The notes under the pieces are model-generated. The model was not told the origin of the DNA. It saw only the letters and a program-made list of their open reading frames with translations, and made no database searches. Of a stretch of DNA of 60,980 nucleotides, positions 1 through 60,980 are shown one piece after another (position 1 is the stretch's first letter; every line of letters starts with the position of its first letter). Position numbers and translations under genes: made by a program. This stretch comes from Ignavibacteria bacterium. Its GTDB lineage: Bacteria; Bacteroidota; Ignavibacteria; Ignavibacteriales; SURF-24. Where the stretch lies: the NCBI GenBank assembly GCA_025612375.1, contig JAAXKN010000029.1, positions 1-60,980 of the forward strand, written 5' to 3'.

Positions 1-1
1 C

Positions 2-25
2 TTGGAAGAGTTTATGAAGGGCTGA
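2..25 (+). CDS. 3' end of fibre gene (partial)
   Basis: The first 27 bases are identical to 60720-60746 and in this frame encode LEEFMKG plus a stop, the exact C-terminus of the fibre gene ending at 60744. It is therefore the tail of that fibre gene, seen again because the contig wraps around, or the tail of a duplicated fibre gene. Confidence 0.6.
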   Translation: MEEFMKG

Positions 26-27
26 AA

Positions 28-282
28 ATGAAGGCAATCTTTGCGACACGGATGTTCCCAGGTGGCCCAGATCTACCGCGATGCGAGGCACAGGATGTCC
101 CGCAGTTGGTCTACACCGACGCGGACGGGGTAAGGCGTGGCGGCTTCACCTGCTTGGAGATGCTGGACGGTGGCCGGGTGCGGGTGGAGGTGACGGCCTC
201 TGAAACAACGATTCAGGTGATGCAGACCGACGGGCGCTACGAGTACGTGGAGACGGTGCCGGAAGAAACTCCAAACATCTAA
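28..282 (+). CDS. Small fibre-associated protein, copy 1
   Basis: An 84-residue acidic protein of unknown function starting two bases after the stop of the fibre remnant, so it is coupled to the fibre gene. It has no signal peptide or membrane segment. It shares 67 of 78 residues with the truncated protein at 60747-60980; substitutions cluster around residues 18-25 and 46-47. The fibre-plus-small-gene order suggests a fibre-assembly chaperone or fibre-associated partner, but that is inferred from position only. TerL begins 12 bases downstream. Confidence 0.7.
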   Translation: MKAIFATRMFPGGPDLPRCEAQDVPQLVYTDADGVRRGGFTCLEMLDGGRVRVEVTASETTIQVMQTDGRYEYVETVPEETPNI

Positions 283-294
283 TAGATAAACCTC

Positions 295-1635
295 ATGGCG
301 ACAAAACAACTTTGGACAATTCAAGACGGTAAATTAGTAGCTAATTTACACCCTGGTCAAGCTAAAGCATGGAATAGTGACAAGCGTTTTATCCTCATTT
401 TAGCAGGCTCACAGGGAGGAAAGACTAGTTTTGGGCCGCTATGGTTGCATCGTGAAATTGGTATTCGTGGCCCTGGCGACTACCTGTGCGTTACTGCCAG
501 TTTTCCATTGCTCGAATTAAAAATGTTGCCTGAGTTCAGGCGTTTGTTTGAATACACCCTGCATCTTGGTGAGTGGAAAGAGGCAAAGCATGCCTTTATT
601 TTCTCTAAAGAGGGTTGTATTAAAACATTCGGGCATGTGCCTGATGTAGAGACTCGTGTCATTTTTGCCTCAGCAGTTAATCCCGATTCGTTAGAATCGG
701 CAACTGCTAAGGCTGCTTGGTTAGATGAAGCCGGGCAAGACAAGTTTCGCCTAGTTGCTTATGAAGCAGTGCTACGGCGCGTCTCTCTGAATCGTGGCCG
801 TGTTTTATTAACCACTACGCCATATAATCTTGGCTGGCTGAAAAAACGGTTATACGATAAGTGGGTTAAAGGCGACCCGGACGTTGACGTAATTCAGTTT
901 TCTTCAACGCTCAATCCAGCGTTCTCGCAAGAAGAGTATGAATGGGCGAAGAAAAACCTTCCAGAGTGGCGTTTCCATCTCTTCTATGACGGCATGTTTG
1001 CTAAACCTGCCGGGTTAATTTACTCTGACTTTATCAACCTACCGCGTGAAGACGGCGGGCATGTGATTGAACCCATCCAAGCCTTGCCCTGGGGTTTAGA
1101 ACGTTATGGCGGTATTGATTTTGGCGCGACTAATCAGGTAGCACTCTGGATTGCTTATAATCCCGCTGTCGATGAATATTACGCCTACCGTGATTTAGAG
1201 TGTGGTAACTCCACTTCAGCGGAGGCAGCTAATCGCGTTTCCCGTGCTGATGAACATTATAATTTTACCATGTGGTTTGGGGGAGCACCTGGGGAAACAC
1301 AGCAACGCGCTGACTGGAATGATAATGGCGTTCCGGTTGACGAATTGCCATTTTCTGACGTAGAGGCTGGCATTGATCGCGTTACCGGCCTGTTTAGAAA
1401 TGACAAACTCTACATTTGCAGCAATCTGTCCGGCCTGATTGAAGAACTGGGCGATTACCGCCGCGACACGGACGATTCCGGTGATACTACGGATGATATT
1501 TTGAATAAGAAGCGTTATCATCACTTAGATGCACTGCGATACGCAGTTGTTGGCGCAACAGGCGGTAATTGGATGGAGCCTGCTGGAACCGGAGTGGCGC
1601 AGATGTTCGGCTTCTCCAGAAGGAGAATGGCATGA
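295..1635 (+). CDS. terL: Terminase large subunit
   Basis: A 446-residue packaging motor: ATPase plus nuclease that pumps and cuts DNA at the portal. A Walker-A-like loop GSQGGKTS lies at residues 38-45, with a Walker B/catalytic pair LDEAG about 145. The C-terminal RNase-H-like nuclease shows the first acidic residue in GIDFGATN (about 275) and the late acidic residue in YHHLDALRY (about 415). The length fits the family. ATG at 295; the stop overlaps the portal start (ATGA). The probable small subunit is about 4 kb upstream across the contig join, separated from TerL by fibre genes, which is an unusual order. Confidence 0.95.
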   Translation: MATKQLWTIQDGKLVANLHPGQAKAWNSDKRFILILAGSQGGKTSFGPLWLHREIGIRGPGDYLCVTASFPLLELKMLPEFRRLFEYTLHLGEWKEAKHAFIFSKEGCIKTFGHVPDVETRVIFASAVNPDSLESATAKAAWLDEAGQDKFRLVAYEAVLRRVSLNRGRVLLTTTPYNLGWLKKRLYDKWVKGDPDVDVIQFSSTLNPAFSQEEYEWAKKNLPEWRFHLFYDGMFAKPAGLIYSDFINLPREDGGHVIEPIQALPWGLERYGGIDFGATNQVALWIAYNPAVDEYYAYRDLECGNSTSAEAANRVSRADEHYNFTMWFGGAPGETQQRADWNDNGVPVDELPFSDVEAGIDRVTGLFRNDKLYICSNLSGLIEELGDYRRDTDDSGDTTDDILNKKRYHHLDALRYAVVGATGGNWMEPAGTGVAQMFGFSRRRMA

Positions 1636-3260
1636 TACCTTTTAATCGCATTACTAGTGCGGTGTCTGCCGCGTTAAGTAGTTTTCGTCAAGCATGGCTC
1701 GACCAAGGCACTTTATCGACACGTCACTTTCAAAAACGCGTTAATTACTATGATCGTTTGTGGGAATACTACAGCAATAACGCGTTTGAAAACCTGGATG
1801 TGTGGTCTGAATATAAACGGCAGCACGGATTGTATCGCTATATTCGGCAAATTTACAACCCGACTGCTCGTTTAGTGGAGTTTTACACCACTTTATACCC
1901 TGGCGTATTAACGACTGACGCGAAACGTGTTCCTGACGGCACCCCATTAGCAATTCCTCTGGCGCGAGATACTAGTCCTGAATTGCGTTCCGCCATTGGT
2001 TCGTTTTGGGAAATGAGCAACTGGCAGGAACAAATGCACGTTATGCTGCGCTATGCGGCTGCGCTTGGCAATGTTTTGGTAAAAATCAATGACGAAGTAG
2101 ATCGCGGGCGTGTTTCAGCACAGGTAGTTTGGCCTGGGCTAATTAGTGATATTGAATTGGATACCGCCGGTAACGTTCAACGTTATGTGCTTGAATACGA
2201 TATTGAAGATGAAGACGGAGGAATCAAACTATATCGTGAAGAAGTAGATAAAGAAAAGGTTTCCATCACGCTCGATGATAAACCGTACAATGCGAATGGC
2301 ATGGGGTCAACTTACGCTAACCCATACGGGTTTGTTCCGGCTTGTTGGCTGCGCTTTAACAACCTTGGCAGCGTCTACGGCGCTCCGGTTACTTGGCACT
2401 CGATTGGCAAGATTGACGAATTAAACAACCTTGCCAGTCAAACTCACGACCAGATCAATAAGATGCTGGAATCCCCCATCATGGTGAAGGGCGGGAAAAA
2501 CGTCCGCACTTTGCAGGATTTGATCGGAAGCCGTAAGACGCAACCAACTGCCGACGACCCGGATCCCTATTCCAGCCGTGACAGTTTGGATATTTTGTAT
2601 GGCCCGCCGGATGCCGGTCTGGAAACCCTCTCCTTTGATGTCAGTCAAGCAATGGAGGCGATTGAGGGAGTTATAAAAGAGTTAGAGAATGATTTCCCTG
2701 AGCTTTCGGTGTTCAACGTCTTGCGTCAAATGACTCAGACTACCGGGCCTGCAGTAGAAAAGCTGTCTTCTGATGTGAAATCGCGCTTCACTCGCACCGC
2801 TGCCGCCGCAGACCGGCAAACAGTCAAACTGATTCAAATGGGCCTCGCCATTGGGGGGTGGCGGGCGAATACCGGGGCCTGGACGGATCTCACCAGAAAG
2901 CAAGAAGTCTTTAAGCCTTTCAGCTTAGATAGCTATAAGGCTGGCGATCTGGACTTTGACATTGACATGCGCCCGCTGCTGCCTGATGCGAAAGGTGAAG
3001 TCTATACCGTTGAGGCTTCGCGCTGGACGGCGTTCCAACAAGCCCTTAATGCTGGTGCGCCGCTTGAGTTCTTGTTGCGTGATGACGGCTGGGATGAAAC
3101 TCGCATTACTGAATTTATTAAAGATTGCGATGGCCCAGTTGCAAAAAAGTTGCAAGAGATAAAAGACTCAGCAATGGCGAAACAAACTGAGTTGCAAAAG
3201 AGTCTAAATAGTAGTAAAGATTCTACGAGTAATCAGACTGACCGTAGCAGTCAAAACTAA
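1632..3260 (+). CDS. Portal protein
   Basis: A 542-residue protein directly after TerL, the usual portal position and size. The start at 1632 is chosen because it overlaps the TerL stop as ATGA and has GAAGGAGAA just upstream; an open extension to 1569 would overlap TerL by 67 bases. The polypeptide is acidic, has the mixed alpha/beta character of portals and ends in a Ser/Thr/Lys-rich tail. It forms the dodecameric DNA gate at one capsid vertex. No single catalytic motif exists for this family, so the call rests on size, composition and order. Confidence 0.85.
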   Translation: MIPFNRITSAVSAALSSFRQAWLDQGTLSTRHFQKRVNYYDRLWEYYSNNAFENLDVWSEYKRQHGLYRYIRQIYNPTARLVEFYTTLYPGVLTTDAKRVPDGTPLAIPLARDTSPELRSAIGSFWEMSNWQEQMHVMLRYAAALGNVLVKINDEVDRGRVSAQVVWPGLISDIELDTAGNVQRYVLEYDIEDEDGGIKLYREEVDKEKVSITLDDKPYNANGMGSTYANPYGFVPACWLRFNNLGSVYGAPVTWHSIGKIDELNNLASQTHDQINKMLESPIMVKGGKNVRTLQDLIGSRKTQPTADDPDPYSSRDSLDILYGPPDAGLETLSFDVSQAMEAIEGVIKELENDFPELSVFNVLRQMTQTTGPAVEKLSSDVKSRFTRTAAAADRQTVKLIQMGLAIGGWRANTGAWTDLTRKQEVFKPFSLDSYKAGDLDFDIDMRPLLPDAKGEVYTVEASRWTAFQQALNAGAPLEFLLRDDGWDETRITEFIKDCDGPVAKKLQEIKDSAMAKQTELQKSLNSSKDSTSNQTDRSSQN

Positions 3261-3302
3261 CCTTCAATCGAGTCGTTCACGTTAAGAACCGTGGAGGAAA
3301 AT

Positions 3303-3902
3303 ATGCCGCCGATTAAAAACGATCCAGAAAATCCTGCTCTCGACAAAGATGAAGAAATTGTCGATACAAACAAAGTTGATGTTCAGGATGATACTACTTC
3401 AGACAATGAAGATCCTGTCGAAAACACTGACAAAGACACTCCTGGTGTCAAGAAGCGCATTGATAAACTTGTTGAAGAACGCAACAAGTTGCGCCAGATG
3501 CTAGAGGAGCGAGAGCAGAAGGATCGAGAAGCTGAAGAGAAGCGCCAACGTGAAAATGGCGAGTTTGAACAACTTGCCAAGACATATAAGGCGCGGCTGG
3601 AAGAATTAGAGCCGAAACTGAAACAGGCTGAAGAGGTAAGCGAAAAATTCCGTGAAAAGGAACGGGAGCGTCTGATGAAAAAGATCGCCCGCCTGCCGGA
3701 AGGCATTCGCGCCCTGGCTCCTGATTTGGAAAGCACCGATCTCTTTAAGCTCAGTGAGTGGGCTGACAAAGCCTCGGAAACCGCGAAAACGGAAAGCGAA
3801 AAGCCGGGATTAGGGAAATCCCCTGATCCGGTTGGCGAAGCCGGTTCCGGTAAGCGAAAAGAAGAGGCAATGAAAGCGCAAAAAAGCATGTATCGTTTGT
3901 AG
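3303..3902 (+). CDS. Capsid scaffold protein
   Basis: A 199-residue, highly charged protein: an acidic N-terminal third, then a long Glu/Lys/Arg-rich coiled coil (about residues 50-135) and a basic C-terminus. This composition and the position between portal and capsid are typical of assembly scaffolds that template the procapsid and then leave. The ATG at 3303 follows GGAGGAAAAT; an upstream GTG at 3291 lies inside that ribosome site and is rejected. There is no protease gene or protease motif nearby, so scaffold exit without a dedicated protease is implied. Confidence 0.85.
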   Translation: MPPIKNDPENPALDKDEEIVDTNKVDVQDDTTSDNEDPVENTDKDTPGVKKRIDKLVEERNKLRQMLEEREQKDREAEEKRQRENGEFEQLAKTYKARLEELEPKLKQAEEVSEKFREKERERLMKKIARLPEGIRALAPDLESTDLFKLSEWADKASETAKTESEKPGLGKSPDPVGEAGSGKRKEEAMKAQKSMYRL

Positions 3903-3918
3903 AAAAGGATAATCCAAA

Positions 3919-4344
3919 ATGGCCGATATTTCTTTAACGACCGCCACGGTTTTTCGTATCGTGGAGAGCTTGCGGCAGTTTTCTGCCGTGGCTGGTGAGG
4001 ATCTCGCTGCTGGTGACATCGTGCGCATCGTTGCCGCCGACGCTGGGGCTGGGTGCGTTGTCAAAGCGGATGCTTCCGCTGCCGGAACCGCAGACGCCAA
4101 GGGCATTGTTTTGAAGAAAGCATCCTCTGGCATGGCGGTAACCGTCTTGTGTGAAGGCATTGTTGATGGTTACGATTTGACTGGGCAAGGCTATGGTGTG
4201 TTGCTGTATCTGTCTGATACCGCTGGCGCTTTTGGCGATGCCGCAGGCACCACGAGTGTCAAGATTGGCTACGTGATGCCGGTGCCGAACAGTATCCCCG
4301 GTCAGGCGTTTGACAAGATGGTTTATGTCAACTTCACCCTCTAA
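3919..4344 (+). CDS. Capsid decoration/stabilising protein (DUF2190-like)
   Basis: A 141-residue Ala/Gly/Val-rich beta protein just before the major capsid gene. The repeated small beta elements (around GEDLAAGDIVRIVA and ASAAGTADAKGIVLKKASSG) resemble DUF2190 capsid cement proteins, which bind outside the lattice. The start is preceded by AAAAGGAT. The gene sits in the scaffold-decoration-capsid order common in siphophages. The function is inferred from family resemblance and context. Confidence 0.75.
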   Translation: MADISLTTATVFRIVESLRQFSAVAGEDLAAGDIVRIVAADAGAGCVVKADASAAGTADAKGIVLKKASSGMAVTVLCEGIVDGYDLTGQGYGVLLYLSDTAGAFGDAAGTTSVKIGYVMPVPNSIPGQAFDKMVYVNFTL

Positions 4345-4360
4345 GATTTGGAGATAAACA

Positions 4361-5419
4361 GTGCCTATTTTATATGGTTTCAACGACCTGCGCCATTTGT
4401 TTAGTCAGCGCGTGACTGAAGCTGGCGTAGAAATTATCGGCAAGGCTATCGACGCCTCGGTTGCCGTGCATAATCAGGCGGTAACCGCGCTTTTTGACAC
4501 CCTGGTGGAGCGTACGACTGAGTTTAAGACCGTTTACAAGACTAGCTCGCTCGCTTCGCTGCAGCCCTTAGATGAATTTGGACGTGCGCGGCCTATCGTG
4601 GTTGGGGGCAGCTATGAATTAGGCTACCCGATCCAGTCCGCCGGTATTGCCTGGGCGCGAACGCGCAAGGCGGCAGTAAAAATGACGGTGGAAGAGGTTA
4701 ATGACCTGCTGGTAACGCTGTTTGACGCGGATGTGCGTTGGCTGCGCACGCAGATGCTCACCGCCTTGTTCCGCGCCGCCGACTGGAGTTTTGCCGACGA
4801 GGAACACGGCACGCTAACCGTAAAACCGCTTGCGAATAATGATACCGTGGTTTACATGAAGCGCAACGACACGGAATACGGTAGCACCGACAATCACCTG
4901 TTGGCGCAGGCGACTTTCGCGGAGGCGAACCCGTATCTCTCTCTGGCGAATACGCTGCGTGAACACCCGGACAACGAAGGCCAAGTAGTGACCCTGATTG
5001 CCGAGGATTTGCAGGATGAAACCGAAGCGTTGACCTCCTTCATGGAAGCTCCTGACCCGAATATCACGCCCGGCAACGCGGACGCGACCTTGAATAGCGA
5101 TGGCCCGAACTCCATCGTTCCCGGCGAAAAGTTGGGCTACGACAAGAGTTCGCGTTCCTGGATCCGCACCTGGGATATTCTGCCTTCTGGTTATATGATC
5201 TCCTATATGACCAATGGCGTGAAGCCACTGCGCATGCGCGAAGACCCGGATTTTCCTGGCTTCGCCGCTATCGCCGAGCGCGAAGACCATCCGTATTGGG
5301 AGCGCCAGTATGAGCGCACTGCCGGTTTCGGCGCATACAACCGCACTGGCGCGGCAGTAATGCGTATTGGCAATGCAAATTACGCTGCTCCGACCGGATA
5401 TGCCACTCCGCATATCTAA
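4361..5419 (+). CDS. Major capsid protein
   Basis: A 352-residue protein, probably HK97 fold, with a GTG start at 4361 preceded by TTGGAGAT. The N-terminal region has the long helical/extended segment (FDTLVERTTEFKT) that forms the N-arm and E-loop in this family; the body is mixed alpha/beta. No cleavage site or protease gene is visible, in line with a gene lacking a delta domain. A strong stem-loop follows the stop, which would let this gene be expressed more highly than the next ones. Confidence 0.85.
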   Translation: MPILYGFNDLRHLFSQRVTEAGVEIIGKAIDASVAVHNQAVTALFDTLVERTTEFKTVYKTSSLASLQPLDEFGRARPIVVGGSYELGYPIQSAGIAWARTRKAAVKMTVEEVNDLLVTLFDADVRWLRTQMLTALFRAADWSFADEEHGTLTVKPLANNDTVVYMKRNDTEYGSTDNHLLAQATFAEANPYLSLANTLREHPDNEGQVVTLIAEDLQDETEALTSFMEAPDPNITPGNADATLNSDGPNSIVPGEKLGYDKSSRSWIRTWDILPSGYMISYMTNGVKPLRMREDPDFPGFAAIAEREDHPYWERQYERTAGFGAYNRTGAAVMRIGNANYAAPTGYATPHI

Positions 5420-5430
5420 TGTTCTAACTG

Positions 5431-5456
5431 AGCGCCCTACGTCATTGTAGGGCGCT
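5431..5456 (+). terminator. Stem-loop after capsid gene
   Basis: AGCGCCCTAC and its exact complement GTAGGGCGCT surround a 6-base loop 11 bases after the capsid stop. The run of T after it is weak (GGAGGTTTT, which is also the next ribosome site), so it is more likely a leaky attenuator or 3' mRNA stabiliser than a full terminator. Confidence 0.6.
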
Positions 5457-5467
5457 CTGGAGGTTTT

Positions 5468-5743
5468 ATGGCAAGTATCGCTGCGCTTGAGCGCATGAAC
5501 AAAGAATGTCTCGATGGTTTGGTTGAAATTACTGCCAGGATTGCTGACAAATTTGGTGTCGAACCTTATCAAAACATTGGACGTATTACCCCTCAGTTTC
5601 GCACATTACGTACTTTAGAGAGTGTAAAAAGGACACTTGATCTTGTTTACGAAAAGTGTGATAATAAGGTCGAGGAAAAAGCTGAAACGGTTGCAGTAAA
5701 AACGAAACCAGGCAAGGATAACCCATTCAAGCGGAGTAAGTAA
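5468..5743 (+). CDS. Small head-module protein, unknown
   Basis: A 91-residue protein with a predicted helical N-terminal two thirds and a Lys-rich tail (KTKPGKDNPFKRSK). It is preceded by CTGGAGGTTTT and overlaps the next start (TAATG). It lies between capsid and connector genes, where many phages carry a head-tail joining or capsid-associated protein. I do not recognise the family. Confidence 0.7.
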   Translation: MASIAALERMNKECLDGLVEITARIADKFGVEPYQNIGRITPQFRTLRTLESVKRTLDLVYEKCDNKVEEKAETVAVKTKPGKDNPFKRSK

Positions 5744-6198
5744 TGGCATATACAAGAATATCAGCAGTTAGTTTTATTGCTGGCGAATATGCAGCGTTGA
5801 TTAACGAAACCAAGCTATCTCCCGACCTTACCGGCCTTAGTAGCATCATTGATAACGCCTTTTTAGCATACAAGCCAGCCAATTACGAAACCTTGAGCAC
5901 CATGGAGGTGCTCAGTGCCGATGTTCCTGGTGTGCAAGCCCTGCTGAAATTCTACGCGCTGAATAAATTCGCCTCGATTTTAGCGACACGCGTTGACCTC
6001 TATACGGACACCCCAAGTCCAGACGCGAAACGTAGTCAGGCTTTCAAAAACGTAATGCAACTCCTCCAAATGGCGAAAGCAGAAGCTATCGGCTACGGCT
6101 ATCTTTCCGAATTAGCCGATGAAGATTCCGGTTCGTTTCAACGCATCGTTTACAATACAGATAAAGTTGAACCACGAACGGATAGCGAATATGCCTAG
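5743..6198 (+). CDS. Head-tail connector (adaptor) protein
   Basis: A 151-residue protein in the slot of the gp6/gp15-type adaptor that binds beneath the portal. It is largely helical with the central run FYALNKFASILATRVDLYTD. The start overlaps the preceding stop. Its last 8 bases overlap the next gene. The call is positional; the sequence shows no decisive motif. Confidence 0.6.
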   Translation: MAYTRISAVSFIAGEYAALINETKLSPDLTGLSSIIDNAFLAYKPANYETLSTMEVLSADVPGVQALLKFYALNKFASILATRVDLYTDTPSPDAKRSQAFKNVMQLLQMAKAEAIGYGYLSELADEDSGSFQRIVYNTDKVEPRTDSEYA

Positions 6199-6676
6199 GG
6201 ATAGAGTAGTAATCCTCATTGCTTCAGACCGCGATGATTTGCGTCGAGTAATGAACACGGTTCGTAAGTCAATCCAGGATTTAAGGCCAGTATTTACCGA
6301 TCATATTAGGCCCTACATGGTGGACAATATGATCAGTGCGTTTGATAGCGAGTCTGCACCGGAAGGCGGGCCATGGGCACCGCTAAATAAAAGCTACGAA
6401 GCGAGACGGGTACGTGAGGGCACCGGAACCACCAAGCTACGGCGTTGGTGGGATATGTTCGTGAGCCTTACTTCTGAATCCCATCCTGAAAATATTACGG
6501 ACATCCACAAGCAAGGAATGACGATTGGCAGTCAGGATTCTACCGCCGCTTGGAATAACTTTGGTTTGCCAAACCGCCGCACCCCTTTACCACAGCGCCA
6601 GTTCGCTGATATTACCGACGCAAACGTTGACGCCATTGGCGATATGATTTTTGACCATGTGATTGAGGCTATTTGA
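6191..6676 (+). CDS. Tail completion / virion morphogenesis protein (Mu gpG-like)
   Basis: A 161-residue protein matching the layout of the phage virion morphogenesis family (PF05069-type): helical N-terminus, then GGPWAPLNKSYEARR, a residue stretch with a conserved tryptophan pair, TIGSQDSTAAWNNFGLP and a closing LPQRQFADI, equivalent to the family's P-x-R-x-F end motif. The start ATG at 6191 overlaps the previous stop by 8 bases; a longer reading to 6119 would bury in the upstream gene. Its role is to close or join the tail end. Confidence 0.75.
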   Translation: MPRDRVVILIASDRDDLRRVMNTVRKSIQDLRPVFTDHIRPYMVDNMISAFDSESAPEGGPWAPLNKSYEARRVREGTGTTKLRRWWDMFVSLTSESHPENITDIHKQGMTIGSQDSTAAWNNFGLPNRRTPLPQRQFADITDANVDAIGDMIFDHVIEAI

Positions 6677-7149
6677 TGGCTAACTCTCTTTCAATGATTT
6701 GGGATAACCTGTATGGGATTATCAAAGACGACGCGGTGTTTGCCAATACTGCTGTTTCGCAGGATGTGTTTGATTCGATCCCGGAAGAGGTGGATGCGGC
6801 AGAAGCATCCTTTCCACGAGTAAGCGTTTTTTATCTGCAAGGCACTAAAATTCAGGAAGTGCGGCCAGCAGTCGCCAGTAATGGAGATCGGGAGTGGACA
6901 ACGATTTTTGTGTCCGTGGTCGCTAAAGATGATACTGGCCCTGTCGCTTCGGCAAAATCCTGTTTGGATCTGGTGGATGTGATTAAGGCTATCGTCAAAA
7001 GCAATCGGGGCTTGCTTTACAAGGGCACTCCGGCTGCAGAGACTGTCCGAGTCGATTCGGTGAGCTTTAAGACGCGCAAGGATTTATCGGAACAGTCTTG
7101 GTATAGTTTAGCTGCGATTCGGATTGAAGTAGTAAATAGGAGAGATTAA
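6676..7149 (+). CDS. Tail terminator-like protein
   Basis: A 157-residue alpha/beta protein between the completion protein and the tail tube, the position of the tail terminator that caps tail growth. The ATG at 6676 overlaps the upstream TGA (TGATG). Features are alternating beta strands ending WYSLAAIRIEVVNRR, typical of the terminator fold's edge strand. Assignment by size and order. Confidence 0.6.
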   Translation: MANSLSMIWDNLYGIIKDDAVFANTAVSQDVFDSIPEEVDAAEASFPRVSVFYLQGTKIQEVRPAVASNGDREWTTIFVSVVAKDDTGPVASAKSCLDLVDVIKAIVKSNRGLLYKGTPAAETVRVDSVSFKTRKDLSEQSWYSLAAIRIEVVNRRD

Positions 7150-7150
7150 A

Positions 7151-7366
7151 TTGGCATATTATAAATTACGTGGCGAATACCCTGCCGATACCGCGCTACT
7201 GCCGGACGGCAATGTAGCAAACAAAAAGTCTCCGGTCGATATTACCGATACACGTATTTTGCAGGAGATCGAAGAGGGCAGGCGACCATATCTCTATCAA
7301 TGTAAAGAGAGTGAGTATGGTCAGATTGATCCCGAACCGGATTGCGTGACCTGCGGCTCGAACTAA
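7151..7366 (+). CDS. Small tail-module protein, unknown
   Basis: A 71-residue protein with a TTG start at 7151 placed 8 bases after AGGAGAG. The C-terminus has two cysteines (CVTCG). Function unknown; it lies between terminator and tube genes, where short DUF proteins are common. A start at another codon is not available in frame. Confidence 0.65.
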   Translation: MAYYKLRGEYPADTALLPDGNVANKKSPVDITDTRILQEIEEGRRPYLYQCKESEYGQIDPEPDCVTCGSN

Positions 7367-7377
7367 GGAGATAGAAA

Positions 7378-8364
7378 ATGGCTCGAACAACTGTTCCGGT
7401 TGAGAAAATATTGGAGGTGCATCCTACCTGGGTGGCCGAGGCAACTCCGGGTGTGCCTGTTGCTGGTGGAGTAAGCACCGACCGGATGAGTCGCGGGCGC
7501 GTTTACATGCACGCCAACGTGCAAACCCAACGCCATGTAGGAGGGATCACTGACCGGCGTGGCGGGATTATCCGCGCTGGCATCGACTCCCTCGAATTAG
7601 AGATGCAGGGCATTGATTTTATCGTCAACGCCCTACGCAAAACTGGCTCCGCCTGGGCACCGGACGGCAAGTGCCCATCTATGACTATGACTGCCGGTAG
7701 CAGCAAGGAAGGCTTAAAGCTCTGGGGATGTGTGATTGATAGCCTGGATCTGGAGCAGGAATATACCGAAGATTCCGAAGTGCTCAAGGGCACATTTAGC
7801 ATCCTTGCTCTTGGCGGGCAGATTGTGAATAATCTCACGAATACTGCCCTGAACGATCCGGTCTTGCGCGGTTGGCAGTCGGTAGCGGCATTAACTGGGC
7901 CGACGGTTCCCACTGGCGGTTTTCGGATTCGCAGTTGGAAGATTGGCCTGAAGAACAACCATAAATACATGACCTATGGCGATAAGATTGCTAACACCAC
8001 GCCGCGCACTGGCTCCAGCATTCGTGAAGCCTACGAACTGAAACCGGGCGAGGAAGAGGTTACCTTTGAGGGCACCTGTGAAGTGCCGATGGATTGGGCT
8101 GCGGCGAACAGTAGCGATTTTGCTGCCGCGTGTTTCCAGCCCGGTTCTGTTGGGGCAACGATTACTTACACCAACTGCGGCGATACAGGCAATCCGTTCA
8201 TTGCTACCTTGAGCAATATGTCGGTAGACAACGACTTCGGCTTTGAGTATGAGTGTGACGCTACCAATGGCGCAAGCGAGCCGGTGCATGTGTTTAGTTT
8301 CAAGACCAGCAAGACAAATCCTTATCTGCAAAGTTTGGCATTTAGCGAACAAACTGGGGTTTAA
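7378..8364 (+). CDS. Major tail (tube) protein
   Basis: A 328-residue protein, preceded by AAGGAGATAG, in the expected place before the chaperone pair. Beta-rich with Gly/Thr/Ser-rich strands such as YTEDSEVLKGTFSILALGG and GFEYECDATNG, consistent with the stacked-hexamer tube fold. Longer than minimal tube proteins, so an Ig-like decoration domain may be present but is not clear by eye. Confidence 0.8.
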   Translation: MARTTVPVEKILEVHPTWVAEATPGVPVAGGVSTDRMSRGRVYMHANVQTQRHVGGITDRRGGIIRAGIDSLELEMQGIDFIVNALRKTGSAWAPDGKCPSMTMTAGSSKEGLKLWGCVIDSLDLEQEYTEDSEVLKGTFSILALGGQIVNNLTNTALNDPVLRGWQSVAALTGPTVPTGGFRIRSWKIGLKNNHKYMTYGDKIANTTPRTGSSIREAYELKPGEEEVTFEGTCEVPMDWAAANSSDFAAACFQPGSVGATITYTNCGDTGNPFIATLSNMSVDNDFGFEYECDATNGASEPVHVFSFKTSKTNPYLQSLAFSEQTGV

Positions 8365-8378
8365 CGAAAGGTTGGATA

Positions 8379-8771
8379 ATGCGGATTTCTCCGTTTCTGA
8401 AAAAAGTCACGATTGATGATGCGACGTTCTATCTGAAAATTAGCTATGGCGCAAAAGTAGCGTACGCCAAGTTACTGAAACTTGGCGAAGTGAGTGGCGC
8501 GGACGCGGAAGGCAATGCGACCGTTTCCCTGGATGGCATGGACATGGGCGATCTGGTGAAGATCACCGTGGATAACAATGTTGTTCAGGGTTGGGATAAT
8601 CTGCAAACCGAGTTTGAAGACAATACTGGCGAGCTGATTGTGAAAGAGTATCCGTTTAGCTTGGAGAACGTGCGCAACCTACCGGGTGATCTCTTGATCG
8701 AAATCGCGACTCAGGCGCTTGGCCTTGCCTTTAACAGCCGGGGAAACGCGACAAGCTCCGAGAACAAGTAA
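8379..8771 (+). CDS. Tail assembly chaperone, short form
   Basis: A 130-residue protein immediately before the second chaperone frame and the tape measure, the position of lambda gpG. Codons 122-123 (GGA AAC) form part of a GGGAAAC slippery heptamer in the correct phase, so a fraction of ribosomes should shift -1 and make a roughly 197-residue fusion (123 residues from this frame plus 74 from the next). Chaperones of this type coat the tape-measure protein during tail assembly and are absent from the virion. Confidence 0.85.
   Translation: MRISPFLKKVTIDDATFYLKISYGAKVAYAKLLKLGEVSGADAEGNATVSLDGMDMGDLVKITVDNNVVQGWDNLQTEFEDNTGELIVKEYPFSLENVRNLPGDLLIEIATQALGLAFNSRGNATSSENK
8741..8747 (+). promoter_or_regulatory. 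-1 ribosomal frameshift site GGGAAAC
   Basis: The heptamer reads G GGA AAC in the frame of the short chaperone, the X XXY YYZ form. The -1 frame is open from 8735, just upstream of the slip site, through 8971. The zero-frame stop follows 8 codons later (8769). Lambda G/GT uses the close relative GGGAAAG. Confidence 0.85.
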
Positions 8772-8971
8772 AAAAGATGGTGAATGGTAGCGCCGTGCGG
8801 GATCCAGAGGTCAGTATTGTCCTTGATGCTCTTGCACGGCGCTATCCTGCATATAAAGCAGAAGACTTGTTATCGGAGCACGCCGAGATTGTCGAAGATT
8901 GGCTGCTAATCGCGGAAGAAGAATACAAAAAAGAAGAAAGCGAAAGAAAGAAAGCAGAACATGGCCGCTAA
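8747..8971 (+). CDS. Tail assembly chaperone, frameshift extension
   Basis: The -1 frame entered at GGGAAAC adds 74 residues, RDKLREQVKKMVNG onwards, to the first 123 of the upstream protein. An internal ATG at 8777 could start a 64-residue product, but it lacks a good ribosome site. The segment is helical and ends in a Glu/Lys-rich tail, like the T part of lambda gpGT, which recruits tail tube subunits. Confidence 0.8.
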   Translation, partial: RDKLREQVKKMVNGSAVRDPEVSIVLDALARRYPAYKAEDLLSEHAEIVEDWLLIAEEEYKKEESERKKAEHGR

Positions 8972-9134
8972 GAAGATTAAGACATCGACGCCATCGAAAT
9001 CGGGAGAATCCGTATCCCTTTCCATCCGTAAAATTGAGAATGGTTACGTTGTTCGTGAAGAAACTTATAAGAACGGCAGATTCAAAACTACGGAAACCTT
9101 CTCGAAAGAAATGCCTGCCGTTACCTCAAAGTAA
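8961..9134 (+). CDS. Small protein between chaperone and tape measure
   Basis: A 57-residue basic protein whose ATG lies inside the last codons of the chaperone extension (11-base overlap) and which ends 19 bases before the tape-measure start. The upstream AAAGAAAGCAGAAC gives a weak ribosome site, so translational coupling is likely. Residues 15-50 look like a small beta-hairpin (VSLSIRKIENGYVVREE, YKNGRFKTTETF). Unknown function. Confidence 0.65.
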   Translation: MAAKKIKTSTPSKSGESVSLSIRKIENGYVVREETYKNGRFKTTETFSKEMPAVTSK

Positions 9135-9153
9135 CTATTGAAAGGAGGTCAAC

Positions 9154-11817
9154 GTGGCTCGTTCGCAAAACCTCCAGTTAAAAATTGAAATCTCCGTTAT
9201 CGACAGCGCCTCGCAAGCTATTAGTGCTTTTAACTCGCAACTGAAAAGCCTGGAAAACACAGTAACCAAACTCAACGTTTCTGTTCCGCGCATGGCCGGT
9301 GGCGCTAAGAACGCCGCACGATCTTTCGATCAAGCTACACGTAACATTAGTAGCAATATTAGCAGACTAGAACAACGTGCGCGTTTTCTAAAAGGCGGTA
9401 TCTTTAATCTGCGCATTGCCAATATTGGTTTTGATGGCAAATATGCTGAGAATATTGCTAAACTAGAAACGCGTTATCGCAGTTTGGCAATCAATGTTCG
9501 CCGGTTAAATACCAGCATTGCGCAGGAATGTGCTGCTTTGCAATCTGCCGGGCAAGTCACTGATACCCAACGCGCCAGATTAGATAAATTAACCCAGGAT
9601 TATAACGAAAACCTTGCCGCCGCTCGACGCCTTGCTAACGGCATCACCTATTTGCGCAATGAAATGCGTAAAACCAATGCAGAAATGGCGGAAGCACACA
9701 AAAATTTGTTTCGTGATCGCCGCAACTGGATGGATTTATCCATGTCGCTCATACCGATTGGGGCGATTATTACTGGCATTGGAGCAGCGATTACCGGAAT
9801 TAGTCTGAAAATGACTAAAACTGCCTTGGATTACGACACCGTAGTGCGTAGCACGGAAAATGGCTTCGCAAAACTACTCGGTAGCGCAAAAAAAGCAAAT
9901 AAATTAATGGATGATTTACAGGAATTTGCTATCCTGTCACCATTTGTCACGAAAGACCTGCTTCCGATTGCCCGTTTCTTAATGCAAATGGGCTTTAGCG
10001 CCGATAAGTTACTTCCGGCAATGATGGCGATTGGTAATGCCGCCGGTAGTTTAGGCGGTTCCACAGCTACCTTTATGAATATCGCCATGGCGCTAGGGAA
10101 AATGAACATTGAAACGCATGTTTTTGCCATGCGTCTCAATCAACTACATAAAAACGGCATCCCGGCTGCGGATATTCTTGCCAAGAAACTACATGTTACC
10201 CGTGGTGAGTTGCAAGAGCTAGTGCGGGCTGGTAAAGTTCCCTCAAAGTGGGCAGTTGAAGCATTACTAGACGCCTTCTTAAACGACAGACGATTTAAGA
10301 GAGCGATGGATAACGCAATGCAGACTGTTCCTGGACAGTTCTCGATCATCGCGGAATCGATTGTTCTTTTGCTTTATCAAGGCTTGTTGCCACTGATCCA
10401 AACCTTGCTATTCTTTTTGCGCGTAGTCGCAAAGGTGTCAGTGTGGCTATTTAAAATAAATAGATGGTTGAATAATCATGCCAAGTGGTTGAAGTTCATC
10501 CTCTCAGTGTTATTTTCCCTTGCAACGGTCGCCGCCATTGTGTTTGGTGGTATGCTTCTAGCAGTCGGGGCATTGACAGTAGGGATTGGCACTCTCGCCA
10601 TGGCGATTGCCGGTCTTGCTGGTTCAATGATTATATTGAAAAGCATCCAGACACCAGCCGATTTACTGGCTATTGCTGTACAGGCAAAAAATTTAGTGAC
10701 GCAAATTTGGGCCTTGATTGCCGCAAACACGATCTCAAAACTATCTTTCAAAGGATTAGCTGTTAGCTTGTGGGGAGTCGCAAAAGCAGCGGCAGTAGCG
10801 ACACTGAATTTTATCCGATTAGCAATTGCTAAAGCTATCGCGGAATGGGAAATTACATTAACGGTCATTGGCGTTCTGCTACTGATCGCGGCTCTCTACG
10901 AACTCTCAAAGCACCTGCGTCAGATTAGCCAGGGTCTAATTGATTTCGGCAGGTCAATTTGGAACGCGCTTTCCGATCTTCCGGCGCGGCTGATTAGGTT
11001 GCTGACTAGCTTCTTCCCGGCAATTGGCAACTTCGCCAGAAGCATGTATCGCAGTGGGCGAGCCTTGTTTGACACTTTCATTCAAGGCATGCGCGATTCG
11101 AGATCGCCACTTACTCGCGCCATTGGAGAGATATTAGAGCGCCTCAATCAATTCCTGCCACACTCAAACGCAAAGCGCGGGCCATTAGCTCGTTTGTCGC
11201 AAAGTGGTCGTGCCTTTATTGACACTTTTGTGCGCGGAATGGTAGAACGGATGTCGCTTCTGGATCGCTTTGGAAATCGCATGGGAGCCACGGCAGTGCA
11301 TGCCTTGGCACCAGTTTTATATCGCGCTCCAGCAGTGCATCCTTATATGCCTGGAACAGCAGGGCCGGTTGTTTCTGCTGGCACAAACATCGTGCCCTTC
11401 CTTCCTGGCGATGGCATGGTGAACGCACGGCGTACTCCAATGCGCTTGCCTGACCTGACGCCAAAATTTCCGCGCACGAAAGCGCCATTCATTGTAGTGC
11501 CGAGCAGTTTAGGGAATGGATCCGCGTTGACTTCCGCGATAGCGAGAGCGCAGTTGCAACGCTTAAATGCAGATCAATTTAACGGCACCCTTCCTTTTGC
11601 TGGCGCTTCTGGTATTACACTCTATCCGAGAGCGAACCAGCCATCTGCCTCTTCTTACGTGCAATCATCTGGCATGGGCAGCATGGCTATGGGCAAAAAC
11701 ATCGTCACCAATGGCGAGATCAGCGCCGAACAAACCAATGATGGCGAGTGGGTCATTCGCATTAAATCGGCCACTGCAAATTCGGTAATGCGCAACCAGA
11801 TGCGTGCCGCTAGATAA
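9154..11817 (+). CDS. Tape measure protein
   Basis: An 887-residue protein with GTG start after a perfect AAAGGAGGT. An N-terminal coiled coil (to about 190) is followed by a first hydrophobic segment, then the tape-measure N-terminal-type domain at about 225-375 (DYDTVVRSTENGF, FAILSPFVTKDLLP, LGKMNIETHVFAMRLNQL), then several long hydrophobic stretches at about 410-590 likely to enter the host membrane. Its length scales with tail length, which by the usual 1.5 Å per residue implies roughly 130 nm (inference). A terminator-like hairpin follows. Confidence 0.95.
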   Translation: MARSQNLQLKIEISVIDSASQAISAFNSQLKSLENTVTKLNVSVPRMAGGAKNAARSFDQATRNISSNISRLEQRARFLKGGIFNLRIANIGFDGKYAENIAKLETRYRSLAINVRRLNTSIAQECAALQSAGQVTDTQRARLDKLTQDYNENLAAARRLANGITYLRNEMRKTNAEMAEAHKNLFRDRRNWMDLSMSLIPIGAIITGIGAAITGISLKMTKTALDYDTVVRSTENGFAKLLGSAKKANKLMDDLQEFAILSPFVTKDLLPIARFLMQMGFSADKLLPAMMAIGNAAGSLGGSTATFMNIAMALGKMNIETHVFAMRLNQLHKNGIPAADILAKKLHVTRGELQELVRAGKVPSKWAVEALLDAFLNDRRFKRAMDNAMQTVPGQFSIIAESIVLLLYQGLLPLIQTLLFFLRVVAKVSVWLFKINRWLNNHAKWLKFILSVLFSLATVAAIVFGGMLLAVGALTVGIGTLAMAIAGLAGSMIILKSIQTPADLLAIAVQAKNLVTQIWALIAANTISKLSFKGLAVSLWGVAKAAAVATLNFIRLAIAKAIAEWEITLTVIGVLLLIAALYELSKHLRQISQGLIDFGRSIWNALSDLPARLIRLLTSFFPAIGNFARSMYRSGRALFDTFIQGMRDSRSPLTRAIGEILERLNQFLPHSNAKRGPLARLSQSGRAFIDTFVRGMVERMSLLDRFGNRMGATAVHALAPVLYRAPAVHPYMPGTAGPVVSAGTNIVPFLPGDGMVNARRTPMRLPDLTPKFPRTKAPFIVVPSSLGNGSALTSAIARAQLQRLNADQFNGTLPFAGASGITLYPRANQPSASSYVQSSGMGSMAMGKNIVTNGEISAEQTNDGEWVIRIKSATANSVMRNQMRAAR

Positions 11818-11825
11818 GGAGAACA

Positions 11826-11851
11826 GGCCATCGTAAAAGATGGCCCGTTTT
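11826..11851 (+). terminator. Terminator-like hairpin after tape measure
   Basis: GGCCATC, a GTAAAA loop, GATGGCC and then CGTTTT, 9 bases after the tape-measure stop. The short stem plus T run suggests partial termination before the tail-tip genes. Confidence 0.55.
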
Positions 11852-11855
11852 ATAT

Positions 11856-12824
11856 ATGGCAATACTCAGCGAAACATGGACAGACTTAGGAGTAACGTGG
11901 CAGCGGACTTTTTCTGCTACGGTTGAATTTTATAGCAGTGTTTATAGCCCCGTATATCTCGGCAACCCAGATATAGGCACTGCTTATTTCAACAGGCTCA
12001 ACGTAGATCAAGAACCGTATGTGAATGAAGAATCTGAGTATTACAAAGGGAAAATATACCTAGCGCATGGCGACAACCTAGACTCGGGTTATTATGATGG
12101 CTCCATGCTGGTTCCAACATATACGCCAGTGGATCAAAATATTGTTAATCGAGTCACGCTCTACAAAAACCAAAATGGCGTCTATCAGGGGTATTATCGC
12201 ACTCGCACCATTTCTTACACTACTAAAATTTTAGAGCAAAGAAAAAGAGTGCAGGTTGTTCAAAATGGTGAACAGACAATCGAATATACCACCATTGGGT
12301 ATTGCAATCCTGGTCAGAATGAATTTGTAGCGACAATTTATGACGTTGGCTATATTGTTGTAAATTGGGATGCGCCCCTTTATCGTGGCGAGAATTACTA
12401 TCTAAAAATCACTGCTGATTATGATTTTTCTGCATGGACTCTATACCGGCACGACATGTCCGATTACGAATCGTTTTTTGGCGATTGGCCTGTGCGTATC
12501 GGCAGGCAAGGTTCACTAGAAATCTATGGGTATAATGGCGGTTGGATGTTTTACGCTCTCCCAGAGCAAATAACCACATTCCGCATTTTGCACAAAAGTA
12601 TCAAGTCTGCCAACGATAAATTTGGCACCCTCTTCACTTCCGGCATGAACGGCGGCATCACGCGGCGTGACGGTTCCTTATCCACGCCGCAGGTGATGAA
12701 TACCGGCGATTTTAACGAGGAGCACGGCCTAGCGATTTTGCCGAGCGGCATTGTAGTAGCAACCTTTAGTGACAGGAAAATGTATTCAATGGATGATGGT
12801 GATACGTGGCATACTATTGCATAG
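11856..12824 (+). CDS. Tail-tip protein, Asp-box type (possibly interrupted)
   Basis: A 322-residue beta-rich, Tyr-rich protein in the distal-tail position after the tape measure. The C-terminus carries an Asp-box, SMDDGDTW, as in BNR/sialidase-type propellers. The frame stops six residues after that motif, but the next frame (-1) continues with propeller-like sequence and a second Asp-box. A single extra A near 12821 would join them as HTIAIVSVKADDG. So this may be one gene broken by an indel, or two genes. No good ribosome site precedes the ATG; coupling through the hairpin region is unclear. Confidence 0.7.
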   Translation: MAILSETWTDLGVTWQRTFSATVEFYSSVYSPVYLGNPDIGTAYFNRLNVDQEPYVNEESEYYKGKIYLAHGDNLDSGYYDGSMLVPTYTPVDQNIVNRVTLYKNQNGVYQGYYRTRTISYTTKILEQRKRVQVVQNGEQTIEYTTIGYCNPGQNEFVATIYDVGYIVVNWDAPLYRGENYYLKITADYDFSAWTLYRHDMSDYESFFGDWPVRIGRQGSLEIYGYNGGWMFYALPEQITTFRILHKSIKSANDKFGTLFTSGMNGGITRRDGSLSTPQVMNTGDFNEEHGLAILPSGIVVATFSDRKMYSMDDGDTWHTIA

Positions 12825-13057
12825 TTTCAGTGAAGGCAGATGATGGCACTGTCTATGTTTTTGCTGTAGATGGCAATCTAGTAAAGATAAAGGATAATGT
12901 GCGCACCGAATTTTGGACGGCGTTTACTTTGCCATCGAACTATATGCAAATCACCGCGCAAATCTGGCCCTCCGGCATGTTGGAAGTAATCTATCAAGAC
13001 ACGGACGGTTCGCAAAAAAGTCGGTATTCTCTTGACGATGGAGTAACCTGGGCATGA
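12806..13057 (+). CDS. Asp-box fragment following tail-tip gene
   Basis: An 83-residue reading frame, GTG at 12806, overlapping the previous gene by 19 bases. It contains TVYVFAVDGNLVKIKD and ends in an Asp-box SLDDGVTW, so it looks like the next blade of the preceding protein's propeller. No ribosome site is apparent, favouring a frameshifted continuation over a free-standing gene. Its stop overlaps the next ATG (ATGA). Confidence 0.55.
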   Translation: MAYYCIVSVKADDGTVYVFAVDGNLVKIKDNVRTEFWTAFTLPSNYMQITAQIWPSGMLEVIYQDTDGSQKSRYSLDDGVTWA

Positions 13058-15585
13058 TAGTTAGCAACTATTTTCGCTGTTTGTGGCACACGCCTCCTGC
13101 CGCTGGAGTGCTGGATTCTCAAGCATACGTGCGCGATTGGGCGTTCAAGGGTGGCAATCAAAAAGACTACGACGAAATGCTAAAGACCTGGAGCTTCGAT
13201 AACGTCGAGTATTTCGAGCCGCTTAATGCTGCCCTCATCGCTTCAAAGCACGACAAAGTTTCTACCAAGTCAGTTGATTGGGAACAATGGCCCGGTGTCA
13301 CCTCTACCAAATGGCGCACTGTCACTATTATGGGGATGCCGATTGCGAACTATATTAAATACTACGACGCTTCTCCGCGCCATTGGGGGGCGTTGACATC
13401 GAAGGCAAACTACGACTTCGACGCTGGCGTAGTTTGCTACATTATGCGCAACCAGCCAACCAATCTGGACATTCAAGACACTGGTGGCGTTAAATCGCTG
13501 ATTACCGTCACGAAAGAAAATGGCCTGCTCTCTCCCTGGACTGGGATTTCCCTGCCGGACTTAACATACGAAGGCAACACCTATCGCTATATTATTATGT
13601 TCCCGACTCATAGCGAAAAAAGCCTTAAACCAAGTATCACCGCTCCTTATGGTAGCACTGAAATGGACATACGCCAGCCTGTGATCAGGCGCGTATGCGT
13701 AGCTGGAAAAGTCGGCGATAAAATACTTACTGGCAGTCAGACTGGAGACTGGGAAACCGTAGCTACTTATCAAGGCAACGCCCTTTCCGCGCAAATCAGT
13801 GCCGCAAAATTCAACGCTAATACCGTTGAAGATGTAGTAATCATCCGACAGCTAGAGAGCAAGCTGTTTATCACTTCCGGCACCATTGGGGATTGGTGGA
13901 GTTATACGGATAAAGTAATCGCCAATAACCAGCCAATCATCGGGCGCATTGGCCTCTTTGCCCAGGGTCAGCAAGCTGCTTTCCTTCCCTGTCAACAATC
14001 GGTAGTAGGTACTCAATCCACTGATGGCGAAGGCAACCAGACCACTTCTTACGAAGGTTCAGTTACCATCCGACCGGCAAAAATGGGCAACCTTCCTTCC
14101 TACTTCGATGAAGCATCCGGCACCTTTAAAAACGAAGTGCAGACCGAACACCTCTCCTTACACTGGCGGGCAGTGGCTGGCGCGAAACGTGACGGTGCTT
14201 CCTTAGAAGGCATCATCGAGGATAACGCTGACACCAAAGAAGAAGGCGAAGAAACAAAGCTCACTAAATTGGGCTTGAAATTGGTGGCGGCGAACCCGTT
14301 ACGCACTCCGATCCTCTATCGCATGTCTGAAGTCTACAAGCCAGAAGTAGTGCGGATCGCACATGAAGACCAACCGTTGAGTTTATTGAGTGTAGAAATT
14401 CAGCGCAACGAAAACGACGACGGAAATATGCGCGGCGCTTCCGCCCGTCTGGTGGTCGCGCCAGAGCAAAGCATGCCGTTTATGAAGGGTAACGAGGAAT
14501 TTCAAATTATCGCCGCCTACGTGGATGATACCGCTACCTACTACGAATACCCGGTGTTTACTGGCCGGTTAATCGACCCGGAAGACGAAATCGGCCCGGA
14601 GATCATTGAACAACCGCGCACCGTTACCTTGAGCGATGATTCTTACCGCCTTGATAAAAAATACGTGCGTGACAAGGTTGGCGACGTGAGCGGCTGGCTA
14701 TGGTGGAAGGTTTGGAAGCAGACCTTGAACGCCTGTGGAGTAAGTGACGACCGGATCAAGATCAATGGCGTTTTCATTAACATTGCCAAAAACACGGACG
14801 CCTTCCGCTTGGAAGGTGAGATCGACCAAAACACCGATGGCGATGAATCTCCCTCCACTTTAGAGCAAATGACTGACGCGGTAAAAAGTCAAATCGGCAT
14901 GAGCAAAGACGACATTGGCCTTGCGCCAAAGCCGACCACGCCAATGCTGAAGTGGATTGACTATCTGGTGAAAAAACGCGGCGATTGGATTTGGCGCATT
15001 GAGCCAGACGGTTGCTATAACGCCCTGCCGCGCCCAGCGGCAAGCGCGACTAACTCTATTTTCACCATTGAAAATAACCCGGTCAACCACATGAACTCAG
15101 TTAATCGCGTCAAGCATAAGCGTGATCTGAGCAAGTTCTATAACGAGATTGAAATTATCGGCGGTTTTTCCCTCGGCAAGCAAGAAGACGAAAACACGGA
15201 CGGCGCAGCCGATACCAGCACCGGCATTGACGACTTGCTTCCGGCGCAAAATAAGGGTGTCTGGAGCGACAAAGACAGCCAGCGCAATATCAACTACCGT
15301 TATTACGTTGGCGACATCTGGGAGCAAGTCGAAGAGGACTCCGGCGAGAAAGACCCGGAAGCGGCGGCAAAGGCAAAAGGGAAACGCATGGCCGCTGACT
15401 GCGAGGAAGTGACCTGGGAAACCGAGGGCAAGGCAGTTTTTCCCACGCAGTTTGTCACCTGCAACATGATGGGAATTGATGTGCCGTACGGCACGCTGTT
15501 GCGCGTTATTGGCGAAGACCGGCGCATGGAAGCCACTGAAGACGAAATTAAGCACATGGTAACTTATACTTGTGTGATTGCTTAG
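13054..15585 (+). CDS. Tail hub / minor tail protein
   Basis: An 843-residue protein, largest of the tail-tip genes. The N-terminal half is beta-rich with the sandwich-like runs seen in distal-tail proteins. Around residues 450-600 are segments typical of hub domains (RGASARLVVAPEQ, YPVFTGRLIDPED). The C-terminal 300 residues are mixed and charged. This order fits a baseplate hub that anchors fibres. No lysozyme or peptidase motif is visible. Confidence 0.7.
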   Translation: MIVSNYFRCLWHTPPAAGVLDSQAYVRDWAFKGGNQKDYDEMLKTWSFDNVEYFEPLNAALIASKHDKVSTKSVDWEQWPGVTSTKWRTVTIMGMPIANYIKYYDASPRHWGALTSKANYDFDAGVVCYIMRNQPTNLDIQDTGGVKSLITVTKENGLLSPWTGISLPDLTYEGNTYRYIIMFPTHSEKSLKPSITAPYGSTEMDIRQPVIRRVCVAGKVGDKILTGSQTGDWETVATYQGNALSAQISAAKFNANTVEDVVIIRQLESKLFITSGTIGDWWSYTDKVIANNQPIIGRIGLFAQGQQAAFLPCQQSVVGTQSTDGEGNQTTSYEGSVTIRPAKMGNLPSYFDEASGTFKNEVQTEHLSLHWRAVAGAKRDGASLEGIIEDNADTKEEGEETKLTKLGLKLVAANPLRTPILYRMSEVYKPEVVRIAHEDQPLSLLSVEIQRNENDDGNMRGASARLVVAPEQSMPFMKGNEEFQIIAAYVDDTATYYEYPVFTGRLIDPEDEIGPEIIEQPRTVTLSDDSYRLDKKYVRDKVGDVSGWLWWKVWKQTLNACGVSDDRIKINGVFINIAKNTDAFRLEGEIDQNTDGDESPSTLEQMTDAVKSQIGMSKDDIGLAPKPTTPMLKWIDYLVKKRGDWIWRIEPDGCYNALPRPAASATNSIFTIENNPVNHMNSVNRVKHKRDLSKFYNEIEIIGGFSLGKQEDENTDGAADTSTGIDDLLPAQNKGVWSDKDSQRNINYRYYVGDIWEQVEEDSGEKDPEAAAKAKGKRMAADCEEVTWETEGKAVFPTQFVTCNMMGIDVPYGTLLRVIGEDRRMEATEDEIKHMVTYTCVIA

Positions 15586-15593
15586 GTGAAATT

Positions 15594-15791
15594 ATGTATG
15601 ACTCTACTACTCGTGAAATAGTTAAAACGATTGAATATATCGCCGGAAAAGAAGCACCAGCAAAGATCGGTTCCGTATCTTTTTCTTATCCCAAACACGA
15701 AAATCCGAACACCGCTGGCCTCTTCTTCCTGGATATTTCTGAACTGGATGATGCGGATAATCCTTCCAGTAACGCGGATATATTGGGGTAA
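15594..15791 (+). CDS. Small tail protein, unknown
   Basis: A 65-residue protein starting at ATG 15594 with AGGTGAAATT just upstream; an earlier in-frame ATG overlaps the preceding gene and has no ribosome site. It ends three bases before the next start. Unknown family. Confidence 0.65.
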   Translation: MYDSTTREIVKTIEYIAGKEAPAKIGSVSFSYPKHENPNTAGLFFLDISELDDADNPSSNADILG

Positions 15792-15794
15792 CCA

Positions 15795-16784
15795 ATGGCA
15801 AAAGACATCTACTTTTCTCAAGTTTTCGCGCCAGGAAATAAGCTCACCGCGCAGGCGGTCAACACCATGCAGGGGGAGGCGCAGGCTGAGTTTGAGCGCC
15901 GCGTTGACGAACTCTTCAGCGATGGTGTTTTGACTGCCGATGGTTTTGCGCCAAGCATCGTCGGCACCTCGCTGGATTTTAGCGCCGGTGTGCTTTACTT
16001 CCTTGGCAAGCGGTATCACGGCCCAATCACTTATCCGTTTCCTGCGGTCAATGCTGGTTTGTACTACGTGTATATTGACGATAGCACTGGGGCGTTAGCC
16101 GTCTCGCTCACCGCGCCTGTCAGCACGACCGGGTTCTTGCTTTGCACGGTTAGTTGGGATGGTTCTACCACACTCACAAACCTGGTCGATCAGCGCACCT
16201 ATATTTCACCTACAGGCGCGGGTGCTCCAGGCAGTGAAATCTATGGCAAAACTAAGGTTAGTAGTAATGACACTAACTACGGAAACCTTAAAGATAAAAT
16301 TGTTGCAGGAAACAACATTACTGTTGTCGAAGTTAATGATGGTGGGAACGAAACTCTGCAAATTAGTGGTGACACGGTTGATACTGACACCAAGCAAGTT
16401 AAGATTGATGTTGATGATACTGAAGGCTACCTTGGCGCGAAGCTAGTTGCTGGCTATGGTGTCACCATTGTCAATAGCGGCACTGCTCCAAAAACACTGA
16501 CAATCTCCGCGCCTAACTCCGGCGACATTGCTACGACCACCATTACTGATTATCAGGACATTGCTGTGAGCGAAGGTGAAAAACTCTACGTGGTTTGGGA
16601 TCATTCCGACCAAGCTACGTTCACTAAGGCGCTAGAGACGCAAGCGTGGCTGGAGATTAACGGCAGCAACGTGCCCGGTTTTCGCGTGACGCAGTTGGCG
16701 CAAATGCCAAATGGCGATAAAACAAACGGCAGTCAAGTATGCTTTTTAATTGAGCGTGTCGCGGTGAATGGTTACTACTATTAA
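15795..16784 (+). CDS. Tail fibre / collar-type protein
   Basis: A 329-residue Thr/Gly/Asn-rich beta protein. The N-terminus (FAPGNKLTAQAVNTMQGEAQAEFERRVDELF) resembles structural-protein attachment segments; the middle has repeated short strands (TKVSSNDTNYGNLKDKIVAGNN, NITVVEVNDGGNETLQISG). Such composition is typical of fibre shafts. First of several receptor-region genes. Confidence 0.65.
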   Translation: MAKDIYFSQVFAPGNKLTAQAVNTMQGEAQAEFERRVDELFSDGVLTADGFAPSIVGTSLDFSAGVLYFLGKRYHGPITYPFPAVNAGLYYVYIDDSTGALAVSLTAPVSTTGFLLCTVSWDGSTTLTNLVDQRTYISPTGAGAPGSEIYGKTKVSSNDTNYGNLKDKIVAGNNITVVEVNDGGNETLQISGDTVDTDTKQVKIDVDDTEGYLGAKLVAGYGVTIVNSGTAPKTLTISAPNSGDIATTTITDYQDIAVSEGEKLYVVWDHSDQATFTKALETQAWLEINGSNVPGFRVTQLAQMPNGDKTNGSQVCFLIERVAVNGYYY

Positions 16785-16793
16785 GAGGAGATT

Positions 16794-17879
16794 ATGAGCG
16801 TAATCAATGTTGGTAATTATCAAGATGTAAGCAACTCGTTGAATGGCAATTACAACGCTACCACCGGGCAGTTCCACGTCATTGTCAAAGACGATACGCA
16901 TAACGTTGGCTTGGAATCCATCCAAACAGACGACCTATTTATTCTCCCCTTAATCTCTTATTCTTCCAGTTCGGAGATTGCGCACCCGACCATCACCGCG
17001 CCTTCCGGCTGGACGCGCACTGGCTGGGTTGGGCCGCTCTATGAAGAGATTACCGGCTTGTATCTATATCGCTTTATCGAATATTACGTGCATCGCGTTA
17101 CTGGCGCTGATGATAAAGACTTTATCTTTTCCGTGAGCGATCCTGCCAAGTATGATTATTATGGCAGCTTTTGCGTTTCTTCTTTCCGTGGCGTGTCCGA
17201 TTATCACTTTGCGCCCGCCTCGCGCATTATGGCGGCTTACAATGCTACTTCGCCTTCACTCACCGCACAAGTTAATTCAGAACTGCTTGCCGCTTATTTC
17301 ACCGCATCGCCAACCAACGCCTCTTTAGGCTATAACATGAGCGTAGAGATTCCGAGCGGCTGGTCACAAGCGTCTATTCAATACACGGATACAGAATATT
17401 CACAGAAGGCTTATTTGCCAAGCGTAGTCGCTACGGATAATTGGGGCGATTTACGCGCCATCTATACTGCTCTGCGCATGTCTGGCGTAACTTCTAACGT
17501 AACAGTCAACTGGGGAGTCACCAATCCTGCCAGTTGGTCTGTCGCCATGTTTGGGTTACTGCCAAGCGGAACCGCAACGCATGAAGTCTCTATCGCCATC
17601 CAGCCGATGATCGGCAACTGCGGCTTAAATGGCACCTACCAATTCTCAGCCGCAGTTTACGAAAGCGTCGATCAAACAGTCAACTGGTCTGTAGTTGAGG
17701 AAAATGGTGGCAGCATCACTAGTGATGGCCTATATACTGCGCCCGCTACCGCAGGTGTGTATCACGTCAAGGCCGCATTGCCAAGTGATGCAAACAAATA
17801 CGCCACCGCCGCCATCACTGTGACCGACAACGAAGCCTCTACTTTTCGTTTGCAATTTAAGCGAATTGGGATTGTGTAA
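16794..17879 (+). CDS. Fibre protein with C-terminal Ig-like domain
   Basis: A 361-residue Ser/Tyr/Thr-rich protein. Residues about 265-350 match a bacterial Ig-like (BIG-type) pattern: QTVNWSVVEENGGSIT then SDGLYTAPATAGVYHVKA. Such domains in phage virions bind surface glycans weakly. The N-terminal 250 residues look like a beta-sandwich adhesive domain. Preceded by AAGAGGAG; overlaps the next start (TAATG). Confidence 0.7.
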   Translation: MSVINVGNYQDVSNSLNGNYNATTGQFHVIVKDDTHNVGLESIQTDDLFILPLISYSSSSEIAHPTITAPSGWTRTGWVGPLYEEITGLYLYRFIEYYVHRVTGADDKDFIFSVSDPAKYDYYGSFCVSSFRGVSDYHFAPASRIMAAYNATSPSLTAQVNSELLAAYFTASPTNASLGYNMSVEIPSGWSQASIQYTDTEYSQKAYLPSVVATDNWGDLRAIYTALRMSGVTSNVTVNWGVTNPASWSVAMFGLLPSGTATHEVSIAIQPMIGNCGLNGTYQFSAAVYESVDQTVNWSVVEENGGSITSDGLYTAPATAGVYHVKAALPSDANKYATAAITVTDNEASTFRLQFKRIGIV

Positions 17880-19453
17880 TGCCAATCAAGACTGTCCGAG
17901 TAACAAAACAACAAATTTCCGAAATCAGTCAAATAGCCGTTCCAGTAAACAATCCCTGGTTGCCCTGGATTGATTATGGTGTAAAGCCAAGCCAGCAACG
18001 TGGCAGTATTTTAGCCATCATCCCCACGACCGCGAAAAACAAAGAGCGATTACAACGCTGTCTCGCCGCGCTGAAAAATGCCGCCAATGGGGTAGACTTG
18101 CGCATCATGCTGGTTGTTTGTCCAAATACGCCGGAGGCATTACAAACAGCAAGAGAGGTAGATACTAACGCGGCGATTATCTCCTTAGACCCGCCCTTTA
18201 ACTTTTGCAGGAGCATCAATACGGCGATTAGTGAGATGCGTGCTGATGAAGGTTACGCGCTCTTACTCAATGACGATTGTTTCTTTACCGGCACGCAGGA
18301 TCTCAAAAAGCTGCTCGATACACTAACGCAAAATGGCTGGGCGTGCGTGGGGCCGTGGCTTGACAATCGGATTAAAACCGAACCGGACTCGAACCGCACC
18401 TATCAAGCGCGACGTGTTAATAGCCCGATCCCTGGCACTTGTGTGTTATGGGATCGTTACTGGCTGAAGCGTGTCGGGCAGTTTGACTTAGCTTTCGGTA
18501 AAGGTTGGGGCCTTGACGAATCCGACTATTCCATGCGCTGCCTGCGACTAGGAGGTGTTTGGGGTAGAGATGAAAGCGTATTGGCAATTCACGAAGATCA
18601 CCAATCATTCGGGGATCATTACGCCAACATCAACAGCCCTGCTTATCACATTAGTCTTACCGCATGGCGTGAGAAGTATCACATGGATGCCACCTGGGGC
18701 GGTGATCCCTGGTGGAACCCGCTCCCCGGTATTCACGTCGCCATCGCGGGGAATAACGTCGCGCCATGGATTGAAAGATGCCTGGATTCCGTCGAACGAG
18801 CGATGGCAGGCTATCGCTGGATTTTAACCTATGCCGACGACGCCTCGACTGATAACTCCGTTGAATTGGTCAAACGTCACGCTAGTTCTGCTGATCACGT
18901 CGGCATTATGACTTTTCCGAAAGCCGCAAACGCAGGACAGGCGAAAAACCGCGCAATCTTCATGGGGCAGCTATTCCGCGACCGTTATCCGGCACTAATG
19001 TTGATGGACGCCGATGATGTGATGGGAGTAGATCGAGTACATCACACTTTGTGGCGGGCGCGTGACGGGGGCAACCTCATGGTGCATGGCGCATTTACGC
19101 ACATCGGCAACAAGATACCGCCAGACCTCTCGCCGATTGTGCAGCCGCAAATGATTGATCAGCAGTTGCAGGGCTGGATTCATCCCTGCAGCACTGTTAT
19201 CCACGCCTCGCTCATTCCACAAGACGGTAAATTGTTTGATGAAACCGTGCCTATTTGCGAAGACGCACTCCTCTTCCTCCAATGGTGGCTTAATGGAATA
19301 CGCAGCCAAGCCCTGCCGGGGCCAATCATTCACGAATATCATATTCGCGCCAACTCTGTTATGTACGATCAGGCAGTCAATAAACGTGATAATTTGATGG
19401 TGCAATATTTACTGCGTCGTTCACATGTATTAGAACAACACATTACCAAGTGA
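17879..19453 (+). CDS. Tandem GT-A glycosyltransferase
   Basis: A 524-residue protein with two glycosyltransferase-2-like modules. Module 1 (about 40-250): AIIPTTAKNKERLQRCLAAL, LLLNDDCF and a late GWGLDESDYSMR region. Module 2 (about 285-500): VAIAGNNVAPWIERCLDS, YADDASTDNS and the metal-binding LMDADDVMG. The order nucleotide-binding strand, DxD/DD motif, acceptor region fits GT-A folds. It sits inside the fibre operon, so it may glycosylate a fibre or another virion protein; alternatively it modifies host surface or DNA. Acceptor unknown. Confidence 0.85.
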   Translation: MPIKTVRVTKQQISEISQIAVPVNNPWLPWIDYGVKPSQQRGSILAIIPTTAKNKERLQRCLAALKNAANGVDLRIMLVVCPNTPEALQTAREVDTNAAIISLDPPFNFCRSINTAISEMRADEGYALLLNDDCFFTGTQDLKKLLDTLTQNGWACVGPWLDNRIKTEPDSNRTYQARRVNSPIPGTCVLWDRYWLKRVGQFDLAFGKGWGLDESDYSMRCLRLGGVWGRDESVLAIHEDHQSFGDHYANINSPAYHISLTAWREKYHMDATWGGDPWWNPLPGIHVAIAGNNVAPWIERCLDSVERAMAGYRWILTYADDASTDNSVELVKRHASSADHVGIMTFPKAANAGQAKNRAIFMGQLFRDRYPALMLMDADDVMGVDRVHHTLWRARDGGNLMVHGAFTHIGNKIPPDLSPIVQPQMIDQQLQGWIHPCSTVIHASLIPQDGKLFDETVPICEDALLFLQWWLNGIRSQALPGPIIHEYHIRANSVMYDQAVNKRDNLMVQYLLRRSHVLEQHITK

Positions 19454-19460
19454 GGGCAAA

Positions 19461-19721
19461 ATGGCTGAATATCGAGTTATTGACCAGGACACGATAGAGA
19501 TTATTGCGCAAAATACGCAGGTTGTGCGACTTTCCGAGTTGGAAAACGAACTGGCAAATATACAGCGGGCAAACCAGGATGCCGAGGAATTATTGCGTTG
19601 GAGAGAGTCTCTCCAGCAAGATAAGCAACAATATGTTGTGCTGCTGCCGCTGCAAGACACCGCCGATTTAGAGGCCCAGATTAATATATTGAGGGGTGTC
19701 ATCAATGGCAATAACGTTTGA
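19461..19721 (+). CDS. Small coiled-coil protein
   Basis: An 86-residue protein, ATG at 19461 after GAGGGCAAA. Residues 20-60 are a coiled coil (LSELENELANIQRANQDAEE). Between glycosyltransferase and a fibre gene, it resembles tail-fibre-region assembly or tether proteins. Overlaps the next gene by 17 bases. Confidence 0.65.
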   Translation: MAEYRVIDQDTIEIIAQNTQVVRLSELENELANIQRANQDAEELLRWRESLQQDKQQYVVLLPLQDTADLEAQINILRGVINGNNV

Positions 19722-21294
19722 TCAACCGGCGAATATTGACCGTATTTACTACTACAAGAAAAACACCAACACTTACGCTAAACGAGCCAGCACAACCAAT
19801 TTCGATTTGTTCCCCGAGGACGCGGCTGTCGGTGATTGCATGGTTTTTGCGACCAACCAATTCCCTTGGCACAACCTCACCCTAAACATCACCACACCCC
19901 TTGTTGCTGCCTCAATTAGCGTTGTCTGGGAGTACGCAATAAACTCATACTCCTGGTCGGCTATCCCTGATGTTAATGACGGCACGAACGCGTTTCGCAA
20001 TTCGGGCACGGTGTCGTTTTCAGTGCCAAACGCGATGAGCATCGCCTACGTGAAATCGTATCCCGATCAAGGCGTCGCAATTCGTTGCCGCATTACGGCT
20101 GTTTCTGGCTTGACTGAGGGTGGCGCGAATTCTGGGTTAACGGCAACGGTATTGGATTGGGCGTTGCATTTAGACGGCGCGGTCTACACCCCTGCGGATT
20201 TGCAGACAACAAGCGACACTAACGGTTGGGGCGTTGTTTCCAGCATCAATAACGCCTACCAAATAGACTCGAATGTGTTTATCGGGAAATCGGCTGCAGC
20301 AACCTGGCAGTTATCTAATTGCTTTGTAACGATTGGAACCGCGACTAATCTCAGATCGCTCCAGATGGTTGGCGCTTCCAAATTGCAATTGGGAAACCTG
20401 GTCAACGGGATGTCCGCTAATGGAGCGACCTTGCGTTATTACCCGTATTCAAACACCCAACCGTATAACACGTGGAGTGCTGCTTCGACCTTCAATATGT
20501 ACGATTCGTTTTTTTGGAAACCACAGGGGTCTTTTAACGAGGTTTCAATATCAAGTGTTTGCGACATACGTAACAGCATTTTATCCGGAGATGCGTATTA
20601 CTTTCCAAGCAATTCTACCGGCCAAATCCTAGACACCACCCTGGAATGCAACGGGCGGTCAACGTATTTCTATTCCAAACTCATGGCGATCTCTAACTTG
20701 CTAATCGCCAATGCGGGCGGAGTCTACTTAGGAACACCTGATGCCCGTATTACCAATACTGATTTTGGTAGTGACAAGAAAGCGAGCGCGGTAAATTATA
20801 ACCTAACCGTCTATGCGCAGGACTGTGATTTTGTAGATTACGATACTCAGGTCAATAACGGGTCGCTCACCAATACGATCCACGCGCAATACACCGTAAT
20901 ATTATCGGTTGCGGATACCGACGGCAACGCGATTGATGGCGCTCACGCTACCCTGGTGAATTCCACGGGAAGTATTATATACGATGGCGACGCCTTTCCA
21001 GCGAATGGCTTGCTGGTCACTACATACACGGCACGGGGAGTTGATGGCGTACAGGTTCGCTCACACCTCGATCCATTCACCCTGACGATCACTAAACGCG
21101 GCTACGAACCATACACCCGTATTTTTAATATTAACAATAATACTCGTAGAGTGTATGCAGTGCTCTCGCTAGTCAAACAACAGCCCGGCGTCCTGGATGT
21201 GGTGAATTCCGTGACCGGGGCAAATCCCGCATCCAGTAATAATCAAGTTGGCATACAAAGCAAGAATACAACTGTAGAGGTGAAAAATGGCTGA
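19705..21294 (+). CDS. Large fibre / receptor-binding protein
   Basis: A 529-residue protein. ATG at 19705 preferred over GTG at 19696 because GAGGGG sits 8 bases before it. The N-terminal part binds through beta strands; the middle (residues 190-390) has short repeats typical of a beta-helix (LRSLQMVGASKLQLGNLVNG, DIRNSILSGDAYYF). The C-terminal 100 residues match a carboxypeptidase regulatory-like domain (ADTDGNAIDGAHATLVNS, ITKRGYEPYTRIFNI). A likely adhesin. Confidence 0.75.
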   Translation: MAITFDQPANIDRIYYYKKNTNTYAKRASTTNFDLFPEDAAVGDCMVFATNQFPWHNLTLNITTPLVAASISVVWEYAINSYSWSAIPDVNDGTNAFRNSGTVSFSVPNAMSIAYVKSYPDQGVAIRCRITAVSGLTEGGANSGLTATVLDWALHLDGAVYTPADLQTTSDTNGWGVVSSINNAYQIDSNVFIGKSAAATWQLSNCFVTIGTATNLRSLQMVGASKLQLGNLVNGMSANGATLRYYPYSNTQPYNTWSAASTFNMYDSFFWKPQGSFNEVSISSVCDIRNSILSGDAYYFPSNSTGQILDTTLECNGRSTYFYSKLMAISNLLIANAGGVYLGTPDARITNTDFGSDKKASAVNYNLTVYAQDCDFVDYDTQVNNGSLTNTIHAQYTVILSVADTDGNAIDGAHATLVNSTGSIIYDGDAFPANGLLVTTYTARGVDGVQVRSHLDPFTLTITKRGYEPYTRIFNINNNTRRVYAVLSLVKQQPGVLDVVNSVTGANPASSNNQVGIQSKNTTVEVKNG

Positions 21295-21610
21295 TTATAC
21301 GATTAAATTGCACGACACGCTGCCGCCGATGGAGGCCACGCTGAAGGACAATACTGGCGCGGCTTATAATCTCACCGGCGCAGCGGTGCAGATCCACTTG
21401 CGCTGCCGCAACACCGGTACCGTGGTCAACAAGGCAGCGACGATTACCGACGCGCCTAACGGTGTAGTGAGTTACACTCTCGCTACCAACGACATCTCCG
21501 CCGCAGGCTCCTATGACGTAGAGTGGCAGGTTACGTTTTCTGGCGGGGCTGTTTTGACGTTTCCTAACACCGGTTTTTTAGAGCTTTCTGTTCTCCCGGA
21601 TTTAGCCTAA
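21287..21610 (+). CDS. BppU-N-terminal-like tail protein
   Basis: A 107-residue single-domain protein with the BppU N-terminal-like pattern: LPPMEATLKDNTGAAYNLTG, VVSYTLATNDISAAGSYDVEWQV, then a final strand. In lactococcal-type phages this fold links receptor-binding protein to the baseplate. Overlaps the end of the large fibre gene by 8 bases, GAGGTGAAA upstream. A T- and A-rich stretch (21619-21640) follows. Confidence 0.65.
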   Translation: MADYTIKLHDTLPPMEATLKDNTGAAYNLTGAAVQIHLRCRNTGTVVNKAATITDAPNGVVSYTLATNDISAAGSYDVEWQVTFSGGAVLTFPNTGFLELSVLPDLA

Positions 21611-21647
21611 GCCCCCCATTTTTTTATTTTATATATAAAGGATTATC

Positions 21648-21815
21648 ATGTTAAAAAGCCTATTTATGGTATTTATCAAACAATTATTCGATAAGACTGA
21701 ATTAATAAAAAATAAACGGGTGGAGATCAACAAAGTAGCCGTAATAAAAATAGACGGCCAGGTATTTGACGTTAATGTTGAAATCAAAGCTAGAGACGGT
21801 GATGACAACGAGTGA
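21648..21815 (+). CDS. Small hypothetical protein
   Basis: A 55-residue protein, ATG at 21648 seven bases after AAAGGA. The N-terminus is hydrophobic (LKSLFMVFIKQLF), possibly membrane-associating; the rest is charged, ending DGDDNE. Its end overlaps the radical-SAM start by 14 bases, giving translational coupling. Unknown family. Confidence 0.6.
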   Translation: MLKSLFMVFIKQLFDKTELIKNKRVEINKVAVIKIDGQVFDVNVEIKARDGDDNE

Positions 21816-22842
21816 GTGTTGCGCCTCTCCCTGGATGCGGCTCTACTACGGCACCGGGCAATATTTTTCGTGCTGTTGGGCGGAGCAGCGCAGTTACACC
21901 CACAGTCAATGGCGACCAGCCAAACCAGAGGATGAGTTGTGGAATACTTGGAATTCCGTAGTCATGGTCGCCGCCCGATCTGTGATGGCGTCCCAAGGGC
22001 AGACAGTTGCTTGTAAAGACGTAACACGAGACGGTGAGCGCGGCCCCTGTCCGTTTTTCATCTATGGGGTTGGCACAGACGCGCAAGGCTTGACCGAGCT
22101 ACAACGCGCCAACATGATCGCTGCCCAGGAAAGTTTTCGCTTAGGGGAGACGGTTGTACGGCATTATCCCCTCGATCTGGCGCTTTGTCTTGATTACGTG
22201 TGTAACTTGCGCTGTGCTCACTGCTGGCAGACCGATGACCGCTCTCATCCCTGGTGGGGACGTGAGGGGATAGACGTGGAGCGCAACGCTTCACAGATCG
22301 TGGAATTCTGCCGCCGTGCCCTGGTGGTGGAGTTGGTGGGAGGAGAGCCTACCGTATCACCTCGTTATGAGCGCGTATTGAATTTAATCCGTGAAGCGAA
22401 TGGCGCAAAAATTCGCATGACTACCAATGGCTTAACCTTGCGTGAAAAAATACTGCCGCTTAAAGACATGCTTTCCGTTGTCAATATTTCGGTAGACGGC
22501 GCGACCAAAGCAGCCTACGAAAGTTTGCGCGGTCAGGACACCTGGGAACGGTTCCGCTCCAACCTGGAGGCTATTGTCGATAGCGGCATCCGTCATGGCT
22601 ACACCATGACTGTCACTTCCGCAAACCTTTCTGACATGGCGGCGGTTGCCGAACTCGCGCACCATACCGGCGCAACATATATTACCTATAACGCAGAATG
22701 TGGCGGTGGCGAATCGCCATGGATGGACAAGAAGCAGCACAGTCTTCGCGCTCCTGGCGTAGCCGAACCACTACAGGCTAATCTCTCCATGGCGAAAGAC
22801 GCGTGCAGGCAGTTTAATATCCAAGCGTCGTTCTACTTTTAG
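21802..22842 (+). CDS. Radical-SAM enzyme with N-terminal SPASM-like motif
   Basis: A 346-residue protein. The radical-SAM cluster motif CNLRCAHC (CxxxCxxC) is at about residues 134-141, with GGEP (about 182) and TTNG downstream. Before it, residues 5-95 carry CCASPWMRLYYGTG, SCCW and further cysteines to CPF, an arrangement like the SPASM auxiliary-cluster segment but N-terminal to the core; the C-terminus has no such segment. Start at 21802 overlaps the previous gene and leaves out an upstream TTG. It likely modifies a peptide or sugar; the partner is unknown. Near the glycosyltransferase, a shared substrate is conceivable. Confidence 0.85.
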   Translation: MTTSECCASPWMRLYYGTGQYFSCCWAEQRSYTHSQWRPAKPEDELWNTWNSVVMVAARSVMASQGQTVACKDVTRDGERGPCPFFIYGVGTDAQGLTELQRANMIAAQESFRLGETVVRHYPLDLALCLDYVCNLRCAHCWQTDDRSHPWWGREGIDVERNASQIVEFCRRALVVELVGGEPTVSPRYERVLNLIREANGAKIRMTTNGLTLREKILPLKDMLSVVNISVDGATKAAYESLRGQDTWERFRSNLEAIVDSGIRHGYTMTVTSANLSDMAAVAELAHHTGATYITYNAECGGGESPWMDKKQHSLRAPGVAEPLQANLSMAKDACRQFNIQASFYF

Positions 22843-22845
22843 GGG

Positions 22846-22920
22846 GTGAACATATTCAAATATGCAATACTTCTGTTAGTTGTCAGTGCGCAAGCAGAAA
22901 TGGATAAGCATAATGAATGA
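22846..22920 (+). CDS. Possible 24-residue membrane peptide
   Basis: GTG at 22846 follows AGGGG directly. The peptide NIFKYAILLLVVSAQAEMD has a hydrophobic core and resembles a short signal or membrane peptide. It overlaps the next start by 8 bases, just upstream of the holin candidate. Too short to be sure; could be a leader controlling lysis-gene translation. Confidence 0.35.
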   Translation: MNIFKYAILLLVVSAQAEMDKHNE

Positions 22921-23236
22921 GCATAATCTTGGTTTAATTTTGCAGTTTATCCAAGATGTTGATTACTACAAACTTGTTTTTGTTGGTATGTTAGTGTTTG
23001 TGATTTGGTTTGCCACCATTTTGATTAAGGTATTGAAAGAAAATACGCAGGTTCTTTATGGGGTCAAGGTGAGCCTAGACGACCTGAAGGAGAGCACCGG
23101 CGGTATTGGTGAGGCAATGACTGGAGTGAAATTAGTTATCACTTCGCTATTAGCGCGATTGAATATTCCACTGGAAGAATTAGGGATTAACGAAGACGTG
23201 TTGAAAATTGAGAAGGATAAAAAGGAAGAGAAGTAA
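22913..23236 (+). CDS. Holin candidate
   Basis: A 107-residue protein with one transmembrane segment near the N-terminus (YYKLVFVGMLVFVIWFATIL), an amphipathic middle and a strongly charged Lys/Glu C-terminus (KIEKDKKEEK). It immediately precedes the amidase and overlaps its start (TAATG), so it is the best holin or lysis-pore candidate. ATG at 22913 is preferred over 22880. One membrane segment fits a class III holin. Confidence 0.6.
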   Translation: MNEHNLGLILQFIQDVDYYKLVFVGMLVFVIWFATILIKVLKENTQVLYGVKVSLDDLKESTGGIGEAMTGVKLVITSLLARLNIPLEELGINEDVLKIEKDKKEEK

Positions 23237-23781
23237 TGGCTGAAAAGAAACTTGGCATCGATCCTGGACACGGTATGGGAAACACGCATTACGGCAAGTT
23301 TGATACGGGCGCAGTAAACGGCGGTTTGATTGAAGCGAAGATCGCTGAAAAATGGGCGGAAACAATCCGCTTTATCTTTATGCAACGCGGCATTGGTTGT
23401 TTTGTGACGCATACCGGCCAAACAAACATGCCGCTCACCAAACGTGCTCCAAGTGCCGAGGCAGCAGGTTGCACACACTTCCTGGCGATTCACTGCAATG
23501 CCGGTGGCGGCGCGGGAGTGGAGGCTTTCTATCGTGATAATGGCGACCAGGAGTTTGCTAATGCCGTTTGCAATGCCGCAGTAGAGGCTACCGGCCTGAA
23601 AAATCGCGGGGTGAAGCCTGAGTATAACAGCCAGTACAAACATCTTGCCGTGCTCAGTTTCAAAGGGCGTGCCGCCTTGTTGGAAATTGGCTACCTCGAC
23701 AACAAGCAGGATGCAAAAGCGTTAGTTAATCGCGATGTCCGTATTGCCTTTGCAAACAAACTTGCAGATATGTTTATGTGA
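23236..23781 (+). CDS. Endolysin: N-acetylmuramoyl-L-alanine amidase (Amidase_3)
   Basis: A 181-residue cytoplasmic lysin that cuts the amide between MurNAc and the stem peptide at the end of infection. Amidase_3 landmarks: DPGHG at 8-12 (zinc His), the Glu in GGLIEAKIA (about 34), HCNAG (about 80, zinc His) and the catalytic Glu in LLEIGYL (about 157). There is no cell-wall binding domain and no signal peptide, so release depends on the holin. A strong terminator follows. Confidence 0.9.
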   Translation: MAEKKLGIDPGHGMGNTHYGKFDTGAVNGGLIEAKIAEKWAETIRFIFMQRGIGCFVTHTGQTNMPLTKRAPSAEAAGCTHFLAIHCNAGGGAGVEAFYRDNGDQEFANAVCNAAVEATGLKNRGVKPEYNSQYKHLAVLSFKGRAALLEIGYLDNKQDAKALVNRDVRIAFANKLADMFM

Positions 23782-23798
23782 CACGTTTACGTGTTGGG

Positions 23799-23833
23799 AA
23801 AAGCGTCACTGAGAATAGTCAGTGACGCTTTTT
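23799..23833 (+). terminator. Rho-independent terminator, end of structural/lysis operon
   Basis: A 14-base stem (AAAAGCGTCACTGA / TCAGTGACGCTTTT) with a 6-base loop followed by T residues, 17 bases after the amidase stop. It separates the structural/lysis operon from the nucleotide-metabolism operon. Confidence 0.9.
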
Positions 23834-23847
23834 CTATGTGAAAGCCC

Positions 23848-23876
23848 TTGACATAATCGCCCTGGCGTGTTAGACT
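23848..23876 (+). promoter_or_regulatory. Sigma70-type promoter for ThyX/dCMP deaminase operon
   Basis: TTGACA at 23848 and TAGACT at 23871 with a 17-base spacer and TGT just before the -10. Downstream, ACCCTAAC (23882) and GTTAGGGT (23910) can pair in the 5' leader, and ACCCTA/TAGGGT form an alternative smaller hairpin, possible operator or leader control. Confidence 0.85.
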
Positions 23877-23931
23877 AAAGCACCCTAACCGAGCACTTGA
23901 ACCCTAGCCGTTAGGGTAGGAAGAGGTCGAA

Positions 23932-25419
23932 ATGCCAACGTTTGACCCGATTGTTCAGTTGATTGACGCCCCGCGCAAAACCTTCCAAACCGGCGTGGCC
24001 GCAGCGAAAACCTGCTACGCCAAAGATTTCGTCACTCCAGACGAAGTAGATCATGTTGGTGAAGATTTTTCAAAAGGCATCTATCAAGCTGGACACCATA
24101 CGGTAAATCAACATGCGAATTTCACCTTCGCCATTAGTGGGGTGTCAAGGCATTTTGTCTGGTCGTTCCTGCACACGCATCCGTTTTACAATAGCAGCCA
24201 ACAATCACAACGGTATGTCGATGCCGGTGTTGTTGGTTATGTCACCCCTTCGATGTCGGATAAGGCAGCGGCGATCTACAAAAGCACGGTAGAAGAAATG
24301 ATCCTGTGCTACTACCAATTATGTGACCTGCTTTTTCAGCCTGCTTGCGAAGAGTATTTTAAGCGTTTTCCGGCACGCAAAAAGAATGAGCGCGATTGGT
24401 ATAGTCAAACCAGCAAGATCGCCATGGAGAATGCCCGCTACGTCTTGCCAATTTGCATGACTACACGGCTTTATCACACGGTAGATGCGACCACGCTGAT
24501 GCGGTATTGGCACCTGCGCAATACCGGAGACGCCAAAGAAGAACAGGATATAGTCGCTACCAAAATGGTGCAGGCTGTCTGCAACTCCGAACCGAAATAC
24601 CGCGCTCTGCTCTCCTGCAATCTGGAGTATCCAGACTACCCGGAAGAATACCATCGTCGTTTCGGGAGCACGGAAAAGTATATCCGCTCTTTCGACATGG
24701 CGCTAGGCGGGCGGATGAGCAGACTATTCACTTACACGAACGACGCGGCTTACGTGACCGCCACGGCAGTGCGCGACGTGCTTGGGTTATTCCCTAGCGA
24801 AATGAGCGACCAAATGGCGTTGGAGCATGCGCTAAATCCTGCTTACTCTCCGGCCCTGGCAGAAACATTGCGCCCAACCCGTCAAACGAAACTTGGCGCT
24901 TGTTTAACGCACGCGCACTTCACGTTTGCCAAGCGGCTCAGCCATACGGCGGACTCACAAAACCAACGTCACCGCATGGTGAGCGCCAGCAGGCCACTGC
25001 TCAGTAACTACATTGGCAGTCAACCGGATTGCACGATGCCAAAAATGATCGCCAAACATTCCAAGGCCAGAGATGTATTCGAGCACGCCATGGAGGTTAG
25101 TTGGCATTGTGCTAATATACTTAACAATGAGGAGGGCTTTGTCTACATTTTACCGAATGCGCTCAACATTCGCATGACTGAAACCGGATCTCTCGCTGAC
25201 CTGCAGCACAAATACGCCACGCGGCTGTGCCTTAACGCGCAAGATGAAATTCGAGAGGCCAGCATGCAAGAAGTTGAGCAAATTGGCGAAGTATTTCCAG
25301 AAATCGCCAAATTTCTCGCGCCTTCATGTGTATTACGCAATATGGCTGGCATGGATCCGTATTGCAATGAAGGACAAAGATTTTGTGGGAGGAGTGCATG
25401 GAATCAAAAGACCGTCTAA
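23932..25419 (+). CDS. thyX: ThyX-like flavin-dependent thymidylate synthase (double-length)
   Basis: A 495-residue protein, about twice a normal ThyX. It would methylate dUMP with FAD and methylene-tetrahydrofolate. Two ThyX-like halves are visible: SRHFVWSF...SSQQSQRYV at about 80-105 and SQNQRHRMVSASRPLL at about 343-358. The classic RHRx7S signature is complete in neither half, since the position after RHRx7 is not Ser. Long ThyX-like proteins of this type exist in bacteria and may or may not be catalytic. The dCMP deaminase two genes later makes dUMP, which supports a thymidylate role. Confidence 0.8.
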   Translation: MPTFDPIVQLIDAPRKTFQTGVAAAKTCYAKDFVTPDEVDHVGEDFSKGIYQAGHHTVNQHANFTFAISGVSRHFVWSFLHTHPFYNSSQQSQRYVDAGVVGYVTPSMSDKAAAIYKSTVEEMILCYYQLCDLLFQPACEEYFKRFPARKKNERDWYSQTSKIAMENARYVLPICMTTRLYHTVDATTLMRYWHLRNTGDAKEEQDIVATKMVQAVCNSEPKYRALLSCNLEYPDYPEEYHRRFGSTEKYIRSFDMALGGRMSRLFTYTNDAAYVTATAVRDVLGLFPSEMSDQMALEHALNPAYSPALAETLRPTRQTKLGACLTHAHFTFAKRLSHTADSQNQRHRMVSASRPLLSNYIGSQPDCTMPKMIAKHSKARDVFEHAMEVSWHCANILNNEEGFVYILPNALNIRMTETGSLADLQHKYATRLCLNAQDEIREASMQEVEQIGEVFPEIAKFLAPSCVLRNMAGMDPYCNEGQRFCGRSAWNQKTV

Positions 25420-25859
25420 TGCTTCCGACTCAGATGCCGGAATACGCGATATGGAAACGTATTCACCAAAGCTGCTACAATCGTTATTCCAGTCAGTATA
25501 AAAATTGTGGCGCTTTGGGCATCAAAGTCGCCGAAGAATGGAGCACCTTTCGCGGCTTTCTGCGCAGCATGGGCCGTCGCCCTGATGATCGGCCATATTT
25601 CGTGAGAAGGGATAAGACAAAGGATTTTTGCCCATCAAACTGCATTTGGGGCACATTAGAGGATAAAAATCGCTATTCTTTACACCAGCGCAACATCAGT
25701 TTTAATGGAGAAACCCATTCAATCGCTGAATGGAGTAAAAAACTAGGAATCCGATCAAGCACCATTTCTAGTAGGTTAAGGGCTGGATGGCCGCTGCAGT
25801 CTGTTTTCGGTCAACCCTCACACTGGAAGTCTAACAGATTGGGAGAGAAAAAACAATGA
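25398..25859 (+). CDS. Homing-endonuclease-like / AP2-type protein
   Basis: A 153-residue protein with NUMOD-type and AP2-like features: MPEYAIWKRIHQSCYNRYSS, then ALGIKVAEEWSTFRGFLRSMG, then HSIAEWSKKLGIRSSTISS, a small HTH segment. Such proteins are free-standing mobile homing endonucleases or their relatives in phages. Start at 25398 after GGGAGGAG, overlapping the ThyX end. Inserted in the operon between two nucleotide-metabolism genes, typical of such elements. Confidence 0.7.
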   Translation: MESKDRLMLPTQMPEYAIWKRIHQSCYNRYSSQYKNCGALGIKVAEEWSTFRGFLRSMGRRPDDRPYFVRRDKTKDFCPSNCIWGTLEDKNRYSLHQRNISFNGETHSIAEWSKKLGIRSSTISSRLRAGWPLQSVFGQPSHWKSNRLGEKKQ

Positions 25860-26494
25860 ATTATCTACACACTGGACTAGCTTCTAAAGACAATATGCGC
25901 CCTTCCTGGCACGAGTATTTCTTGGACTTGGCAATCAAGGCAGCAACGCGCTCAACCTGCACCCGTGCTCACCATGGTGCGGTGATTGTGCGCGATAAGA
26001 ATGTGATCTCCACCGGCTACAACGGCAGCGCCCCTGGCGCTCCGCACTGCGATGATGTTGGCTGCGAAGTAGAGAATTTTCACTGTCAGAGATGCCTCCA
26101 CGCGGAAATGAATGCGATCATCCAGGCGGCGAAAAATGGCGTGCGCACCAAAGATGCTGATATGTATGTCACCGCCTTACCGTGCTACAACTGCATCAAA
26201 GCGATTGCCAATGCCGGTATTTACACCGTGTATTATGCCGGTTACTATACTGACGATCCGCGAGTGTATCAAGTAGCGCGTGAGGCTGGCGTCCGCATGG
26301 TGGATTTGTCTCAGCCGCCGTTCAACCTGAAATCCTACCAGGAGCGGCTTAATGAGGCGGAGATGCAAGAAGAGACTACAGACGAACCGCAAGACACACC
26401 AGATTACGATGAACTCTGCCGTAAGATGAAGGAATTTGCCGAAAATTTCTTTGGCATTATGCCGAACGTGCGTGTTGAAGTCGAACACGACTAA
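25856..26494 (+). CDS. dCMP deaminase
   Basis: A 212-residue zinc deaminase converting dCMP to dUMP for thymidylate synthesis. Motifs: CLHAEMNAI at about 81-89 (zinc His and proton-shuttle Glu) and PCYNC at about 107 (two zinc Cys). Extra cysteines (CDDVGCEV, CQRC) fit the regulatory-type phage deaminases with an extra zinc. The C-terminal 50 acidic residues are an extension. It overlaps the endonuclease gene by 4 bases and ends at a bidirectional terminator. Confidence 0.9.
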   Translation: MNYLHTGLASKDNMRPSWHEYFLDLAIKAATRSTCTRAHHGAVIVRDKNVISTGYNGSAPGAPHCDDVGCEVENFHCQRCLHAEMNAIIQAAKNGVRTKDADMYVTALPCYNCIKAIANAGIYTVYYAGYYTDDPRVYQVAREAGVRMVDLSQPPFNLKSYQERLNEAEMQEETTDEPQDTPDYDELCRKMKEFAENFFGIMPNVRVEVEHD

Positions 26495-26496
26495 AA

Positions 26497-26528
26497 GAAA
26501 AGGCCCGGTCACTTGACCGGGCCTTTTC
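26497..26528. terminator. Bidirectional terminator at convergence of both operons
   Basis: A 14-15-bp stem GAAAAGGCCCGGTCA / TGACCGGGCCTTTTC with only a few loop bases and T/A runs on both sides. It stops the rightward genes and, on the other strand, the leftward genes ending with DnaE. Confidence 0.9.
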
Positions 26529-29509
26529 TAGTTTTGAACCACCGCTCCGTCCGTTAAAGCCTCTATCCGCTTGAGAAACTTCGCGTCGTTTCGCACTCCG
26601 GGCAGTAAGATGTCCTCGCCATCGTGTTTGATTACCAATACGCAGTCACCTTCATAGCGTTTTGCCATGACTGCGAGACTTAGTAACATTTGTTTGCCAC
26701 AACGGGGAGCGCGTAAAATAATTTGCTCACCGGCTGGCGTTGACTTTGGCTTTTCCTGGCGTTGCACCGGGGCTGTAAAGCCAAACTTGGCTTCATCGCA
26801 CTCGCACGTTTTCCCCTTTGCGATAGCCGTCTTGTACCGCTTTGCTTCACGCAAGACCAGATCAAACTTTTCGAGCATTTGACTGCGCACTGCGAAGCGA
26901 TCAAACGCGCCATATTCGATCATGTTCTTGATTACCGCGCTGTTGACGGCACGCGCATTCTGCACCCGTTTACAGAAATCGAGTAGCGAAGTGACCGGCC
27001 CATCCTGCCGGATACGCTCGATTTCCGCCATGCTTGCTTCGCTCAGGCGTTCGATGCAGGACAACCCGGCTAGAATTGACGGTTGGCCGTCAATCCGGCA
27101 GCTAAACCCGGCCTCACTCTCGTTCACGTCCGGCTTCAGCACCGGGATCCCCATGCGTTTTGCTACCGAGACATAGTGTGCAACCTTCACCTTATCATCA
27201 GAATGGCAAGTGAGGATAGCAGTCATATACTCAGCAGGATAGTGTAACTTAACCCACGCTGTATGATACATGAGAAGTGCATAAGCAGCAGCGTGTGATT
27301 TATTAAATCCATACCCTGCGAACTTAGCCATCAACTCATATATCTGTGAAGCAACCTTTTCGTCAACATCATTGATAACTGCACCGTCAACAAACTTATC
27401 ACGATATTGCGCCATGATCTCAGGCTTCTTTTTCCCCATCCCTTTCATCAAGCCCTCGGCTTCGATGGAGTCAAAGCCAGCCATATCCATCGCGATCCGC
27501 ATCACCTGCTCCTGATAGAGCAAGATGCCGTAAGTCGATTTCAGGATCGGCTCCAGGATCGGGTGCAAATAAGTGATTTGGGCTTTCCCGTGACGGCGTT
27601 TCATAAAGTCTTGCGCCATGCCGGATTGGAGTGGGCCAGGGCGATACAAGGCGAGGAGTGGCACCAGATCAGCGAAGCAGGTTGGCTTGAGTTGCGCCAA
27701 CATTTTGCGCATGCCATCGCTCTCTACCTGGAAAACTCCGTCCGTCTCCCCCATGGCGAGCATTTTGTAGACATCCTGATCATCGAGCGGGATGTCCTCC
27801 AATTTTAATTCTACGCCATGGAGGTCACGGATGATCTCCTGCGCCTTAGCCGCAACCGTTAGGTAGGTCACCCCAAGGAAGTCCATTTTTACTAAGCCGA
27901 TACGCTCGACGGTGCGCCAATCGAACTGCGTGGTTGGCAACGTCGAGCCTTTGCTGGCCTGCAATGGGCAAACGTCCGTCACAGGCACGCGAGAGATCAC
28001 TACTCCAGCGGCATGCGTTCCTGCGCTGCGGCACAACCCCTCAATGGTGAAAGCCTTCGTGACAACCTCTTTGGCGTGTTGATTCAGGCTGTTCCAAAGC
28101 GTCGGATCGTCTTGAAATGCTTTCTCTATACTGCCCACGTCCGGCATTTTACTGGACAGCCAGTTTGCCGTAGCAAAGTCACACCCCATGGCGCGGGCGG
28201 AATCTTTCACCGCTGCCTTTGCGCCCATGCGTCCAAAAGTGATAATCTGCGCGACGTGATCCGCGCCATACTTGTCGGAGACGTATTGTAGGATTTCACC
28301 ACGGCGGTTATCGCAGAAGTCTACATCAATATCCGGCATCTTCTTGCCGTCCACGCGCAGAAATCGCTCAAACATCAGGTCGTTGGTGATTGGCTCAACT
28401 AGCGAGATACCGAGCGAATAAGCAACGATACTGCCAGCCGCAGAACCACGCGCTTGCGCCAGGATACCACGACTACGAGCAAAGGTGATGAAATCGAGCA
28501 CCACCAGGAAGTAAGGCGCGAAGCCCTTTTTGCAAATCACGTCCAGTTCGTAGTTGAGCCGACTGAGTAGTTCCGGCGTGTAGTTCGGGTACTTGACGAC
28601 GAAACCATCAAAGGCCACCTTGCGCAGATAAACTTCCGCCTCGCTGCCGTCCGGTGTTTGGTATTCCGGGAACAGTAGTTGTTTTTCGATCTGCAAATTG
28701 CAGCGTTCGGCGACCTCTACTGTGTTGGCAAGGTATTCCGGTTGGAACAACTTGCCCATTTCTTCGCCGCTTTTCAGGTAAAGTTCGCTTGAACCGAAGC
28801 GCATACGCTTTGGATCATCAAGCGTAGTGTGCGTTTGCGTGCAAAGTAACAGCTCTTGGGTTTCGTAGCCCTGGCGATCCAGGTAATGCACGTCATTAGT
28901 GGCTACGCACTGGATAGCAAGTGCATCAGCCAGTTTTTGCAGCGCCTCGCACAACTCCTGCTGTCCGTCCAAACCGTGCATTTGCAATTCGCAATAGAAA
29001 CGATCACCAAAAATTTGTTTGCCCCATTGAAGCGCCGCTACTACACCATTCGGATCACCATGGAGGAGGGCCTGTGACGCCTCGCCCATCATGCACCCGG
29101 ACAAACAAATGATTCCATCGTGATACTCGGAGAGTAGTTCTTTATCGACCCTTGGCTTATAATAAAAGCCGTCTAGCGATGCTTTGCTAGACAGCTTAAT
29201 CAAGTTTCGGTAGCCAGTCTCATTCATCGCCAGGAGTGTTAGGTGATATGAAGAACGGTCTTCCGCCTCCTTATCTTTCATGGTGCGTCTGGCAAGGTAC
29301 GCCTCATAACCGATAATCGGCTTTATTCCTTGCTCTACGCAGGCATCATAGAACTCCACCGCGCCATACATGTTACCGTGGTCGGTGATGGCTAAAGCTG
29401 GTTGTTCCATGTCGTAGGCCGCAGCGACCAGATCGCCAATCTGCGCTGCGCCGTCAAGCAGCGAGTAGTCGGTATGCACATGTAAATGAACGAAATTGCT
29501 ATCTGTCAC
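26528..29509 (-). CDS. dnaE: DNA polymerase III alpha subunit, phage-type (DnaE)
   Basis: A 993-residue family C replicative polymerase. N-terminal PHP domain (HLHVHTDYSLLDG at about 8-20), palm motif PDIDVDFCD near residue 375 and the later catalytic region, with HhH elements in the C-terminal half. Bacterial DnaE is about 1160 residues, so the OB-fold and tau-binding C-terminal parts appear missing. No separate dnaQ or dnaN gene is recognised, so proofreading may come from the PHP domain and the clamp from the host. GTG start at 29509 is chosen since GGGGAGAA precedes it. Confidence 0.95.
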   Translation of the reverse strand: MTDSNFVHLHVHTDYSLLDGAAQIGDLVAAAYDMEQPALAITDHGNMYGAVEFYDACVEQGIKPIIGYEAYLARRTMKDKEAEDRSSYHLTLLAMNETGYRNLIKLSSKASLDGFYYKPRVDKELLSEYHDGIICLSGCMMGEASQALLHGDPNGVVAALQWGKQIFGDRFYCELQMHGLDGQQELCEALQKLADALAIQCVATNDVHYLDRQGYETQELLLCTQTHTTLDDPKRMRFGSSELYLKSGEEMGKLFQPEYLANTVEVAERCNLQIEKQLLFPEYQTPDGSEAEVYLRKVAFDGFVVKYPNYTPELLSRLNYELDVICKKGFAPYFLVVLDFITFARSRGILAQARGSAAGSIVAYSLGISLVEPITNDLMFERFLRVDGKKMPDIDVDFCDNRRGEILQYVSDKYGADHVAQIITFGRMGAKAAVKDSARAMGCDFATANWLSSKMPDVGSIEKAFQDDPTLWNSLNQHAKEVVTKAFTIEGLCRSAGTHAAGVVISRVPVTDVCPLQASKGSTLPTTQFDWRTVERIGLVKMDFLGVTYLTVAAKAQEIIRDLHGVELKLEDIPLDDQDVYKMLAMGETDGVFQVESDGMRKMLAQLKPTCFADLVPLLALYRPGPLQSGMAQDFMKRRHGKAQITYLHPILEPILKSTYGILLYQEQVMRIAMDMAGFDSIEAEGLMKGMGKKKPEIMAQYRDKFVDGAVINDVDEKVASQIYELMAKFAGYGFNKSHAAAYALLMYHTAWVKLHYPAEYMTAILTCHSDDKVKVAHYVSVAKRMGIPVLKPDVNESEAGFSCRIDGQPSILAGLSCIERLSEASMAEIERIRQDGPVTSLLDFCKRVQNARAVNSAVIKNMIEYGAFDRFAVRSQMLEKFDLVLREAKRYKTAIAKGKTCECDEAKFGFTAPVQRQEKPKSTPAGEQIILRAPRCGKQMLLSLAVMAKRYEGDCVLVIKHDGEDILLPGVRNDAKFLKRIEALTDGAVVQN

Positions 29510-29640
29510 TTCTCCCCCGTAATATGCAACATAAGCGCCGAACACAGAAAGTTGATTGTTGCTACTTGTGGATCGCTCCTAATATTAACAATTCCGCCTA
29601 CAAAGCATACAATTCCCAGTACAGCATAAATAATTTTCAT
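29506..29640 (-). CDS. Small membrane protein coupled to dnaE
   Basis: A 44-residue peptide with a hydrophobic N-terminal segment (IIYAVLGIVCFVGGIV). The ATG overlaps the upstream gene's TGA and its own TGA overlaps the dnaE GTG, with GGGGGAGAAGAG before it, so it is strongly coupled. Unknown function. Confidence 0.6.
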   Translation of the reverse strand: MKIIYAVLGIVCFVGGIVNIRSDPQVATINFLCSALMLHITGEK

Positions 29641-29864
29641 CTCTTCTCCCCCTTATATGGCGGTTTTGGCTTGAGCGCCTGTAGCCATCTTCGTAACACT
29701 AGTGCCGGATTAGTTCCCATGTTATACTCAACTGGCGGTGTGTGTTCCAGCATGACAATCACAAAGCCGTTACGCCACATCTCTTTTGTGGTTTGCACAA
29801 TCCTGCCGCAACCAAAACCAGAAACGTGAACTCGCGTGCCATCAGGCGGTAGTTTCTTGATCAT
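29637..29864 (-). CDS. Small basic protein, unknown
   Basis: A 75-residue protein, SH3-like in appearance (GTRVHVSGFGCGRIV, GFVIVMLEHTPP), with a basic C-terminus. ATGA overlap with the downstream peptide. Preceded by GGGGGTAAC. Unknown function. Confidence 0.65.
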   Translation of the reverse strand: MIKKLPPDGTRVHVSGFGCGRIVQTTKEMWRNGFVIVMLEHTPPVEYNMGTNPALVLRRWLQALKPKPPYKGEKR

Positions 29865-29884
29865 GTTACCCCCTTATTATAACA

Positions 29885-30265
29885 CTAACCAAGAACATGC
29901 GCAACAACATCCAGATGGCGAATGAGCTTGTCGATGTCTTCAGGGTCAACAGAATCCATCTCATAAACACTCTTTTTGAGATTGACTGCGCGTGAATGTT
30001 CTGCTTTGGAACCTTCGCTATTTTCATGTGGCAAGAATACAACCACATCACATAATTCTAAGATGCGTATATATCCCTCTAGCCACACGTTATCTGCGGC
30101 AATGCCGTCCATGAACGCAGAGTTAGTGTGCGGACAGATTGTTGGAAAGCCAGCGGCCCAAAGATGGGCCGCAACCAACGAAGCGCGATAGATATTCTGG
30201 CGCATAAACCAAGGCCCTCTCGCATCGCGATAAGGGCCTGCAACATATACGACCGGCTTTTTCAT
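29885..30265 (-). CDS. DUF4406 / nucleoside 2-deoxyribosyltransferase-like protein
   Basis: A 126-residue Rossmann-like protein starting with KPVVYVAGPYR, the phosphate-binding-type loop of DUF4406 / NDT-like families, then HLWAAGFPTICPHTNS and a C-terminal acidic helix. Phage copies act on nucleoside or nucleotide pools; the exact reaction is unknown. Starts at the stop of the thioredoxin gene. Confidence 0.75.
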   Translation of the reverse strand: MKKPVVYVAGPYRDARGPWFMRQNIYRASLVAAHLWAAGFPTICPHTNSAFMDGIAADNVWLEGYIRILELCDVVVFLPHENSEGSKAEHSRAVNLKKSVYEMDSVDPEDIDKLIRHLDVVAHVLG

Positions 30266-30564
30266 TACGGATTATCCCCTCTCGCCCATGCAAGAAACAG
30301 TTCTGACTTTACCTTGCCACGCAGTTCACTAATGATGCAACCGTCACGAAACAGAATGAAAGTCGGCAGGCTTTGTACGCCAAACTGTTGCACCAACTTC
30401 TCCTCCTCTTCCGCATCAACTAGATAAATGCGCAGCCAGTCAGCCCGCTCCATGATCGGATACATCGCCTTACAGGAGGAGCACCATTTGGCAGTAAAGG
30501 CCAACATCGCCAAGCCGTGAGATTCTGCGATGTTTTCTTGATAATTCTGTAATGTGAGAACCAC
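30265..30564 (-). CDS. Thioredoxin-like protein
   Basis: A 99-residue thioredoxin fold with active site WCSSC at about 27-31, followed by LPTFILFRDG with the cis-proline. It would reduce disulfides, for example in ribonucleotide reductase or polymerase complexes. The start overlaps the stop of the methyltransferase gene. The SS in the CxxC differs from the usual GP. Confidence 0.85.
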   Translation of the reverse strand: MVLTLQNYQENIAESHGLAMLAFTAKWCSSCKAMYPIMERADWLRIYLVDAEEEEKLVQQFGVQSLPTFILFRDGCIISELRGKVKSELFLAWARGDNP

Positions 30565-31154
30565 TAAATATCTCGTTTCTTTGTTTCGTTAGAAAGCTCC
30601 ACAACCGTGTAGTCACTCGGCAGATTAAAACCACTAGTAAACCAACACGAATGAAACTTGGCGCTTGACTTTTTCCCGGACTTTCCAGTTGGTGTAATGA
30701 AATCAATCCGGCGTGTCGGCACCAATATTTGGCAGTGATAATCCTTCACCGCGTCTAAAAACCACTGGCACGCTTCGCACGGGATTAAAAACGCGAACGG
30801 AAGTCCGTATTCAATCGCTTTATAGACAAACTTCTTTTTCAAAGAGAATGGCGGATTTGTCACAATCGCACCAATACGGCCCATGTTATCTAGGTGATCA
30901 GTGACAAAATTAAAACGTAACCAATCGCCGCTAATATCGCTGCCACAGACATGAAAGCCGTATGACTGTAAGCGATCATAAATTTTCCCCTCGCCAACTG
31001 CAGGCTCCCAGATATACTCCTCGCTCTCTACCACATGGCGAAGATAGGGAACAATCAAGTCCGTGGCGTAGTTGGGACTGGCGAACAAGTCCTTGCCCTG
31101 AATTACGGTAGGTGTCTCAGGCTGCGGCTGTTTTGGCTTTTGCATCAGCGGCAC
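30564..31154 (-). CDS. DNA adenine/cytosine-N4-type methyltransferase
   Basis: A 196-residue Class I methyltransferase with the amino-methylation motif TNPPF (about 99-103) and an N-terminal AdoMet region (WEPAVGEGKIYDRL). The short size without a target-recognition domain resembles phage N6A / DUF-type enzymes near Dam. Start from ATG 31154 or the in-frame ATG three codons on. Target unknown; protection from host restriction is the usual role. Confidence 0.8.
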   Translation of the reverse strand: MPLMQKPKQPQPETPTVIQGKDLFASPNYATDLIVPYLRHVVESEEYIWEPAVGEGKIYDRLQSYGFHVCGSDISGDWLRFNFVTDHLDNMGRIGAIVTNPPFSLKKKFVYKAIEYGLPFAFLIPCEACQWFLDAVKDYHCQILVPTRRIDFITPTGKSGKKSSAKFHSCWFTSGFNLPSDYTVVELSNETKKRDI

Positions 31155-31563
31155 TCCTTTGTGAAAGAATATTTATGCACTGCTCAAAAATATGCCCTAC
31201 TAAATAGGCGAACGGTTCGTCATTCTCGGTATCCGGGTTTGCGTTAATCGCCGCGTAAATGCCATTCGCGGCATGCACGCACTCATGCACCAGATCACAA
31301 ATAGTGTTTTGGCCTTTGAAGCCATCCAACCAAATCACGCGGTTCCACTTATCACGTGCCGCAAACTCCAAATAACAGCCAGTCCAGCCATCCTCATAAT
31401 TAAAAGGGATCTTGAACTTGCGCTGCATCCAGCCGTTCATTTCTTCGACCGAACCGATTACTAGCGTGCAGTCGTAACCATACACCGGCACTGAAAAAGA
31501 CTTGGTGAAGAAAGGGAGCTTACTTTCCGCATTTGTTCGCTCCGCTACGGTCGGTTTTAGCAT
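31117..31563 (-). CDS. Putative zinc metallopeptidase, phage type
   Basis: A 148-residue protein with a HExxH motif HECVHAA at about 91-97, then TENDEPFAYLVGHIFEQ, where a downstream acidic residue could complete the zinc site. Small SprT-like or gluzincin-like phage proteins share this layout. Start ATG 31563 and overlaps with both neighbouring genes. Substrate unknown. Confidence 0.65.
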   Translation of the reverse strand: MLKPTVAERTNAESKLPFFTKSFSVPVYGYDCTLVIGSVEEMNGWMQRKFKIPFNYEDGWTGCYLEFAARDKWNRVIWLDGFKGQNTICDLVHECVHAANGIYAAINANPDTENDEPFAYLVGHIFEQCINILSQRSAADAKAKTAAA

Positions 31564-32428
31564 TTGTGCTTTTTCTCCTATTCTTTGAGGTGTCTTTGTT
31601 AGCCATCAACACCCCCCTTCCGGTGCCAAGATAAGCAACCGGGATCTGCCATAATCCTTCCAGATAGTCAACAAATGCTATACTGGAAGGATGGAGCTTG
31701 TCATACTCATTAACATCACGATCTCTGGGGCTAATGTAATCCAGATAAGTAGCGATAAACGCATTCGGTCTGTTCACAAACACGGCACGTGATAGTGATT
31801 GCGCATCAAAATCGATCACTTTTCTTTCATTAGAAACAGCACGCGCTCTTACTACCATTAACACGGTCAATAAACTTAAAGGTATCCCAACTTCCGAAGA
31901 AAGCGTGTTGATGGTTGTGTCGTAAGCGGACTCCACAACCCCATTTCCGTTATAGGGTGATAACTCAAAGCCGCCTTCGCCCTCAATGATCACCTCGCCT
32001 TGTTTGGCGGCGCTGATGATCAAGCTCGTGGTATTGTCTACAATCTCAATATCGCGGTCTTTGCAGAAATTGACAAACGGTTCAAAATCCTTCACCATGG
32101 TGAAGGAGTGATATAAAGTGCAGCTACCGTCAATAATGATCCGATGGCGCAGGTTGGCATCAAACTTCGATAAGTATTGCAACTCTTCGTAAAAGACCGC
32201 CGGATTTAAACGCGTGCCCTTGCCAATGCAGAGCACCGTGTCTTCATGCTGCCAGCCGGAAGGGATAAACTCAGTGGTGTATTTATTGCCCTGCCAGTAA
32301 GTTGTCTTCGTCATGCCCGGCTTGCCGCAACGCACGTTCAACTCGCACCCTTTAGATAAACACGCTACCACATCCCCCTTGCCCTCGTGCCCATATTGGG
32401 AGCCGATAACAGCGTAAATATTTCCCAT
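31520..32428 (-). CDS. Adenylosuccinate synthetase-like protein (PurA/PurZ family)
   Basis: A 302-residue protein aligning with PurA across the P-loop-like start (IGSQYGHEGKGDVV; E. coli GTQWGDEGKG) and the FIPSG segment, and later with NRPNAFIATYLDYI and FVDYLEGLWQIPVAYLGTGRG. The catalytic Asp of PurA is His here (residue 14), and the GHT His aligns with Lys. Phage PurZ makes the succino-intermediate for 2-aminoadenine genomes and also lacks that Asp. A 25-residue Lys/Ser-rich tail follows. Function is uncertain: PurZ-like, other purine-base ligase, or regulatory. Shorter than PurA (about 430). Confidence 0.75.
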   Translation of the reverse strand: MGNIYAVIGSQYGHEGKGDVVACLSKGCELNVRCGKPGMTKTTYWQGNKYTTEFIPSGWQHEDTVLCIGKGTRLNPAVFYEELQYLSKFDANLRHRIIIDGSCTLYHSFTMVKDFEPFVNFCKDRDIEIVDNTTSLIISAAKQGEVIIEGEGGFELSPYNGNGVVESAYDTTINTLSSEVGIPLSLLTVLMVVRARAVSNERKVIDFDAQSLSRAVFVNRPNAFIATYLDYISPRDRDVNEYDKLHPSSIAFVDYLEGLWQIPVAYLGTGRGVLMANKDTSKNRRKSTNAKTDRSGANKCGK

Positions 32429-32452
32429 GTCTCCCCCTTTACAATGAAAACT

Positions 32453-32482
32453 GGAGGCGATAGCCGTATGGCTATCGCCTCC
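32453..32482 (-). terminator. Terminator between DUF669 and PurA-like gene
   Basis: On the minus strand, GGAGGCGATAGCC, a 4-base loop and GGCTATCGCCTCC are followed by AGTTTTC. It would lower expression of the PurA-like gene and those beyond it relative to the recombination genes. Confidence 0.8.
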
Positions 32483-32489
32483 AAACAGA

Positions 32490-32903
32490 TTACACCTCTT
32501 CGCTAACCGGCTTGACGTGCTTCACCGAACTGCGCGGTTCACCGTTGTATACATCGTCAACAATCTGCAGAAGCACCTCACCGCCGATTACCTGATCCAG
32601 CGTAAAGTTGACCTCCTCTCCAGCCTTGCCGAGATGCAGCGCGTTCAGAATTTCCGCAACGCGCCACAGGCCCTTTGGGGTTAAGACGGAGTAGACCTGA
32701 AACTTGCGGCCCTCATAGTCGCCATCGTTGATCATGAATTTCCAGACCCACATCCGGTTGCCGCTGTTCTGCGAAACGGTCTTTTCCAGACCAATCACTT
32801 CCGCAGGATAGGTACCGGCAGGGATTTTACCCTGCTCCTCAACCTGCGTCAAATCTACGGAAAAGCCGTCCTCAGAACCGCCGCCAAAAGGATTACCAGC
32901 CAT
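32490..32903 (-). CDS. DUF669 protein (ssDNA-binding-like)
   Basis: A 137-residue protein with the DUF669 pattern: N-terminal Gly-rich segment, GTYPAEVIGLEKTVSQNSGN, MWVWKFMINDGDYEGRKF, then a C-terminal beta part. Phage DUF669 proteins lie beside Sak4-type ATPases and act as single-stranded DNA binding partners. Same order here. Confidence 0.8.
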   Translation of the reverse strand: MAGNPFGGGSEDGFSVDLTQVEEQGKIPAGTYPAEVIGLEKTVSQNSGNRMWVWKFMINDGDYEGRKFQVYSVLTPKGLWRVAEILNALHLGKAGEEVNFTLDQVIGGEVLLQIVDDVYNGEPRSSVKHVKPVSEEV

Positions 32904-32917
32904 TACACTGCTCTTTT

Positions 32918-33712
32918 CTACTTGCCAAGATTAGCAAGATTTTCGTTCTGTTCCTCTACCTCAGAGTTGACATACATATCGTAAAGCATCGGCATCGTTG
33001 GGTTGTCAACCTTTAACCCCAACGCCTGCGAAAACTTGATGCCCCTTGTTTTGCCTTTGTATACGCCATGGTCACGAGTCATTAAGTGCCGGTTAACAAT
33101 CTCCTCCCCCTTCACCTTTGTCTCCGTGGCATACATATACCACACCGCGTCCATGTAACCCTGAACCGCCAAGCATAGCTTTTTGGTCATTGCCGGGTGG
33201 ATCTCCGACAACTGATCCTTGCCGTCCTCCGACTTGCTGTATTCTTCGGCTGGCAAGGCAGTGGCGATAAAGTTCATCGGCAGTTCTTTATACCAGCGAG
33301 TAATGCGCTTGAGCATAGCGGTAGACTTTTTATAGTCCTGCTGGTATATATCATCCAGCTTATTCGGGTTGCGCTCCCTGACGATCTCTTCCAAGTTAAT
33401 CGTCTGCAATTCCGTCAGAGAGTCAATCACGACCGTGCGCACTTTGGCGTATTCCTTGTCGTGATTGTAGAGCTTCCAGAAAATATCCTCCACTTCTTGC
33501 GTATTATGAATGTCGATAGCGCGAATGTCTGAGCTATGCGCCACGGACATCAAGCCGCCTTCAATGTTCAGCACTAGCACTTCGGTCATTTTCGGATGAT
33601 ATTGGGCTGAAGCGGCAAGGATCGTCTTGCCGCAGCCAGGGTTTCCGTAAATGAGCAAGTTAAACCCCTTCGCCATCACTTGATCGGGGGTTACAATATA
33701 GCTATTTGGCAT
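32918..33712 (-). CDS. Sak4-like RecA-type ATPase
   Basis: A 264-residue AAA/RecA-like ATPase with Walker A GNPGCGKT at about 23-30 and Walker B TVVIDSLTEL at about 92. Between a nuclease and a DUF669 protein, it fits a Sak4-type single-strand annealing or strand-exchange recombinase. Overlaps the nuclease gene by 11 bases. Confidence 0.85.
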   Translation of the reverse strand: MPNSYIVTPDQVMAKGFNLLIYGNPGCGKTILAASAQYHPKMTEVLVLNIEGGLMSVAHSSDIRAIDIHNTQEVEDIFWKLYNHDKEYAKVRTVVIDSLTELQTINLEEIVRERNPNKLDDIYQQDYKKSTAMLKRITRWYKELPMNFIATALPAEEYSKSEDGKDQLSEIHPAMTKKLCLAVQGYMDAVWYMYATETKVKGEEIVNRHLMTRDHGVYKGKTRGIKFSQALGLKVDNPTMPMLYDMYVNSEVEEQNENLANLGK

Positions 33713-34706
33713 TTTTGTGGCGCTCCTCCTTCACATAATGCACAGACTTAATCCATTCCACGTCGTCGCCATCAAGGATGGCGTCACAAATCGGACAATA
33801 GTCGCAACGGTTGCAGTTGAAGCCAGTCCGCGCCATCACCGCACCGACACTACCTTCCGCAATGCCTCGCGCCGCAGGCTCAACAATGGTGCTCCAGATG
33901 CGTTGCAAGGTTTCTTCGTTGCGATAACGCTGATCCATGCTGAAAAACTTGACGTTTGACAGCTTATCTTTCATGTCCTCATAATCTAAAACGTTCAAGC
34001 CGTGCTGGATCACGAAAGTGCGATAAATATCCCAACTAGTAGTAATGTTTTCACGACTGACACTTCCATCCTTATTTAACTTCGGGATTGTCGGCAATTT
34101 ATTACGAATTTGCAAGGTTGCTGTGCCATCCACCTTGATTCCAAGCTGGTGTAATGCCGCTTGGTAGGTCGGAAGTTGCACGAACTGAGAACCGTCTTCT
34201 TCCTGAAGCGTTTTGCGCACCTTGTAGTCAAATGCCCATACTGTACCAGTGACGCGATCTCGCGCAACCCAGTCAGGGATAAACTTGTACCCTCCGGTAT
34301 AAGCCAATGGAACGATTAGAGTGCGCTCAATCAGCGGACTGCCGTTATAGGAAACAGTTTCCCAACGGTCAACGCCTATATACTCCATGGCGCGAAAAGC
34401 AAGGTGGTAAGCAAGTTCCGCTGTTTTGCGCAACTCCTGCATGCCGCCCTCTAACATGGTGCGTTTGGCGGCAGTTTCATCAATCCACTTCTCAGCCGCG
34501 TCTTTCGCGTTCTTTTGCATCATCACGCCGTCAAAAGCGGATGAATGGATAGCGGCAAGGCAAGCATGCGTAACCGTTCCAAGGTCAAGCTCAGGACTGC
34601 CGATAAGTGGTCGCAAATCCTGCTCGTAGGCAAACATCCAACGGTAGCGACAACTCAGCCACGTTGAAATTTCTGAATAACTAACTGTCCTTCCCAGGTT
34701 TTGCAT
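33702..34706 (-). CDS. Cas4/RecB-like PD-(D/E)XK nuclease
   Basis: A 334-residue protein with the nuclease core: LDLGTVTHACLA (His), an Asp around FIPDWVARDR and WAFDYKVRK (Asp-x-Lys). Four iron-sulfur-type cysteines: one near the N-terminus (WLSCRYRW) and CNRC...CPIC near the C-terminus, as in Cas4 and AddB-type nucleases. Probably makes 3' overhangs for recombination with the Sak4-like ATPase. First gene of its promoter. Confidence 0.85.
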   Translation of the reverse strand: MQNLGRTVSYSEISTWLSCRYRWMFAYEQDLRPLIGSPELDLGTVTHACLAAIHSSAFDGVMMQKNAKDAAEKWIDETAAKRTMLEGGMQELRKTAELAYHLAFRAMEYIGVDRWETVSYNGSPLIERTLIVPLAYTGGYKFIPDWVARDRVTGTVWAFDYKVRKTLQEEDGSQFVQLPTYQAALHQLGIKVDGTATLQIRNKLPTIPKLNKDGSVSRENITTSWDIYRTFVIQHGLNVLDYEDMKDKLSNVKFFSMDQRYRNEETLQRIWSTIVEPAARGIAEGSVGAVMARTGFNCNRCDYCPICDAILDGDDVEWIKSVHYVKEERHKNAK

Positions 34707-34728
34707 CCTATCCCCCTTTGTTTGTCTA

Positions 34729-34758
34729 AGTATAGCACAACAAATACTGATTTGTCAA
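34729..34758 (-). promoter_or_regulatory. Extended -10 promoter for recombination genes
   Basis: On the minus strand TTGACA (34753-34758), an 18-base spacer and TATACT (34729-34734), preceded by TGC. Drives the nuclease, Sak4, DUF669 and possibly the genes beyond the terminator. Confidence 0.85.
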
Positions 34759-34765
34759 GCGATTG

Positions 34766-36637
34766 CTAGTCGAACATTTGCGTAGCGATCAGTTTTTGCA
34801 AGAAAAATTTACGGTCTACTTTCACTATCTCAGCATCTTTAAGCATTTGATTAATGCAGCGGTAAACCGTAGTGCGATTCTTGCCGGTGACTTCAACCAA
34901 TTCGCTAATATCCATTCCACCATGAGAGAGGGCATTGGTAATTATGTCGTGACTTGAGTTAGGACTCGCTACTGCTGCGACTTCTCTATCTTCATCATCG
35001 AGAATAACGTTGTAGCGCCAATCAGTTGCATCATCAATATCAAACTGCAACGCTACAGTGTCCATCGTGCCGGTGTTTTTGAAGTGGCGCATCAAAGTGA
35101 CGACATTCGGCATTTCCGTTTTACGAATTTGCCAGCCGGTTTCCAACCAAGCATTCAAGAACTGGCTACCCCACGCGCCTTCACGTCCGCCGTCCGCGCC
35201 CTTTTTTGTATGGTGCGCCACCAGGAAGGTAGTGCCGTATTCATCACGCAGGCGCTTGAAAATCATCATGTCGCCAGCGGCACTCGCCATATAATCATCC
35301 GTGCCAGCGGCAGAGTAAAGCGGGTCAAGGATCACCAATACCGGCCTATAAGTTTTCACGAAATACTCTAAACGCTCGATGGAGTAGCGGTCACCAAAAC
35401 GCAGCATGCGCTCCGGGTGAATGTAAATCGGAATCTTTGGTGGCATACGAAAAGTGAAATCGTCGCGCTTTTCATCCCAATTTACGTCTGGCACCAGATT
35501 GGGCATGCGCACGGTAGAGATCAAGTTTAAGCGCGAGGCGATAATCTGGTGCGCGTCTTCCTGCTGAAACATGAACACCGGGCCTGTAATACTAGGCTTA
35601 AAACGCCCTAAAAATGGTGTTCCTGTGGCTACTGAAACCGCTAGATCAGCCAGGAGCCAAGTTTTATAAGTTGCAGGAGGGCTAACGATCAATCCAGTAG
35701 TGGCAAGTGGCACCCAACCATCAATCAACCAAGATACTTCTTCCGAGACGTATTCCATCATGTAGGAATTGTAATCCTGCATGGTGAACTCAAGACCGGA
35801 ATCGTTAGTCTTGGCGGCAGCGGTTTTAGCCCGCTCCATGTTGTAAACGCTCTCGATGGTGCGTTGAAACTGCGCCGGATCTTCTGCCCGCAAGGGCGGG
35901 ATGTTCTTTGTGCTATCCCACTCTTCGACAATGCGGGTCGCGACATCTATTGGGATGCCCTTACCGGCAAGATACCCAACATATTTAGTTAATGCTTGGT
36001 TGCGTTCGCCTTCACCAACGCCAGCGATGATGTTACTGAGCCATTTTTCTTCGTTAGGCGCTTCGGGAGTGGCTTTAGAATCCTGCTCGGTTGTATTGCT
36101 AGAATGGTAATTCTTGAGAATCTCTTTGCAAAATTTATCTGGTAAAACACCTATTTCTTCCTCTTGATACCAGAGATATTGTGCTCCGCTTTTGTGCATT
36201 GAGGGCGGCACAATCACGTAACTGCCATCGCCACGCACGTCAAGGCCAAGAGAAACAGATTCGAGCACTGAGGTGAGTGGAGGAATTACCTCATACCCTT
36301 CCGGGTATTGATACCAAAAGTGATAGCCGTTTCCAGTTTGTACGATTCGACTAGTTGGAGCTTTCTCGAAAATCGCGTCCGGCCTCGCGCCATGGCGAAG
36401 GTCGGCGTCCAATACAATAATGTTCGACAGCTTGCCGGTGACAATCGCCACCGATGCGGAAGGGAACTGCTCCCACCATTGGAGGATTTCGTTTTCGGTA
36501 GGGAGGCGAGTTTGGAACTCTTTCCACTTAATCAACGATCTCTTTGTTTGATTATTAACAGGAATAACAGAGTAGCCGTCTCGGACATATTGCAGCGCGG
36601 CCTCAAGCCTCTCATTCCCTTCTAACACATTGTTCAC
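34766..36637 (-). CDS. PrimPol-RepA-type primase-helicase
   Basis: A 623-residue replication protein. N-terminal bifunctional primase-polymerase-like domain (about 1-190) with VTGKLSNIIVLDAD and TGNGYHFWYQ, and a RecA/RepA-type ATPase from about 305 (IVSPPATYKTWL, Walker-A-like; LVILDPLYSAAG, Walker B; LVAHHTKKG). C-terminal HTH at about 580-610 (DISELVEVTGKNRTTVYRC). GTG at 36637 chosen because GGAGGA precedes it and a longer reading would run through the upstream terminator hairpin. It would open and prime replication for DnaE. Confidence 0.9.
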   Translation of the reverse strand: MNNVLEGNERLEAALQYVRDGYSVIPVNNQTKRSLIKWKEFQTRLPTENEILQWWEQFPSASVAIVTGKLSNIIVLDADLRHGARPDAIFEKAPTSRIVQTGNGYHFWYQYPEGYEVIPPLTSVLESVSLGLDVRGDGSYVIVPPSMHKSGAQYLWYQEEEIGVLPDKFCKEILKNYHSSNTTEQDSKATPEAPNEEKWLSNIIAGVGEGERNQALTKYVGYLAGKGIPIDVATRIVEEWDSTKNIPPLRAEDPAQFQRTIESVYNMERAKTAAAKTNDSGLEFTMQDYNSYMMEYVSEEVSWLIDGWVPLATTGLIVSPPATYKTWLLADLAVSVATGTPFLGRFKPSITGPVFMFQQEDAHQIIASRLNLISTVRMPNLVPDVNWDEKRDDFTFRMPPKIPIYIHPERMLRFGDRYSIERLEYFVKTYRPVLVILDPLYSAAGTDDYMASAAGDMMIFKRLRDEYGTTFLVAHHTKKGADGGREGAWGSQFLNAWLETGWQIRKTEMPNVVTLMRHFKNTGTMDTVALQFDIDDATDWRYNVILDDEDREVAAVASPNSSHDIITNALSHGGMDISELVEVTGKNRTTVYRCINQMLKDAEIVKVDRKFFLQKLIATQMFD

Positions 36638-36658
36638 TGTCTCCTCCACATTGAAACG

Positions 36659-36696
36659 AAAGCCCGCCAGCACATACAGTGAAGGCGGGCTTTTTT
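36659..36696. terminator. Hairpin terminator upstream of PrimPol gene
   Basis: AAAGCCCGCC and GGCGGGCTTT with a 15-base loop, then TTTTTT on the + strand and CGTTTC on the minus strand. Lies between the XRE regulator and the PrimPol gene. Confidence 0.75.
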
Positions 36697-36708
36697 GGGA
36701 TAGCAACG

Positions 36709-37188
36709 TTAGCTTACGTCGCTTAAATCTTCTTCGCCAGCATCTAAGGCCGCTGAAAAATTCACAAACAGGCGATACGTAGGAACCTTGTATAGCGCCG
36801 CGTAAGCAATGATGTCCTCGGCGGATAGCTTGCGAGAACCGCGCTCCTGACGTGAGACTTTTGCCGCATCGAAGTTTTGCCCTAGCGCGGCGGCGGCTTC
36901 GTTGATGTTGAGCCGCGAACGCAGCCGTAATTCACGCAAGCAGTTAGGAGGCTCGGCTTCCGTGTTGTCTGCGCCATATTCCGGGATCGCCCGGTTACGC
37001 TCCACCTGCGCCACGCGATCTCTCAAATCGCCAGATAGCTTTGGCCGGAGCGCCGGGTTGTCCTCTAAAACGAAAGCGGCAAGGTTTTCCCATTCATTAG
37101 GTAGAAACGAGACGGTGACAACCTGCCACTTTTGCTCACCACACTGCGACGAATCTTCCAGGTTGCACTCCACATTCACTTCCGGCAT
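36709..37188 (-). CDS. XRE-type DNA-binding regulator
   Basis: A 159-residue protein with a C-terminal helix-turn-helix (LRELRLRSRLNINEAAAALGQ to about 140, containing VSRQERGSRKLSAEDIIAYAALY). The N-terminal 80 residues are an acidic non-HTH region. XRE proteins act as phage repressors or transcription switches; its target is not known. Follows the tRNA region. Confidence 0.75.
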   Translation of the reverse strand: MPEVNVECNLEDSSQCGEQKWQVVTVSFLPNEWENLAAFVLEDNPALRPKLSGDLRDRVAQVERNRAIPEYGADNTEAEPPNCLRELRLRSRLNINEAAAALGQNFDAAKVSRQERGSRKLSAEDIIAYAALYKVPTYRLFVNFSAALDAGEEDLSDVS

Positions 37189-37216
37189 CGAACCCTCTTT
37201 CTACCTATCCCCTTAA

Positions 37217-37292
37217 TGGTGCCGCTGGAGGGAGTCGAACCCTCACTGTAGCGATTTTAAATCGCCTGACTCTGCCATTGGCCTACAGCGGC
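37217..37292 (-). tRNA. tRNA, anticodon TAA (Leu?) with short variable arm
   Basis: A full cloverleaf can be drawn on the minus strand: 7-bp acceptor GCCGCTG/CAGCGGC, D arm, 5-bp anticodon stem (one G-U) with loop TTTAAAA, 5-base variable loop, perfect T arm GAGGG-TTCGACT-CCCTC, A73 and encoded CCA. The loop gives anticodon TAA (reads UUA, Leu), but normal leucine tRNAs have a long variable arm, so identity is doubtful. Confidence 0.8.
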
Positions 37293-37307
37293 AAAATATG
37301 GCTTTCC

Positions 37308-37481
37308 TTAATCATCTTTCAATACATCAAACAAGTTTTCAAAAAGTTTTTTGACACTTTCCATGCCATTGATAAAACCCTTTTTATATTCTTCGTCTAT
37401 GTAATAATCGAAATTATGACACATACACCAACTGATTTCTTGATCAATAATCTTTACGATTTCTTCCTTTGTGATTTGCAT
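37308..37481 (-). CDS. Small hypothetical protein in tRNA region
   Basis: A 57-residue protein, ATG at 37481 placed 9 bases after AAAGGA; an earlier ATG at 37490 touches the ribosome site. Acidic N-terminal helix, two cysteines (CMC), Lys-rich C-terminus. Unknown. Confidence 0.55.
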   Translation of the reverse strand: MQITKEEIVKIIDQEISWCMCHNFDYYIDEEYKKGFINGMESVKKLFENLFDVLKDD

Positions 37482-37517
37482 GACGTGCATTCCTTTCGTT
37501 TTGACTGTAGTATCAAA

Positions 37518-37549
37518 CCTAGTTCGGGTCAGTCTTTCACCTGACTAGG
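37518..37549 (-). repeat. Two-step inverted repeat between tRNA-region genes
   Basis: CCTAG/CTAGG and TCAG/CTGA nested around an 8-base loop with an asymmetric TTCGGG bulge on the + strand. Part of a 180-base gene-free stretch (37482-37669) that is otherwise featureless apart from weak tRNA-like fragments. Probably a processed transcript structure. Confidence 0.4.
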
Positions 37550-37669
37550 GGGTTATTGAGCTACCGGAATTTCACCGTACTCCTAGCTACATACACGGCC
37601 CCCAGGAACCTGTACCCTGCGTGTCATAAGCGCCACACCGCCGAACTATTTATTGTCATTATTGAAAAC

Positions 37670-37745
37670 TGGTCGGAGCGTCAGGACTCGAACCTGCAAC
37701 CTCCCAGACGTCATGGGCGCTCTATCCAAATTGAGCTACGCTCCG
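37670..37745 (-). tRNA. tRNA-like, anticodon unclear (arm of 15 nt)
   Basis: Minus strand: perfect 7-bp acceptor CGGAGCG/CGCTCCG with encoded CCA, D arm GCTC/GAGC with a 10-base loop, variable AGGTT, T arm with four pairs around TTCGAGT. The anticodon arm has only 15 nt: CCCA/TGGG around TGACGTC. Position 33 is G, not the universal U, so no clean anticodon exists; a literal reading would be ACG. Looks like an altered or non-decoding tRNA. Confidence 0.65.
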
Positions 37746-37746
37746 A

Positions 37747-37962
37747 TTACTTACACAAAACTGTTTCTAAATCGTCAATGTCTTCCAGGTTTTGTTCAGC
37801 CCAAGCGATACACTTAATCGCGAAAAAAAATGAGACAACCAAAAACCAGTGACTCAAATTATTCCAAGCAAGCACACTAAAGATGCCAATGATTGAAATA
37901 CGCCACAACAAGCCATCATACACGCCATCGCGGAGTTGCTCGATGATTTTTTGGTTGCTCAT
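37747..37962 (-). CDS. Small membrane protein between tRNA-like genes
   Basis: A 71-residue protein with two likely membrane segments (LLWRISIIGIFSVLAW and FLVVSFFFAIKCIAW) and an acidic end. It ends two bases before the tRNA-like gene. No close family recognised; ribosome site weak. Confidence 0.5.
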   Translation of the reverse strand: MSNQKIIEQLRDGVYDGLLWRISIIGIFSVLAWNNLSHWFLVVSFFFAIKCIAWAEQNLEDIDDLETVLCK

Positions 37963-37982
37963 TCACACCGCCATTCTTTTTA

Positions 37983-38045
37983 GAGCAGACGGAAGGACTC
38001 GAACCTTCATCTCCACATGGTGACATGCCAATTAGCCCACGCCTG
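37983..38045 (-). tRNA. tRNA-like sequence lacking an anticodon arm
   Basis: Minus strand: 7-bp acceptor GCAGGCG/CGTCTGC (one G-U), D arm GGCT...GTC, then T arm GAAGG-TTCGAGT-CCTTC. Only about 13 nt lie where anticodon and variable arms should be, giving a 63-nt element without a possible anticodon loop. No CCA is encoded. Confidence 0.5.
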
Positions 38046-38102
38046 CATTGGGAGCGCAGATTAGGCGCTGCACTCCTGCCGCCTTGGCCTGATCGTTCTA
38101 TC

Positions 38103-38189
38103 AGTGCCAGATTACGGAGTCGAACCGTGATTTCAACCGTGTAAGCATTAGGCAATCTCGCGGTTGCGTTTTACTTAAACTACTCTGGC
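38103..38189 (-). tRNA. Class-II-length tRNA-like sequence, aberrant anticodon arm
   Basis: Minus strand, 87 nt: perfect 7-bp acceptor TGCCAGA/TCTGGCA, D-like stem GTTT/AAAC, stem GCAA/TTGC around CCGCGAGA (no U33), a long variable region and a T arm ACGG-TTCGACT-CCGT. Size fits Leu/Ser/Tyr tRNAs but no valid anticodon is present. 38190-38240 next to it can form a 6-bp stem with loop CTTAATT, like an isolated anticodon arm. Confidence 0.5.
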
Positions 38190-38354
38190 ATGGCGGGCAG
38201 CGAATTAAGCGCCGCTACCCAGTCGCCGCGCATCTGTATCTTGCGCCAAGGAGACTACCCCCGGCCCTTAAACGGAGGAAGAACAGCACATGAAACAGAA
38301 TAACGCTGTTGAGTCAACATCCTTAGCCTTATGAGGCCAGCGACGTTTCATTAG

Positions 38355-38401
38355 CGACACCTCAGCAGAATCGAACTGCATCCGTTAGCTTCCAGCGGTG
38401 T
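38355..38401 (-). ncRNA. tRNA-minihelix-like element
   Basis: Minus strand: GACACC pairs GGTGTC, enclosing only 16 nt and then a T arm GCAG-TTCGATT-CTGC. This is an acceptor-plus-T-arm minihelix without D and anticodon arms. First element after the array promoter. Confidence 0.4.
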
Positions 38402-38404
38402 CTA

Positions 38405-38430
38405 TTGGAACAATCCTTTATTTGTTCCAA
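38405..38430 (-). repeat. 5'-end hairpin of tRNA-array transcript
   Basis: TTGGAACAA / TTGTTCCAA around 8 bases, starting just downstream of the -10 element, so it would cap the 5' end of the transcript. Confidence 0.6.
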
Positions 38431-38436
38431 CACCGA

Positions 38437-38466
38437 TATTGTAGCACCTTTAGGCTTTTGCGTCAA
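38437..38466 (-). promoter_or_regulatory. Promoter of tRNA-like array
   Basis: Minus strand TTGACG (38461-38466), 18-base spacer, TACAAT (38437-38442), with TGC before the -10. The gene-free stretch 37963-38483 downstream carries the array elements. Confidence 0.85.
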
Positions 38467-38483
38467 GCGTTTTTTGAAACAAT

Positions 38484-38666
38484 TTACGGATTGTCTACCC
38501 ACTCCACATTCTCAATCAATTCCGACAAGTCCTCAACGATTTCGCCTAACTCGTCGGCTACGATGTCGTAGATAATCGACGGGTCTTCCCGAATTTCATT
38601 GAAGTCTCGTTTACCAATCCAAACGGCGGGGATCATGTATTCTCCAGCGAGGGTTACTTTTAGCAT
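38484..38666 (-). CDS. Small acidic protein, unknown
   Basis: A 60-residue acidic protein (LGEIVEDLSELIENVEWVD). Two ATGs in a row at 38669 and 38666, preceded by AGGACACC. Ends upstream of the tRNA-array promoter. Unknown. Confidence 0.55.
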   Translation of the reverse strand: MLKVTLAGEYMIPAVWIGKRDFNEIREDPSIIYDIVADELGEIVEDLSELIENVEWVDNP

Positions 38667-38694
38667 CATGGTGTCCTAAATAGGGGAGACAAGA

Positions 38695-38976
38695 CTACTG
38701 CTTTGGGTTGTCGTCTTGCCATAACAAAAAGAGGAGATTGCAAGCAGCGTGTGCGAGGTGGTGGATTCCGCTCTCAGGATCGCAGCGTTCACCATCGATC
38801 CAGGCGGTTAAGTGACGAAAGGCGGCGGCGATATAGCGTTCCTTCTCAACGCCTTGCCAGTTATTCGGCTCATATTTCGCCGCGCCGAAGGTAAGAACTT
38901 TGACGATTTGCCGGACTTGCGCGAATGGCAGGAGATCCCATCGGTCTTTCCCGGCATCGTATTTTTTGCCTTCCAT
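38695..38976 (-). CDS. MazG-like dATP/dGTP pyrophosphohydrolase domain protein
   Basis: A 93-residue protein matching the dATP/dGTP diphosphohydrolase N-terminal family (DUF5664-like): KYDAGKDRWDLLPF, VLTFGAAKYEPNNWQGV, RHLTAWIDGERCDPESGIHHLAHAACNLLFLL, with the MazG-type metal acidic residues. In Z-genome phages a MazG-type enzyme trims dNTPs for the PurZ pathway; such domains are also widespread in ordinary phages. The ribosome site is distant (AAGGAG 15 bases upstream). Confidence 0.8.
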   Translation of the reverse strand: MEGKKYDAGKDRWDLLPFAQVRQIVKVLTFGAAKYEPNNWQGVEKERYIAAAFRHLTAWIDGERCDPESGIHHLAHAACNLLFLLWQDDNPKQ

Positions 38977-39064
38977 CTTGAATGGTGTTTCTCCTTGATT
39001 TTTTGGGTAAAATAGGGTAAGATGTAGGTGGACATAATGTGCGAAGTTAAATCCTATCCCCTAA

Positions 39065-39095
39065 AAGGGCCGGTTACTAAAACCGGCCCTTCCCT
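39065..39095 (-). terminator. Terminator after double-HTH protein
   Basis: AAGGGCCGGTT / AACCGGCCCTT with a 5-base loop and T runs on both sides (39061-39100). Closes the transcript of the 39178-39699 gene; the 80 bases between hold no gene. Confidence 0.8.
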
Positions 39096-39177
39096 TTTAG
39101 GAGATAGTGAGGATAGAAATGGCTTGTCACAACATACGCGTATATCATATCGCATAGGCAATTCGATTTCAAGTGTC

Positions 39178-39699
39178 CTATTTACTAACTAAATCCTTAA
39201 ATTCAACCTGAAGTATGGCAGCGATCTTTTCCGCGATTGCAGGCTTCATCGAGCGGCTTCCGTTCGCGTAAGCAGATATTGTCATTACATCACGGCCAAC
39301 CATTGCCGCCAAATCCTTTTGCTTAATACCGAGTTTTTTCAACCGACGTTTGAACACATTGCGATTAAGATAAAATCCGAGTCGTTTACGCTTGACAACC
39401 CGATATCCATGGTGGTCTCCATTCTCAAATTCTCTTCGCCATTTGCTTAGGGTATATTCAGAAACACCATTATCCTGAGAAGCAGCATGCGTTCCATATT
39501 CCTGCGCGTAACGGACAATCTCGTATTTTTGCTCAACAGTATACTTTTCCGCATCATTCTTCTTTGCGCGTCTGGCATAGAATAGCCAGGAATTTATAGT
39601 ATTAACTGGCACTGAACAAATTCTAGCGGCTTCCGAAGCGCCAATTTTTTCAGCAAGCGAAATGATATAGCGCATTTCTTCAGTAGAATAACGGCGCAT
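39178..39699 (-). CDS. Double transposase-type HTH plus XRE regulator
   Basis: A 173-residue DNA-binding protein. Residues 1-45 and 52-95 are two IS3/HTH-type helix-turn-helix units (MRRYSTEEMRYIISLAE, GASEAARICSVPVNTINSW; YTVEQKYEIVRYAQEYG, GVSEYTLSKW) and residues 115-165 an XRE HTH (LAAMVGRDVMTISAYANG). A fused arrangement of this type is unusual. Likely a phage transcription regulator. Confidence 0.75.
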   Translation of the reverse strand: MRRYSTEEMRYIISLAEKIGASEAARICSVPVNTINSWLFYARRAKKNDAEKYTVEQKYEIVRYAQEYGTHAASQDNGVSEYTLSKWRREFENGDHHGYRVVKRKRLGFYLNRNVFKRRLKKLGIKQKDLAAMVGRDVMTISAYANGSRSMKPAIAEKIAAILQVEFKDLVSK

Positions 39700-39703
39700 C
39701 AGC

Positions 39704-41110
39704 TTAATATCCTTTCAACATCTGACTAATCAAAACATCGACCAGTAATTTACCATCGGTGGCGAGACTGATCGTTTCACTTTTCCAATCCAGCAACCGC
39801 GCTACGCTTTCTTCTACCGTATTGATCGCCACGGTAAAATAGCCGTTTACCGCATCTGCCTGTTGGCCGATGCGGTGGGCACGGTCAATGCACTGCTCGA
39901 TGTGTCCTGGTGCCCAACCAAGCTCCGGGAAATACACGTCCGAGGCAGCGGTAAGCGTCAAGCCTTCGGCAGCGGCCTGCATGGAGAGCACCGCCAACCT
40001 ACAATCCGGGTCGGTTTGGAAGCGATCCACGTTCGCCATGCGGTTTTGCATGCTGTCCGCGCCGAGAACGTGGGCACAACCGGGAAACGCCTTGACAAGC
40101 GCCTGCTGCACATTGATGTGCAATGCAAACACCAGTAATTTTTCATCACTTTCCAGGAAGTTTGCTACCCAGTCTCGGGCGATTTGCTCCTTACCGGCGG
40201 CGATAATTCCGCGCAATTTGGAGAAATGCCGCAGCTTTTCAGCCTGCAAACGTTTCATTTGAGCAAACGGCAGTTCGCTATCTAGATCAAAGCTATCCTG
40301 GTACTCCAGTTCAAGCGACTGTTCGCCGAACTCCGCGACCCACTGGCGAAAATCCGCTTCCGCCTTACGATACTCCGCCATGTTAGGGATCTCGACCGGA
40401 ATGACGCTAAACTGCTTTTCCGGCAAATCAGGCAGCACGTCTTGTTTCCTGCGCCTAATGGTGAAGGACTGCATCATATTGTGCAGACCAAGCTCATTCG
40501 AGCTTCCTTTATACTCCTGGACGTGCTTGTAACCATTCCATACGGTAGTTGGGCCGCAATACTGTTCGCGGAATTGGTCATGGGAGCACCATAGACGACC
40601 AAGAATATCGATCTGGTTCAGGGCTTCAATCGGTCGATTCTGAATAGGGGTGCCGGTCAACCCAATGCGGTAGGCGATACGCTGGCTCAACTCGCGCACT
40701 AAAATCGAGCGTTTAGATCCGGGCGACTTGACATAGTGAAATTCGTCACAAACCATCACCTGAAACGGAATGCTGTGTAACGTCACTAAGTTTTGCAAGA
40801 GCAATTCGTAATTGATAATCAGCACGTCCGCTGTTTTATCGCAGCCGCCACCGGATAAGACGGCTTGTGCCTTTATATCAGGCAGCCAGCGTTGTACTTC
40901 GCGCAGCCAGTTTAAGCGCAGGTTTGCAGGGCAGATAATCAAAGCCGGGAACAGTTGCCGCTCCGCGATAATGGCGAGAGATTCTAGCGTTTTTCCAGTT
41001 CCCGGCTGATCGGCAATGAGGATGCCACGAGTCTTTTTCAACTTTTGGCATCCCCAATCCAGACACTCTTCCTGAAACGGGCGTAAAACTGGCCGCAACG
41101 AGTTAATCAT
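39704..41110 (-). CDS. SNF2-type DEAD-like helicase
   Basis: A 468-residue superfamily 2 ATPase: Walker A ADQPGTGKT at about 34-42, motif II DEFH (CDEFHYV), TGTPIQN (motif III), then the C-terminal RecA lobe with LAVLSMQAAAEGLTLTAASD and DRAHRIGQ (motif VI, SNF2 style). Start 41110 overlaps the upstream stop; earlier in-frame ATG at 41152 would lie in the previous gene. Role in replication or chromatin-like DNA remodelling; in phages such enzymes assist replication. Confidence 0.9.
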   Translation of the reverse strand: MINSLRPVLRPFQEECLDWGCQKLKKTRGILIADQPGTGKTLESLAIIAERQLFPALIICPANLRLNWLREVQRWLPDIKAQAVLSGGGCDKTADVLIINYELLLQNLVTLHSIPFQVMVCDEFHYVKSPGSKRSILVRELSQRIAYRIGLTGTPIQNRPIEALNQIDILGRLWCSHDQFREQYCGPTTVWNGYKHVQEYKGSSNELGLHNMMQSFTIRRRKQDVLPDLPEKQFSVIPVEIPNMAEYRKAEADFRQWVAEFGEQSLELEYQDSFDLDSELPFAQMKRLQAEKLRHFSKLRGIIAAGKEQIARDWVANFLESDEKLLVFALHINVQQALVKAFPGCAHVLGADSMQNRMANVDRFQTDPDCRLAVLSMQAAAEGLTLTAASDVYFPELGWAPGHIEQCIDRAHRIGQQADAVNGYFTVAINTVEESVARLLDWKSETISLATDGKLLVDVLISQMLKGY

Positions 41111-41303
41111 CCGCGTCCTTTTTCTGAAGGTGCATCGGTATTCCACCAACATGAAAGATCGCTAACCGCTCTAAAAGCACGTATGCTTTCTTTGGTAATT
41201 TACTGCTACTCTCTAAGAGCGTGGCCCATTCATCGTTAGTAAGTGGGCCTTTATGCGGCCCGGCATCTTTGCGCACCGCCTTGACTACAGGTTGCCAATC
41301 CAA
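41103..41303 (-). CDS. Small hypothetical protein upstream of helicase
   Basis: A 66-residue basic-to-acidic helical protein ending KKDADD. Overlaps the helicase start. Preceded by GAGGTGAT. Unknown family. Confidence 0.65.
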   Translation of the reverse strand: MDWQPVVKAVRKDAGPHKGPLTNDEWATLLESSSKLPKKAYVLLERLAIFHVGGIPMHLQKKDADD

Positions 41304-41337
41304 AGTGTATCACCTCGCCTTCACAAACATGTAGAAA

Positions 41338-41360
41338 AGAGGCGGCTTTGTGCCGCCTCT
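41338..41360 (-). terminator. Terminator before helicase operon
   Basis: Minus strand: AGAGGCGGC, ACAAA, GCCGCCTCT then TTTTCT. Strong short hairpin separating 41367-41729 from the helicase pair. Confidence 0.85.
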
Positions 41361-41366
41361 AGTCAA

Positions 41367-41729
41367 TTACCTTCGAGCGCGATGGGTAACCGGCAACGGT
41401 TCCGAAAAATCCACCACCACCATATCGCGTTCACGATACACGCGACCTTTCACGGTCGGGTTGGGATGGAGATCTAACAACGAAATCGCACCAGCGGCGT
41501 TTACCTGCATGCCGCTCCCAGACTTGCGCACACGACGCGCATTCGCGGCATCTTTATCCACCGGCTTGCATCCGATACATTGCCGCTCCTTATCCACATA
41601 CAGCACGCAAAACTGAATGTCCTTCAAGATCGTTTTTGCAACCGCGCTACTGAACGAAATAGAGCCACCTTTATTCGCGGTGGCAGTGTACTCCCCCGTA
41701 ACGATTCCCTGATATTCCTCCCAAGCCAT
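41367..41729 (-). CDS. Hypothetical protein
   Basis: A 120-residue protein, ATG at 41729 with AAAGGGAATAAG upstream; the longer reading to 41753 overlaps the next gene. Beta-rich, Arg-rich C-terminus. Contains two cysteines (QCIGC). Unknown family. Confidence 0.65.
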   Translation of the reverse strand: MAWEEYQGIVTGEYTATANKGGSISFSSAVAKTILKDIQFCVLYVDKERQCIGCKPVDKDAANARRVRKSGSGMQVNAAGAISLLDLHPNPTVKGRVYRERDMVVVDFSEPLPVTHRARR

Positions 41730-41731
41730 TC

Positions 41732-41944
41732 TTATTCCCTTTCTGTAAGACACTTGCTGATCTCGCAGGCATTAGCGAACACCACTAAACGATGGCGGCT
41801 ATTCTGCCTATCACTATCAGCTATCTCTAGTATATCATTATCGAACCAACGAATAAACACCACGTCTTCATAGAGTTTGCCGTTCATCATCTCTATCGTG
41901 ATGTGATCTCCCGGCGCAAAGCCGATGTAAGGAAGCTCTTGCAT
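41732..41944 (-). CDS. Small hypothetical protein
   Basis: A 70-residue acidic protein, start chosen at 41944 because AAAGGAGAA is 6 bases before it. Contains FAPGDHITIEMMNGKLYED, an SH3-like look. Overlaps the gene at 41868-42227 by 77 bases. Confidence 0.6.
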   Translation of the reverse strand: MQELPYIGFAPGDHITIEMMNGKLYEDVVFIRWFDNDILEIADSDRQNSRHRLVVFANACEISKCLTERE

Positions 41945-42227
41945 GGCGGTTCTCCTTTTGCCAATGCCCATTAACTAAATGCTCAATGCAGTTACACGAT
42001 ACGCAATGGCGAGATACCGTTTTATAGCGGTTCGATTTATTTGGATCACCATTAGACCAACAGTGCTGCCCACATGCACACAACGCCATCTCAAATAGCG
42101 TAATAATATACGCGACAAAGGTATCGAACAGTTTTGAGATTTTCCCCTGTGTAGAAAGTAGCAGAGGAATAAAGATAAGCCAAAAGGCTACCGCAAACAA
42201 ACACACAAGCCCTTGTGTACTGTGCAT
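41868..42227 (-). CDS. Membrane-anchored Cys-rich protein
   Basis: A 119-residue protein whose ATG overlaps the stop of the STAS gene. A signal-anchor or TM (VCLFAVAFWLIFIPLLL) is followed by a second hydrophobic stretch and a cysteine/histidine cluster (CACGQHC, HCVSCNC). The last 25 residues overlap another gene, so the true C-terminus could be shorter. Possible zinc-binding membrane protein. Confidence 0.5.
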   Translation of the reverse strand: MHSTQGLVCLFAVAFWLIFIPLLLSTQGKISKLFDTFVAYIITLFEMALCACGQHCWSNGDPNKSNRYKTVSRHCVSCNCIEHLVNGHWQKENRHARASLHRLCAGRSHHDRDDERQTL

Positions 42228-42589
42228 TATTCACCCTCCTCCATCCATGTGATGTCTACTTCATACTCAAGCTCTAAAATCCGGTCTGCGTGCATGCAGG
42301 ATAAAATTTCGCCAACAAATTTTGTTGGATTTAGCAGCACGAGCTTACCGGCTTCGCCATGATATTTAGAGAGTAGACGTTGAATTTTAATCAGGGCGCA
42401 TACAGTTGTGATGTCGATATGACGCACTGCTTCTAAATCAACTGCGATCTCCCTGCATGTTTTGGCTAAATCGCCAAGCTCCTTGCTAAAAGCATCCATG
42501 TCGCAGAAAATATCGAAGGATCCAGCAAGGACTGTCACTCTTGCCGAGCCGTTAGCTTCCTGCTGGATTTGATACTCCGGTTGATTCAT
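42227..42589 (-). CDS. STAS-domain protein
   Basis: A 120-residue protein with the STAS (anti-sigma-factor antagonist) pattern: beta strand SARVTVLAGSFDIF, helix, REIAVDLEAVRHIDITTVCALIKIQRLL and GKLVLLNPTKFVGEIL. The phosphorylatable Ser/Thr position of classic antagonists is in the DIT/TTV turn. ATG at 42589 after AAAGGAGGT. Host-sigma or stress-signalling interference is possible; unproven. Confidence 0.7.
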   Translation of the reverse strand: MNQPEYQIQQEANGSARVTVLAGSFDIFCDMDAFSKELGDLAKTCREIAVDLEAVRHIDITTVCALIKIQRLLSKYHGEAGKLVLLNPTKFVGEILSCMHADRILELEYEVDITWMEEGE

Positions 42590-42599
42590 ACGACCTCCT

Positions 42600-42890
42600 T
42601 TAATCCAAGCCATCCTCAATACGATCAGCCAGTCTATCTAATTCGTGAGAAGCATTTTGCTCTGCGAATTTAGATAAAGGATCGCTACAACGAGCCATGC
42701 TATGCTTATATTCAGCTTCATCTCGTATATAGGCAACGCAACGCTGACGCTCCTCAACTACGGCTTGATAAATGATTTTAGCTATTTGCTTTTTGATAAA
42801 CTTAATGTATACTGAATTAGGAACCCATTGCAAATAGCTTTTCTTCAACACACGATTCCATAATTGATCGGCATACTCATTGGAAGTCAT
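42600..42890 (-). CDS. Small ER-RC family protein
   Basis: A 96-residue mostly helical protein with AVVEERQRCVAYI, the shared motif of a five-member family in this genome (also 46613, 46995, 47578, 47974). The region after it is helical and ends LDRLADRIEDGLD. Overlaps the next gene's end by 4 bases. Function unknown. Confidence 0.65.
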   Translation of the reverse strand: MTSNEYADQLWNRVLKKSYLQWVPNSVYIKFIKKQIAKIIYQAVVEERQRCVAYIRDEAEYKHSMARCSDPLSKFAEQNASHELDRLADRIEDGLD

Positions 42891-43108
42891 TTCAAGCCTT
42901 TCTGCAGCGTGGATTCCTGCTTGAGAGCCTCAACGATCTCCTGGCCTTTCAGCGATTCGGTGTCGAACCACGTTGGATGCTCCGCATCCATATTGATTTC
43001 AGTCTTGCAGCAGTGTCGGCACCAACGCATCAACGGAAAAGTGATTGCTTCAGGCGACCAATACGCCCAATCATGCAGTCCTAACTTACATAGCATCTTG
43101 CGTATCAT
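42887..43108 (-). CDS. DUF1660-like zinc-binding protein
   Basis: A 73-residue protein, ATG at 43108 after TGGAGGTT. Contains MLCKLGLHDWAYW...RWCRHC, like the short DUF1660 zinc proteins of phages. Driven by the promoter just upstream. Confidence 0.65.
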   Translation of the reverse strand: MIRKMLCKLGLHDWAYWSPEAITFPLMRWCRHCCKTEINMDAEHPTWFDTESLKGQEIVEALKQESTLQKGLK

Positions 43109-43127
43109 GCCAACCTCCATCTTGTTT

Positions 43128-43156
43128 ATTGTAGCACAATATCACCAATATGTCAA
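43128..43156 (-). promoter_or_regulatory. Extended -10 promoter
   Basis: Minus strand TTGACA (43151-43156), 17-base spacer, TACAAT (43128-43133), TGC before the -10. Fires into the DUF1660-like gene and downstream genes. Confidence 0.85.
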
Positions 43157-43157
43157 T

Positions 43158-43544
43158 CTATCTGACATATTTTTTATTGACGTGAACAAAAAGTTTTTTG
43201 TTACCCCACTGCACACAACTAGAGCGAGACGGCAACCAGACATCTAAATGGTGGCCCTTAACCTTACGGCCAGTGTCAACGCACTTTCCATAACCGTAGC
43301 CAGGAATATATACCGTCGAACCAATCGGCACAATAGCCGGGTCAGACGCGATGCAGCCCTGTTTCGCCATTATGCCGCTTTTTGTTTTACCGCGATTGCA
43401 ATACGCGGTCACCCGCATTTTCATCTTTACATGCGCTAAAGCCGGAGTAGCAACAAGAAAATGCCAGATGGCCGCGCCTAGAAAAACTGCGCGTTTAATA
43501 GCAATACACCTCCTATGCGCGATTTTTCGCATCCGAATATTCAT
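43158..43544 (-). CDS. 3D-domain cell-wall hydrolase-like protein
   Basis: A 128-residue protein with N-terminal basic residues and a hydrophobic segment (GAAIWHFLVATPALA), fitting a signal peptide. The rest matches the 3D (three Asp) domain: VTAYCNRGKTKSGIMAKQGCIASDPAIVP, IPGYGYGKCVDTGRKVKGHHLDVWL. Related domains cut peptidoglycan as lytic transglycosylases. A second wall enzyme beside the amidase; in the early region it may act at entry or in superinfection exclusion (inference). Confidence 0.8.
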   Translation of the reverse strand: MNIRMRKIAHRRCIAIKRAVFLGAAIWHFLVATPALAHVKMKMRVTAYCNRGKTKSGIMAKQGCIASDPAIVPIGSTVYIPGYGYGKCVDTGRKVKGHHLDVWLPSRSSCVQWGNKKLFVHVNKKYVR

Positions 43545-44121
43545 TACGGATGCTTGTTAAATACTCCACTGCGCCGGGAAGCGAAAAGATGATGTTTCGT
43601 TTCGCTGCCAACTGCGCGTGATGCCACGCCACTTCCTCCAACTGGCGGCGCTCATAATTGCCGTCAATACCAATCTCGTAACGGATTGGGTAGAAATACT
43701 CGACAGCATCCATATAGCCGCCATCAGGGAGGAGAAACAGCTTCACATCGCGATCAAAACTTTCACGCAACCTCCGAATCTGTGCCTGGAACAAAATGTC
43801 CGTGCTACAATCAAAGTCATGGTTTGCCATGATCTCGTAGGTTGACTGTATGCAATTCATAAGATGCTGCACCTGCTCGTCTTCCAGCCAGCGAACAAGC
43901 GCGTCGGCGTCGATCATCTCCGGCAACATGATCTCGCACTGATCGCCGATGATTACTTCTGGCTCAGGAAACTGGCCGTAATCGTAGCGCAGCACAACTG
44001 CTTCATCAACCATCCAGTCAATATTCAGCGCAGTGAAGCCGCTCTCCTTGCACTGCTTCGACCAGCAGAACGCCGGGCGACCATATTTCTTTCGCATGGT
44101 GATGATGTCATTGATCTTCAC
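43513..44121 (-). CDS. Hypothetical protein, 202 residues
   Basis: Acidic alpha/beta protein with no recognised motif; pattern of Trp/Tyr/Glu suggests a soluble globular fold. Overlaps its neighbours by 4 and 32 bases, so it is in one operon with them. Confidence 0.65.
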   Translation of the reverse strand: MKINDIITMRKKYGRPAFCWSKQCKESGFTALNIDWMVDEAVVLRYDYGQFPEPEVIIGDQCEIMLPEMIDADALVRWLEDEQVQHLMNCIQSTYEIMANHDFDCSTDILFQAQIRRLRESFDRDVKLFLLPDGGYMDAVEYFYPIRYEIGIDGNYERRQLEEVAWHHAQLAAKRNIIFSLPGAVEYLTSIRNEYSDAKNRA

Positions 44122-44612
44122 TTGTCCGCCTCTTTCTGAAACTCTAAGCGATAGCCTAGCGCATTTGCAACTACGATCAAGTTGCGCATCGGCACATCGT
44201 TTAGCCGATAAGTAAAAACCTGAAAGACTTCCTCCAGTGACAGGCCAGCACGAATAGCCAGTGTTTCCATGGAAAGTTGTCGCTCTTTGATCTCAATCTC
44301 TAAATGCTTGATTATCCACTGCAAGGCATTATTCGCGTTTCCAAGGTAGTCAGGCGTACGCTCATAACACTCCTTCAGCTTTTGATAAGTTGGATGCTTT
44401 CTTACACGCTCCGCAATTTCAGACCACAAGATTTTGGTCGCCTCGCGCAAGAATAAATACTTCGACTGATCGTTTAAAACTACATCTTCATAAGTTTTGA
44501 AATTAAAAAACTTATGATTAGCAAGCATGCCAACAACAAACGATTTATCCAAGTCAACAACAGATTGAGCAAGTCCATCAAGTGTAAGCATACCACATTT
44601 ATTCTCAGCCAT
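44118..44612 (-). CDS. Hypothetical protein with C-terminal HTH
   Basis: A 164-residue protein, ATG at 44612 with TGGAGG upstream, 17 bases after the consensus promoter. The C-terminal 50 residues form an XRE-like HTH (LSMETLAIRAGLSLEEVFQVFTYRLND). First gene of its transcript; possible regulator. Confidence 0.65.
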   Translation of the reverse strand: MAENKCGMLTLDGLAQSVVDLDKSFVVGMLANHKFFNFKTYEDVVLNDQSKYLFLREATKILWSEIAERVRKHPTYQKLKECYERTPDYLGNANNALQWIIKHLEIEIKERQLSMETLAIRAGLSLEEVFQVFTYRLNDVPMRNLIVVANALGYRLEFQKEADK

Positions 44613-44628
44613 GCTGACCTCCATCTGT

Positions 44629-44657
44629 ATTATATCAGAACTAAACGCGTATGTCAA
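44629..44657 (-). promoter_or_regulatory. Consensus sigma70 promoter
   Basis: Minus strand TTGACA (44652-44657), exactly 17 bases, TATAAT (44629-44634), with TGA before the -10. Perfect consensus. The transcription start is close to the gene's ribosome site. Confidence 0.9.
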
Positions 44658-44662
44658 CACCT

Positions 44663-44698
44663 CTAACAAAGAGCAACGTAAAAGTTGCTCTTTGTTAG
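44663..44698 (-). terminator. Hairpin between 44713 gene and next promoter
   Basis: A 15-base stem (CTAACAAAGAGCAAC / GTTGCTCTTTGTTAG) with a 6-base loop, positioned between the upstream gene's stop (44713) and the next promoter. Confidence 0.75.
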
Positions 44699-44712
44699 AA
44701 ATGAAGCATCAC

Positions 44713-45048
44713 TTACACTCCCATGTGAGATACCAACCATGCTCCTTCCAATTCGCGGCGCACCTTGTGATATTCCTGCACCGTTTGCACCATGAGGGAA
44801 AGGCAATTCACCGCTACATTACCGATGTAAGCCTCCCGCTCCATGGTGGCAACCCAGTTCGGGTAGCGCATGGAAAACGAGTGAATCTGTTTGTCTTGCA
44901 TGTAGAAAGCAAGAACAAATATTTTGTCGTCTTCGGTGCTGATCGTCACCTTGAAGTTTCCGCAAGAAACCTCGCGCAATGCACCATAACGGATCTCGCA
45001 GTTGTGGTCTTTCGCGTATTGAATTAACGTCGGCGGCACTTTAATCAT
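44713..45048 (-). CDS. Hypothetical protein
   Basis: A 111-residue alpha/beta protein; ATG at 45048 with AGGGGATTG before it (TTG at 45054 is rejected). Unknown; one of a run of single-domain early genes. Confidence 0.65.
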   Translation of the reverse strand: MIKVPPTLIQYAKDHNCEIRYGALREVSCGNFKVTISTEDDKIFVLAFYMQDKQIHSFSMRYPNWVATMEREAYIGNVAVNCLSLMVQTVQEYHKVRRELEGAWLVSHMGV

Positions 45049-45143
45049 TTTCAATCCCCTTTTCAGTTGTTCGCTTGGCTCAACGCGTCCTGTTGCGAAA
45101 CCAGACCGCGTGCAGCCAACATAGCCCGCATGTTTTTAGCGGA

Positions 45144-45365
45144 TCATAACGCCCGCGCAGTAGTCACGACACTGAGTAGCATTAAATCTTCTGGCGGCTT
45201 CTCTCCAGTATATAAACCAGAGATTATGTTGTGCGTGCCAGCTAGAGTGAGTTCAATCACCTGCATGGCGTTTTCTAAATCGTCGTCTACTTTAACCGGG
45301 GCCTCTTCTTTTGGGCCGTCGGCTAATGACCTGTTGAGGTCTTGTAAATTATACTCTTCATCCAT
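45144..45365 (-). CDS. Hypothetical acidic protein
   Basis: A 73-residue protein, ATG at 45365 after AAAGGGGATTAGG. Acidic N-terminus, hydrophobic middle, possible binding protein. Unknown family. Confidence 0.65.
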   Translation of the reverse strand: MDEEYNLQDLNRSLADGPKEEAPVKVDDDLENAMQVIELTLAGTHNIISGLYTGEKPPEDLMLLSVVTTARAL

Positions 45366-45404
45366 CCTAATCCCCTTTCCCGTGAACGAACATCAAGCCT
45401 ACGG

Positions 45405-45650
45405 TTACAAAGTTTCGTTGGCAAAAACCAGCAACGCGCTATCTATCGCGTCCTCGACCGCATCGGAGTTATGTTCGTCAATCACTCCGATATAGAAGCA
45501 CATCTTGGTTCCCCCTTCTTGGTTCAGCACGAAATAGTTCTTGCTGTGTATCACCCCCTCCACTGCAGCACCGACCAAGTTCCGCAGCCTGGAAATCTTT
45601 TCCGGCGTATCGGCCACTCGCAAGGCTACATAAAACCAATACGACTTCAT
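45405..45650 (-). CDS. Hypothetical protein
   Basis: An 81-residue alpha/beta protein with the pattern SYWFYVALRVADTPEKISRLRNLVGAA. Unknown family. Ribosome site weak, likely AAGGGATAC. Confidence 0.65.
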   Translation of the reverse strand: MKSYWFYVALRVADTPEKISRLRNLVGAAVEGVIHSKNYFVLNQEGGTKMCFYIGVIDEHNSDAVEDAIDSALLVFANETL

Positions 45651-45661
45651 TTAGTATCCCT

Positions 45662-46099
45662 TCATTTCACCCGGTAGATAAAGTATCCGATATACAAACC
45701 TTCCTTGCCGTCATATGGTGCCAGAAAATGTTCGCGCCCAAACATCGCGATTACATCTTGGCAAAATTGAGTAAGGTTCGCTATTACAGACATTATTAGC
45801 GGGTTTGAATCCACACCAAGTTCTTTCTGTGCATGCTCAAGCACTCCTTTCATCGCCGCAGTTTGCAGATTGGCGGGCAGGTGAGCCATGATAAAATGAA
45901 TGTCGAATTTCCATAGCTCACTTTCGATAATACGACGGCACTCTATGTCGGCCTCAGCATCGTTCCAGACCGCGTATTCTTGATCTTCGATAGCAAGTAG
46001 TCCATACTTGCGTATACGAATCTCAAAATCTGGACAGCCAAGGTATAACCGTAAAGCCTCTTGACGGCTATAGCGCGGATAACTCTTTGGTGCTCCCAT
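45662..46099 (-). CDS. Early protein of the HFLAxYDG/YFIYRV family, copy 1
   Basis: A 145-residue protein. Its C-terminal half (NPLIMSVIANLTQF, GREHFLAPYDGKEG, YFIYRVK) is closely similar to the end of the protein at 49761-50240, so the two are paralogues. Function unknown; the shared end with a HFLA-Y-D motif and terminal YFIYRV recurs in phage proteins. Confidence 0.65.
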   Translation of the reverse strand: MGAPKSYPRYSRQEALRLYLGCPDFEIRIRKYGLLAIEDQEYAVWNDAEADIECRRIIESELWKFDIHFIMAHLPANLQTAAMKGVLEHAQKELGVDSNPLIMSVIANLTQFCQDVIAMFGREHFLAPYDGKEGLYIGYFIYRVK

Positions 46100-46321
46100 T
46101 TATCCCCCTTCTTTATCTACATACATAGTACACAATCCATCTGAATTTATATCTTTACAGAATGGGTGCTTATCAGCAGTCACGTATCCATCTTTATCAA
46201 TATTATACTCCTTTCCAGTTACAAAGTCAACCCTTTTTCTAAGCTGTTTAGCATAACAAAAATGCCTGTCATAACACCACCCCACATGATGTTTACAATT
46301 GACACAAAAGTGTTTCATCAC
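46100..46321 (-). CDS. Small Cys-rich protein, zinc-binding type
   Basis: A 73-residue protein with CVNCKHH, CYDRHFCYAKQ, CKDI and C-terminal LCTMY, likely binding one or two zincs. Starts one base after the next gene's end. The first two codons are both ATG. Confidence 0.65.
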   Translation of the reverse strand: MMKHFCVNCKHHVGWCYDRHFCYAKQLRKRVDFVTGKEYNIDKDGYVTADKHPFCKDINSDGLCTMYVDKEGG

Positions 46322-46329
46322 TATCCTTT

Positions 46330-46611
46330 CTATGATAAGTCTAGTTGCGTCAGTGTTTCTTGCAACATGGATCTTATCTCGTTATCCGAATGGTTCGCGG
46401 CCTCCCAGATTGTCACCCGTGCGGCGACAATATACTGGCTATCGGTAGTTAGCGGTATGCCGTAAATCACCACCGTTGCGCCAGGTAACTTCCTTCTCAC
46501 CATGTTACGGATTGTCTCAGTCACAAAACCCCATTCAGACACTTTTACGCCATTATTAAATGTAATAGCGAACTTCCGTTCTGAATCCTTTAACGCCACT
46601 GTGACTTCCAT
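46330..46611 (-). CDS. Hypothetical protein
   Basis: A 93-residue protein; ATG at 46611 preferred over 46623 since GGGGTGAT precedes it. Contains beta strands and a helical end; similar size to neighbours but no match. Confidence 0.65.
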   Translation of the reverse strand: MEVTVALKDSERKFAITFNNGVKVSEWGFVTETIRNMVRRKLPGATVVIYGIPLTTDSQYIVAARVTIWEAANHSDNEIRSMLQETLTQLDLS

Positions 46612-46612
46612 A

Positions 46613-47008
46613 TCACCCCACATTCCATTCTTCGCCGTTGCTGATCATGTCAGCTACTCGATCTATGTTACGTCCTGCGTATAAGTCTGCGCATCTAATC
46701 CCAAAATCGCCACGAGTGCCAGCTTTTTTATACAACATCGCGGCTTGCTCACTCGCTAGATTGATACAAGCCTCGCGCTCGATTTCCATGGCGAGACAAA
46801 CCATGCCGATCTCCTTTTTCACCACGCCACGGGGTGTCTGCAAAGCATCTAAGCCATTTTCGTCACTGCAATTCATGCAAGCATGGACATACTCTTCACT
46901 AAACCCTTTCCATTTAGCATAGATCCGAATTGCCACATCCTCTAAGGTCGGTTTACGTTCTCTTTCTACACAGCCTGGGATGGTCACAGCGGTATTAGAA
47001 GTGTCCAT
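46613..47008 (-). CDS. ER-RC family protein (131 residues)
   Basis: N-terminal ubiquitin-like-looking segment (LEDVAIRIYAKWKGFSEEYVHACMN) shared with 47578 and then AMEIEREACINLASEQAA, the family motif, and a helical end (IDRVADMISNGEEW). The family may be related to dosage of early interference factors; role unknown. Confidence 0.6.
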   Translation of the reverse strand: MDTSNTAVTIPGCVERERKPTLEDVAIRIYAKWKGFSEEYVHACMNCSDENGLDALQTPRGVVKKEIGMVCLAMEIEREACINLASEQAAMLYKKAGTRGDFGIRCADLYAGRNIDRVADMISNGEEWNVG

Positions 47009-47231
47009 CTATTACCTCCTCTGGTTCCGCGCCTTTCGCGATTGAGTGCATCATTTCCTGCAAAGCTCCGGCAATCCCTTCAGCGAATTGGGTTTCAAGA
47101 CCAGTGACGCTATCCGCAGCGATCAAAGTTTGCCGATTGTATTCACGTTCCAGGATCCGTAAACAGCGGTCGCGCTCCTGCTGGATAGCGCGACGATGAA
47201 ATAAGTTTCTCAGAAAACTAATCAGTTTCAC
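46995..47231 (-). CDS. ER-RC family protein, short (78 residues)
   Basis: AIQQERDRCLRILEREYNRQ then a helical segment ending KGAEPEEVIDGHF, like the end of 47974. Contains the family motif but lacks the N-terminal domain. Overlaps 46613 by 14 bases. Confidence 0.6.
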   Translation of the reverse strand: MKLISFLRNLFHRRAIQQERDRCLRILEREYNRQTLIAADSVTGLETQFAEGIAGALQEMMHSIAKGAEPEEVIDGHF

Positions 47232-47566
47232 AAGCCCTCCGTATCACTCCAATACGTATTGAACACTGCCAGACAAGATACGCATTTTCCGCAAGGCCCG
47301 ATCACACCATCAGGGCGCAGGCCCCAATAGTCGCAACCGTGCTGCCGGATCTGTTCACGGATTGAACGCGCATAATTTAAGTCCTCCCGGAGTTCCTGGA
47401 TCGAGATTTCACCTTCCAGACAGTCCTGCACCCCTTTCGCGATATTGACGAGCGCCTCTAACAACTCAGTTTCTAAGGCGCTTGGTTGTTGCGGCTTCGC
47501 CTTACCGTAAAGCGTGGCGTGTAAAACCTCGCCATCGGATTTGATACCAGCTCTAGGCGTGTCCAT
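47228..47566 (-). CDS. Cys-rich hypothetical protein
   Basis: A 112-residue protein. Helical N-terminus, then HGCDYWG, GPCGKCVSCLA, suggesting one zinc site at about residues 75-98. Overlaps 46995. Unknown family. Confidence 0.6.
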   Translation of the reverse strand: MDTPRAGIKSDGEVLHATLYGKAKPQQPSALETELLEALVNIAKGVQDCLEGEISIQELREDLNYARSIREQIRQHGCDYWGLRPDGVIGPCGKCVSCLAVFNTYWSDTEGL

Positions 47567-47577
47567 CTTATAACTCC

Positions 47578-47928
47578 TTATTCCTCCGTGCCGTTTTCAA
47601 TCAGTTTAGCAAGCCACCTTAATTCACTGACGACCTCCTTACCAGCATATATTTCAAGCGCGTTGTTGTAAGAGTACGATGGATCATTTTCTATTAAATG
47701 AGCCTCCTGTCGCGTTAGTGCAGCGCACCGATTTCGCTCAACTTCAATGGCGCGAGAGATCAATTCGATGAATAGCCTCACATGGTGAGCCTGTATTTTC
47801 TCCCATGGAAGAGGCGAATCTTCATCACGCAAGTTCATTAAGAAACGGACTTGCCCTTCATCAAGTCTCGATGATTCCGCGTAAATTTTAATCGCCATCT
47901 CTTCAGGCGTCATGTTCTTAACCCCCAT
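47578..47928 (-). CDS. ER-RC family protein (116 residues)
   Basis: MTPEEMAIKIYAESSRLDEGQVRFLM, then ISRAIEVERNRCAALTRQEAHLIEND and a helical LRWLAKLIENGTEE. Preceded by a palindrome and CTGGAGGTATA. Family with 46613, 46995, 47974, 42600. Confidence 0.6.
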   Translation of the reverse strand: MGVKNMTPEEMAIKIYAESSRLDEGQVRFLMNLRDEDSPLPWEKIQAHHVRLFIELISRAIEVERNRCAALTRQEAHLIENDPSYSYNNALEIYAGKEVVSELRWLAKLIENGTEE

Positions 47929-47946
47929 TATACCTCCAGATCACGC

Positions 47947-47964
47947 ATTTGCTGTACAGCAAAT
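47947..47964. repeat. 18-bp palindrome ATTTGCTGTACAGCAAAT (copy 1)
   Basis: A perfect dyad between the stop of 47974 and the start of 47578, with partial CACG/CGTG extensions. Identical copy at 48340-48357. Could be a protein operator or an mRNA hairpin just before a ribosome site. Confidence 0.7.
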
Positions 47965-47973
47965 CGTGCAAAC

Positions 47974-48318
47974 TTATTCTTCCATATCCTCCGGTTCTAT
48001 GCCATCGGCAATAGGTTGCACTATGTCCCGTAGAGCTGCAACAGCGTATTCATGTCGGCATTTTGACACAGGATTGCTATGGATAGCAGCTATAAGTTTC
48101 TCTTTCTTAATTGCGTTTTCCAACAGCTTCAAGCAACGCTCCTGCTCTAGCTCAATAGCACGGCGAATGGCGTGAACCACAGGCTTGACTTCGAGCGACA
48201 TAATAAGATCCTTGCCGCTAACCTTCGACTCATCCAGGTCGAAATAATGGCGGAAGGAACCTTCGTTCATTCCAATTTCCCGCGTGTATTCCCTGATGAC
48301 TTTATCTTCGACTTTCAT
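47974..48318 (-). CDS. ER-RC family protein (114 residues)
   Basis: EDKVIREYTREIGMNEGSF then VVHAIRRAIELEQERCLKLLENAI, ending ADGIEPEDMEE like 46995. Preceded by the second copy of the 18-bp palindrome and GGGGCGGA. Confidence 0.6.
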   Translation of the reverse strand: MKVEDKVIREYTREIGMNEGSFRHYFDLDESKVSGKDLIMSLEVKPVVHAIRRAIELEQERCLKLLENAIKKEKLIAAIHSNPVSKCRHEYAVAALRDIVQPIADGIEPEDMEE

Positions 48319-48339
48319 TCCGCCCCCTTAACCCTACTC

Positions 48340-48357
48340 ATTTGCTGTACAGCAAAT
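48340..48357. repeat. 18-bp palindrome ATTTGCTGTACAGCAAAT (copy 2)
   Basis: Perfect copy of the 47947 palindrome in the gap between 48363 and 47974. Both copies precede paralogous genes. Confidence 0.7.
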
Positions 48358-48362
48358 CGCTC

Positions 48363-48920
48363 CTATTTCTTCGCCACCCCTTCACAACGCTTTCGTAACG
48401 CGTTTGCGCGTTCTTTCAACTCCAGTGCCTTGACAGTGCCGCGTATCTCGCAACGCTCCGATGCTGCTTGCGAAATTCTAGTAACAAATCCAGGCGTTAC
48501 ACCATTTGCCATAGCTTCCTCTAATTGGTCAAGCAGAATTTCCTCTACCCGGTCACAACTGTACGGCAAATAGCCACACGCGGCGTCATAGTCATACGGC
48601 AGGAAGTTCAGGCTCCGGTGCGCCAGGAGAAGCGAAAGCGTGATGCCGTTTCTTTCCACTTCCCATAAGCGCGTGTCACCAGCATCCTCCCACTCTTCGC
48701 CATTAAAGACGCGGGGTGAGCAACCGTCATTACGACCAGTGAAGTGCCAGCCTAGCATTTCCGCTGCACGGCGTGCGGCGACATGGTTTTCTTGAATGAT
48801 GCCAATGTTGTAGACATCTCCTTTCTGCGCCATGATTAGCTCAAAAGTTGCCGCTTGCGCTAATACACTTCGCTGCTCAGGATTCAACTCCTTCAAGTAA
48901 AGTTGTTCGTCGGTTGTCAT
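48363..48920 (-). CDS. Hypothetical protein, 185 residues
   Basis: Two halves: N-terminal helical (EQRSVLAQAATFELIMAQ), middle with IGIIQENHVAARRAAEMLGWHFTGR, C-terminal helical basic end. A TATAAT-like -10 with TGG at 48952-48959 on the minus strand may add a promoter. No family recognised. Confidence 0.6.
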   Translation of the reverse strand: MTTDEQLYLKELNPEQRSVLAQAATFELIMAQKGDVYNIGIIQENHVAARRAAEMLGWHFTGRNDGCSPRVFNGEEWEDAGDTRLWEVERNGITLSLLLAHRSLNFLPYDYDAACGYLPYSCDRVEEILLDQLEEAMANGVTPGFVTRISQAASERCEIRGTVKALELKERANALRKRCEGVAKK

Positions 48921-48948
48921 GTTTCCATCCCTTTCGCCATGTGAGATA

Positions 48949-49224
48949 TTATACCACAGATTTACCGATCATATACGCTATTCCTTCTAACGAGTAATGA
49001 ATCTCGTTGTAAACCCAGTAGTCAACTACTAGAATTGTCCTGTCAGGCGTAAAAATCGGACACGTGTAGATGGTCGCACTCGGTAAATCGAGCCTTAATA
49101 TTTCTTCAGACTTGACACGTATTCGATTCCATTGAGTACGAGTCAATGGAATTTTGAACTGAACTCGAATGACTAACACCGAGTCTTTTGGCATGACTTC
49201 AGCTTCGTTTTTCATCTTCGCCAT
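48949..49224 (-). CDS. Hypothetical protein
   Basis: A 91-residue protein with an Arg/Lys-rich N-terminal half and a hydrophobic YWVYNEIHYSLEGIAYMIG end. No match. Confidence 0.6.
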   Translation of the reverse strand: MAKMKNEAEVMPKDSVLVIRVQFKIPLTRTQWNRIRVKSEEILRLDLPSATIYTCPIFTPDRTILVVDYWVYNEIHYSLEGIAYMIGKSVV

Positions 49225-49247
49225 TCAGGTTATCCTTCCTGTATCTG

Positions 49248-49478
49248 TCACGCTCTTTGAGATTCCACTAAATGTCTAGCTATCAACCAGAAAATCGTAT
49301 TAACCACAGCGCCGATTACAGGAATAATCATGAGCCGCATGTTTCCAGCAACATACACCATCAGACAGGCAAACGCCATCATGGTGAGATAAAAACCAAA
49401 ACGCTCGTTCACCCTTCCAATCTCTATCTCAACGGCTATAGAACGGCGCATTTCTTGACGGACTCTTGTTGTTTTCAC
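49248..49478 (-). CDS. Small membrane protein
   Basis: A 76-residue protein: basic N-terminus, then two membrane segments (FYLTMMAFACLMVYVAG, LMIIPVIGAVVNTIFWLIA). Follows hairpin element copy A, with GAAGGAGAA near the start. Could be a membrane disruptor or superinfection factor (inference). Confidence 0.6.
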   Translation of the reverse strand: MKTTRVRQEMRRSIAVEIEIGRVNERFGFYLTMMAFACLMVYVAGNMRLMIIPVIGAVVNTIFWLIARHLVESQRA

Positions 49479-49500
49479 TGCGCATTCTCCTTCCTGAAAT

Positions 49501-49548
49501 TTAACCGCTCATTAGAGCGCCACAGTATGGCGCTCTATCAACGGTTAA
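49501..49548 (-). ncRNA. Recurrent CTCATT/ATCAA hairpin element, copy A
   Basis: Outer stem TTAACCG/CGGTTAA, conserved CTCATT, inner stem AGAGCGCC/GGCGCTCT, conserved ATCAA (+ strand letters). The stop codon of 49545-49742 lies in the outer stem. See findings. Confidence 0.8.
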
Positions 49549-49742
49549 TAACTTTTGACTGGACTGTTTAACAAACTCCTTCCACAGATAGAGCATTTTC
49601 CTTGCGGTTTTTCAGCCTCACAAGGAATTACATCCTCGATGCTGCCTACCGGAATACCGTTTTCGCGGTAATATTTTCTGTAGCAGCACTGATGCACATA
49701 GCCTCCACGATTATTCTTACCAATGCCATAAACAGTATTCAT
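49545..49742 (-). CDS. Small zinc-ribbon-like protein
   Basis: A 65-residue protein with HQCCYRKYY and CSICGRS, likely one zinc site. ATG at 49742 after GGAAGGAAAT; an upstream GTG is rejected. Stop codon lies in hairpin element A. Confidence 0.6.
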   Translation of the reverse strand: MNTVYGIGKNNRGGYVHQCCYRKYYRENGIPVGSIEDVIPCEAEKPQGKCSICGRSLLNSPVKSY

Positions 49743-49760
49743 ATTTCCTTCCACGATAGC

Positions 49761-50240
49761 CTATACGCGATAGATAAAGTATTCTCCTTCCTGGTGTTCG
49801 ATGCAGTCGTAGAAGGCCAAGAAATGACCCCGCCCATCCGCGGCCACCGCGTCGTTAACGAAGTCATAAAGGTCGTCTATCATGACTTTTATGAGCGCAT
49901 TACTGTTATCACACAACCTATCTTGCATGTCAGCGAGTGCGTTTTGTAACTCAACCGTGTTGTCAACACCACTCACATGATCCAGGATAAACGACGGTCT
50001 GAATGACCATAGCGAGTCGGTTACAGCATCGTAACACTTTGAGTCAGCTTCAAGGTCAGTGAGGATCATATACTCCTCACCTTCGCACTCAAACCTATTG
50101 TCGCCAAGCGCCTTCACCTTGGCATCAGGCTTGTTAAGCAACCGACGCAAGGCCGCAGGACGCGTACCACCACGAGGCAAATCATCTATCTCAGTCATTG
50201 TGAGTTGCATCCCACAGTGCGGGCATGTTACTCTCTTCAT
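49761..50240 (-). CDS. Zinc ribbon protein with HFLAxYD family end, copy 2
   Basis: A 159-residue protein: N-terminal zinc ribbon CPHCGMQLT, middle ATPase-free domain, then a C-terminal half paralogous to the protein at 45662-46099 (DSLWSFRPSFILDHV; DGRGHFLAFYDCIEHQEG; YFIYRV). Confidence 0.65.
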   Translation of the reverse strand: MKRVTCPHCGMQLTMTEIDDLPRGGTRPAALRRLLNKPDAKVKALGDNRFECEGEEYMILTDLEADSKCYDAVTDSLWSFRPSFILDHVSGVDNTVELQNALADMQDRLCDNSNALIKVMIDDLYDFVNDAVAADGRGHFLAFYDCIEHQEGEYFIYRV

Positions 50241-50263
50241 CGTGCTTCCCCCTATTTGGTGAT

Positions 50264-50437
50264 TTACGGCGTCACAATCGGCACCATTTGGATAGAGGTA
50301 CCGTTATGAATTGGAACGATCTGCACTGACGGAACGCGGCCATCGTCTTTCGGCCAGCCGTAGAAATGAACCAGCAAGCAGGCCAGCAGCAACGCGCCAA
50401 CGATCCATTTCATACAGTACCAATCGAAATCATCCAT
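50264..50437 (-). CDS. Small single-pass membrane protein
   Basis: A 57-residue protein: short N-terminus, a membrane segment (WIVGALLLACLLVHFYG), then a polar Pro-rich tail (SVQIVPIHNGTSIQMVPIVTP). ATG at 50437 after GGGGGGAAA. Downstream of a 16-bp stem-loop. Unknown function. Confidence 0.65.
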   Translation of the reverse strand: MDDFDWYCMKWIVGALLLACLLVHFYGWPKDDGRVPSVQIVPIHNGTSIQMVPIVTP

Positions 50438-50450
50438 GCGTTTCCCCCCA

Positions 50451-50487
50451 GGTCAGTAGAGTATAGCTTACCTATACTCTACTGACC
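50451..50487 (-). repeat. 16-bp perfect stem-loop before membrane gene
   Basis: GGTCAGTAGAGTATAG and its complement with a 5-base loop between 50495 and 50437. No T run; likely mRNA structure or protein site. Confidence 0.6.
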
Positions 50488-50494
50488 GCGTGAT

Positions 50495-51109
50495 CTACTC
50501 GTCTTCGTCTTGCGGATCAAGCCGGCCCGGACGCGAGCGATACGCGTCCGGCTGCTTGAAGTAGTCGTCAATCAGGCCCTTCATGTCCTCCAGCTCGGCG
50601 GCCAGGGCATCCAAGTCGGCCTTCACCCGTTTCACCATGGTGGTATCCTGGCGAATGCTCTGGTGTTCGGCCAGCGACTGCAGCAAGGCCGCCCCCGCCA
50701 TGGTGGAAAGCGACGGCTGTGAGGCTTCCTGCCAAGTGGCCGGGAAGTCCGGCGTGTCCGCGTCGGTGTCGGTGCGATTCTTCAGGTATTGCACCAACTG
50801 ACCGGCGAAACCGCCGAAATAGACCTCGTTTTCTGACGACTTGTCTTTTGTCGCGTACCACAGCACGGACGCCATCATATTAATCAGGCGACTGGCCGCG
50901 TCTCGCGTGTAGCTGGTGACTAAACGCAGTGCGCGTTCGTCAACCGCGCCATTACGGGCGGCGTACTCCATGATCTGACGCATTACCGGGCGAATGTTTG
51001 GCATCTGCGATGTTTCATGGAAGACGTCGGTGCCGGTGTCTTGCTCAATGTAACTGGCTAGACCGTTCATGAAACGGTCGGCATCGCGATTTCCGGTGTC
51101 GAATGGCAT
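50495..51109 (-). CDS. Hypothetical acidic helical protein
   Basis: A 204-residue mainly helical protein, ATG at 51109 after GGGGGAGGAAC. C-terminal Asp/Arg-rich tail. A 7-bp hairpin GCTAGGC/GCCTAGC lies at 51128-51147 before the ribosome site. Unknown. Confidence 0.65.
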   Translation of the reverse strand: MPFDTGNRDADRFMNGLASYIEQDTGTDVFHETSQMPNIRPVMRQIMEYAARNGAVDERALRLVTSYTRDAASRLINMMASVLWYATKDKSSENEVYFGGFAGQLVQYLKNRTDTDADTPDFPATWQEASQPSLSTMAGAALLQSLAEHQSIRQDTTMVKRVKADLDALAAELEDMKGLIDDYFKQPDAYRSRPGRLDPQDEDE

Positions 51110-51235
51110 TTTGTTCCTCCCCCTTATGCTAGGCATGATTGCCTAGCAAGACTGAATTTGGCATACAATTCGGTATACAATTCTATAGGCTAATTATTCG
51201 ATACACTAAGTAATGTTTTCGATTTTTTTCTTGTG

Positions 51236-51780
51236 TCGCAAAACTGTTGCACCATGCGGAAAAGGTGCCAATTATAACGCAACTTTTACCCCATTTGTTG
51301 CATCGTGTTGCAAAGTGTTGCATCATGCAACAAAATGGGAAAAATCACAACACGACTTTGGCACCAAAAATTGCATGGTAATCGCGCCGCAAAAACGGCC
51401 TAACTCGGGTCGAAAAATTAACGTCATAATTCGGCGCGATGCTAGACACCACGCCGATTCTTTGACTCAAGCGCGTGACGCAAATGGCTATGAAAATCAT
51501 GCCACGAAAATACCGAAAAAACTATGAAGCGATTTTCAGTTTTTCGTGGTACACTAATCGCGAACCCCCGTGCAACAGGTTGAAAAAACCCCATTTTTTC
51601 ACTATGCAACAGGGGTGTGCAACTTTTCGGTGAAAAGTTGCGTTATAATTGGCCACAAACTCAGGCGCCGTCTTTTTGTTGCATAACAATACTTTTTTGA
51701 AAATCTCGCGTATAAACCCGTGCAACAAAAAAAGTGTTGCATGCAACAACCCTAGGTTGTTGCGTGCAACACATTGCACC
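51236..51780. other. TGTTGCA iteron-like array, possible origin
   Basis: At least 12 exact TGTTGCA/TGCAACA copies in both orientations (51245, 51296, 51306, 51316, 51326, 51571, 51605, 51677, 51721, 51735, 51742, 51765) in a gene-free stretch. A 20-bp inverted repeat (51268-51287 / 51633-51652) flanks much of it. Iteron clusters plus inverted repeats and AT-rich stretches suggest an origin or a multi-site operator. No convincing gene in 51110-51815. Confidence 0.65.
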
Positions 51781-51815
51781 GCCACTTTTGCAGTGCCACA
51801 AAAACACTGCAAAAG

Positions 51816-52052
51816 TTAGGGCGGCGAGCGCGGGTTGTGGTCGCGCAGCGACCGCACCCAAGCGGCGAGAAGCCAGTAGTCGATCTTCGGGCTTCTCGCC
51901 ACCAAGCTCTTTTTCTCCAGTTGCACCACGTAGCTAAGGTAGGCGTCCGGGGGGCGCGTTCTCTCCCGGCGCTCGAACGCCAGGATCGAATCCCATTCCG
52001 ACCGGAACTGCGCCGTGTGAAGGCGCGTGAGTATTGCACGCCATAGGCCCAT
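51816..52052 (-). CDS. Small protein next to iteron array
   Basis: A 78-residue basic protein (ATG 52052; a longer start at 52118 is possible). Contains LEKKSLVARSPKIDYWLLAAW. Sits beside the repeat array, so a replication-initiator role could be imagined, but no motif supports it. Confidence 0.45.
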   Translation of the reverse strand: MGLWRAILTRLHTAQFRSEWDSILAFERRERTRPPDAYLSYVVQLEKKSLVARSPKIDYWLLAAWVRSLRDHNPRSPP

Positions 52053-52079
52053 ACATTCGCGTGTCTCCCTTCCTGAGCG

Positions 52080-52124
52080 TGATCGCTCACTGGAACGCCC
52101 GGTAAGGCGCTCCGTCAACGATCA
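52080..52124 (-). ncRNA. Recurrent hairpin element, copy E
   Basis: Outer TGATCG/CGATCA, CTCACT, inner GGAACGCC/GGCGCTCC (one mismatch), GTCAA. Matches the other four copies except for CACT and GTCAA at the loop. No gene stop is recognised here. Confidence 0.7.
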
Positions 52125-52364
52125 CCCCTTCTCTCACATGGTGAAAACAGGGTTTCGCGCCGTGCAACGCGTTTTCAGCCGTTTTAAGGCCCGTTTCTTT
52201 CGCGCATGGGTAATTAGTCGCGTGCGCTAGTTTCGTCGCTCTACGGGCACGCTAGGCCCTATTACGTCGATTTTAAGGGGGAAGACACCCCTCGGTATGC
52301 TCACAAGGGGCGTCTTCCAGGGGAACGCACAGCCTCACCATGGTGAAAGAAAACACATAACGCG

Positions 52365-52448
52365 TTTACAGGCGTTTTAAGCGGAGATTTTTTGTCGCAT
52401 GGCTAATTACCCGTCTGAGGGATAAAAGTCGCTTAAAACGCCTGTAAA
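52365..52448. repeat. 19-bp long inverted repeat with 46-bp spacer
   Basis: TTTACAGGCGTTTTAAGCG at 52365-52383 and its complement at 52430-52448. The gene-free stretch 52125-52508 also has CACCATGGTG; a related but shorter GTTTTAAGGCCCG copy lies at 52179. Possible origin component. Confidence 0.7.
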
Positions 52449-52508
52449 GTGCCTTTACGTCGATTTTAGCTGCATACGTTAGCTTGCACGGCGTGTTTCT
52501 TTCCCGTA

Positions 52509-52549
52509 ACCGCTCATTACTGCGCTCCGTAGAGCGCAGTATCAACGGT
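52509..52549 (-). ncRNA. Recurrent hairpin element, copy B
   Basis: Outer ACCG/CGGT, CTCATT, inner ACTGCGCTC/GAGCGCAGT, ATCAA. The stop of the metallopeptidase gene (52549-52551) is in the outer stem. Confidence 0.8.
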
Positions 52550-53460
52550 CAATCGTCGGTAATTAAGCCGTTTTCGCGTAATTCTTCCGGGCCGGGGTCG
52601 TAACCCGGCTTGCGGTAAATCGGGTCGTCGTCCTCCTTTCCGCCCGCGTAGAGGTCGTCTTCGTCGTAATTGTAGCCTAGCATTTCGCGCAGATTCTCCG
52701 CTTCGCCATCGTCTTTCTTGCTCCAACTGTAGCCGCGATCCCACCACGGTTCGTATTTGCCGCCCCAACCGTAGGTATACGCTTGCCGCAGCGGTTCGTA
52801 CTGGTGCGGCAGGAATACGTCACGATTGTTCTTGTAAAAGCGGGCGAATTTACGGATCTGGCCGGTGAGTTCGCCTAGGTTGGCGTAACAGTGCGTCGTG
52901 TGCGCCGCGTGGTAGCCGATCCCGACGTTGAAGGCCTTGCAACCTAGTTCGTCCATTACGCTGATGTCGCTGAAACTACCACAGCCTAGCTTAAAGCCAT
53001 AGTTTTTCAGCAAATTATCCAGTGTTTCATCGCCGTATTGGTAGGTTACCACGTCGGTTCCGGCACGGTCGAACTCCACGATCCAATTGTACTTTTTCTT
53101 GCAGTCAACGGCGAATATATCTGCCGTGCTCGCACCGTGTTCCTCACCTGTAGTCAGCAGTATATCCAGTGTGATACCAAGCCTAGGAAGTAGGTCAAGT
53201 AGCACATACGCTCCTAGTCGGTCGTCTAGTCTAGGCGATATAACTTCGTGGATACTGCCAGTCTTATTCTTGTATTCAACGAACATGTCGTGTGACTTAT
53301 CGTCAAATACAGTGTCCAGGTGAGCGACACCAAGGATCGGTGAGTTATTGTCGCGAAAAATGTATTCTTCTTCCGCGAAGCCGCCCGGCGTGCCGAACCG
53401 GCGGAAGTCGCCGATGTCGGCCAGACAGCGGTGACACAGGGTGTCTATGTCATATTTCAT
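52549..53460 (-). CDS. Zinc aminopeptidase-like protein (M28/M42 type)
   Basis: A 303-residue protein with a co-catalytic metallopeptidase pattern: GVAHLDTVF (HxD), RLDDRLGAYVLL (bridging Asp), LLTTGEEHG (catalytic Glu-Glu), VEFDRAG (Asp) and HAAHTTHCY (His). Residues 225-303 are an acidic tail. Such enzymes trim peptides in the cytoplasm. Purpose in a phage is unknown; host peptide-signal or toxin-antitoxin degradation is speculation. Confidence 0.8.
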   Translation of the reverse strand: MKYDIDTLCHRCLADIGDFRRFGTPGGFAEEEYIFRDNNSPILGVAHLDTVFDDKSHDMFVEYKNKTGSIHEVISPRLDDRLGAYVLLDLLPRLGITLDILLTTGEEHGASTADIFAVDCKKKYNWIVEFDRAGTDVVTYQYGDETLDNLLKNYGFKLGCGSFSDISVMDELGCKAFNVGIGYHAAHTTHCYANLGELTGQIRKFARFYKNNRDVFLPHQYEPLRQAYTYGWGGKYEPWWDRGYSWSKKDDGEAENLREMLGYNYDEDDLYAGGKEDDDPIYRKPGYDPGPEELRENGLITDD

Positions 53461-53489
53461 GCGTATTTCCCCCTTTTCCCTATTGAGCT

Positions 53490-53535
53490 TGATCGCTCAT
53501 TTGAGTCCTGCGTGACAGGACTCAATCAACGATCA
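53490..53535 (-). ncRNA. Recurrent hairpin element, copy C
   Basis: Outer TGATCG/CGATCA, CTCATT, inner TGAGTCCTG/CAGGACTCA, ATCAA. The stop codon of 53533-53823 is in the outer stem; just upstream GAGCTTGATCGCTC allows an alternative fold. Confidence 0.8.
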
Positions 53536-53823
53536 GACTTGGAAGGCGCTTGTGATAGCTTTCACAATGTCTTCTTCCGGCATCTGCCAGTCACGCGTGA
53601 GAATGACATAACGCGTGATCTTATACTGTGGTTTGATGTATTCAGTAAGCCCACAGTATTCCACATCATTACTAATGTGAAATCCGCCATCAAAGTTCAA
53701 GTCGCGAAGCGCGATCAATAATCGTGCTTCAAATTCCGTGTGTGTGGCACTGTCAATTATGAATTTTTCTTTATCCATTTCGACAGTGATCGTACGCATC
53801 GGCGGTTCAATCTTGATTTTCAT
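53533..53823 (-). CDS. Hypothetical protein
   Basis: A 96-residue protein, beta-rich N-terminal half (KIKIEPPMRTITVEMDKEK) and helical C-terminus. Sits between two hairpin elements; the same pattern as its neighbours. Unknown. Confidence 0.65.
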   Translation of the reverse strand: MKIKIEPPMRTITVEMDKEKFIIDSATHTEFEARLLIALRDLNFDGGFHISNDVEYCGLTEYIKPQYKITRYVILTRDWQMPEEDIVKAITSAFQV

Positions 53824-53846
53824 GTGTGTTTCCCCCCTAATGAGCG

Positions 53847-53895
53847 TGATCGCTCATTCTTGCACCATCCTCCAATGGTGCAAGATCAACGATCA
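53847..53895 (-). ncRNA. Recurrent hairpin element, copy D
   Basis: Outer TGATCG/CGATCA, CTCATT, inner CTTGCACCAT/ATGGTGCAAG, ATCAA. Stop of the zinc-finger protein is in the outer stem; GAGCGTGATCGCTC offers an alternative hairpin. Confidence 0.8.
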
Positions 53896-55215
53896 AGCGG
53901 TTACCAACTCCTCCTTGTTCGCTTGCGCGTCCTCGTAGCACTCGCGGCACAGGTGCTTTCCGGTTTCCTGGTCGTAGTAGTGCTGAGTCTTGAAGTGCAT
54001 TGCGCCGCACTCCTCGCACTCGAAGGCTTCCTGCGTGGCGCAGTCGTGACACCAGTAGTCGCCCTGCACCTCCACTGCGTCTTCGCTGCGAATCCAGGTG
54101 TCGCAGTGGTCGCAGCAGGTATAGTCGCCACATTCCAGACAGTGTTCGCACACGCCGTCGCCCCTCATGCCCTCTACTTCGGTCAGCGATTCGGTGTAGT
54201 AATTACCGCAGTCGCTGCACTCGTAGAGATGGCGGTCGGCGCAGTGCTGGCAGTAGGGATCTCCGGTGTCTTCGGCGTAAATCGCCTCGTCACGCGGGAT
54301 CCATTCGTCGCACCATTCGCACTGCACGAAACGCTCGTGCCAGCAGTCCGAACAGTAGATGTTGTCGTCTTCGTCGGTGTAGTAGTTGTCGTCGTCACCG
54401 TCAAGCGTTTCGCCGCAGACGCAGCAGACGCGCTCCGGCTGCAAGTCTTCCTCACGGAAATCCCAGGCGTCGATCCGGTCGATCATGTCCTGGCTTCCGA
54501 GGAGATAGCCGTGCGCCCCATTGATCCACAGCATGCCATCTGAGTCGCTATTGTTCCACAGCTCGATTTTCTTGTAGGGAACGCCCAAGTAGGACGCGAG
54601 AGTACGCGCCATTTTCAGGCATTCGATGCCGTAGGCGTTCCACAACACTAAGCCGTGCTGCTTCACGTCCTCTTGTTCGTAGGTGATCGGCGTCAGCCAT
54701 GCGCGAGCATAGCCGCGATAGCCTTCACCCCACACCGCACGTTCACGTCCACTTTCGTACGCACCTTCGATGCGTGCTTCGTAGAAACGCACCGCGTAAC
54801 TATTCATGTTTTCCAACATGTCACGCGCCGCGTTTCGACACGTCCAGTAGCATGAGCCGTGGTCGCCGAAGTCGCCGGACTGCCAAGAATGAATATCCTT
54901 GGTAAAGTCAATGGTGTAGTCCGTGGCTTCCTCGGCGTTGTAGGAAGCGATATTGCCCACTTCCGAAAGCGTCAGGGCGTCGATGGCAATCTGGTGATTC
55001 ACCTTATACCACTTCGCCAAACGCTTCGGGAAGGTGCCTCGCTTAGTGCTCCACACCCATTCAATCGCCTCTTCCGGCATGTACGGCAGATGCTGTGACG
55101 CTAAATAGTCGTAGATCAGCCGCCTGCCGGTCGAAGTGATGGCGTTTTTCGCCAGATGGACGTGAACCTTTTCCTGGCACGTCAATTCGTGAAGCTGCTT
55201 GTTAATCTCTTGCAT
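53893..55215 (-). CDS. Multi-zinc-finger protein
   Basis: A 440-residue protein. N-terminal 265 residues are a globular, Tyr/Trp-rich domain without a recognised motif. The C-terminal 170 residues have about six Cys4 zinc-binding pairs (VCCVCGETLD, YCSDCW, QCEWCDEW, YCQHC, ECSDCGNY, VCEHC, CCDHCDTW, WCHDC, ECEECGAM, LCRECY), like stacked treble-clef/LIM fingers. This end could bind RNA, DNA or protein. First gene downstream of the structured RNA region. Confidence 0.8.
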   Translation of the reverse strand: MQEINKQLHELTCQEKVHVHLAKNAITSTGRRLIYDYLASQHLPYMPEEAIEWVWSTKRGTFPKRLAKWYKVNHQIAIDALTLSEVGNIASYNAEEATDYTIDFTKDIHSWQSGDFGDHGSCYWTCRNAARDMLENMNSYAVRFYEARIEGAYESGRERAVWGEGYRGYARAWLTPITYEQEDVKQHGLVLWNAYGIECLKMARTLASYLGVPYKKIELWNNSDSDGMLWINGAHGYLLGSQDMIDRIDAWDFREEDLQPERVCCVCGETLDGDDDNYYTDEDDNIYCSDCWHERFVQCEWCDEWIPRDEAIYAEDTGDPYCQHCADRHLYECSDCGNYYTESLTEVEGMRGDGVCEHCLECGDYTCCDHCDTWIRSEDAVEVQGDYWCHDCATQEAFECEECGAMHFKTQHYYDQETGKHLCRECYEDAQANKEELVTA

Positions 55216-55255
55216 GTTATTTCCTTCCCCTTCCCTTTGGAGAGCAGATTCCCTC

Positions 55256-55880
55256 CACTAATGGCGCAAAGGAACGCCATTGGTGCAAGGAATTAGGGAG
55301 GGGAGAGGCATCCCTAAGCCTTGTCTTTCGACAGGGCCAAGGGATACCCCTCCCCGTGTTAGGGGGAAGGAAACACGCATAGCCAACACGCCTTGCCGTA
55401 AAACGGCTGTCAAGAGTCCCAACGCTTTAGCCGCACCGCCCCGCTCCCGTTGCCACGTATTCCCCACCATCCAGATGGTGTTGTTGCGTGTTTCCGCGAA
55501 GCGGATTGATTTCCGCCGGGTGCGTTCTCTTGCGTCTAGCAAGGCATGTCTAATCGCACTAACCTGCACGGGAGGATACCATCCTCCACGCTTACCGAAT
55601 CGCCTTTGGCGTAATCCTCCAGGCGAGCGCCGATGCTCGCAAGGATGCCTGGACTATCGATCCTGCGTTTTATACGGCATGTGCTCTTGTCAAGGTAAAA
55701 CCATGATTATTTATGCGCGTGTGCCAAACGCGCACCGAGTCCGCTTGTTCGCATAAAGCGATTGTGCGAAGGGATTCTATCCATAGGATCCTGCGCGGCG
55801 TTCCGTTTGTGGTGATACTACTGCCACATTCGGTTTGTGTTTCTAGCGCAGGGCTATTTTAGATAGATTCCCGCCCTTAA
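55256..55880 (-). ncRNA. Large structured non-coding RNA region
   Basis: A gene-free, GC-rich region dense in stems: GCCTTGTC-TTTC-GACAGGGC, CCAGGC...GCCTGG enclosing GAGC/GCTC, TTTATGCG...CGCATAAA enclosing a GCGCG-type stem, CCTGCGC...GCGCAGG, and CACTAATGGCG/CGCCATTGGTG at the left edge. Three strong minus-strand promoters lie upstream, so the likely strand is minus, though stems fold on either. Large phage RNAs such as GOLLD and ROOL are comparable in style; I cannot confirm identity. Confidence 0.55.
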
Positions 55881-56012
55881 TCATGGTGCCGCTAGTGGAA
55901 CGTTCCCAGCATTGCCGGGGGTGTCCAATCCTAGCAGCGTTATCTTACAAGGTATTGCTACTGATAACTTGCGTCTAGACAAGTTATCTGTTCGTTGTAA
56001 CCGAACGCTTAC

Positions 56013-56041
56013 AGTGTAGCATAACTTTAGTTTTGTGTCAA
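56013..56041 (-). promoter_or_regulatory. Tandem promoter P1
   Basis: Minus strand TTGACA (56036-56041), 17 bases, TACACT (56013-56018), TGC before the -10. Leftmost of three leftward promoters. Confidence 0.85.
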
Positions 56042-56168
56042 GAGTAAACTTCTTACCTTGTTCCCCGATAGCATCCGCTATTTGTTGGGGCATCTCAGTT
56101 TGCAAGTTTGCTCTAACACTTGCTAACGCTATGCTTTTGTGTAAGGTTCAATCAAACCGAACGCACTT

Positions 56169-56197
56169 AGTATAGCATACTGCTTATTCCCTGTCAA
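56169..56197 (-). promoter_or_regulatory. Tandem promoter P2
   Basis: Minus strand TTGACA (56192-56197), 17 bases, TATACT (56169-56174), TGC before the -10. Confidence 0.85.
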
Positions 56198-56269
56198 GAG
56201 TTTTTTCAAACTCTTTTTTCAAGTGTTTTCAGTATGCTGCTTTCAAAGTGCATCCTAACGAACAACGCT

Positions 56270-56298
56270 ATTATAGCAGGTTCAATACATACTGTCAA
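56270..56298 (-). promoter_or_regulatory. Tandem promoter P3
   Basis: Minus strand TTGACA (56293-56298), 17 bases, TATAAT (56270-56275), TGC before the -10. Perfect consensus. Confidence 0.9.
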
Positions 56299-56489
56299 CG
56301 TTTTTTCTAATGTTTTTTCAAAGTTTTTTGCTAGTGTGAATATACGCGTAAAGCGCGTATATGCGCCATCTAAGACGCGTTTGTGATAAGCGCGTATTGA
56401 TACGGGAGAATAAGGAAAACGCCTTAAAACGAACGCTAGAGGGCATTACAGGGGTTTAATGGGAAGGGAGAGGGAAGGAGAGCAAAAGA

Positions 56490-56519
56490 AAAGCCCGCTG
56501 CCAAACGGCAGCGGGCTTT
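56490..56519 (-). terminator. Terminator of short early gene
   Basis: AAAGCCCGCTGCC / GGCAGCGGGCTTT with a 4-base loop and TTCTTTT after it on the minus strand, 14 bases from the stop at 56533. Confidence 0.9.
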
Positions 56520-56532
56520 AGTGGTAGGAGTG

Positions 56533-56706
56533 TTACCAGGTGATACGGATAGCGAACTTGCATACCAGGTGAAGATCCTTACCTGCTTGCCGCCATGCTG
56601 CGCGTGATAATTGATAGCACTCGCGCCTGCTAATGCGACGCAGGCAGGAGTGCGACAGTAACAGATAAGCTATAGCTAGTCTAACATCCGCGATAACGTC
56701 TAACAT
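56533..56706 (-). CDS. Small monocistronic early protein
   Basis: A 57-residue protein, ATG at 56706 with AAAGGGGAAC before it, directly behind its own promoter and before its own terminator. Basic, with helical LAIAYLLLSHSCLRR. The isolated strong unit suggests an early host-takeover or regulatory peptide. Confidence 0.6.
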   Translation of the reverse strand: MLDVIADVRLAIAYLLLSHSCLRRISRRECYQLSRAAWRQAGKDLHLVCKFAIRITW

Positions 56707-56746
56707 GTGCGTTCCCCTTTCGACGCTGTGAGTAGCGCCTAGCGAC

Positions 56747-56775
56747 AGTATAGCACACTCTATACCACAGTGCAA
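56747..56775 (-). promoter_or_regulatory. Promoter of 57-residue early gene
   Basis: Minus strand TTGCAC (56770-56775), 17 bases, TATACT (56747-56752), TGC before the -10. Confidence 0.8.
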
Positions 56776-56987
56776 GGGGTATTGTGACTAATAGCACGAC
56801 GTAGTTAGCGGACATAAGCGGACAATGACAGGAGCGGACAAGAGCGGACAAAGATGAGTCAATGAGTCAACATACCCGCCTTTCACCTTTTACGCGAAAT
56901 GACAAGGCGACTATCAACACTCAGATTTTTTGTTGTAAAAACGCTTCGTTCTTATGTGTACTTTTGTCTTAGTAAAGCGGTTAGCTC

Positions 56988-57016
56988 TTGACAGATTTGC
57001 GTTAGTGTGTTATACT
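56988..57016 (+). promoter_or_regulatory. Rightward promoter for the structural operon
   Basis: TTGACA at 56988, 17 bases, TATACT at 57011, TGT before the -10. First promoter of the rightward genes. 56300-56480 and 56780-56980 hold no gene; ATACGCG/CGCGTAT forms a hairpin near 56342-56360. Confidence 0.85.
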
Positions 57017-57116
57017 TATCTTAGCATACAAGGACACTGTATGCAATACTTCCCCTTAGTAGAGGGCTGGTAGTTCCCCCTTGCTATCAGCCCTCTCCGC
57101 GGCCCAAAGGTGCAAC

Positions 57117-57647
57117 TTGAAAATCCAACTAACCCCAAATGGTGAATATAACATCCTCGCCATGGATTTAGGTCAGTCCACTGGTGTGGCGTGGAATACG
57201 GATGATCGAAAACATGCCGAGCACTGGCAGTTGAAAGTCAATAACACTGAACCCGTCGGCATGCAAACAGTCCGCTTGCGCAATAACCTTGAGTTGTGTG
57301 TTGAAGAAAACAATATTCACATCATCGCTTATGAGTTAGTAAGGCGGCACATGGGCACGGATGCCGCGCACGTTTACGGGCGTTTGCAGGGCGTGTTGTT
57401 TGAGGTTTCCATGACGCACCACATTCCGCTCCTGCCGTTGGAAGTAAAACAAATCAAGAAATTCGCCACCGGCAACGGCAACGCTTCCAAGGAAATGATG
57501 GAAGAGGCCGCGTATCGGCTTGGCTGGACACCAAACCCCATGGTGAAAAGGGATAAGAAGGCCCTGTCGGACGTGGCGGACGCGGTGTGCATGTTGGCCT
57601 ACGCGCACGCGAATGTGAAAAATTTAACAAATTTAGAGTTAGAATGA
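57117..57647 (+). CDS. RuvC-like Holliday junction resolvase
   Basis: A 176-residue RNase-H-fold nuclease, TTG start at 57117 placed after AAAGGTG (a longer TTG start at 57081 lacks a site). First acidic residue in LAMDLGQSTG, Glu in YELVRRHMG, and DVADAVCML near the C-terminus, giving the RuvC active-site set. Resolves recombination and replication junctions before packaging. First gene of the rightward operon. Confidence 0.85.
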   Translation: MKIQLTPNGEYNILAMDLGQSTGVAWNTDDRKHAEHWQLKVNNTEPVGMQTVRLRNNLELCVEENNIHIIAYELVRRHMGTDAAHVYGRLQGVLFEVSMTHHIPLLPLEVKQIKKFATGNGNASKEMMEEAAYRLGWTPNPMVKRDKKALSDVADAVCMLAYAHANVKNLTNLELE

Positions 57648-57648
57648 G

Positions 57649-58095
57649 ATGGCGAAGAATCCAGTAGAACCGGCCAAGCCTGAGCTTGGCATGCCACCGG
57701 AAAAGATAGAAAAGCTGCTCAACCTCGCGCTGGTGCAGGGCAAGCATTATCGCGAGATTGGGAGGATGCTTGGTTTGCCGCCGAATGTCGTGGCTTACTA
57801 TACGGGTCGAGCCTTGGCCCAGGACGGGATGAAGTATGAGTTGCGGCGGCGGGAGTTGGGCCGGTTGGAAGAGTTACGGTTTGAGCTGGATGAAATGATT
57901 GCCGATGGCGATCTGCGGGCCATTCGCGAATCGTTGAGGGTCAGCGAGAGTATCCGTAAGTTGATGGGCCTGGATCAGCCGGTTGCGGTGGATGTCAATA
58001 CGACTGTGACCAAGCCGATTGAGACGATTGAGGTCAACATGCCGTCCAACGCGGTTGTGGTGGTGGACGCGGAAGCGACTGAGAAAACTGAATAG
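57649..58095 (+). CDS. terS: Terminase small subunit
   Basis: A 148-residue protein with an N-terminal HTH (GKHYREIGRMLGLPPNVVAYYTG) and a helical middle, then a low-complexity tail. DNA-recognition subunit that binds the packaging site. It lies about 2.5 kb before the join and about 4 kb from TerL across the contig ends. Overlaps nothing. The call is moderate because no signature is unique. Confidence 0.7.
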   Translation: MAKNPVEPAKPELGMPPEKIEKLLNLALVQGKHYREIGRMLGLPPNVVAYYTGRALAQDGMKYELRRRELGRLEELRFELDEMIADGDLRAIRESLRVSESIRKLMGLDQPVAVDVNTTVTKPIETIEVNMPSNAVVVVDAEATEKTE

Positions 58096-58107
58096 GTGAA
58101 CCCCATT

Positions 58108-58902
58108 ATGGCGAAAGAGACTGTAGTACTGCAGACCTCTGATTGGCACTACGGAAAGCAGACGGAGAGCTATAACCTGGAAGTTTTTGAGGATCGGTTT
58201 CAGCGTCTGGGCGGTCAGTTGGCGGAGTTGAAGGAACGGCGCAACATTACGGCGGATCGCTTGGCGATCTTCATGCTCGGCGACATCTGCGATGGCGGCG
58301 GAATTTACCCAACACAGGTGCATCACCAGATCATTACCGACCCGAACGAGCAAGCATGGCGGCTGGTTTCTATCGTCAAGCCGTGGCTGATGCGGCAGCA
58401 AGATTTGTGGGGCAAGGTCGAGATCCACGCGGTAGTCGGTAATCATGGCCGCAATTCACGCTTCGCGCACGAGAATACCAACTGGGATCTGGTCTTTTAT
58501 CGCTATTTGAGTGGCGAGTTGAAAGGCGAGATGCCGATTTATCTGAATGAGCAGAATTACTGCATGAATAAGGTGCAGATTCGCGACCATAATTATCTGC
58601 TCTACCATGGTGATGAAATCTATTCGACCGCCGGTATTCCGTGGTACGGGGTGCAAAATCGCCTCTTACGCTGGAATACTTCCGGGGCCTTGGCACCATT
58701 GGATGCGCTGTGTATCGGCCACTTTCACTCCATGGCGTATTGGCGAGTAAACCAACTGCACATCTTGGAAACCGGCACCATGGTGACTGATGATCAGTGG
58801 AGTTTGAAGAAACTGGGCTTTGATAGCACAAACCAATGGTGGTTGTTTGGGGTTTCGGATCGCTCGCCGATTACTTGGCAAGAGGGCTTGAACTTAGTGT
58901 AG
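58108..58902 (+). CDS. Calcineurin-like metallophosphoesterase
   Basis: A 264-residue phosphoesterase: SDWHYG (DxH), LGDICDGGG (GDxxD), VVGNHGR (GNH), YHGDE and IGHFHSMA (GHxH), in the usual order for the family. ATG at 58108 (AGGTGA upstream); GTG at 58096 is an alternative. Could act on DNA ends (Mre11-like) or on cyclic nucleotides; substrate unknown. Confidence 0.9.
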   Translation: MAKETVVLQTSDWHYGKQTESYNLEVFEDRFQRLGGQLAELKERRNITADRLAIFMLGDICDGGGIYPTQVHHQIITDPNEQAWRLVSIVKPWLMRQQDLWGKVEIHAVVGNHGRNSRFAHENTNWDLVFYRYLSGELKGEMPIYLNEQNYCMNKVQIRDHNYLLYHGDEIYSTAGIPWYGVQNRLLRWNTSGALAPLDALCIGHFHSMAYWRVNQLHILETGTMVTDDQWSLKKLGFDSTNQWWLFGVSDRSPITWQEGLNLV

Positions 58903-58915
58903 AATTGAGGCTGCG

Positions 58916-59125
58916 ATGAATTTTGGGAAATTTTTTATGGGTTTATTTGATTTTGCTGGTATTGTGAAGAGTTATGTGCGTCGTGAAGTCGATGAAGCTG
59001 CTGCTGCTAAATTAGCGGATACCGATCATATTGAAGTGAATAAGATTTGCACGATGACTTTTGCTGGCCGCAAGTGGAAAGTCAATTTGGTACTTGAGCC
59101 GGTCATTGAGACGAAGACTGAATAG
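58916..59125 (+). CDS. Small hypothetical protein
   Basis: A 69-residue protein with a hydrophobic N-terminus (FGKFFMGLFDFAGIVK). Ribosome site is weak. Next to virion genes; unknown function. Confidence 0.6.
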   Translation: MNFGKFFMGLFDFAGIVKSYVRREVDEAAAAKLADTDHIEVNKICTMTFAGRKWKVNLVLEPVIETKTE

Positions 59126-59134
59126 GAGTATATC

Positions 59135-59533
59135 ATGGGGCCTCTTGCTCTTTTTAATCGAGATAATCCGGTGCGTGTCGGTGGCGCTGCGTTAAAAGAA
59201 ATCACTGTCAATTTTGCTCAAGGCGCAAGTGTCAGCGATATTGTTGATATTAAAGGATATACTCTTGTTGGTGTAGTGTTGCCTGCAACGCTTGCTGGGG
59301 ATGCTTGTAAAATACGTAGATCGTCTGATGGCGCTACTGCTGGTATTTCGGTGCAAGATAGTTATGGTGCAGAACAAAGTATTCTGTTGAATGGAGCTGC
59401 AGCTTATCGCGCCGTGCCGGATGTTGTTGTATTGACTGGTGTAAATTACGTACAGCTCTATACAACCTCTGCTGGCGCTGCACAGATCCAGGCCACGGCA
59501 CAAACAGTAAGGCTTGTAGTAAAGGCGCTGTAA
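59135..59533 (+). CDS. Beta-rich small structural-type protein
   Basis: A 132-residue Ala/Val/Gly-rich protein with alternating strands (ITVNFAQGASVSDIVDIKGYTLVGVVLPA), similar in feel to decoration or fibre-associated subunits. Start ATG after TAGGAGTA. Overlaps the fibre gene start (TAATG). Confidence 0.6.
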   Translation: MGPLALFNRDNPVRVGGAALKEITVNFAQGASVSDIVDIKGYTLVGVVLPATLAGDACKIRRSSDGATAGISVQDSYGAEQSILLNGAAAYRAVPDVVVLTGVNYVQLYTTSAGAAQIQATAQTVRLVVKAL

Positions 59534-60744
59534 TGAGTCTTTTAACGACATTACGTAAGCCAATCAAGTTCCTCCTACGCGACGATTTCGACACCGATTT
59601 GCCCGCCGGGGCGGTGAACGGAACGAAATGCCGCACCGGGCAGACCAGAACGGTGACGGACACCGAGAATAAGATGTCCGTGGCCGGTGGAAAGTTGGTG
59701 ATTAGCGGCGGGAAAGCGACACCGGTATGGGGCGATCCGGGGGTATTTTATCCGACGATAAATCGCCAATCTGGCCGAATTATGGTCGCTAATATCCAGC
59801 AAAATAACAAGGTTATTATTGGCTTCGCGCTTTCCACGACAGGAGCTGCGACTGCGGCAGATTTGGCATTTTTCCCAGGAAACATTATAACAGGGCACGC
59901 TGGTGGAGCGCAGTTACCATCCATCGGGTCTTGGATTGCTGATACTGCTTACAACGTAGCAGTATTGTTGCGTTCTAACGGAATGATGCTACTGCTAAAA
60001 TCTAGTTCTGACTGGCGTTTGATGTGGGTAGATTCTAGGAGCAATGTATCTACTATATATCCAGCTATCACTAACAACAACGCGCAAGCAGAAATAGATA
60101 CTCTCCGCATCCCGCATCGCCTCTGGCTCCCCACGCCTCTCCTGTCAGACGGTTTCTCCCTGCAAGGCATCTCCGACGGCAAGGGCCACGCCGAGGGCAT
60201 CGCGGGCGGCCTCGGTTCTGGTGGTGGCGGTGTGGAGTGGCAGGGGCCAACGTGGAGCGTGAGTGGTGGCTACCTGCGAAACAACCCATCAGTGCCAGCA
60301 GATTACTACCGCACAGCAACGCTCTCCACGCCGGACGTGGTCGCTGGCGTCCAGATCCACTCGCTCGCTGCTGGGGCACAGGCAGGTCTAACACTCAATC
60401 TGGATAACCAGCCAAATCCTCAAAACCTTGCCACTGCCTACCTGCAAGACGGCAGATGCTATCTCGCCAAGACGGTTTCAGGTGTGAAAACTACGGTCAT
60501 GGATCAGGCGGCAACTTTTGTGGCCGATGCGTGGTTATACGTTATCAAGGACGGAACAGGCTATAGCGTGTATTATAACGACTCTTTGCTCGGAACAACG
60601 CAGACAATCGCAGATCCAGCCATTGTCGGAAACAGGAAGCACTGCCTCTACAGCACAGGCGGAGTGGATATTAAGGCAGTGAAAATTTACGCGCGGGGAA
60701 CTGAGGGGCAGTATAACCTCTTGGAAGAGTTTATGAAGGGCTGA
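59533..60744 (+). CDS. Fibre protein with LamG-like repeats
   Basis: A 403-residue protein with two similar lobes, residues 15-200 (RDDFDTDLPAGAVNG) and 215-400 (SDGFSLQGISDGKGHA), each beta-sandwich like LamG/concanavalin. A Gly-rich hinge (GGLGSGGGGVEW) joins them. Probably binds host glycans. Followed by the small gene at 60747, the same pair as at the left end. Confidence 0.7.
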   Translation: MSLLTTLRKPIKFLLRDDFDTDLPAGAVNGTKCRTGQTRTVTDTENKMSVAGGKLVISGGKATPVWGDPGVFYPTINRQSGRIMVANIQQNNKVIIGFALSTTGAATAADLAFFPGNIITGHAGGAQLPSIGSWIADTAYNVAVLLRSNGMMLLLKSSSDWRLMWVDSRSNVSTIYPAITNNNAQAEIDTLRIPHRLWLPTPLLSDGFSLQGISDGKGHAEGIAGGLGSGGGGVEWQGPTWSVSGGYLRNNPSVPADYYRTATLSTPDVVAGVQIHSLAAGAQAGLTLNLDNQPNPQNLATAYLQDGRCYLAKTVSGVKTTVMDQAATFVADAWLYVIKDGTGYSVYYNDSLLGTTQTIADPAIVGNRKHCLYSTGGVDIKAVKIYARGTEGQYNLLEEFMKG

Positions 60745-60746
60745 AA

Positions 60747-60980
60747 ATGAAGGCAATCTTTGCGACACGGATGCTCCCAGGTGGCCCCGATCTGCCGCCG
60801 TGCGAGTCCGAAGACGGCCAGCAGTTGGTCTACACCGACGCGGACGGCATCAGGCGCGGCGGCTACACCTGTCTGGAGATGCTCCCGGATGGCCGGGTGC
60901 GGGTAGAGGTGACGGCATCTGAAATAACGATTCAGGTGATGCAGACCGACGGGCGCTACGAGTACGTGGAGACGGTGCCG
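60747..60980 (+). CDS. Small fibre-associated protein, copy 2 (partial)
   Basis: 78 codons to the window edge, 67 identical to residues 1-78 of the protein at 28-282. If the contig circularises directly, this frame stays in register with the left end for the two copies; more likely the two ends are variants of one locus. Confidence 0.7.
   Translation, partial: MKAIFATRMLPGGPDLPPCESEDGQQLVYTDADGIRRGGYTCLEMLPDGRVRVEVTASEITIQVMQTDGRYEYVETVP

Follow-up and report, generated by a model that had tools for sequence, protein, structure and literature searches.

Five RNA hairpin elements in a phage gene region as candidate RNase III-type processing sites with a T7-like layout

Bacteriophage T7 offers the best-known case of intercistronic processing signals at multiple sites. 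The R1.1 site of this phage is a 60-nt RNA with an asymmetric internal loop of 4/5 nt (PMC6121014) and E. coli RNase III cleaves it at a single bond into fragments of 47 and 13 nt (PMC4858673). Other phages carry repeated or structured elements of different kinds. The ESAS of cluster K mycobacteriophages are described in PMC3203893 as inverted repeats that recur upstream of the starts of some non-structural genes, with arms of 17 bp that are not perfectly conserved, in most cases a spacer of 4-13 bp, and a neighbouring 13-bp sequence. Cluster O mycobacteriophages contain repeated 17-bp palindromes with invariant 7-bp arms; there are 34 copies in Corndog, ten of which are listed inside genes (PMC4351075). 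The put RNA of HK022 is cis-acting, measures ∼70 nt and forms two stem-loops; each of two early promoters is followed by a single copy (PMC9378689).

Here we describe five elements (A-E, Table 1) in the window, the whole stretch of 60,980 nucleotides that we analysed. On the mRNA (minus) strand each element reads, 5' to 3': outer stem, UUGAY, variable stem-loop, ARUGAG, outer stem. All five copies of the original prediction were found, A, C and D with exactly the ends it gave, whereas B and E are slightly longer once the full outer stem is included. The shared frame that it had described on the plus strand, CTCATT followed by ATCAA, is exact in A-D but E reads CTCACT/GTCAAC, which on the RNA is a paired change from U-A to C-G. 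We observed the exact pattern CGCTCATT-N-ATCAACG in four of the five copies, compared to a mean of 0.01 in shuffled sequences. A structural descriptor (UUGAY, inner stem of at least 6, ARUGAG, outer stem of at least 4) matched five times on the minus strand and never on the plus strand of the whole window, and it gave no match on either strand of 200 first-order Markov sequences. The inner stems, said to be unrelated, are exchanged among the copies, except that A and E have GAGCGCC in common. The flanks of C, D and E are alike over a 36-nt stretch (67-78% identity) and thus copying among elements did occur.

Table 1. Elements and other features of the leftward gene region (stems and motifs in the sense of the minus strand)
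Feature	Position	Strand	Structure or sequence	Model score (bits)	Genes around the feature
Element A	49501-49548	minus	outer stem 7 bp, TTAACCG/CGGTTAA; UUGAU/AAUGAG; inner stem 10 bp	70.3	stop (TAA) of 49545-49754 inside outer stem; GTG 49478 downstream
Element B	52507-52551	minus	outer stem TGACCG/CGGTTA, one G.U; UUGAU/AAUGAG; inner stem 9 bp	69.2	TGA of 52549-53460 opens outer stem; GTG 52489 downstream, 7-codon frame only
Element C	53490-53535	minus	outer stem TGATCG/CGATCA; UUGAU/AAUGAG; inner stem 9-10 bp	73.9	TGA of 53533-53823 opens outer stem; ATG 53460 downstream
Element D	53847-53895	minus	outer stem TGATCG/CGATCA; UUGAU/AAUGAG; inner stem 11 bp	67.8	TGA of 53893-55215 opens outer stem; ATG 53823 downstream
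Element E	52079-52125	minus	outer stem GTGATCG/CGATCAC; UUGAC/AGUGAG; inner stem 9 bp	72.0	no gene seen just upstream; downstream ATG 52056 (short frame) or ATG 52052 (78-aa frame ending 51816), starts read from sequence
Plain hairpin	50451-50487	minus	16 bp, perfect, motif absent		after stop at 50495, before next ribosome site
Three promoter-like sites	56013-56298	minus	TTGACA, 17 nt, TATAAT/TATACT/TACACT; 10-12 of 12 matches; TG before second hexamer

We compared the elements with the systems named above. The 13-bp GGGATAGGAGCCC that stands near the start in cluster K ESAS/SAS gave no match here at two or fewer mismatches, and the inner arms of the elements are exchanged where those of ESAS are imperfectly conserved. 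The likeness to the cluster O palindromes is that of repeats within one phage group (PMC4351075); the palindrome pattern is absent here. HK022 put is likewise a phage cis-acting structured RNA in early transcripts (PMC9378689), but the elements form one hairpin per site, occur in five copies and lie mostly between genes, 2-7 kb past promoter-like sites. Rfam 15 at the gathering threshold returned three tRNAs only in the window and no element; the six sub-threshold matches in 49300-54100 are miRNA/snoRNA models far below threshold, none of them on an element.

The predicted folds suggest that the elements are structured RNA, apparently selected for structure and loop motif, as had been proposed. 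Each copy is predicted to form a single irregular helix of ∼20 bp, about two helical turns, and in all five cases the same G.G mismatch and bulged A interrupt it in the middle. On the minus strand, most of what had been called an internal loop is base-paired: UUGAY/ARUGAG forms U.G, U-A, the G.G mismatch, A-U, Y-R and the bulged A. This asymmetric defect is kept in 5/5 copies while the stem sequences differ. Changes on both sides were observed in 11 of the 20 pairs, and 97% of all cells pair. In none of five measures did any of 500 shuffles reach the observed covariation, and the signal was lost when the partner strand was slid, for a sample of five paralogous copies from one genome from which the structure itself was drawn. 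Minus-strand folding energies range from -30.4 to -36.3 kcal/mol (z from -6.1 to -8.3) across all five copies, with -28.8 kcal/mol for B in a separate folding run, and the plus-strand folds are weaker for both copies folded that way (A and D).

The 100 pair cells of the minus strand comprise 89 Watson-Crick pairs, 8 G.U (five of which are one invariant pair), 1 A.C and 2 T.C. The G.U pairs point to RNA of the minus strand. If the elements were instead a DNA-level repeat, such as a mobile palindrome or a replication or recombination site, or if templated quasi-palindrome mutation mimicked covariation, the copying evident in the C, D and E flanks would be expected. However, all five copies point the same way as the genes, the mRNA strand shows eight G.U against one A.C (with one invariant pair supplying five of the eight), and templated repair should erase the mismatch and the bulge, both of which are kept. 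We therefore disfavour a DNA-level repeat and give it hardly any weight.

A k-turn consists of a 3-nt bulge, followed by tandem G.A pairs that directly adjoin the C stem. The defect could be drawn as a similar motif bound by an L7Ae-type protein, with AAU-GA-G on the 3' side and UGA on the 5' side as tandem sheared G.A pairs; AAU-GA-G facing U-GA would look similar to the kinked strand found in box C/D-type k-turns. An extra base (Y17) lies between GA and the inner stem, though, and one event, the replacement of U-A by C-G in E, supports Watson-Crick pairing of Y17 with the would-be bulge base. A k-turn-like motif appears very improbable.

All elements are oriented with the gene strand. In A-D the stop codon of the upstream gene falls within the outer stem, as predicted, and a start codon follows each hairpin after 17-29 nt. 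The predicted ribosome sites after A, C and D were also seen: a Shine-Dalgarno-like sequence and a start follow these three copies and E as well, while B is followed by its GTG frame alone. Four of the five copies are located at an upstream stop and four ahead of a plausible gene, so B and E deviate in part from the layout of gene stop and next gene. Placement relative to genes and stop codons had been named beforehand as a point to check and a random arrangement seems unlikely, with chance probabilities of ∼5e-6 at stops and ∼1e-5 before starts for genes picked by hand and windows fixed after data inspection. The small gene 50438-50270, which carries no element, entered this test with inexact ends. 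At most other operon junctions the element is absent.

The original prediction held that ordinary termination does not fit and we concur: a T run is absent after the stem, and a terminator scan picks up nothing within the elements beyond a partial stem of 5 bp at 49506-49519. A translation-coupling or termination-reinitiation switch, one of its three candidates, is not favoured because the gaps at A, C and D (66-72 nt) are long for coupling and A, C, D and E have separate Shine-Dalgarno-like sequences of their own. Another way to read the layout is that of passive hairpins, either 3'-end mRNA stabilisers or insulators placed between genes, which block ribosomes and exonucleases without specific recognition. 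The plain hairpin at an equivalent junction (Table 1) and the stop codon at the hairpin base in 4/5 copies agree with such a role, for which the invariant asymmetric defect would nevertheless be needless and a perfect stem would serve better; we consider it improbable.

The leftward operon in which the elements lie is headed by the three promoter-like sites, 2-7 kb upstream of the elements. The sites come from a scan for consensus matches only, which gave 10 sites in the region compared to 7.9 expected, the three at the head of the operon being among the four best-scoring. Judged by sequence, an early transcript may start at these sites and span the elements.

To place the phage and the element we searched several collections. 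Neither the first 25 kb nor 48.9-57.0 kb had a megablast match among 50,697 phages, and blastn of 49.4-54.0 kb likewise found none. With tblastn against phages we found matches, all below 60% identity, for the terminase (9 records), the major capsid protein (9), a primase-type protein (676) and the polymerase (1,373), and none for the peptidase-like protein. The DNA polymerase was set aside as a relative-finder; its matches in bacterial genomes are probably host DNA polymerase III alpha genes. The viral contigs yielded no relative of the peptidase-like protein, the 440-aa protein or the terminase and one capsid relative at 44% identity, on a record (32.6 kb, possibly a fragment) without the element. 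Among 391 genomes of the class the capsid protein was found in its own genome only, and two peptide patterns for it found none in the genome contigs.

The element model matched one of 196 genomes, its own, and four of 391: its own and three at 22.6-28.6 bits (own copies: 67.8-73.9), where the outer frame is kept and the inner part is wholly or partly skipped in the alignment. The two genome sets overlap, and above 40 genomes stricter filters apply with which weak matches are lost. The GATCG-class pattern gave eight stretches in the genome contigs (14.5-24.3 bits by the model) and zero in the viral contigs; other pattern scans of the viral contigs returned at least 120 stretches in one and 52 in another. 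The best inner arm among 170 frame matches in the fetched loci measured 6 bp compared to 9-11 in the elements. One of the eight genome-contig stretches, a Gemmatimonadales palindrome upstream of a short frame (24-nt arms, 88% complementary), has a loop that does not fit and we treated it as chance. Within the genome sets and pattern scans covered, the element family is so far an orphan.

For the comparison with T7, eight sites were folded and six compared (R0.3, R0.5, R1, R1.1, R1.3 and R4.7); R3.8 and R6.5 were left out as they did not fold as hairpins of the element type. Both sets consist of intercistronic hairpins of similar length with a central defect, repeated within one transcript region that also has strong host-type promoters (here promoter-like sites and a putative transcript). 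In both, a stop codon lies at or near the hairpin base in some copies and the next start follows ∼30 nt past the cut, which is putative in the elements. Measured to this putative cut, the distance from the stop is 33-37 nt in 4/4 elements, compared to 35-39 nt in three of five T7 sites and 54 and 65 nt in the other two. From cut to start we obtained 27-39 nt in the elements and 27-35 nt in five of six T7 sites, with 120 nt in R1.1. The 3' loop strand reads AU^GA in 4/6 T7 sites and AAUGAG/AGUGAG in the elements. There are also clear differences: the upper-stem sequence is largely kept across the T7 sites but exchanged across the elements, and the defect is a G.G mismatch with one bulged A rather than the 4/5-nt loop of R1.1. 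Model searches found no sequence homology in either direction. The element model found no T7 site in T7 1-20000 (best score 7.9 bits), and a model built from the six T7 sites found 0/5 elements in the window, whereas it does match T7 18503-18576, outside its training set, with 32.1 bits.

Among the three candidates of the original prediction an RNase III-type site fits best, given the similar size, the central defect and the T7-like stop-to-cut and cut-to-start spacing. We see about an even chance that the elements are RNase III-type sites at which a long early transcript is processed, with a build and layout like those of the T7 sites and unrelated sequence. The mechanism that we infer, including nuclease, cut site, transcript and effect on the mRNA, would be as follows. 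The phage, a tailed one, would have its leftward early transcript processed at these intercistronic elements, where the minus-strand hairpin presents the fixed UUGAY/ARUGAG defect to a nuclease specific for double strands, most probably the RNase III of the host. A single cut on the 3' side of the defect, placed at A(A/G)U^GAG on the T7 analogy, would give the upstream gene a hairpin-like 3' end and leave the downstream gene with a 5' end newly made 27-39 nt ahead of its start codon. In the modelled 5' ends C, D and E fold at the terminus, as a flush hairpin of 4-5 bp that could slow decay, and A and B form no flush terminal hairpin. If true, this would be a second multi-site processing set, unrelated to T7 but similar in layout, and phages would have reinvented the splitting of a long early message.

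Two RNase III family models, which match 9 and 8 of 14 control genomes, found no RNase III gene in the window's own assembly (the putative host). As 3/5 genomes of the same family have the gene and the neighbouring gene gcvPA is likewise missing from this assembly, an assembly gap is the likely reason.

The loop and the closing C-G/G-C bases are invariant or covarying in 5/5 copies despite the exchanged inner stems. Such strict conservation with free stems exceeds what RNase III is known to need; it would suit a sequence-specific protein and counts against the RNase III reading. The chief rival is a phage or host RNA-binding protein (a translational regulator, an antitermination or a decay factor) that reads the UUGAY/ARUGAG defect and co-controls several early genes. 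Since Pfam, at the limits applied, gives nothing for 18 of 20 early proteins searched (the peptidase-like protein, counted in the 18, has a PHROG match), the binder could be among them, but the proteins scanned, part of the frames, include none with a named dedicated RNA-binding domain. Furthermore, each hairpin stops 17-29 nt short of the start and the Shine-Dalgarno region is mostly unpaired in four of the five copies (0.77-0.96; E: 0.51), thus a bound protein would not directly cover the ribosome site. Overall we think such a regulator possible, if rather unlikely. More tentative still is a combined reading, in which one protein or nuclease reads the invariant defect in free stems and processes or regulates the early-gene set, while the stop codon in the hairpin base lets terminating ribosomes open or close the site, as a phage-specific recognition code. 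The natural variation, exchanged stems around a fixed defect, points to which bases matter. Read by eye, and with no ribosome site of its own seen, the AUG within AAUGAG opens tiny frames, MSDHAH in D and MSDQAQ in C.

On the minus strand the five copies of the element (A to E) share a common frame of outer stem, UUGAY, inner stem-loop, ARUGAG and outer stem. The corresponding descriptor (inner stem of at least 6, outer stem of at least 4) matched the window exactly five times and none of 200 random sequences, in agreement with the original prediction of five copies in one frame. A covariance model, R1, which was built from the same five copies that it scores, gave 67.8-73.9 bits for the copies, 12.8-26.6 bits for their reverse strands and nothing above 11.2 bits elsewhere in the window. 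The stems had also been predicted to covary, and this held for these five paralogues of one genome: among 20 pairs, 97% of the cells were paired and both sides had changed in 11 pairs, with as many as four pair types at inner pairs. The covariation score was 0.655 compared to 0.238 in shuffles; it was at most 0.125 when the partner was slid, a biased control as the structure was drawn from these same sequences, and five paralogues are a small sample.

The conserved internal loop described earlier is, in the predicted fold, mostly paired. On the mRNA strand UUGAY (5') and ARUGAG (3') form U.G, U-A, G.G, A-U and Y-R pairs plus one bulged A adjoining the inner stem, and E has C-G for U-A at the Y-R position, with both sides altered. 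The predicted fold agrees with this pairing in every copy apart from the exact place of the bulge. The modelled element is thus a single helix of ~20 bp, interrupted mid-way by a small fixed defect, not two stems with open loops. The five-copy element is real and more sharply defined than in its first description. All copies lie on the gene strand, where G.U outnumber A.C pairs by 8 to 1 (five of the eight being the invariant U.G), and the two plus-strand copies that were folded proved weaker than their minus-strand counterparts, which together favours action as coding-strand RNA.

The upstream gene's stop codon was expected within the outer stem of four copies. It lies at or adjoining the start of A-D (TAA, TGA, TGA and TGA, respectively) and is built into the outer stem; the UGA to UAA change in A is compensated across the stem and the stop reading is kept. 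No gene was seen just upstream of E. The ribosome sites proposed after A, C and D were recovered, and E has one too: in these four a start codon that has a Shine-Dalgarno-like sequence lies 22-29 nt past the hairpin base. For B we found a 7-codon frame only, 17 nt past the base. We tabulated 18 junctions of the leftward early operon (55.2 to 45.7 kb): three carry one element each, one long junction carries both B and E, and 14 have none, one of these with a plain 16-bp hairpin. The operon leader contains a very strong hairpin, and two repeat-rich stretches were observed in the region (see table).

Positions of the elements and other features in the window
Feature	Position	Strand	Detail
Element A	49501-49548	-
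Element B	52507-52551	-
Element C	53490-53535	-
Element D	53847-53895	-
Element E	52079-52125	-
Alternative hairpin in C, D, E	53484-53499, 53841-53856, 52074-52089	-
Plain hairpin at a junction	50451-50487		16 bp
Leader hairpin	55297-55360	-	-47.5 kcal/mol over 64 nt
Blocks between B and E	52160-52450		duplicated and inverted around GCGTTTTAAGCG, 19-bp perfect inverted repeat
Stretch without clear gene	51240-51775		dense GTTGCA/TGCAAC repeats with palindromes
Three spaced promoter-like sites	56298, 56197, 56041	-	near-perfect sigma-70 consensus, 10-12/12 matches, upstream of operon
Peptidase-like protein, early operon	52549-53460	-	phrog_4191, E 1e-13
Adenylosuccinate synthetase-like gene	31520-32428	-	Pfam E 8e-19, N-terminal part of profile
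ThyX-like gene	23932-25419	+
dCMP deaminase-like gene	25856-26494	+
End repeat	1-261, 60720-60980		imperfect, direct; 27/261 bases differ

By analogy, the likeliest putative function is T7-like processing of the early message by a double-strand-specific nuclease; the main rival is that the element is a protein-binding site. We folded six T7 RNase III sites around what we take to be their cut positions. The stop-to-cut distance was 35-39 nt in three of five T7 sites (others 54 and 65) compared to 33-37 nt in all four elements, and cut-to-start was 27-35 nt in five of six T7 sites (R1.1: 120) compared to 27-39 nt in all five elements, including the doubtful start after B. The element cut was placed after A(A/G)U by analogy and the agreement is thus partly built in; the overall stop-to-start distance does not depend on the assumed cut place. 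R1 and a model made from the T7 sites did not recognise each other's sites, and the T7 model matched a further untrained stretch (T7 18503-18576). Similar spacing without cross-recognition suggests that the elements would work like T7 sites and are not their homologues. The three promoter-like sites resemble the T7 early promoter cluster A1-A3; the whole region holds 10 such sites compared to 7.9 in shuffles.

Processing at AAU^GAG would leave C, D and E with new 5' ends that start GAGC(G)...(C)GCUC and fold into a hairpin flush with the terminus. Hairpins at the 5' end are able to stabilise mRNA in bacteria (PMC3997798). The modelled ends of A and B form no such hairpin. The flank common to C, D and E is probably shared by descent, so that this fold counts as one observation. 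In the same copies GAGC(G) of the 3' strand can alternatively pair with the downstream (C)GCUC before the ribosome site, replacing the outer stem. Two family models found no RNase III in the window's assembly, and three of five genomes of its family have one. As gcvPA, the neighbour of rnc in a same-genus genome, is also absent from the assembly, a gap is likely, though not proven.

R1 matched one of 196 genomes among relatives, the window's own, and, in an overlapping set of 391 genomes of the class, that genome plus three weakly. Pattern scans gave chance-like matches only, both among the matches listed for viral contigs and, for the outer stem type of C, D and E, across a collection of 84,980 species. 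The latter scan matched a Gemmatimonadales palindrome (L195, 2543-2592) with 24-nt arms and the element's outer frame upstream of a short frame, a likeness that is probably due to chance. Rfam 15 has no matching family, and we found no such element in the titles and abstract openings covered; most subscription papers lie outside that coverage, so a printed description may exist.

The window is an entire contig (60,980 bases) of a 5.2-Mb bacterial assembly and is a tailed-phage genome, with recognised terminase, portal, capsid, tape measure, DNA polymerase (resembling bacterial polymerase III alpha), primase-type protein and exonuclease genes. No close relative was found in the collections searched. 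Its G+C content is 49% compared to 41-48% in six measured stretches of the assembly outside the contig (one an rRNA stretch), and the assembly's bacterium is not proven to be the true host. Given the adenylosuccinate synthetase-like, ThyX-like and dCMP deaminase-like genes, modified-base metabolism is possible. The repeat at the contig ends may be a diverged terminal repeat.
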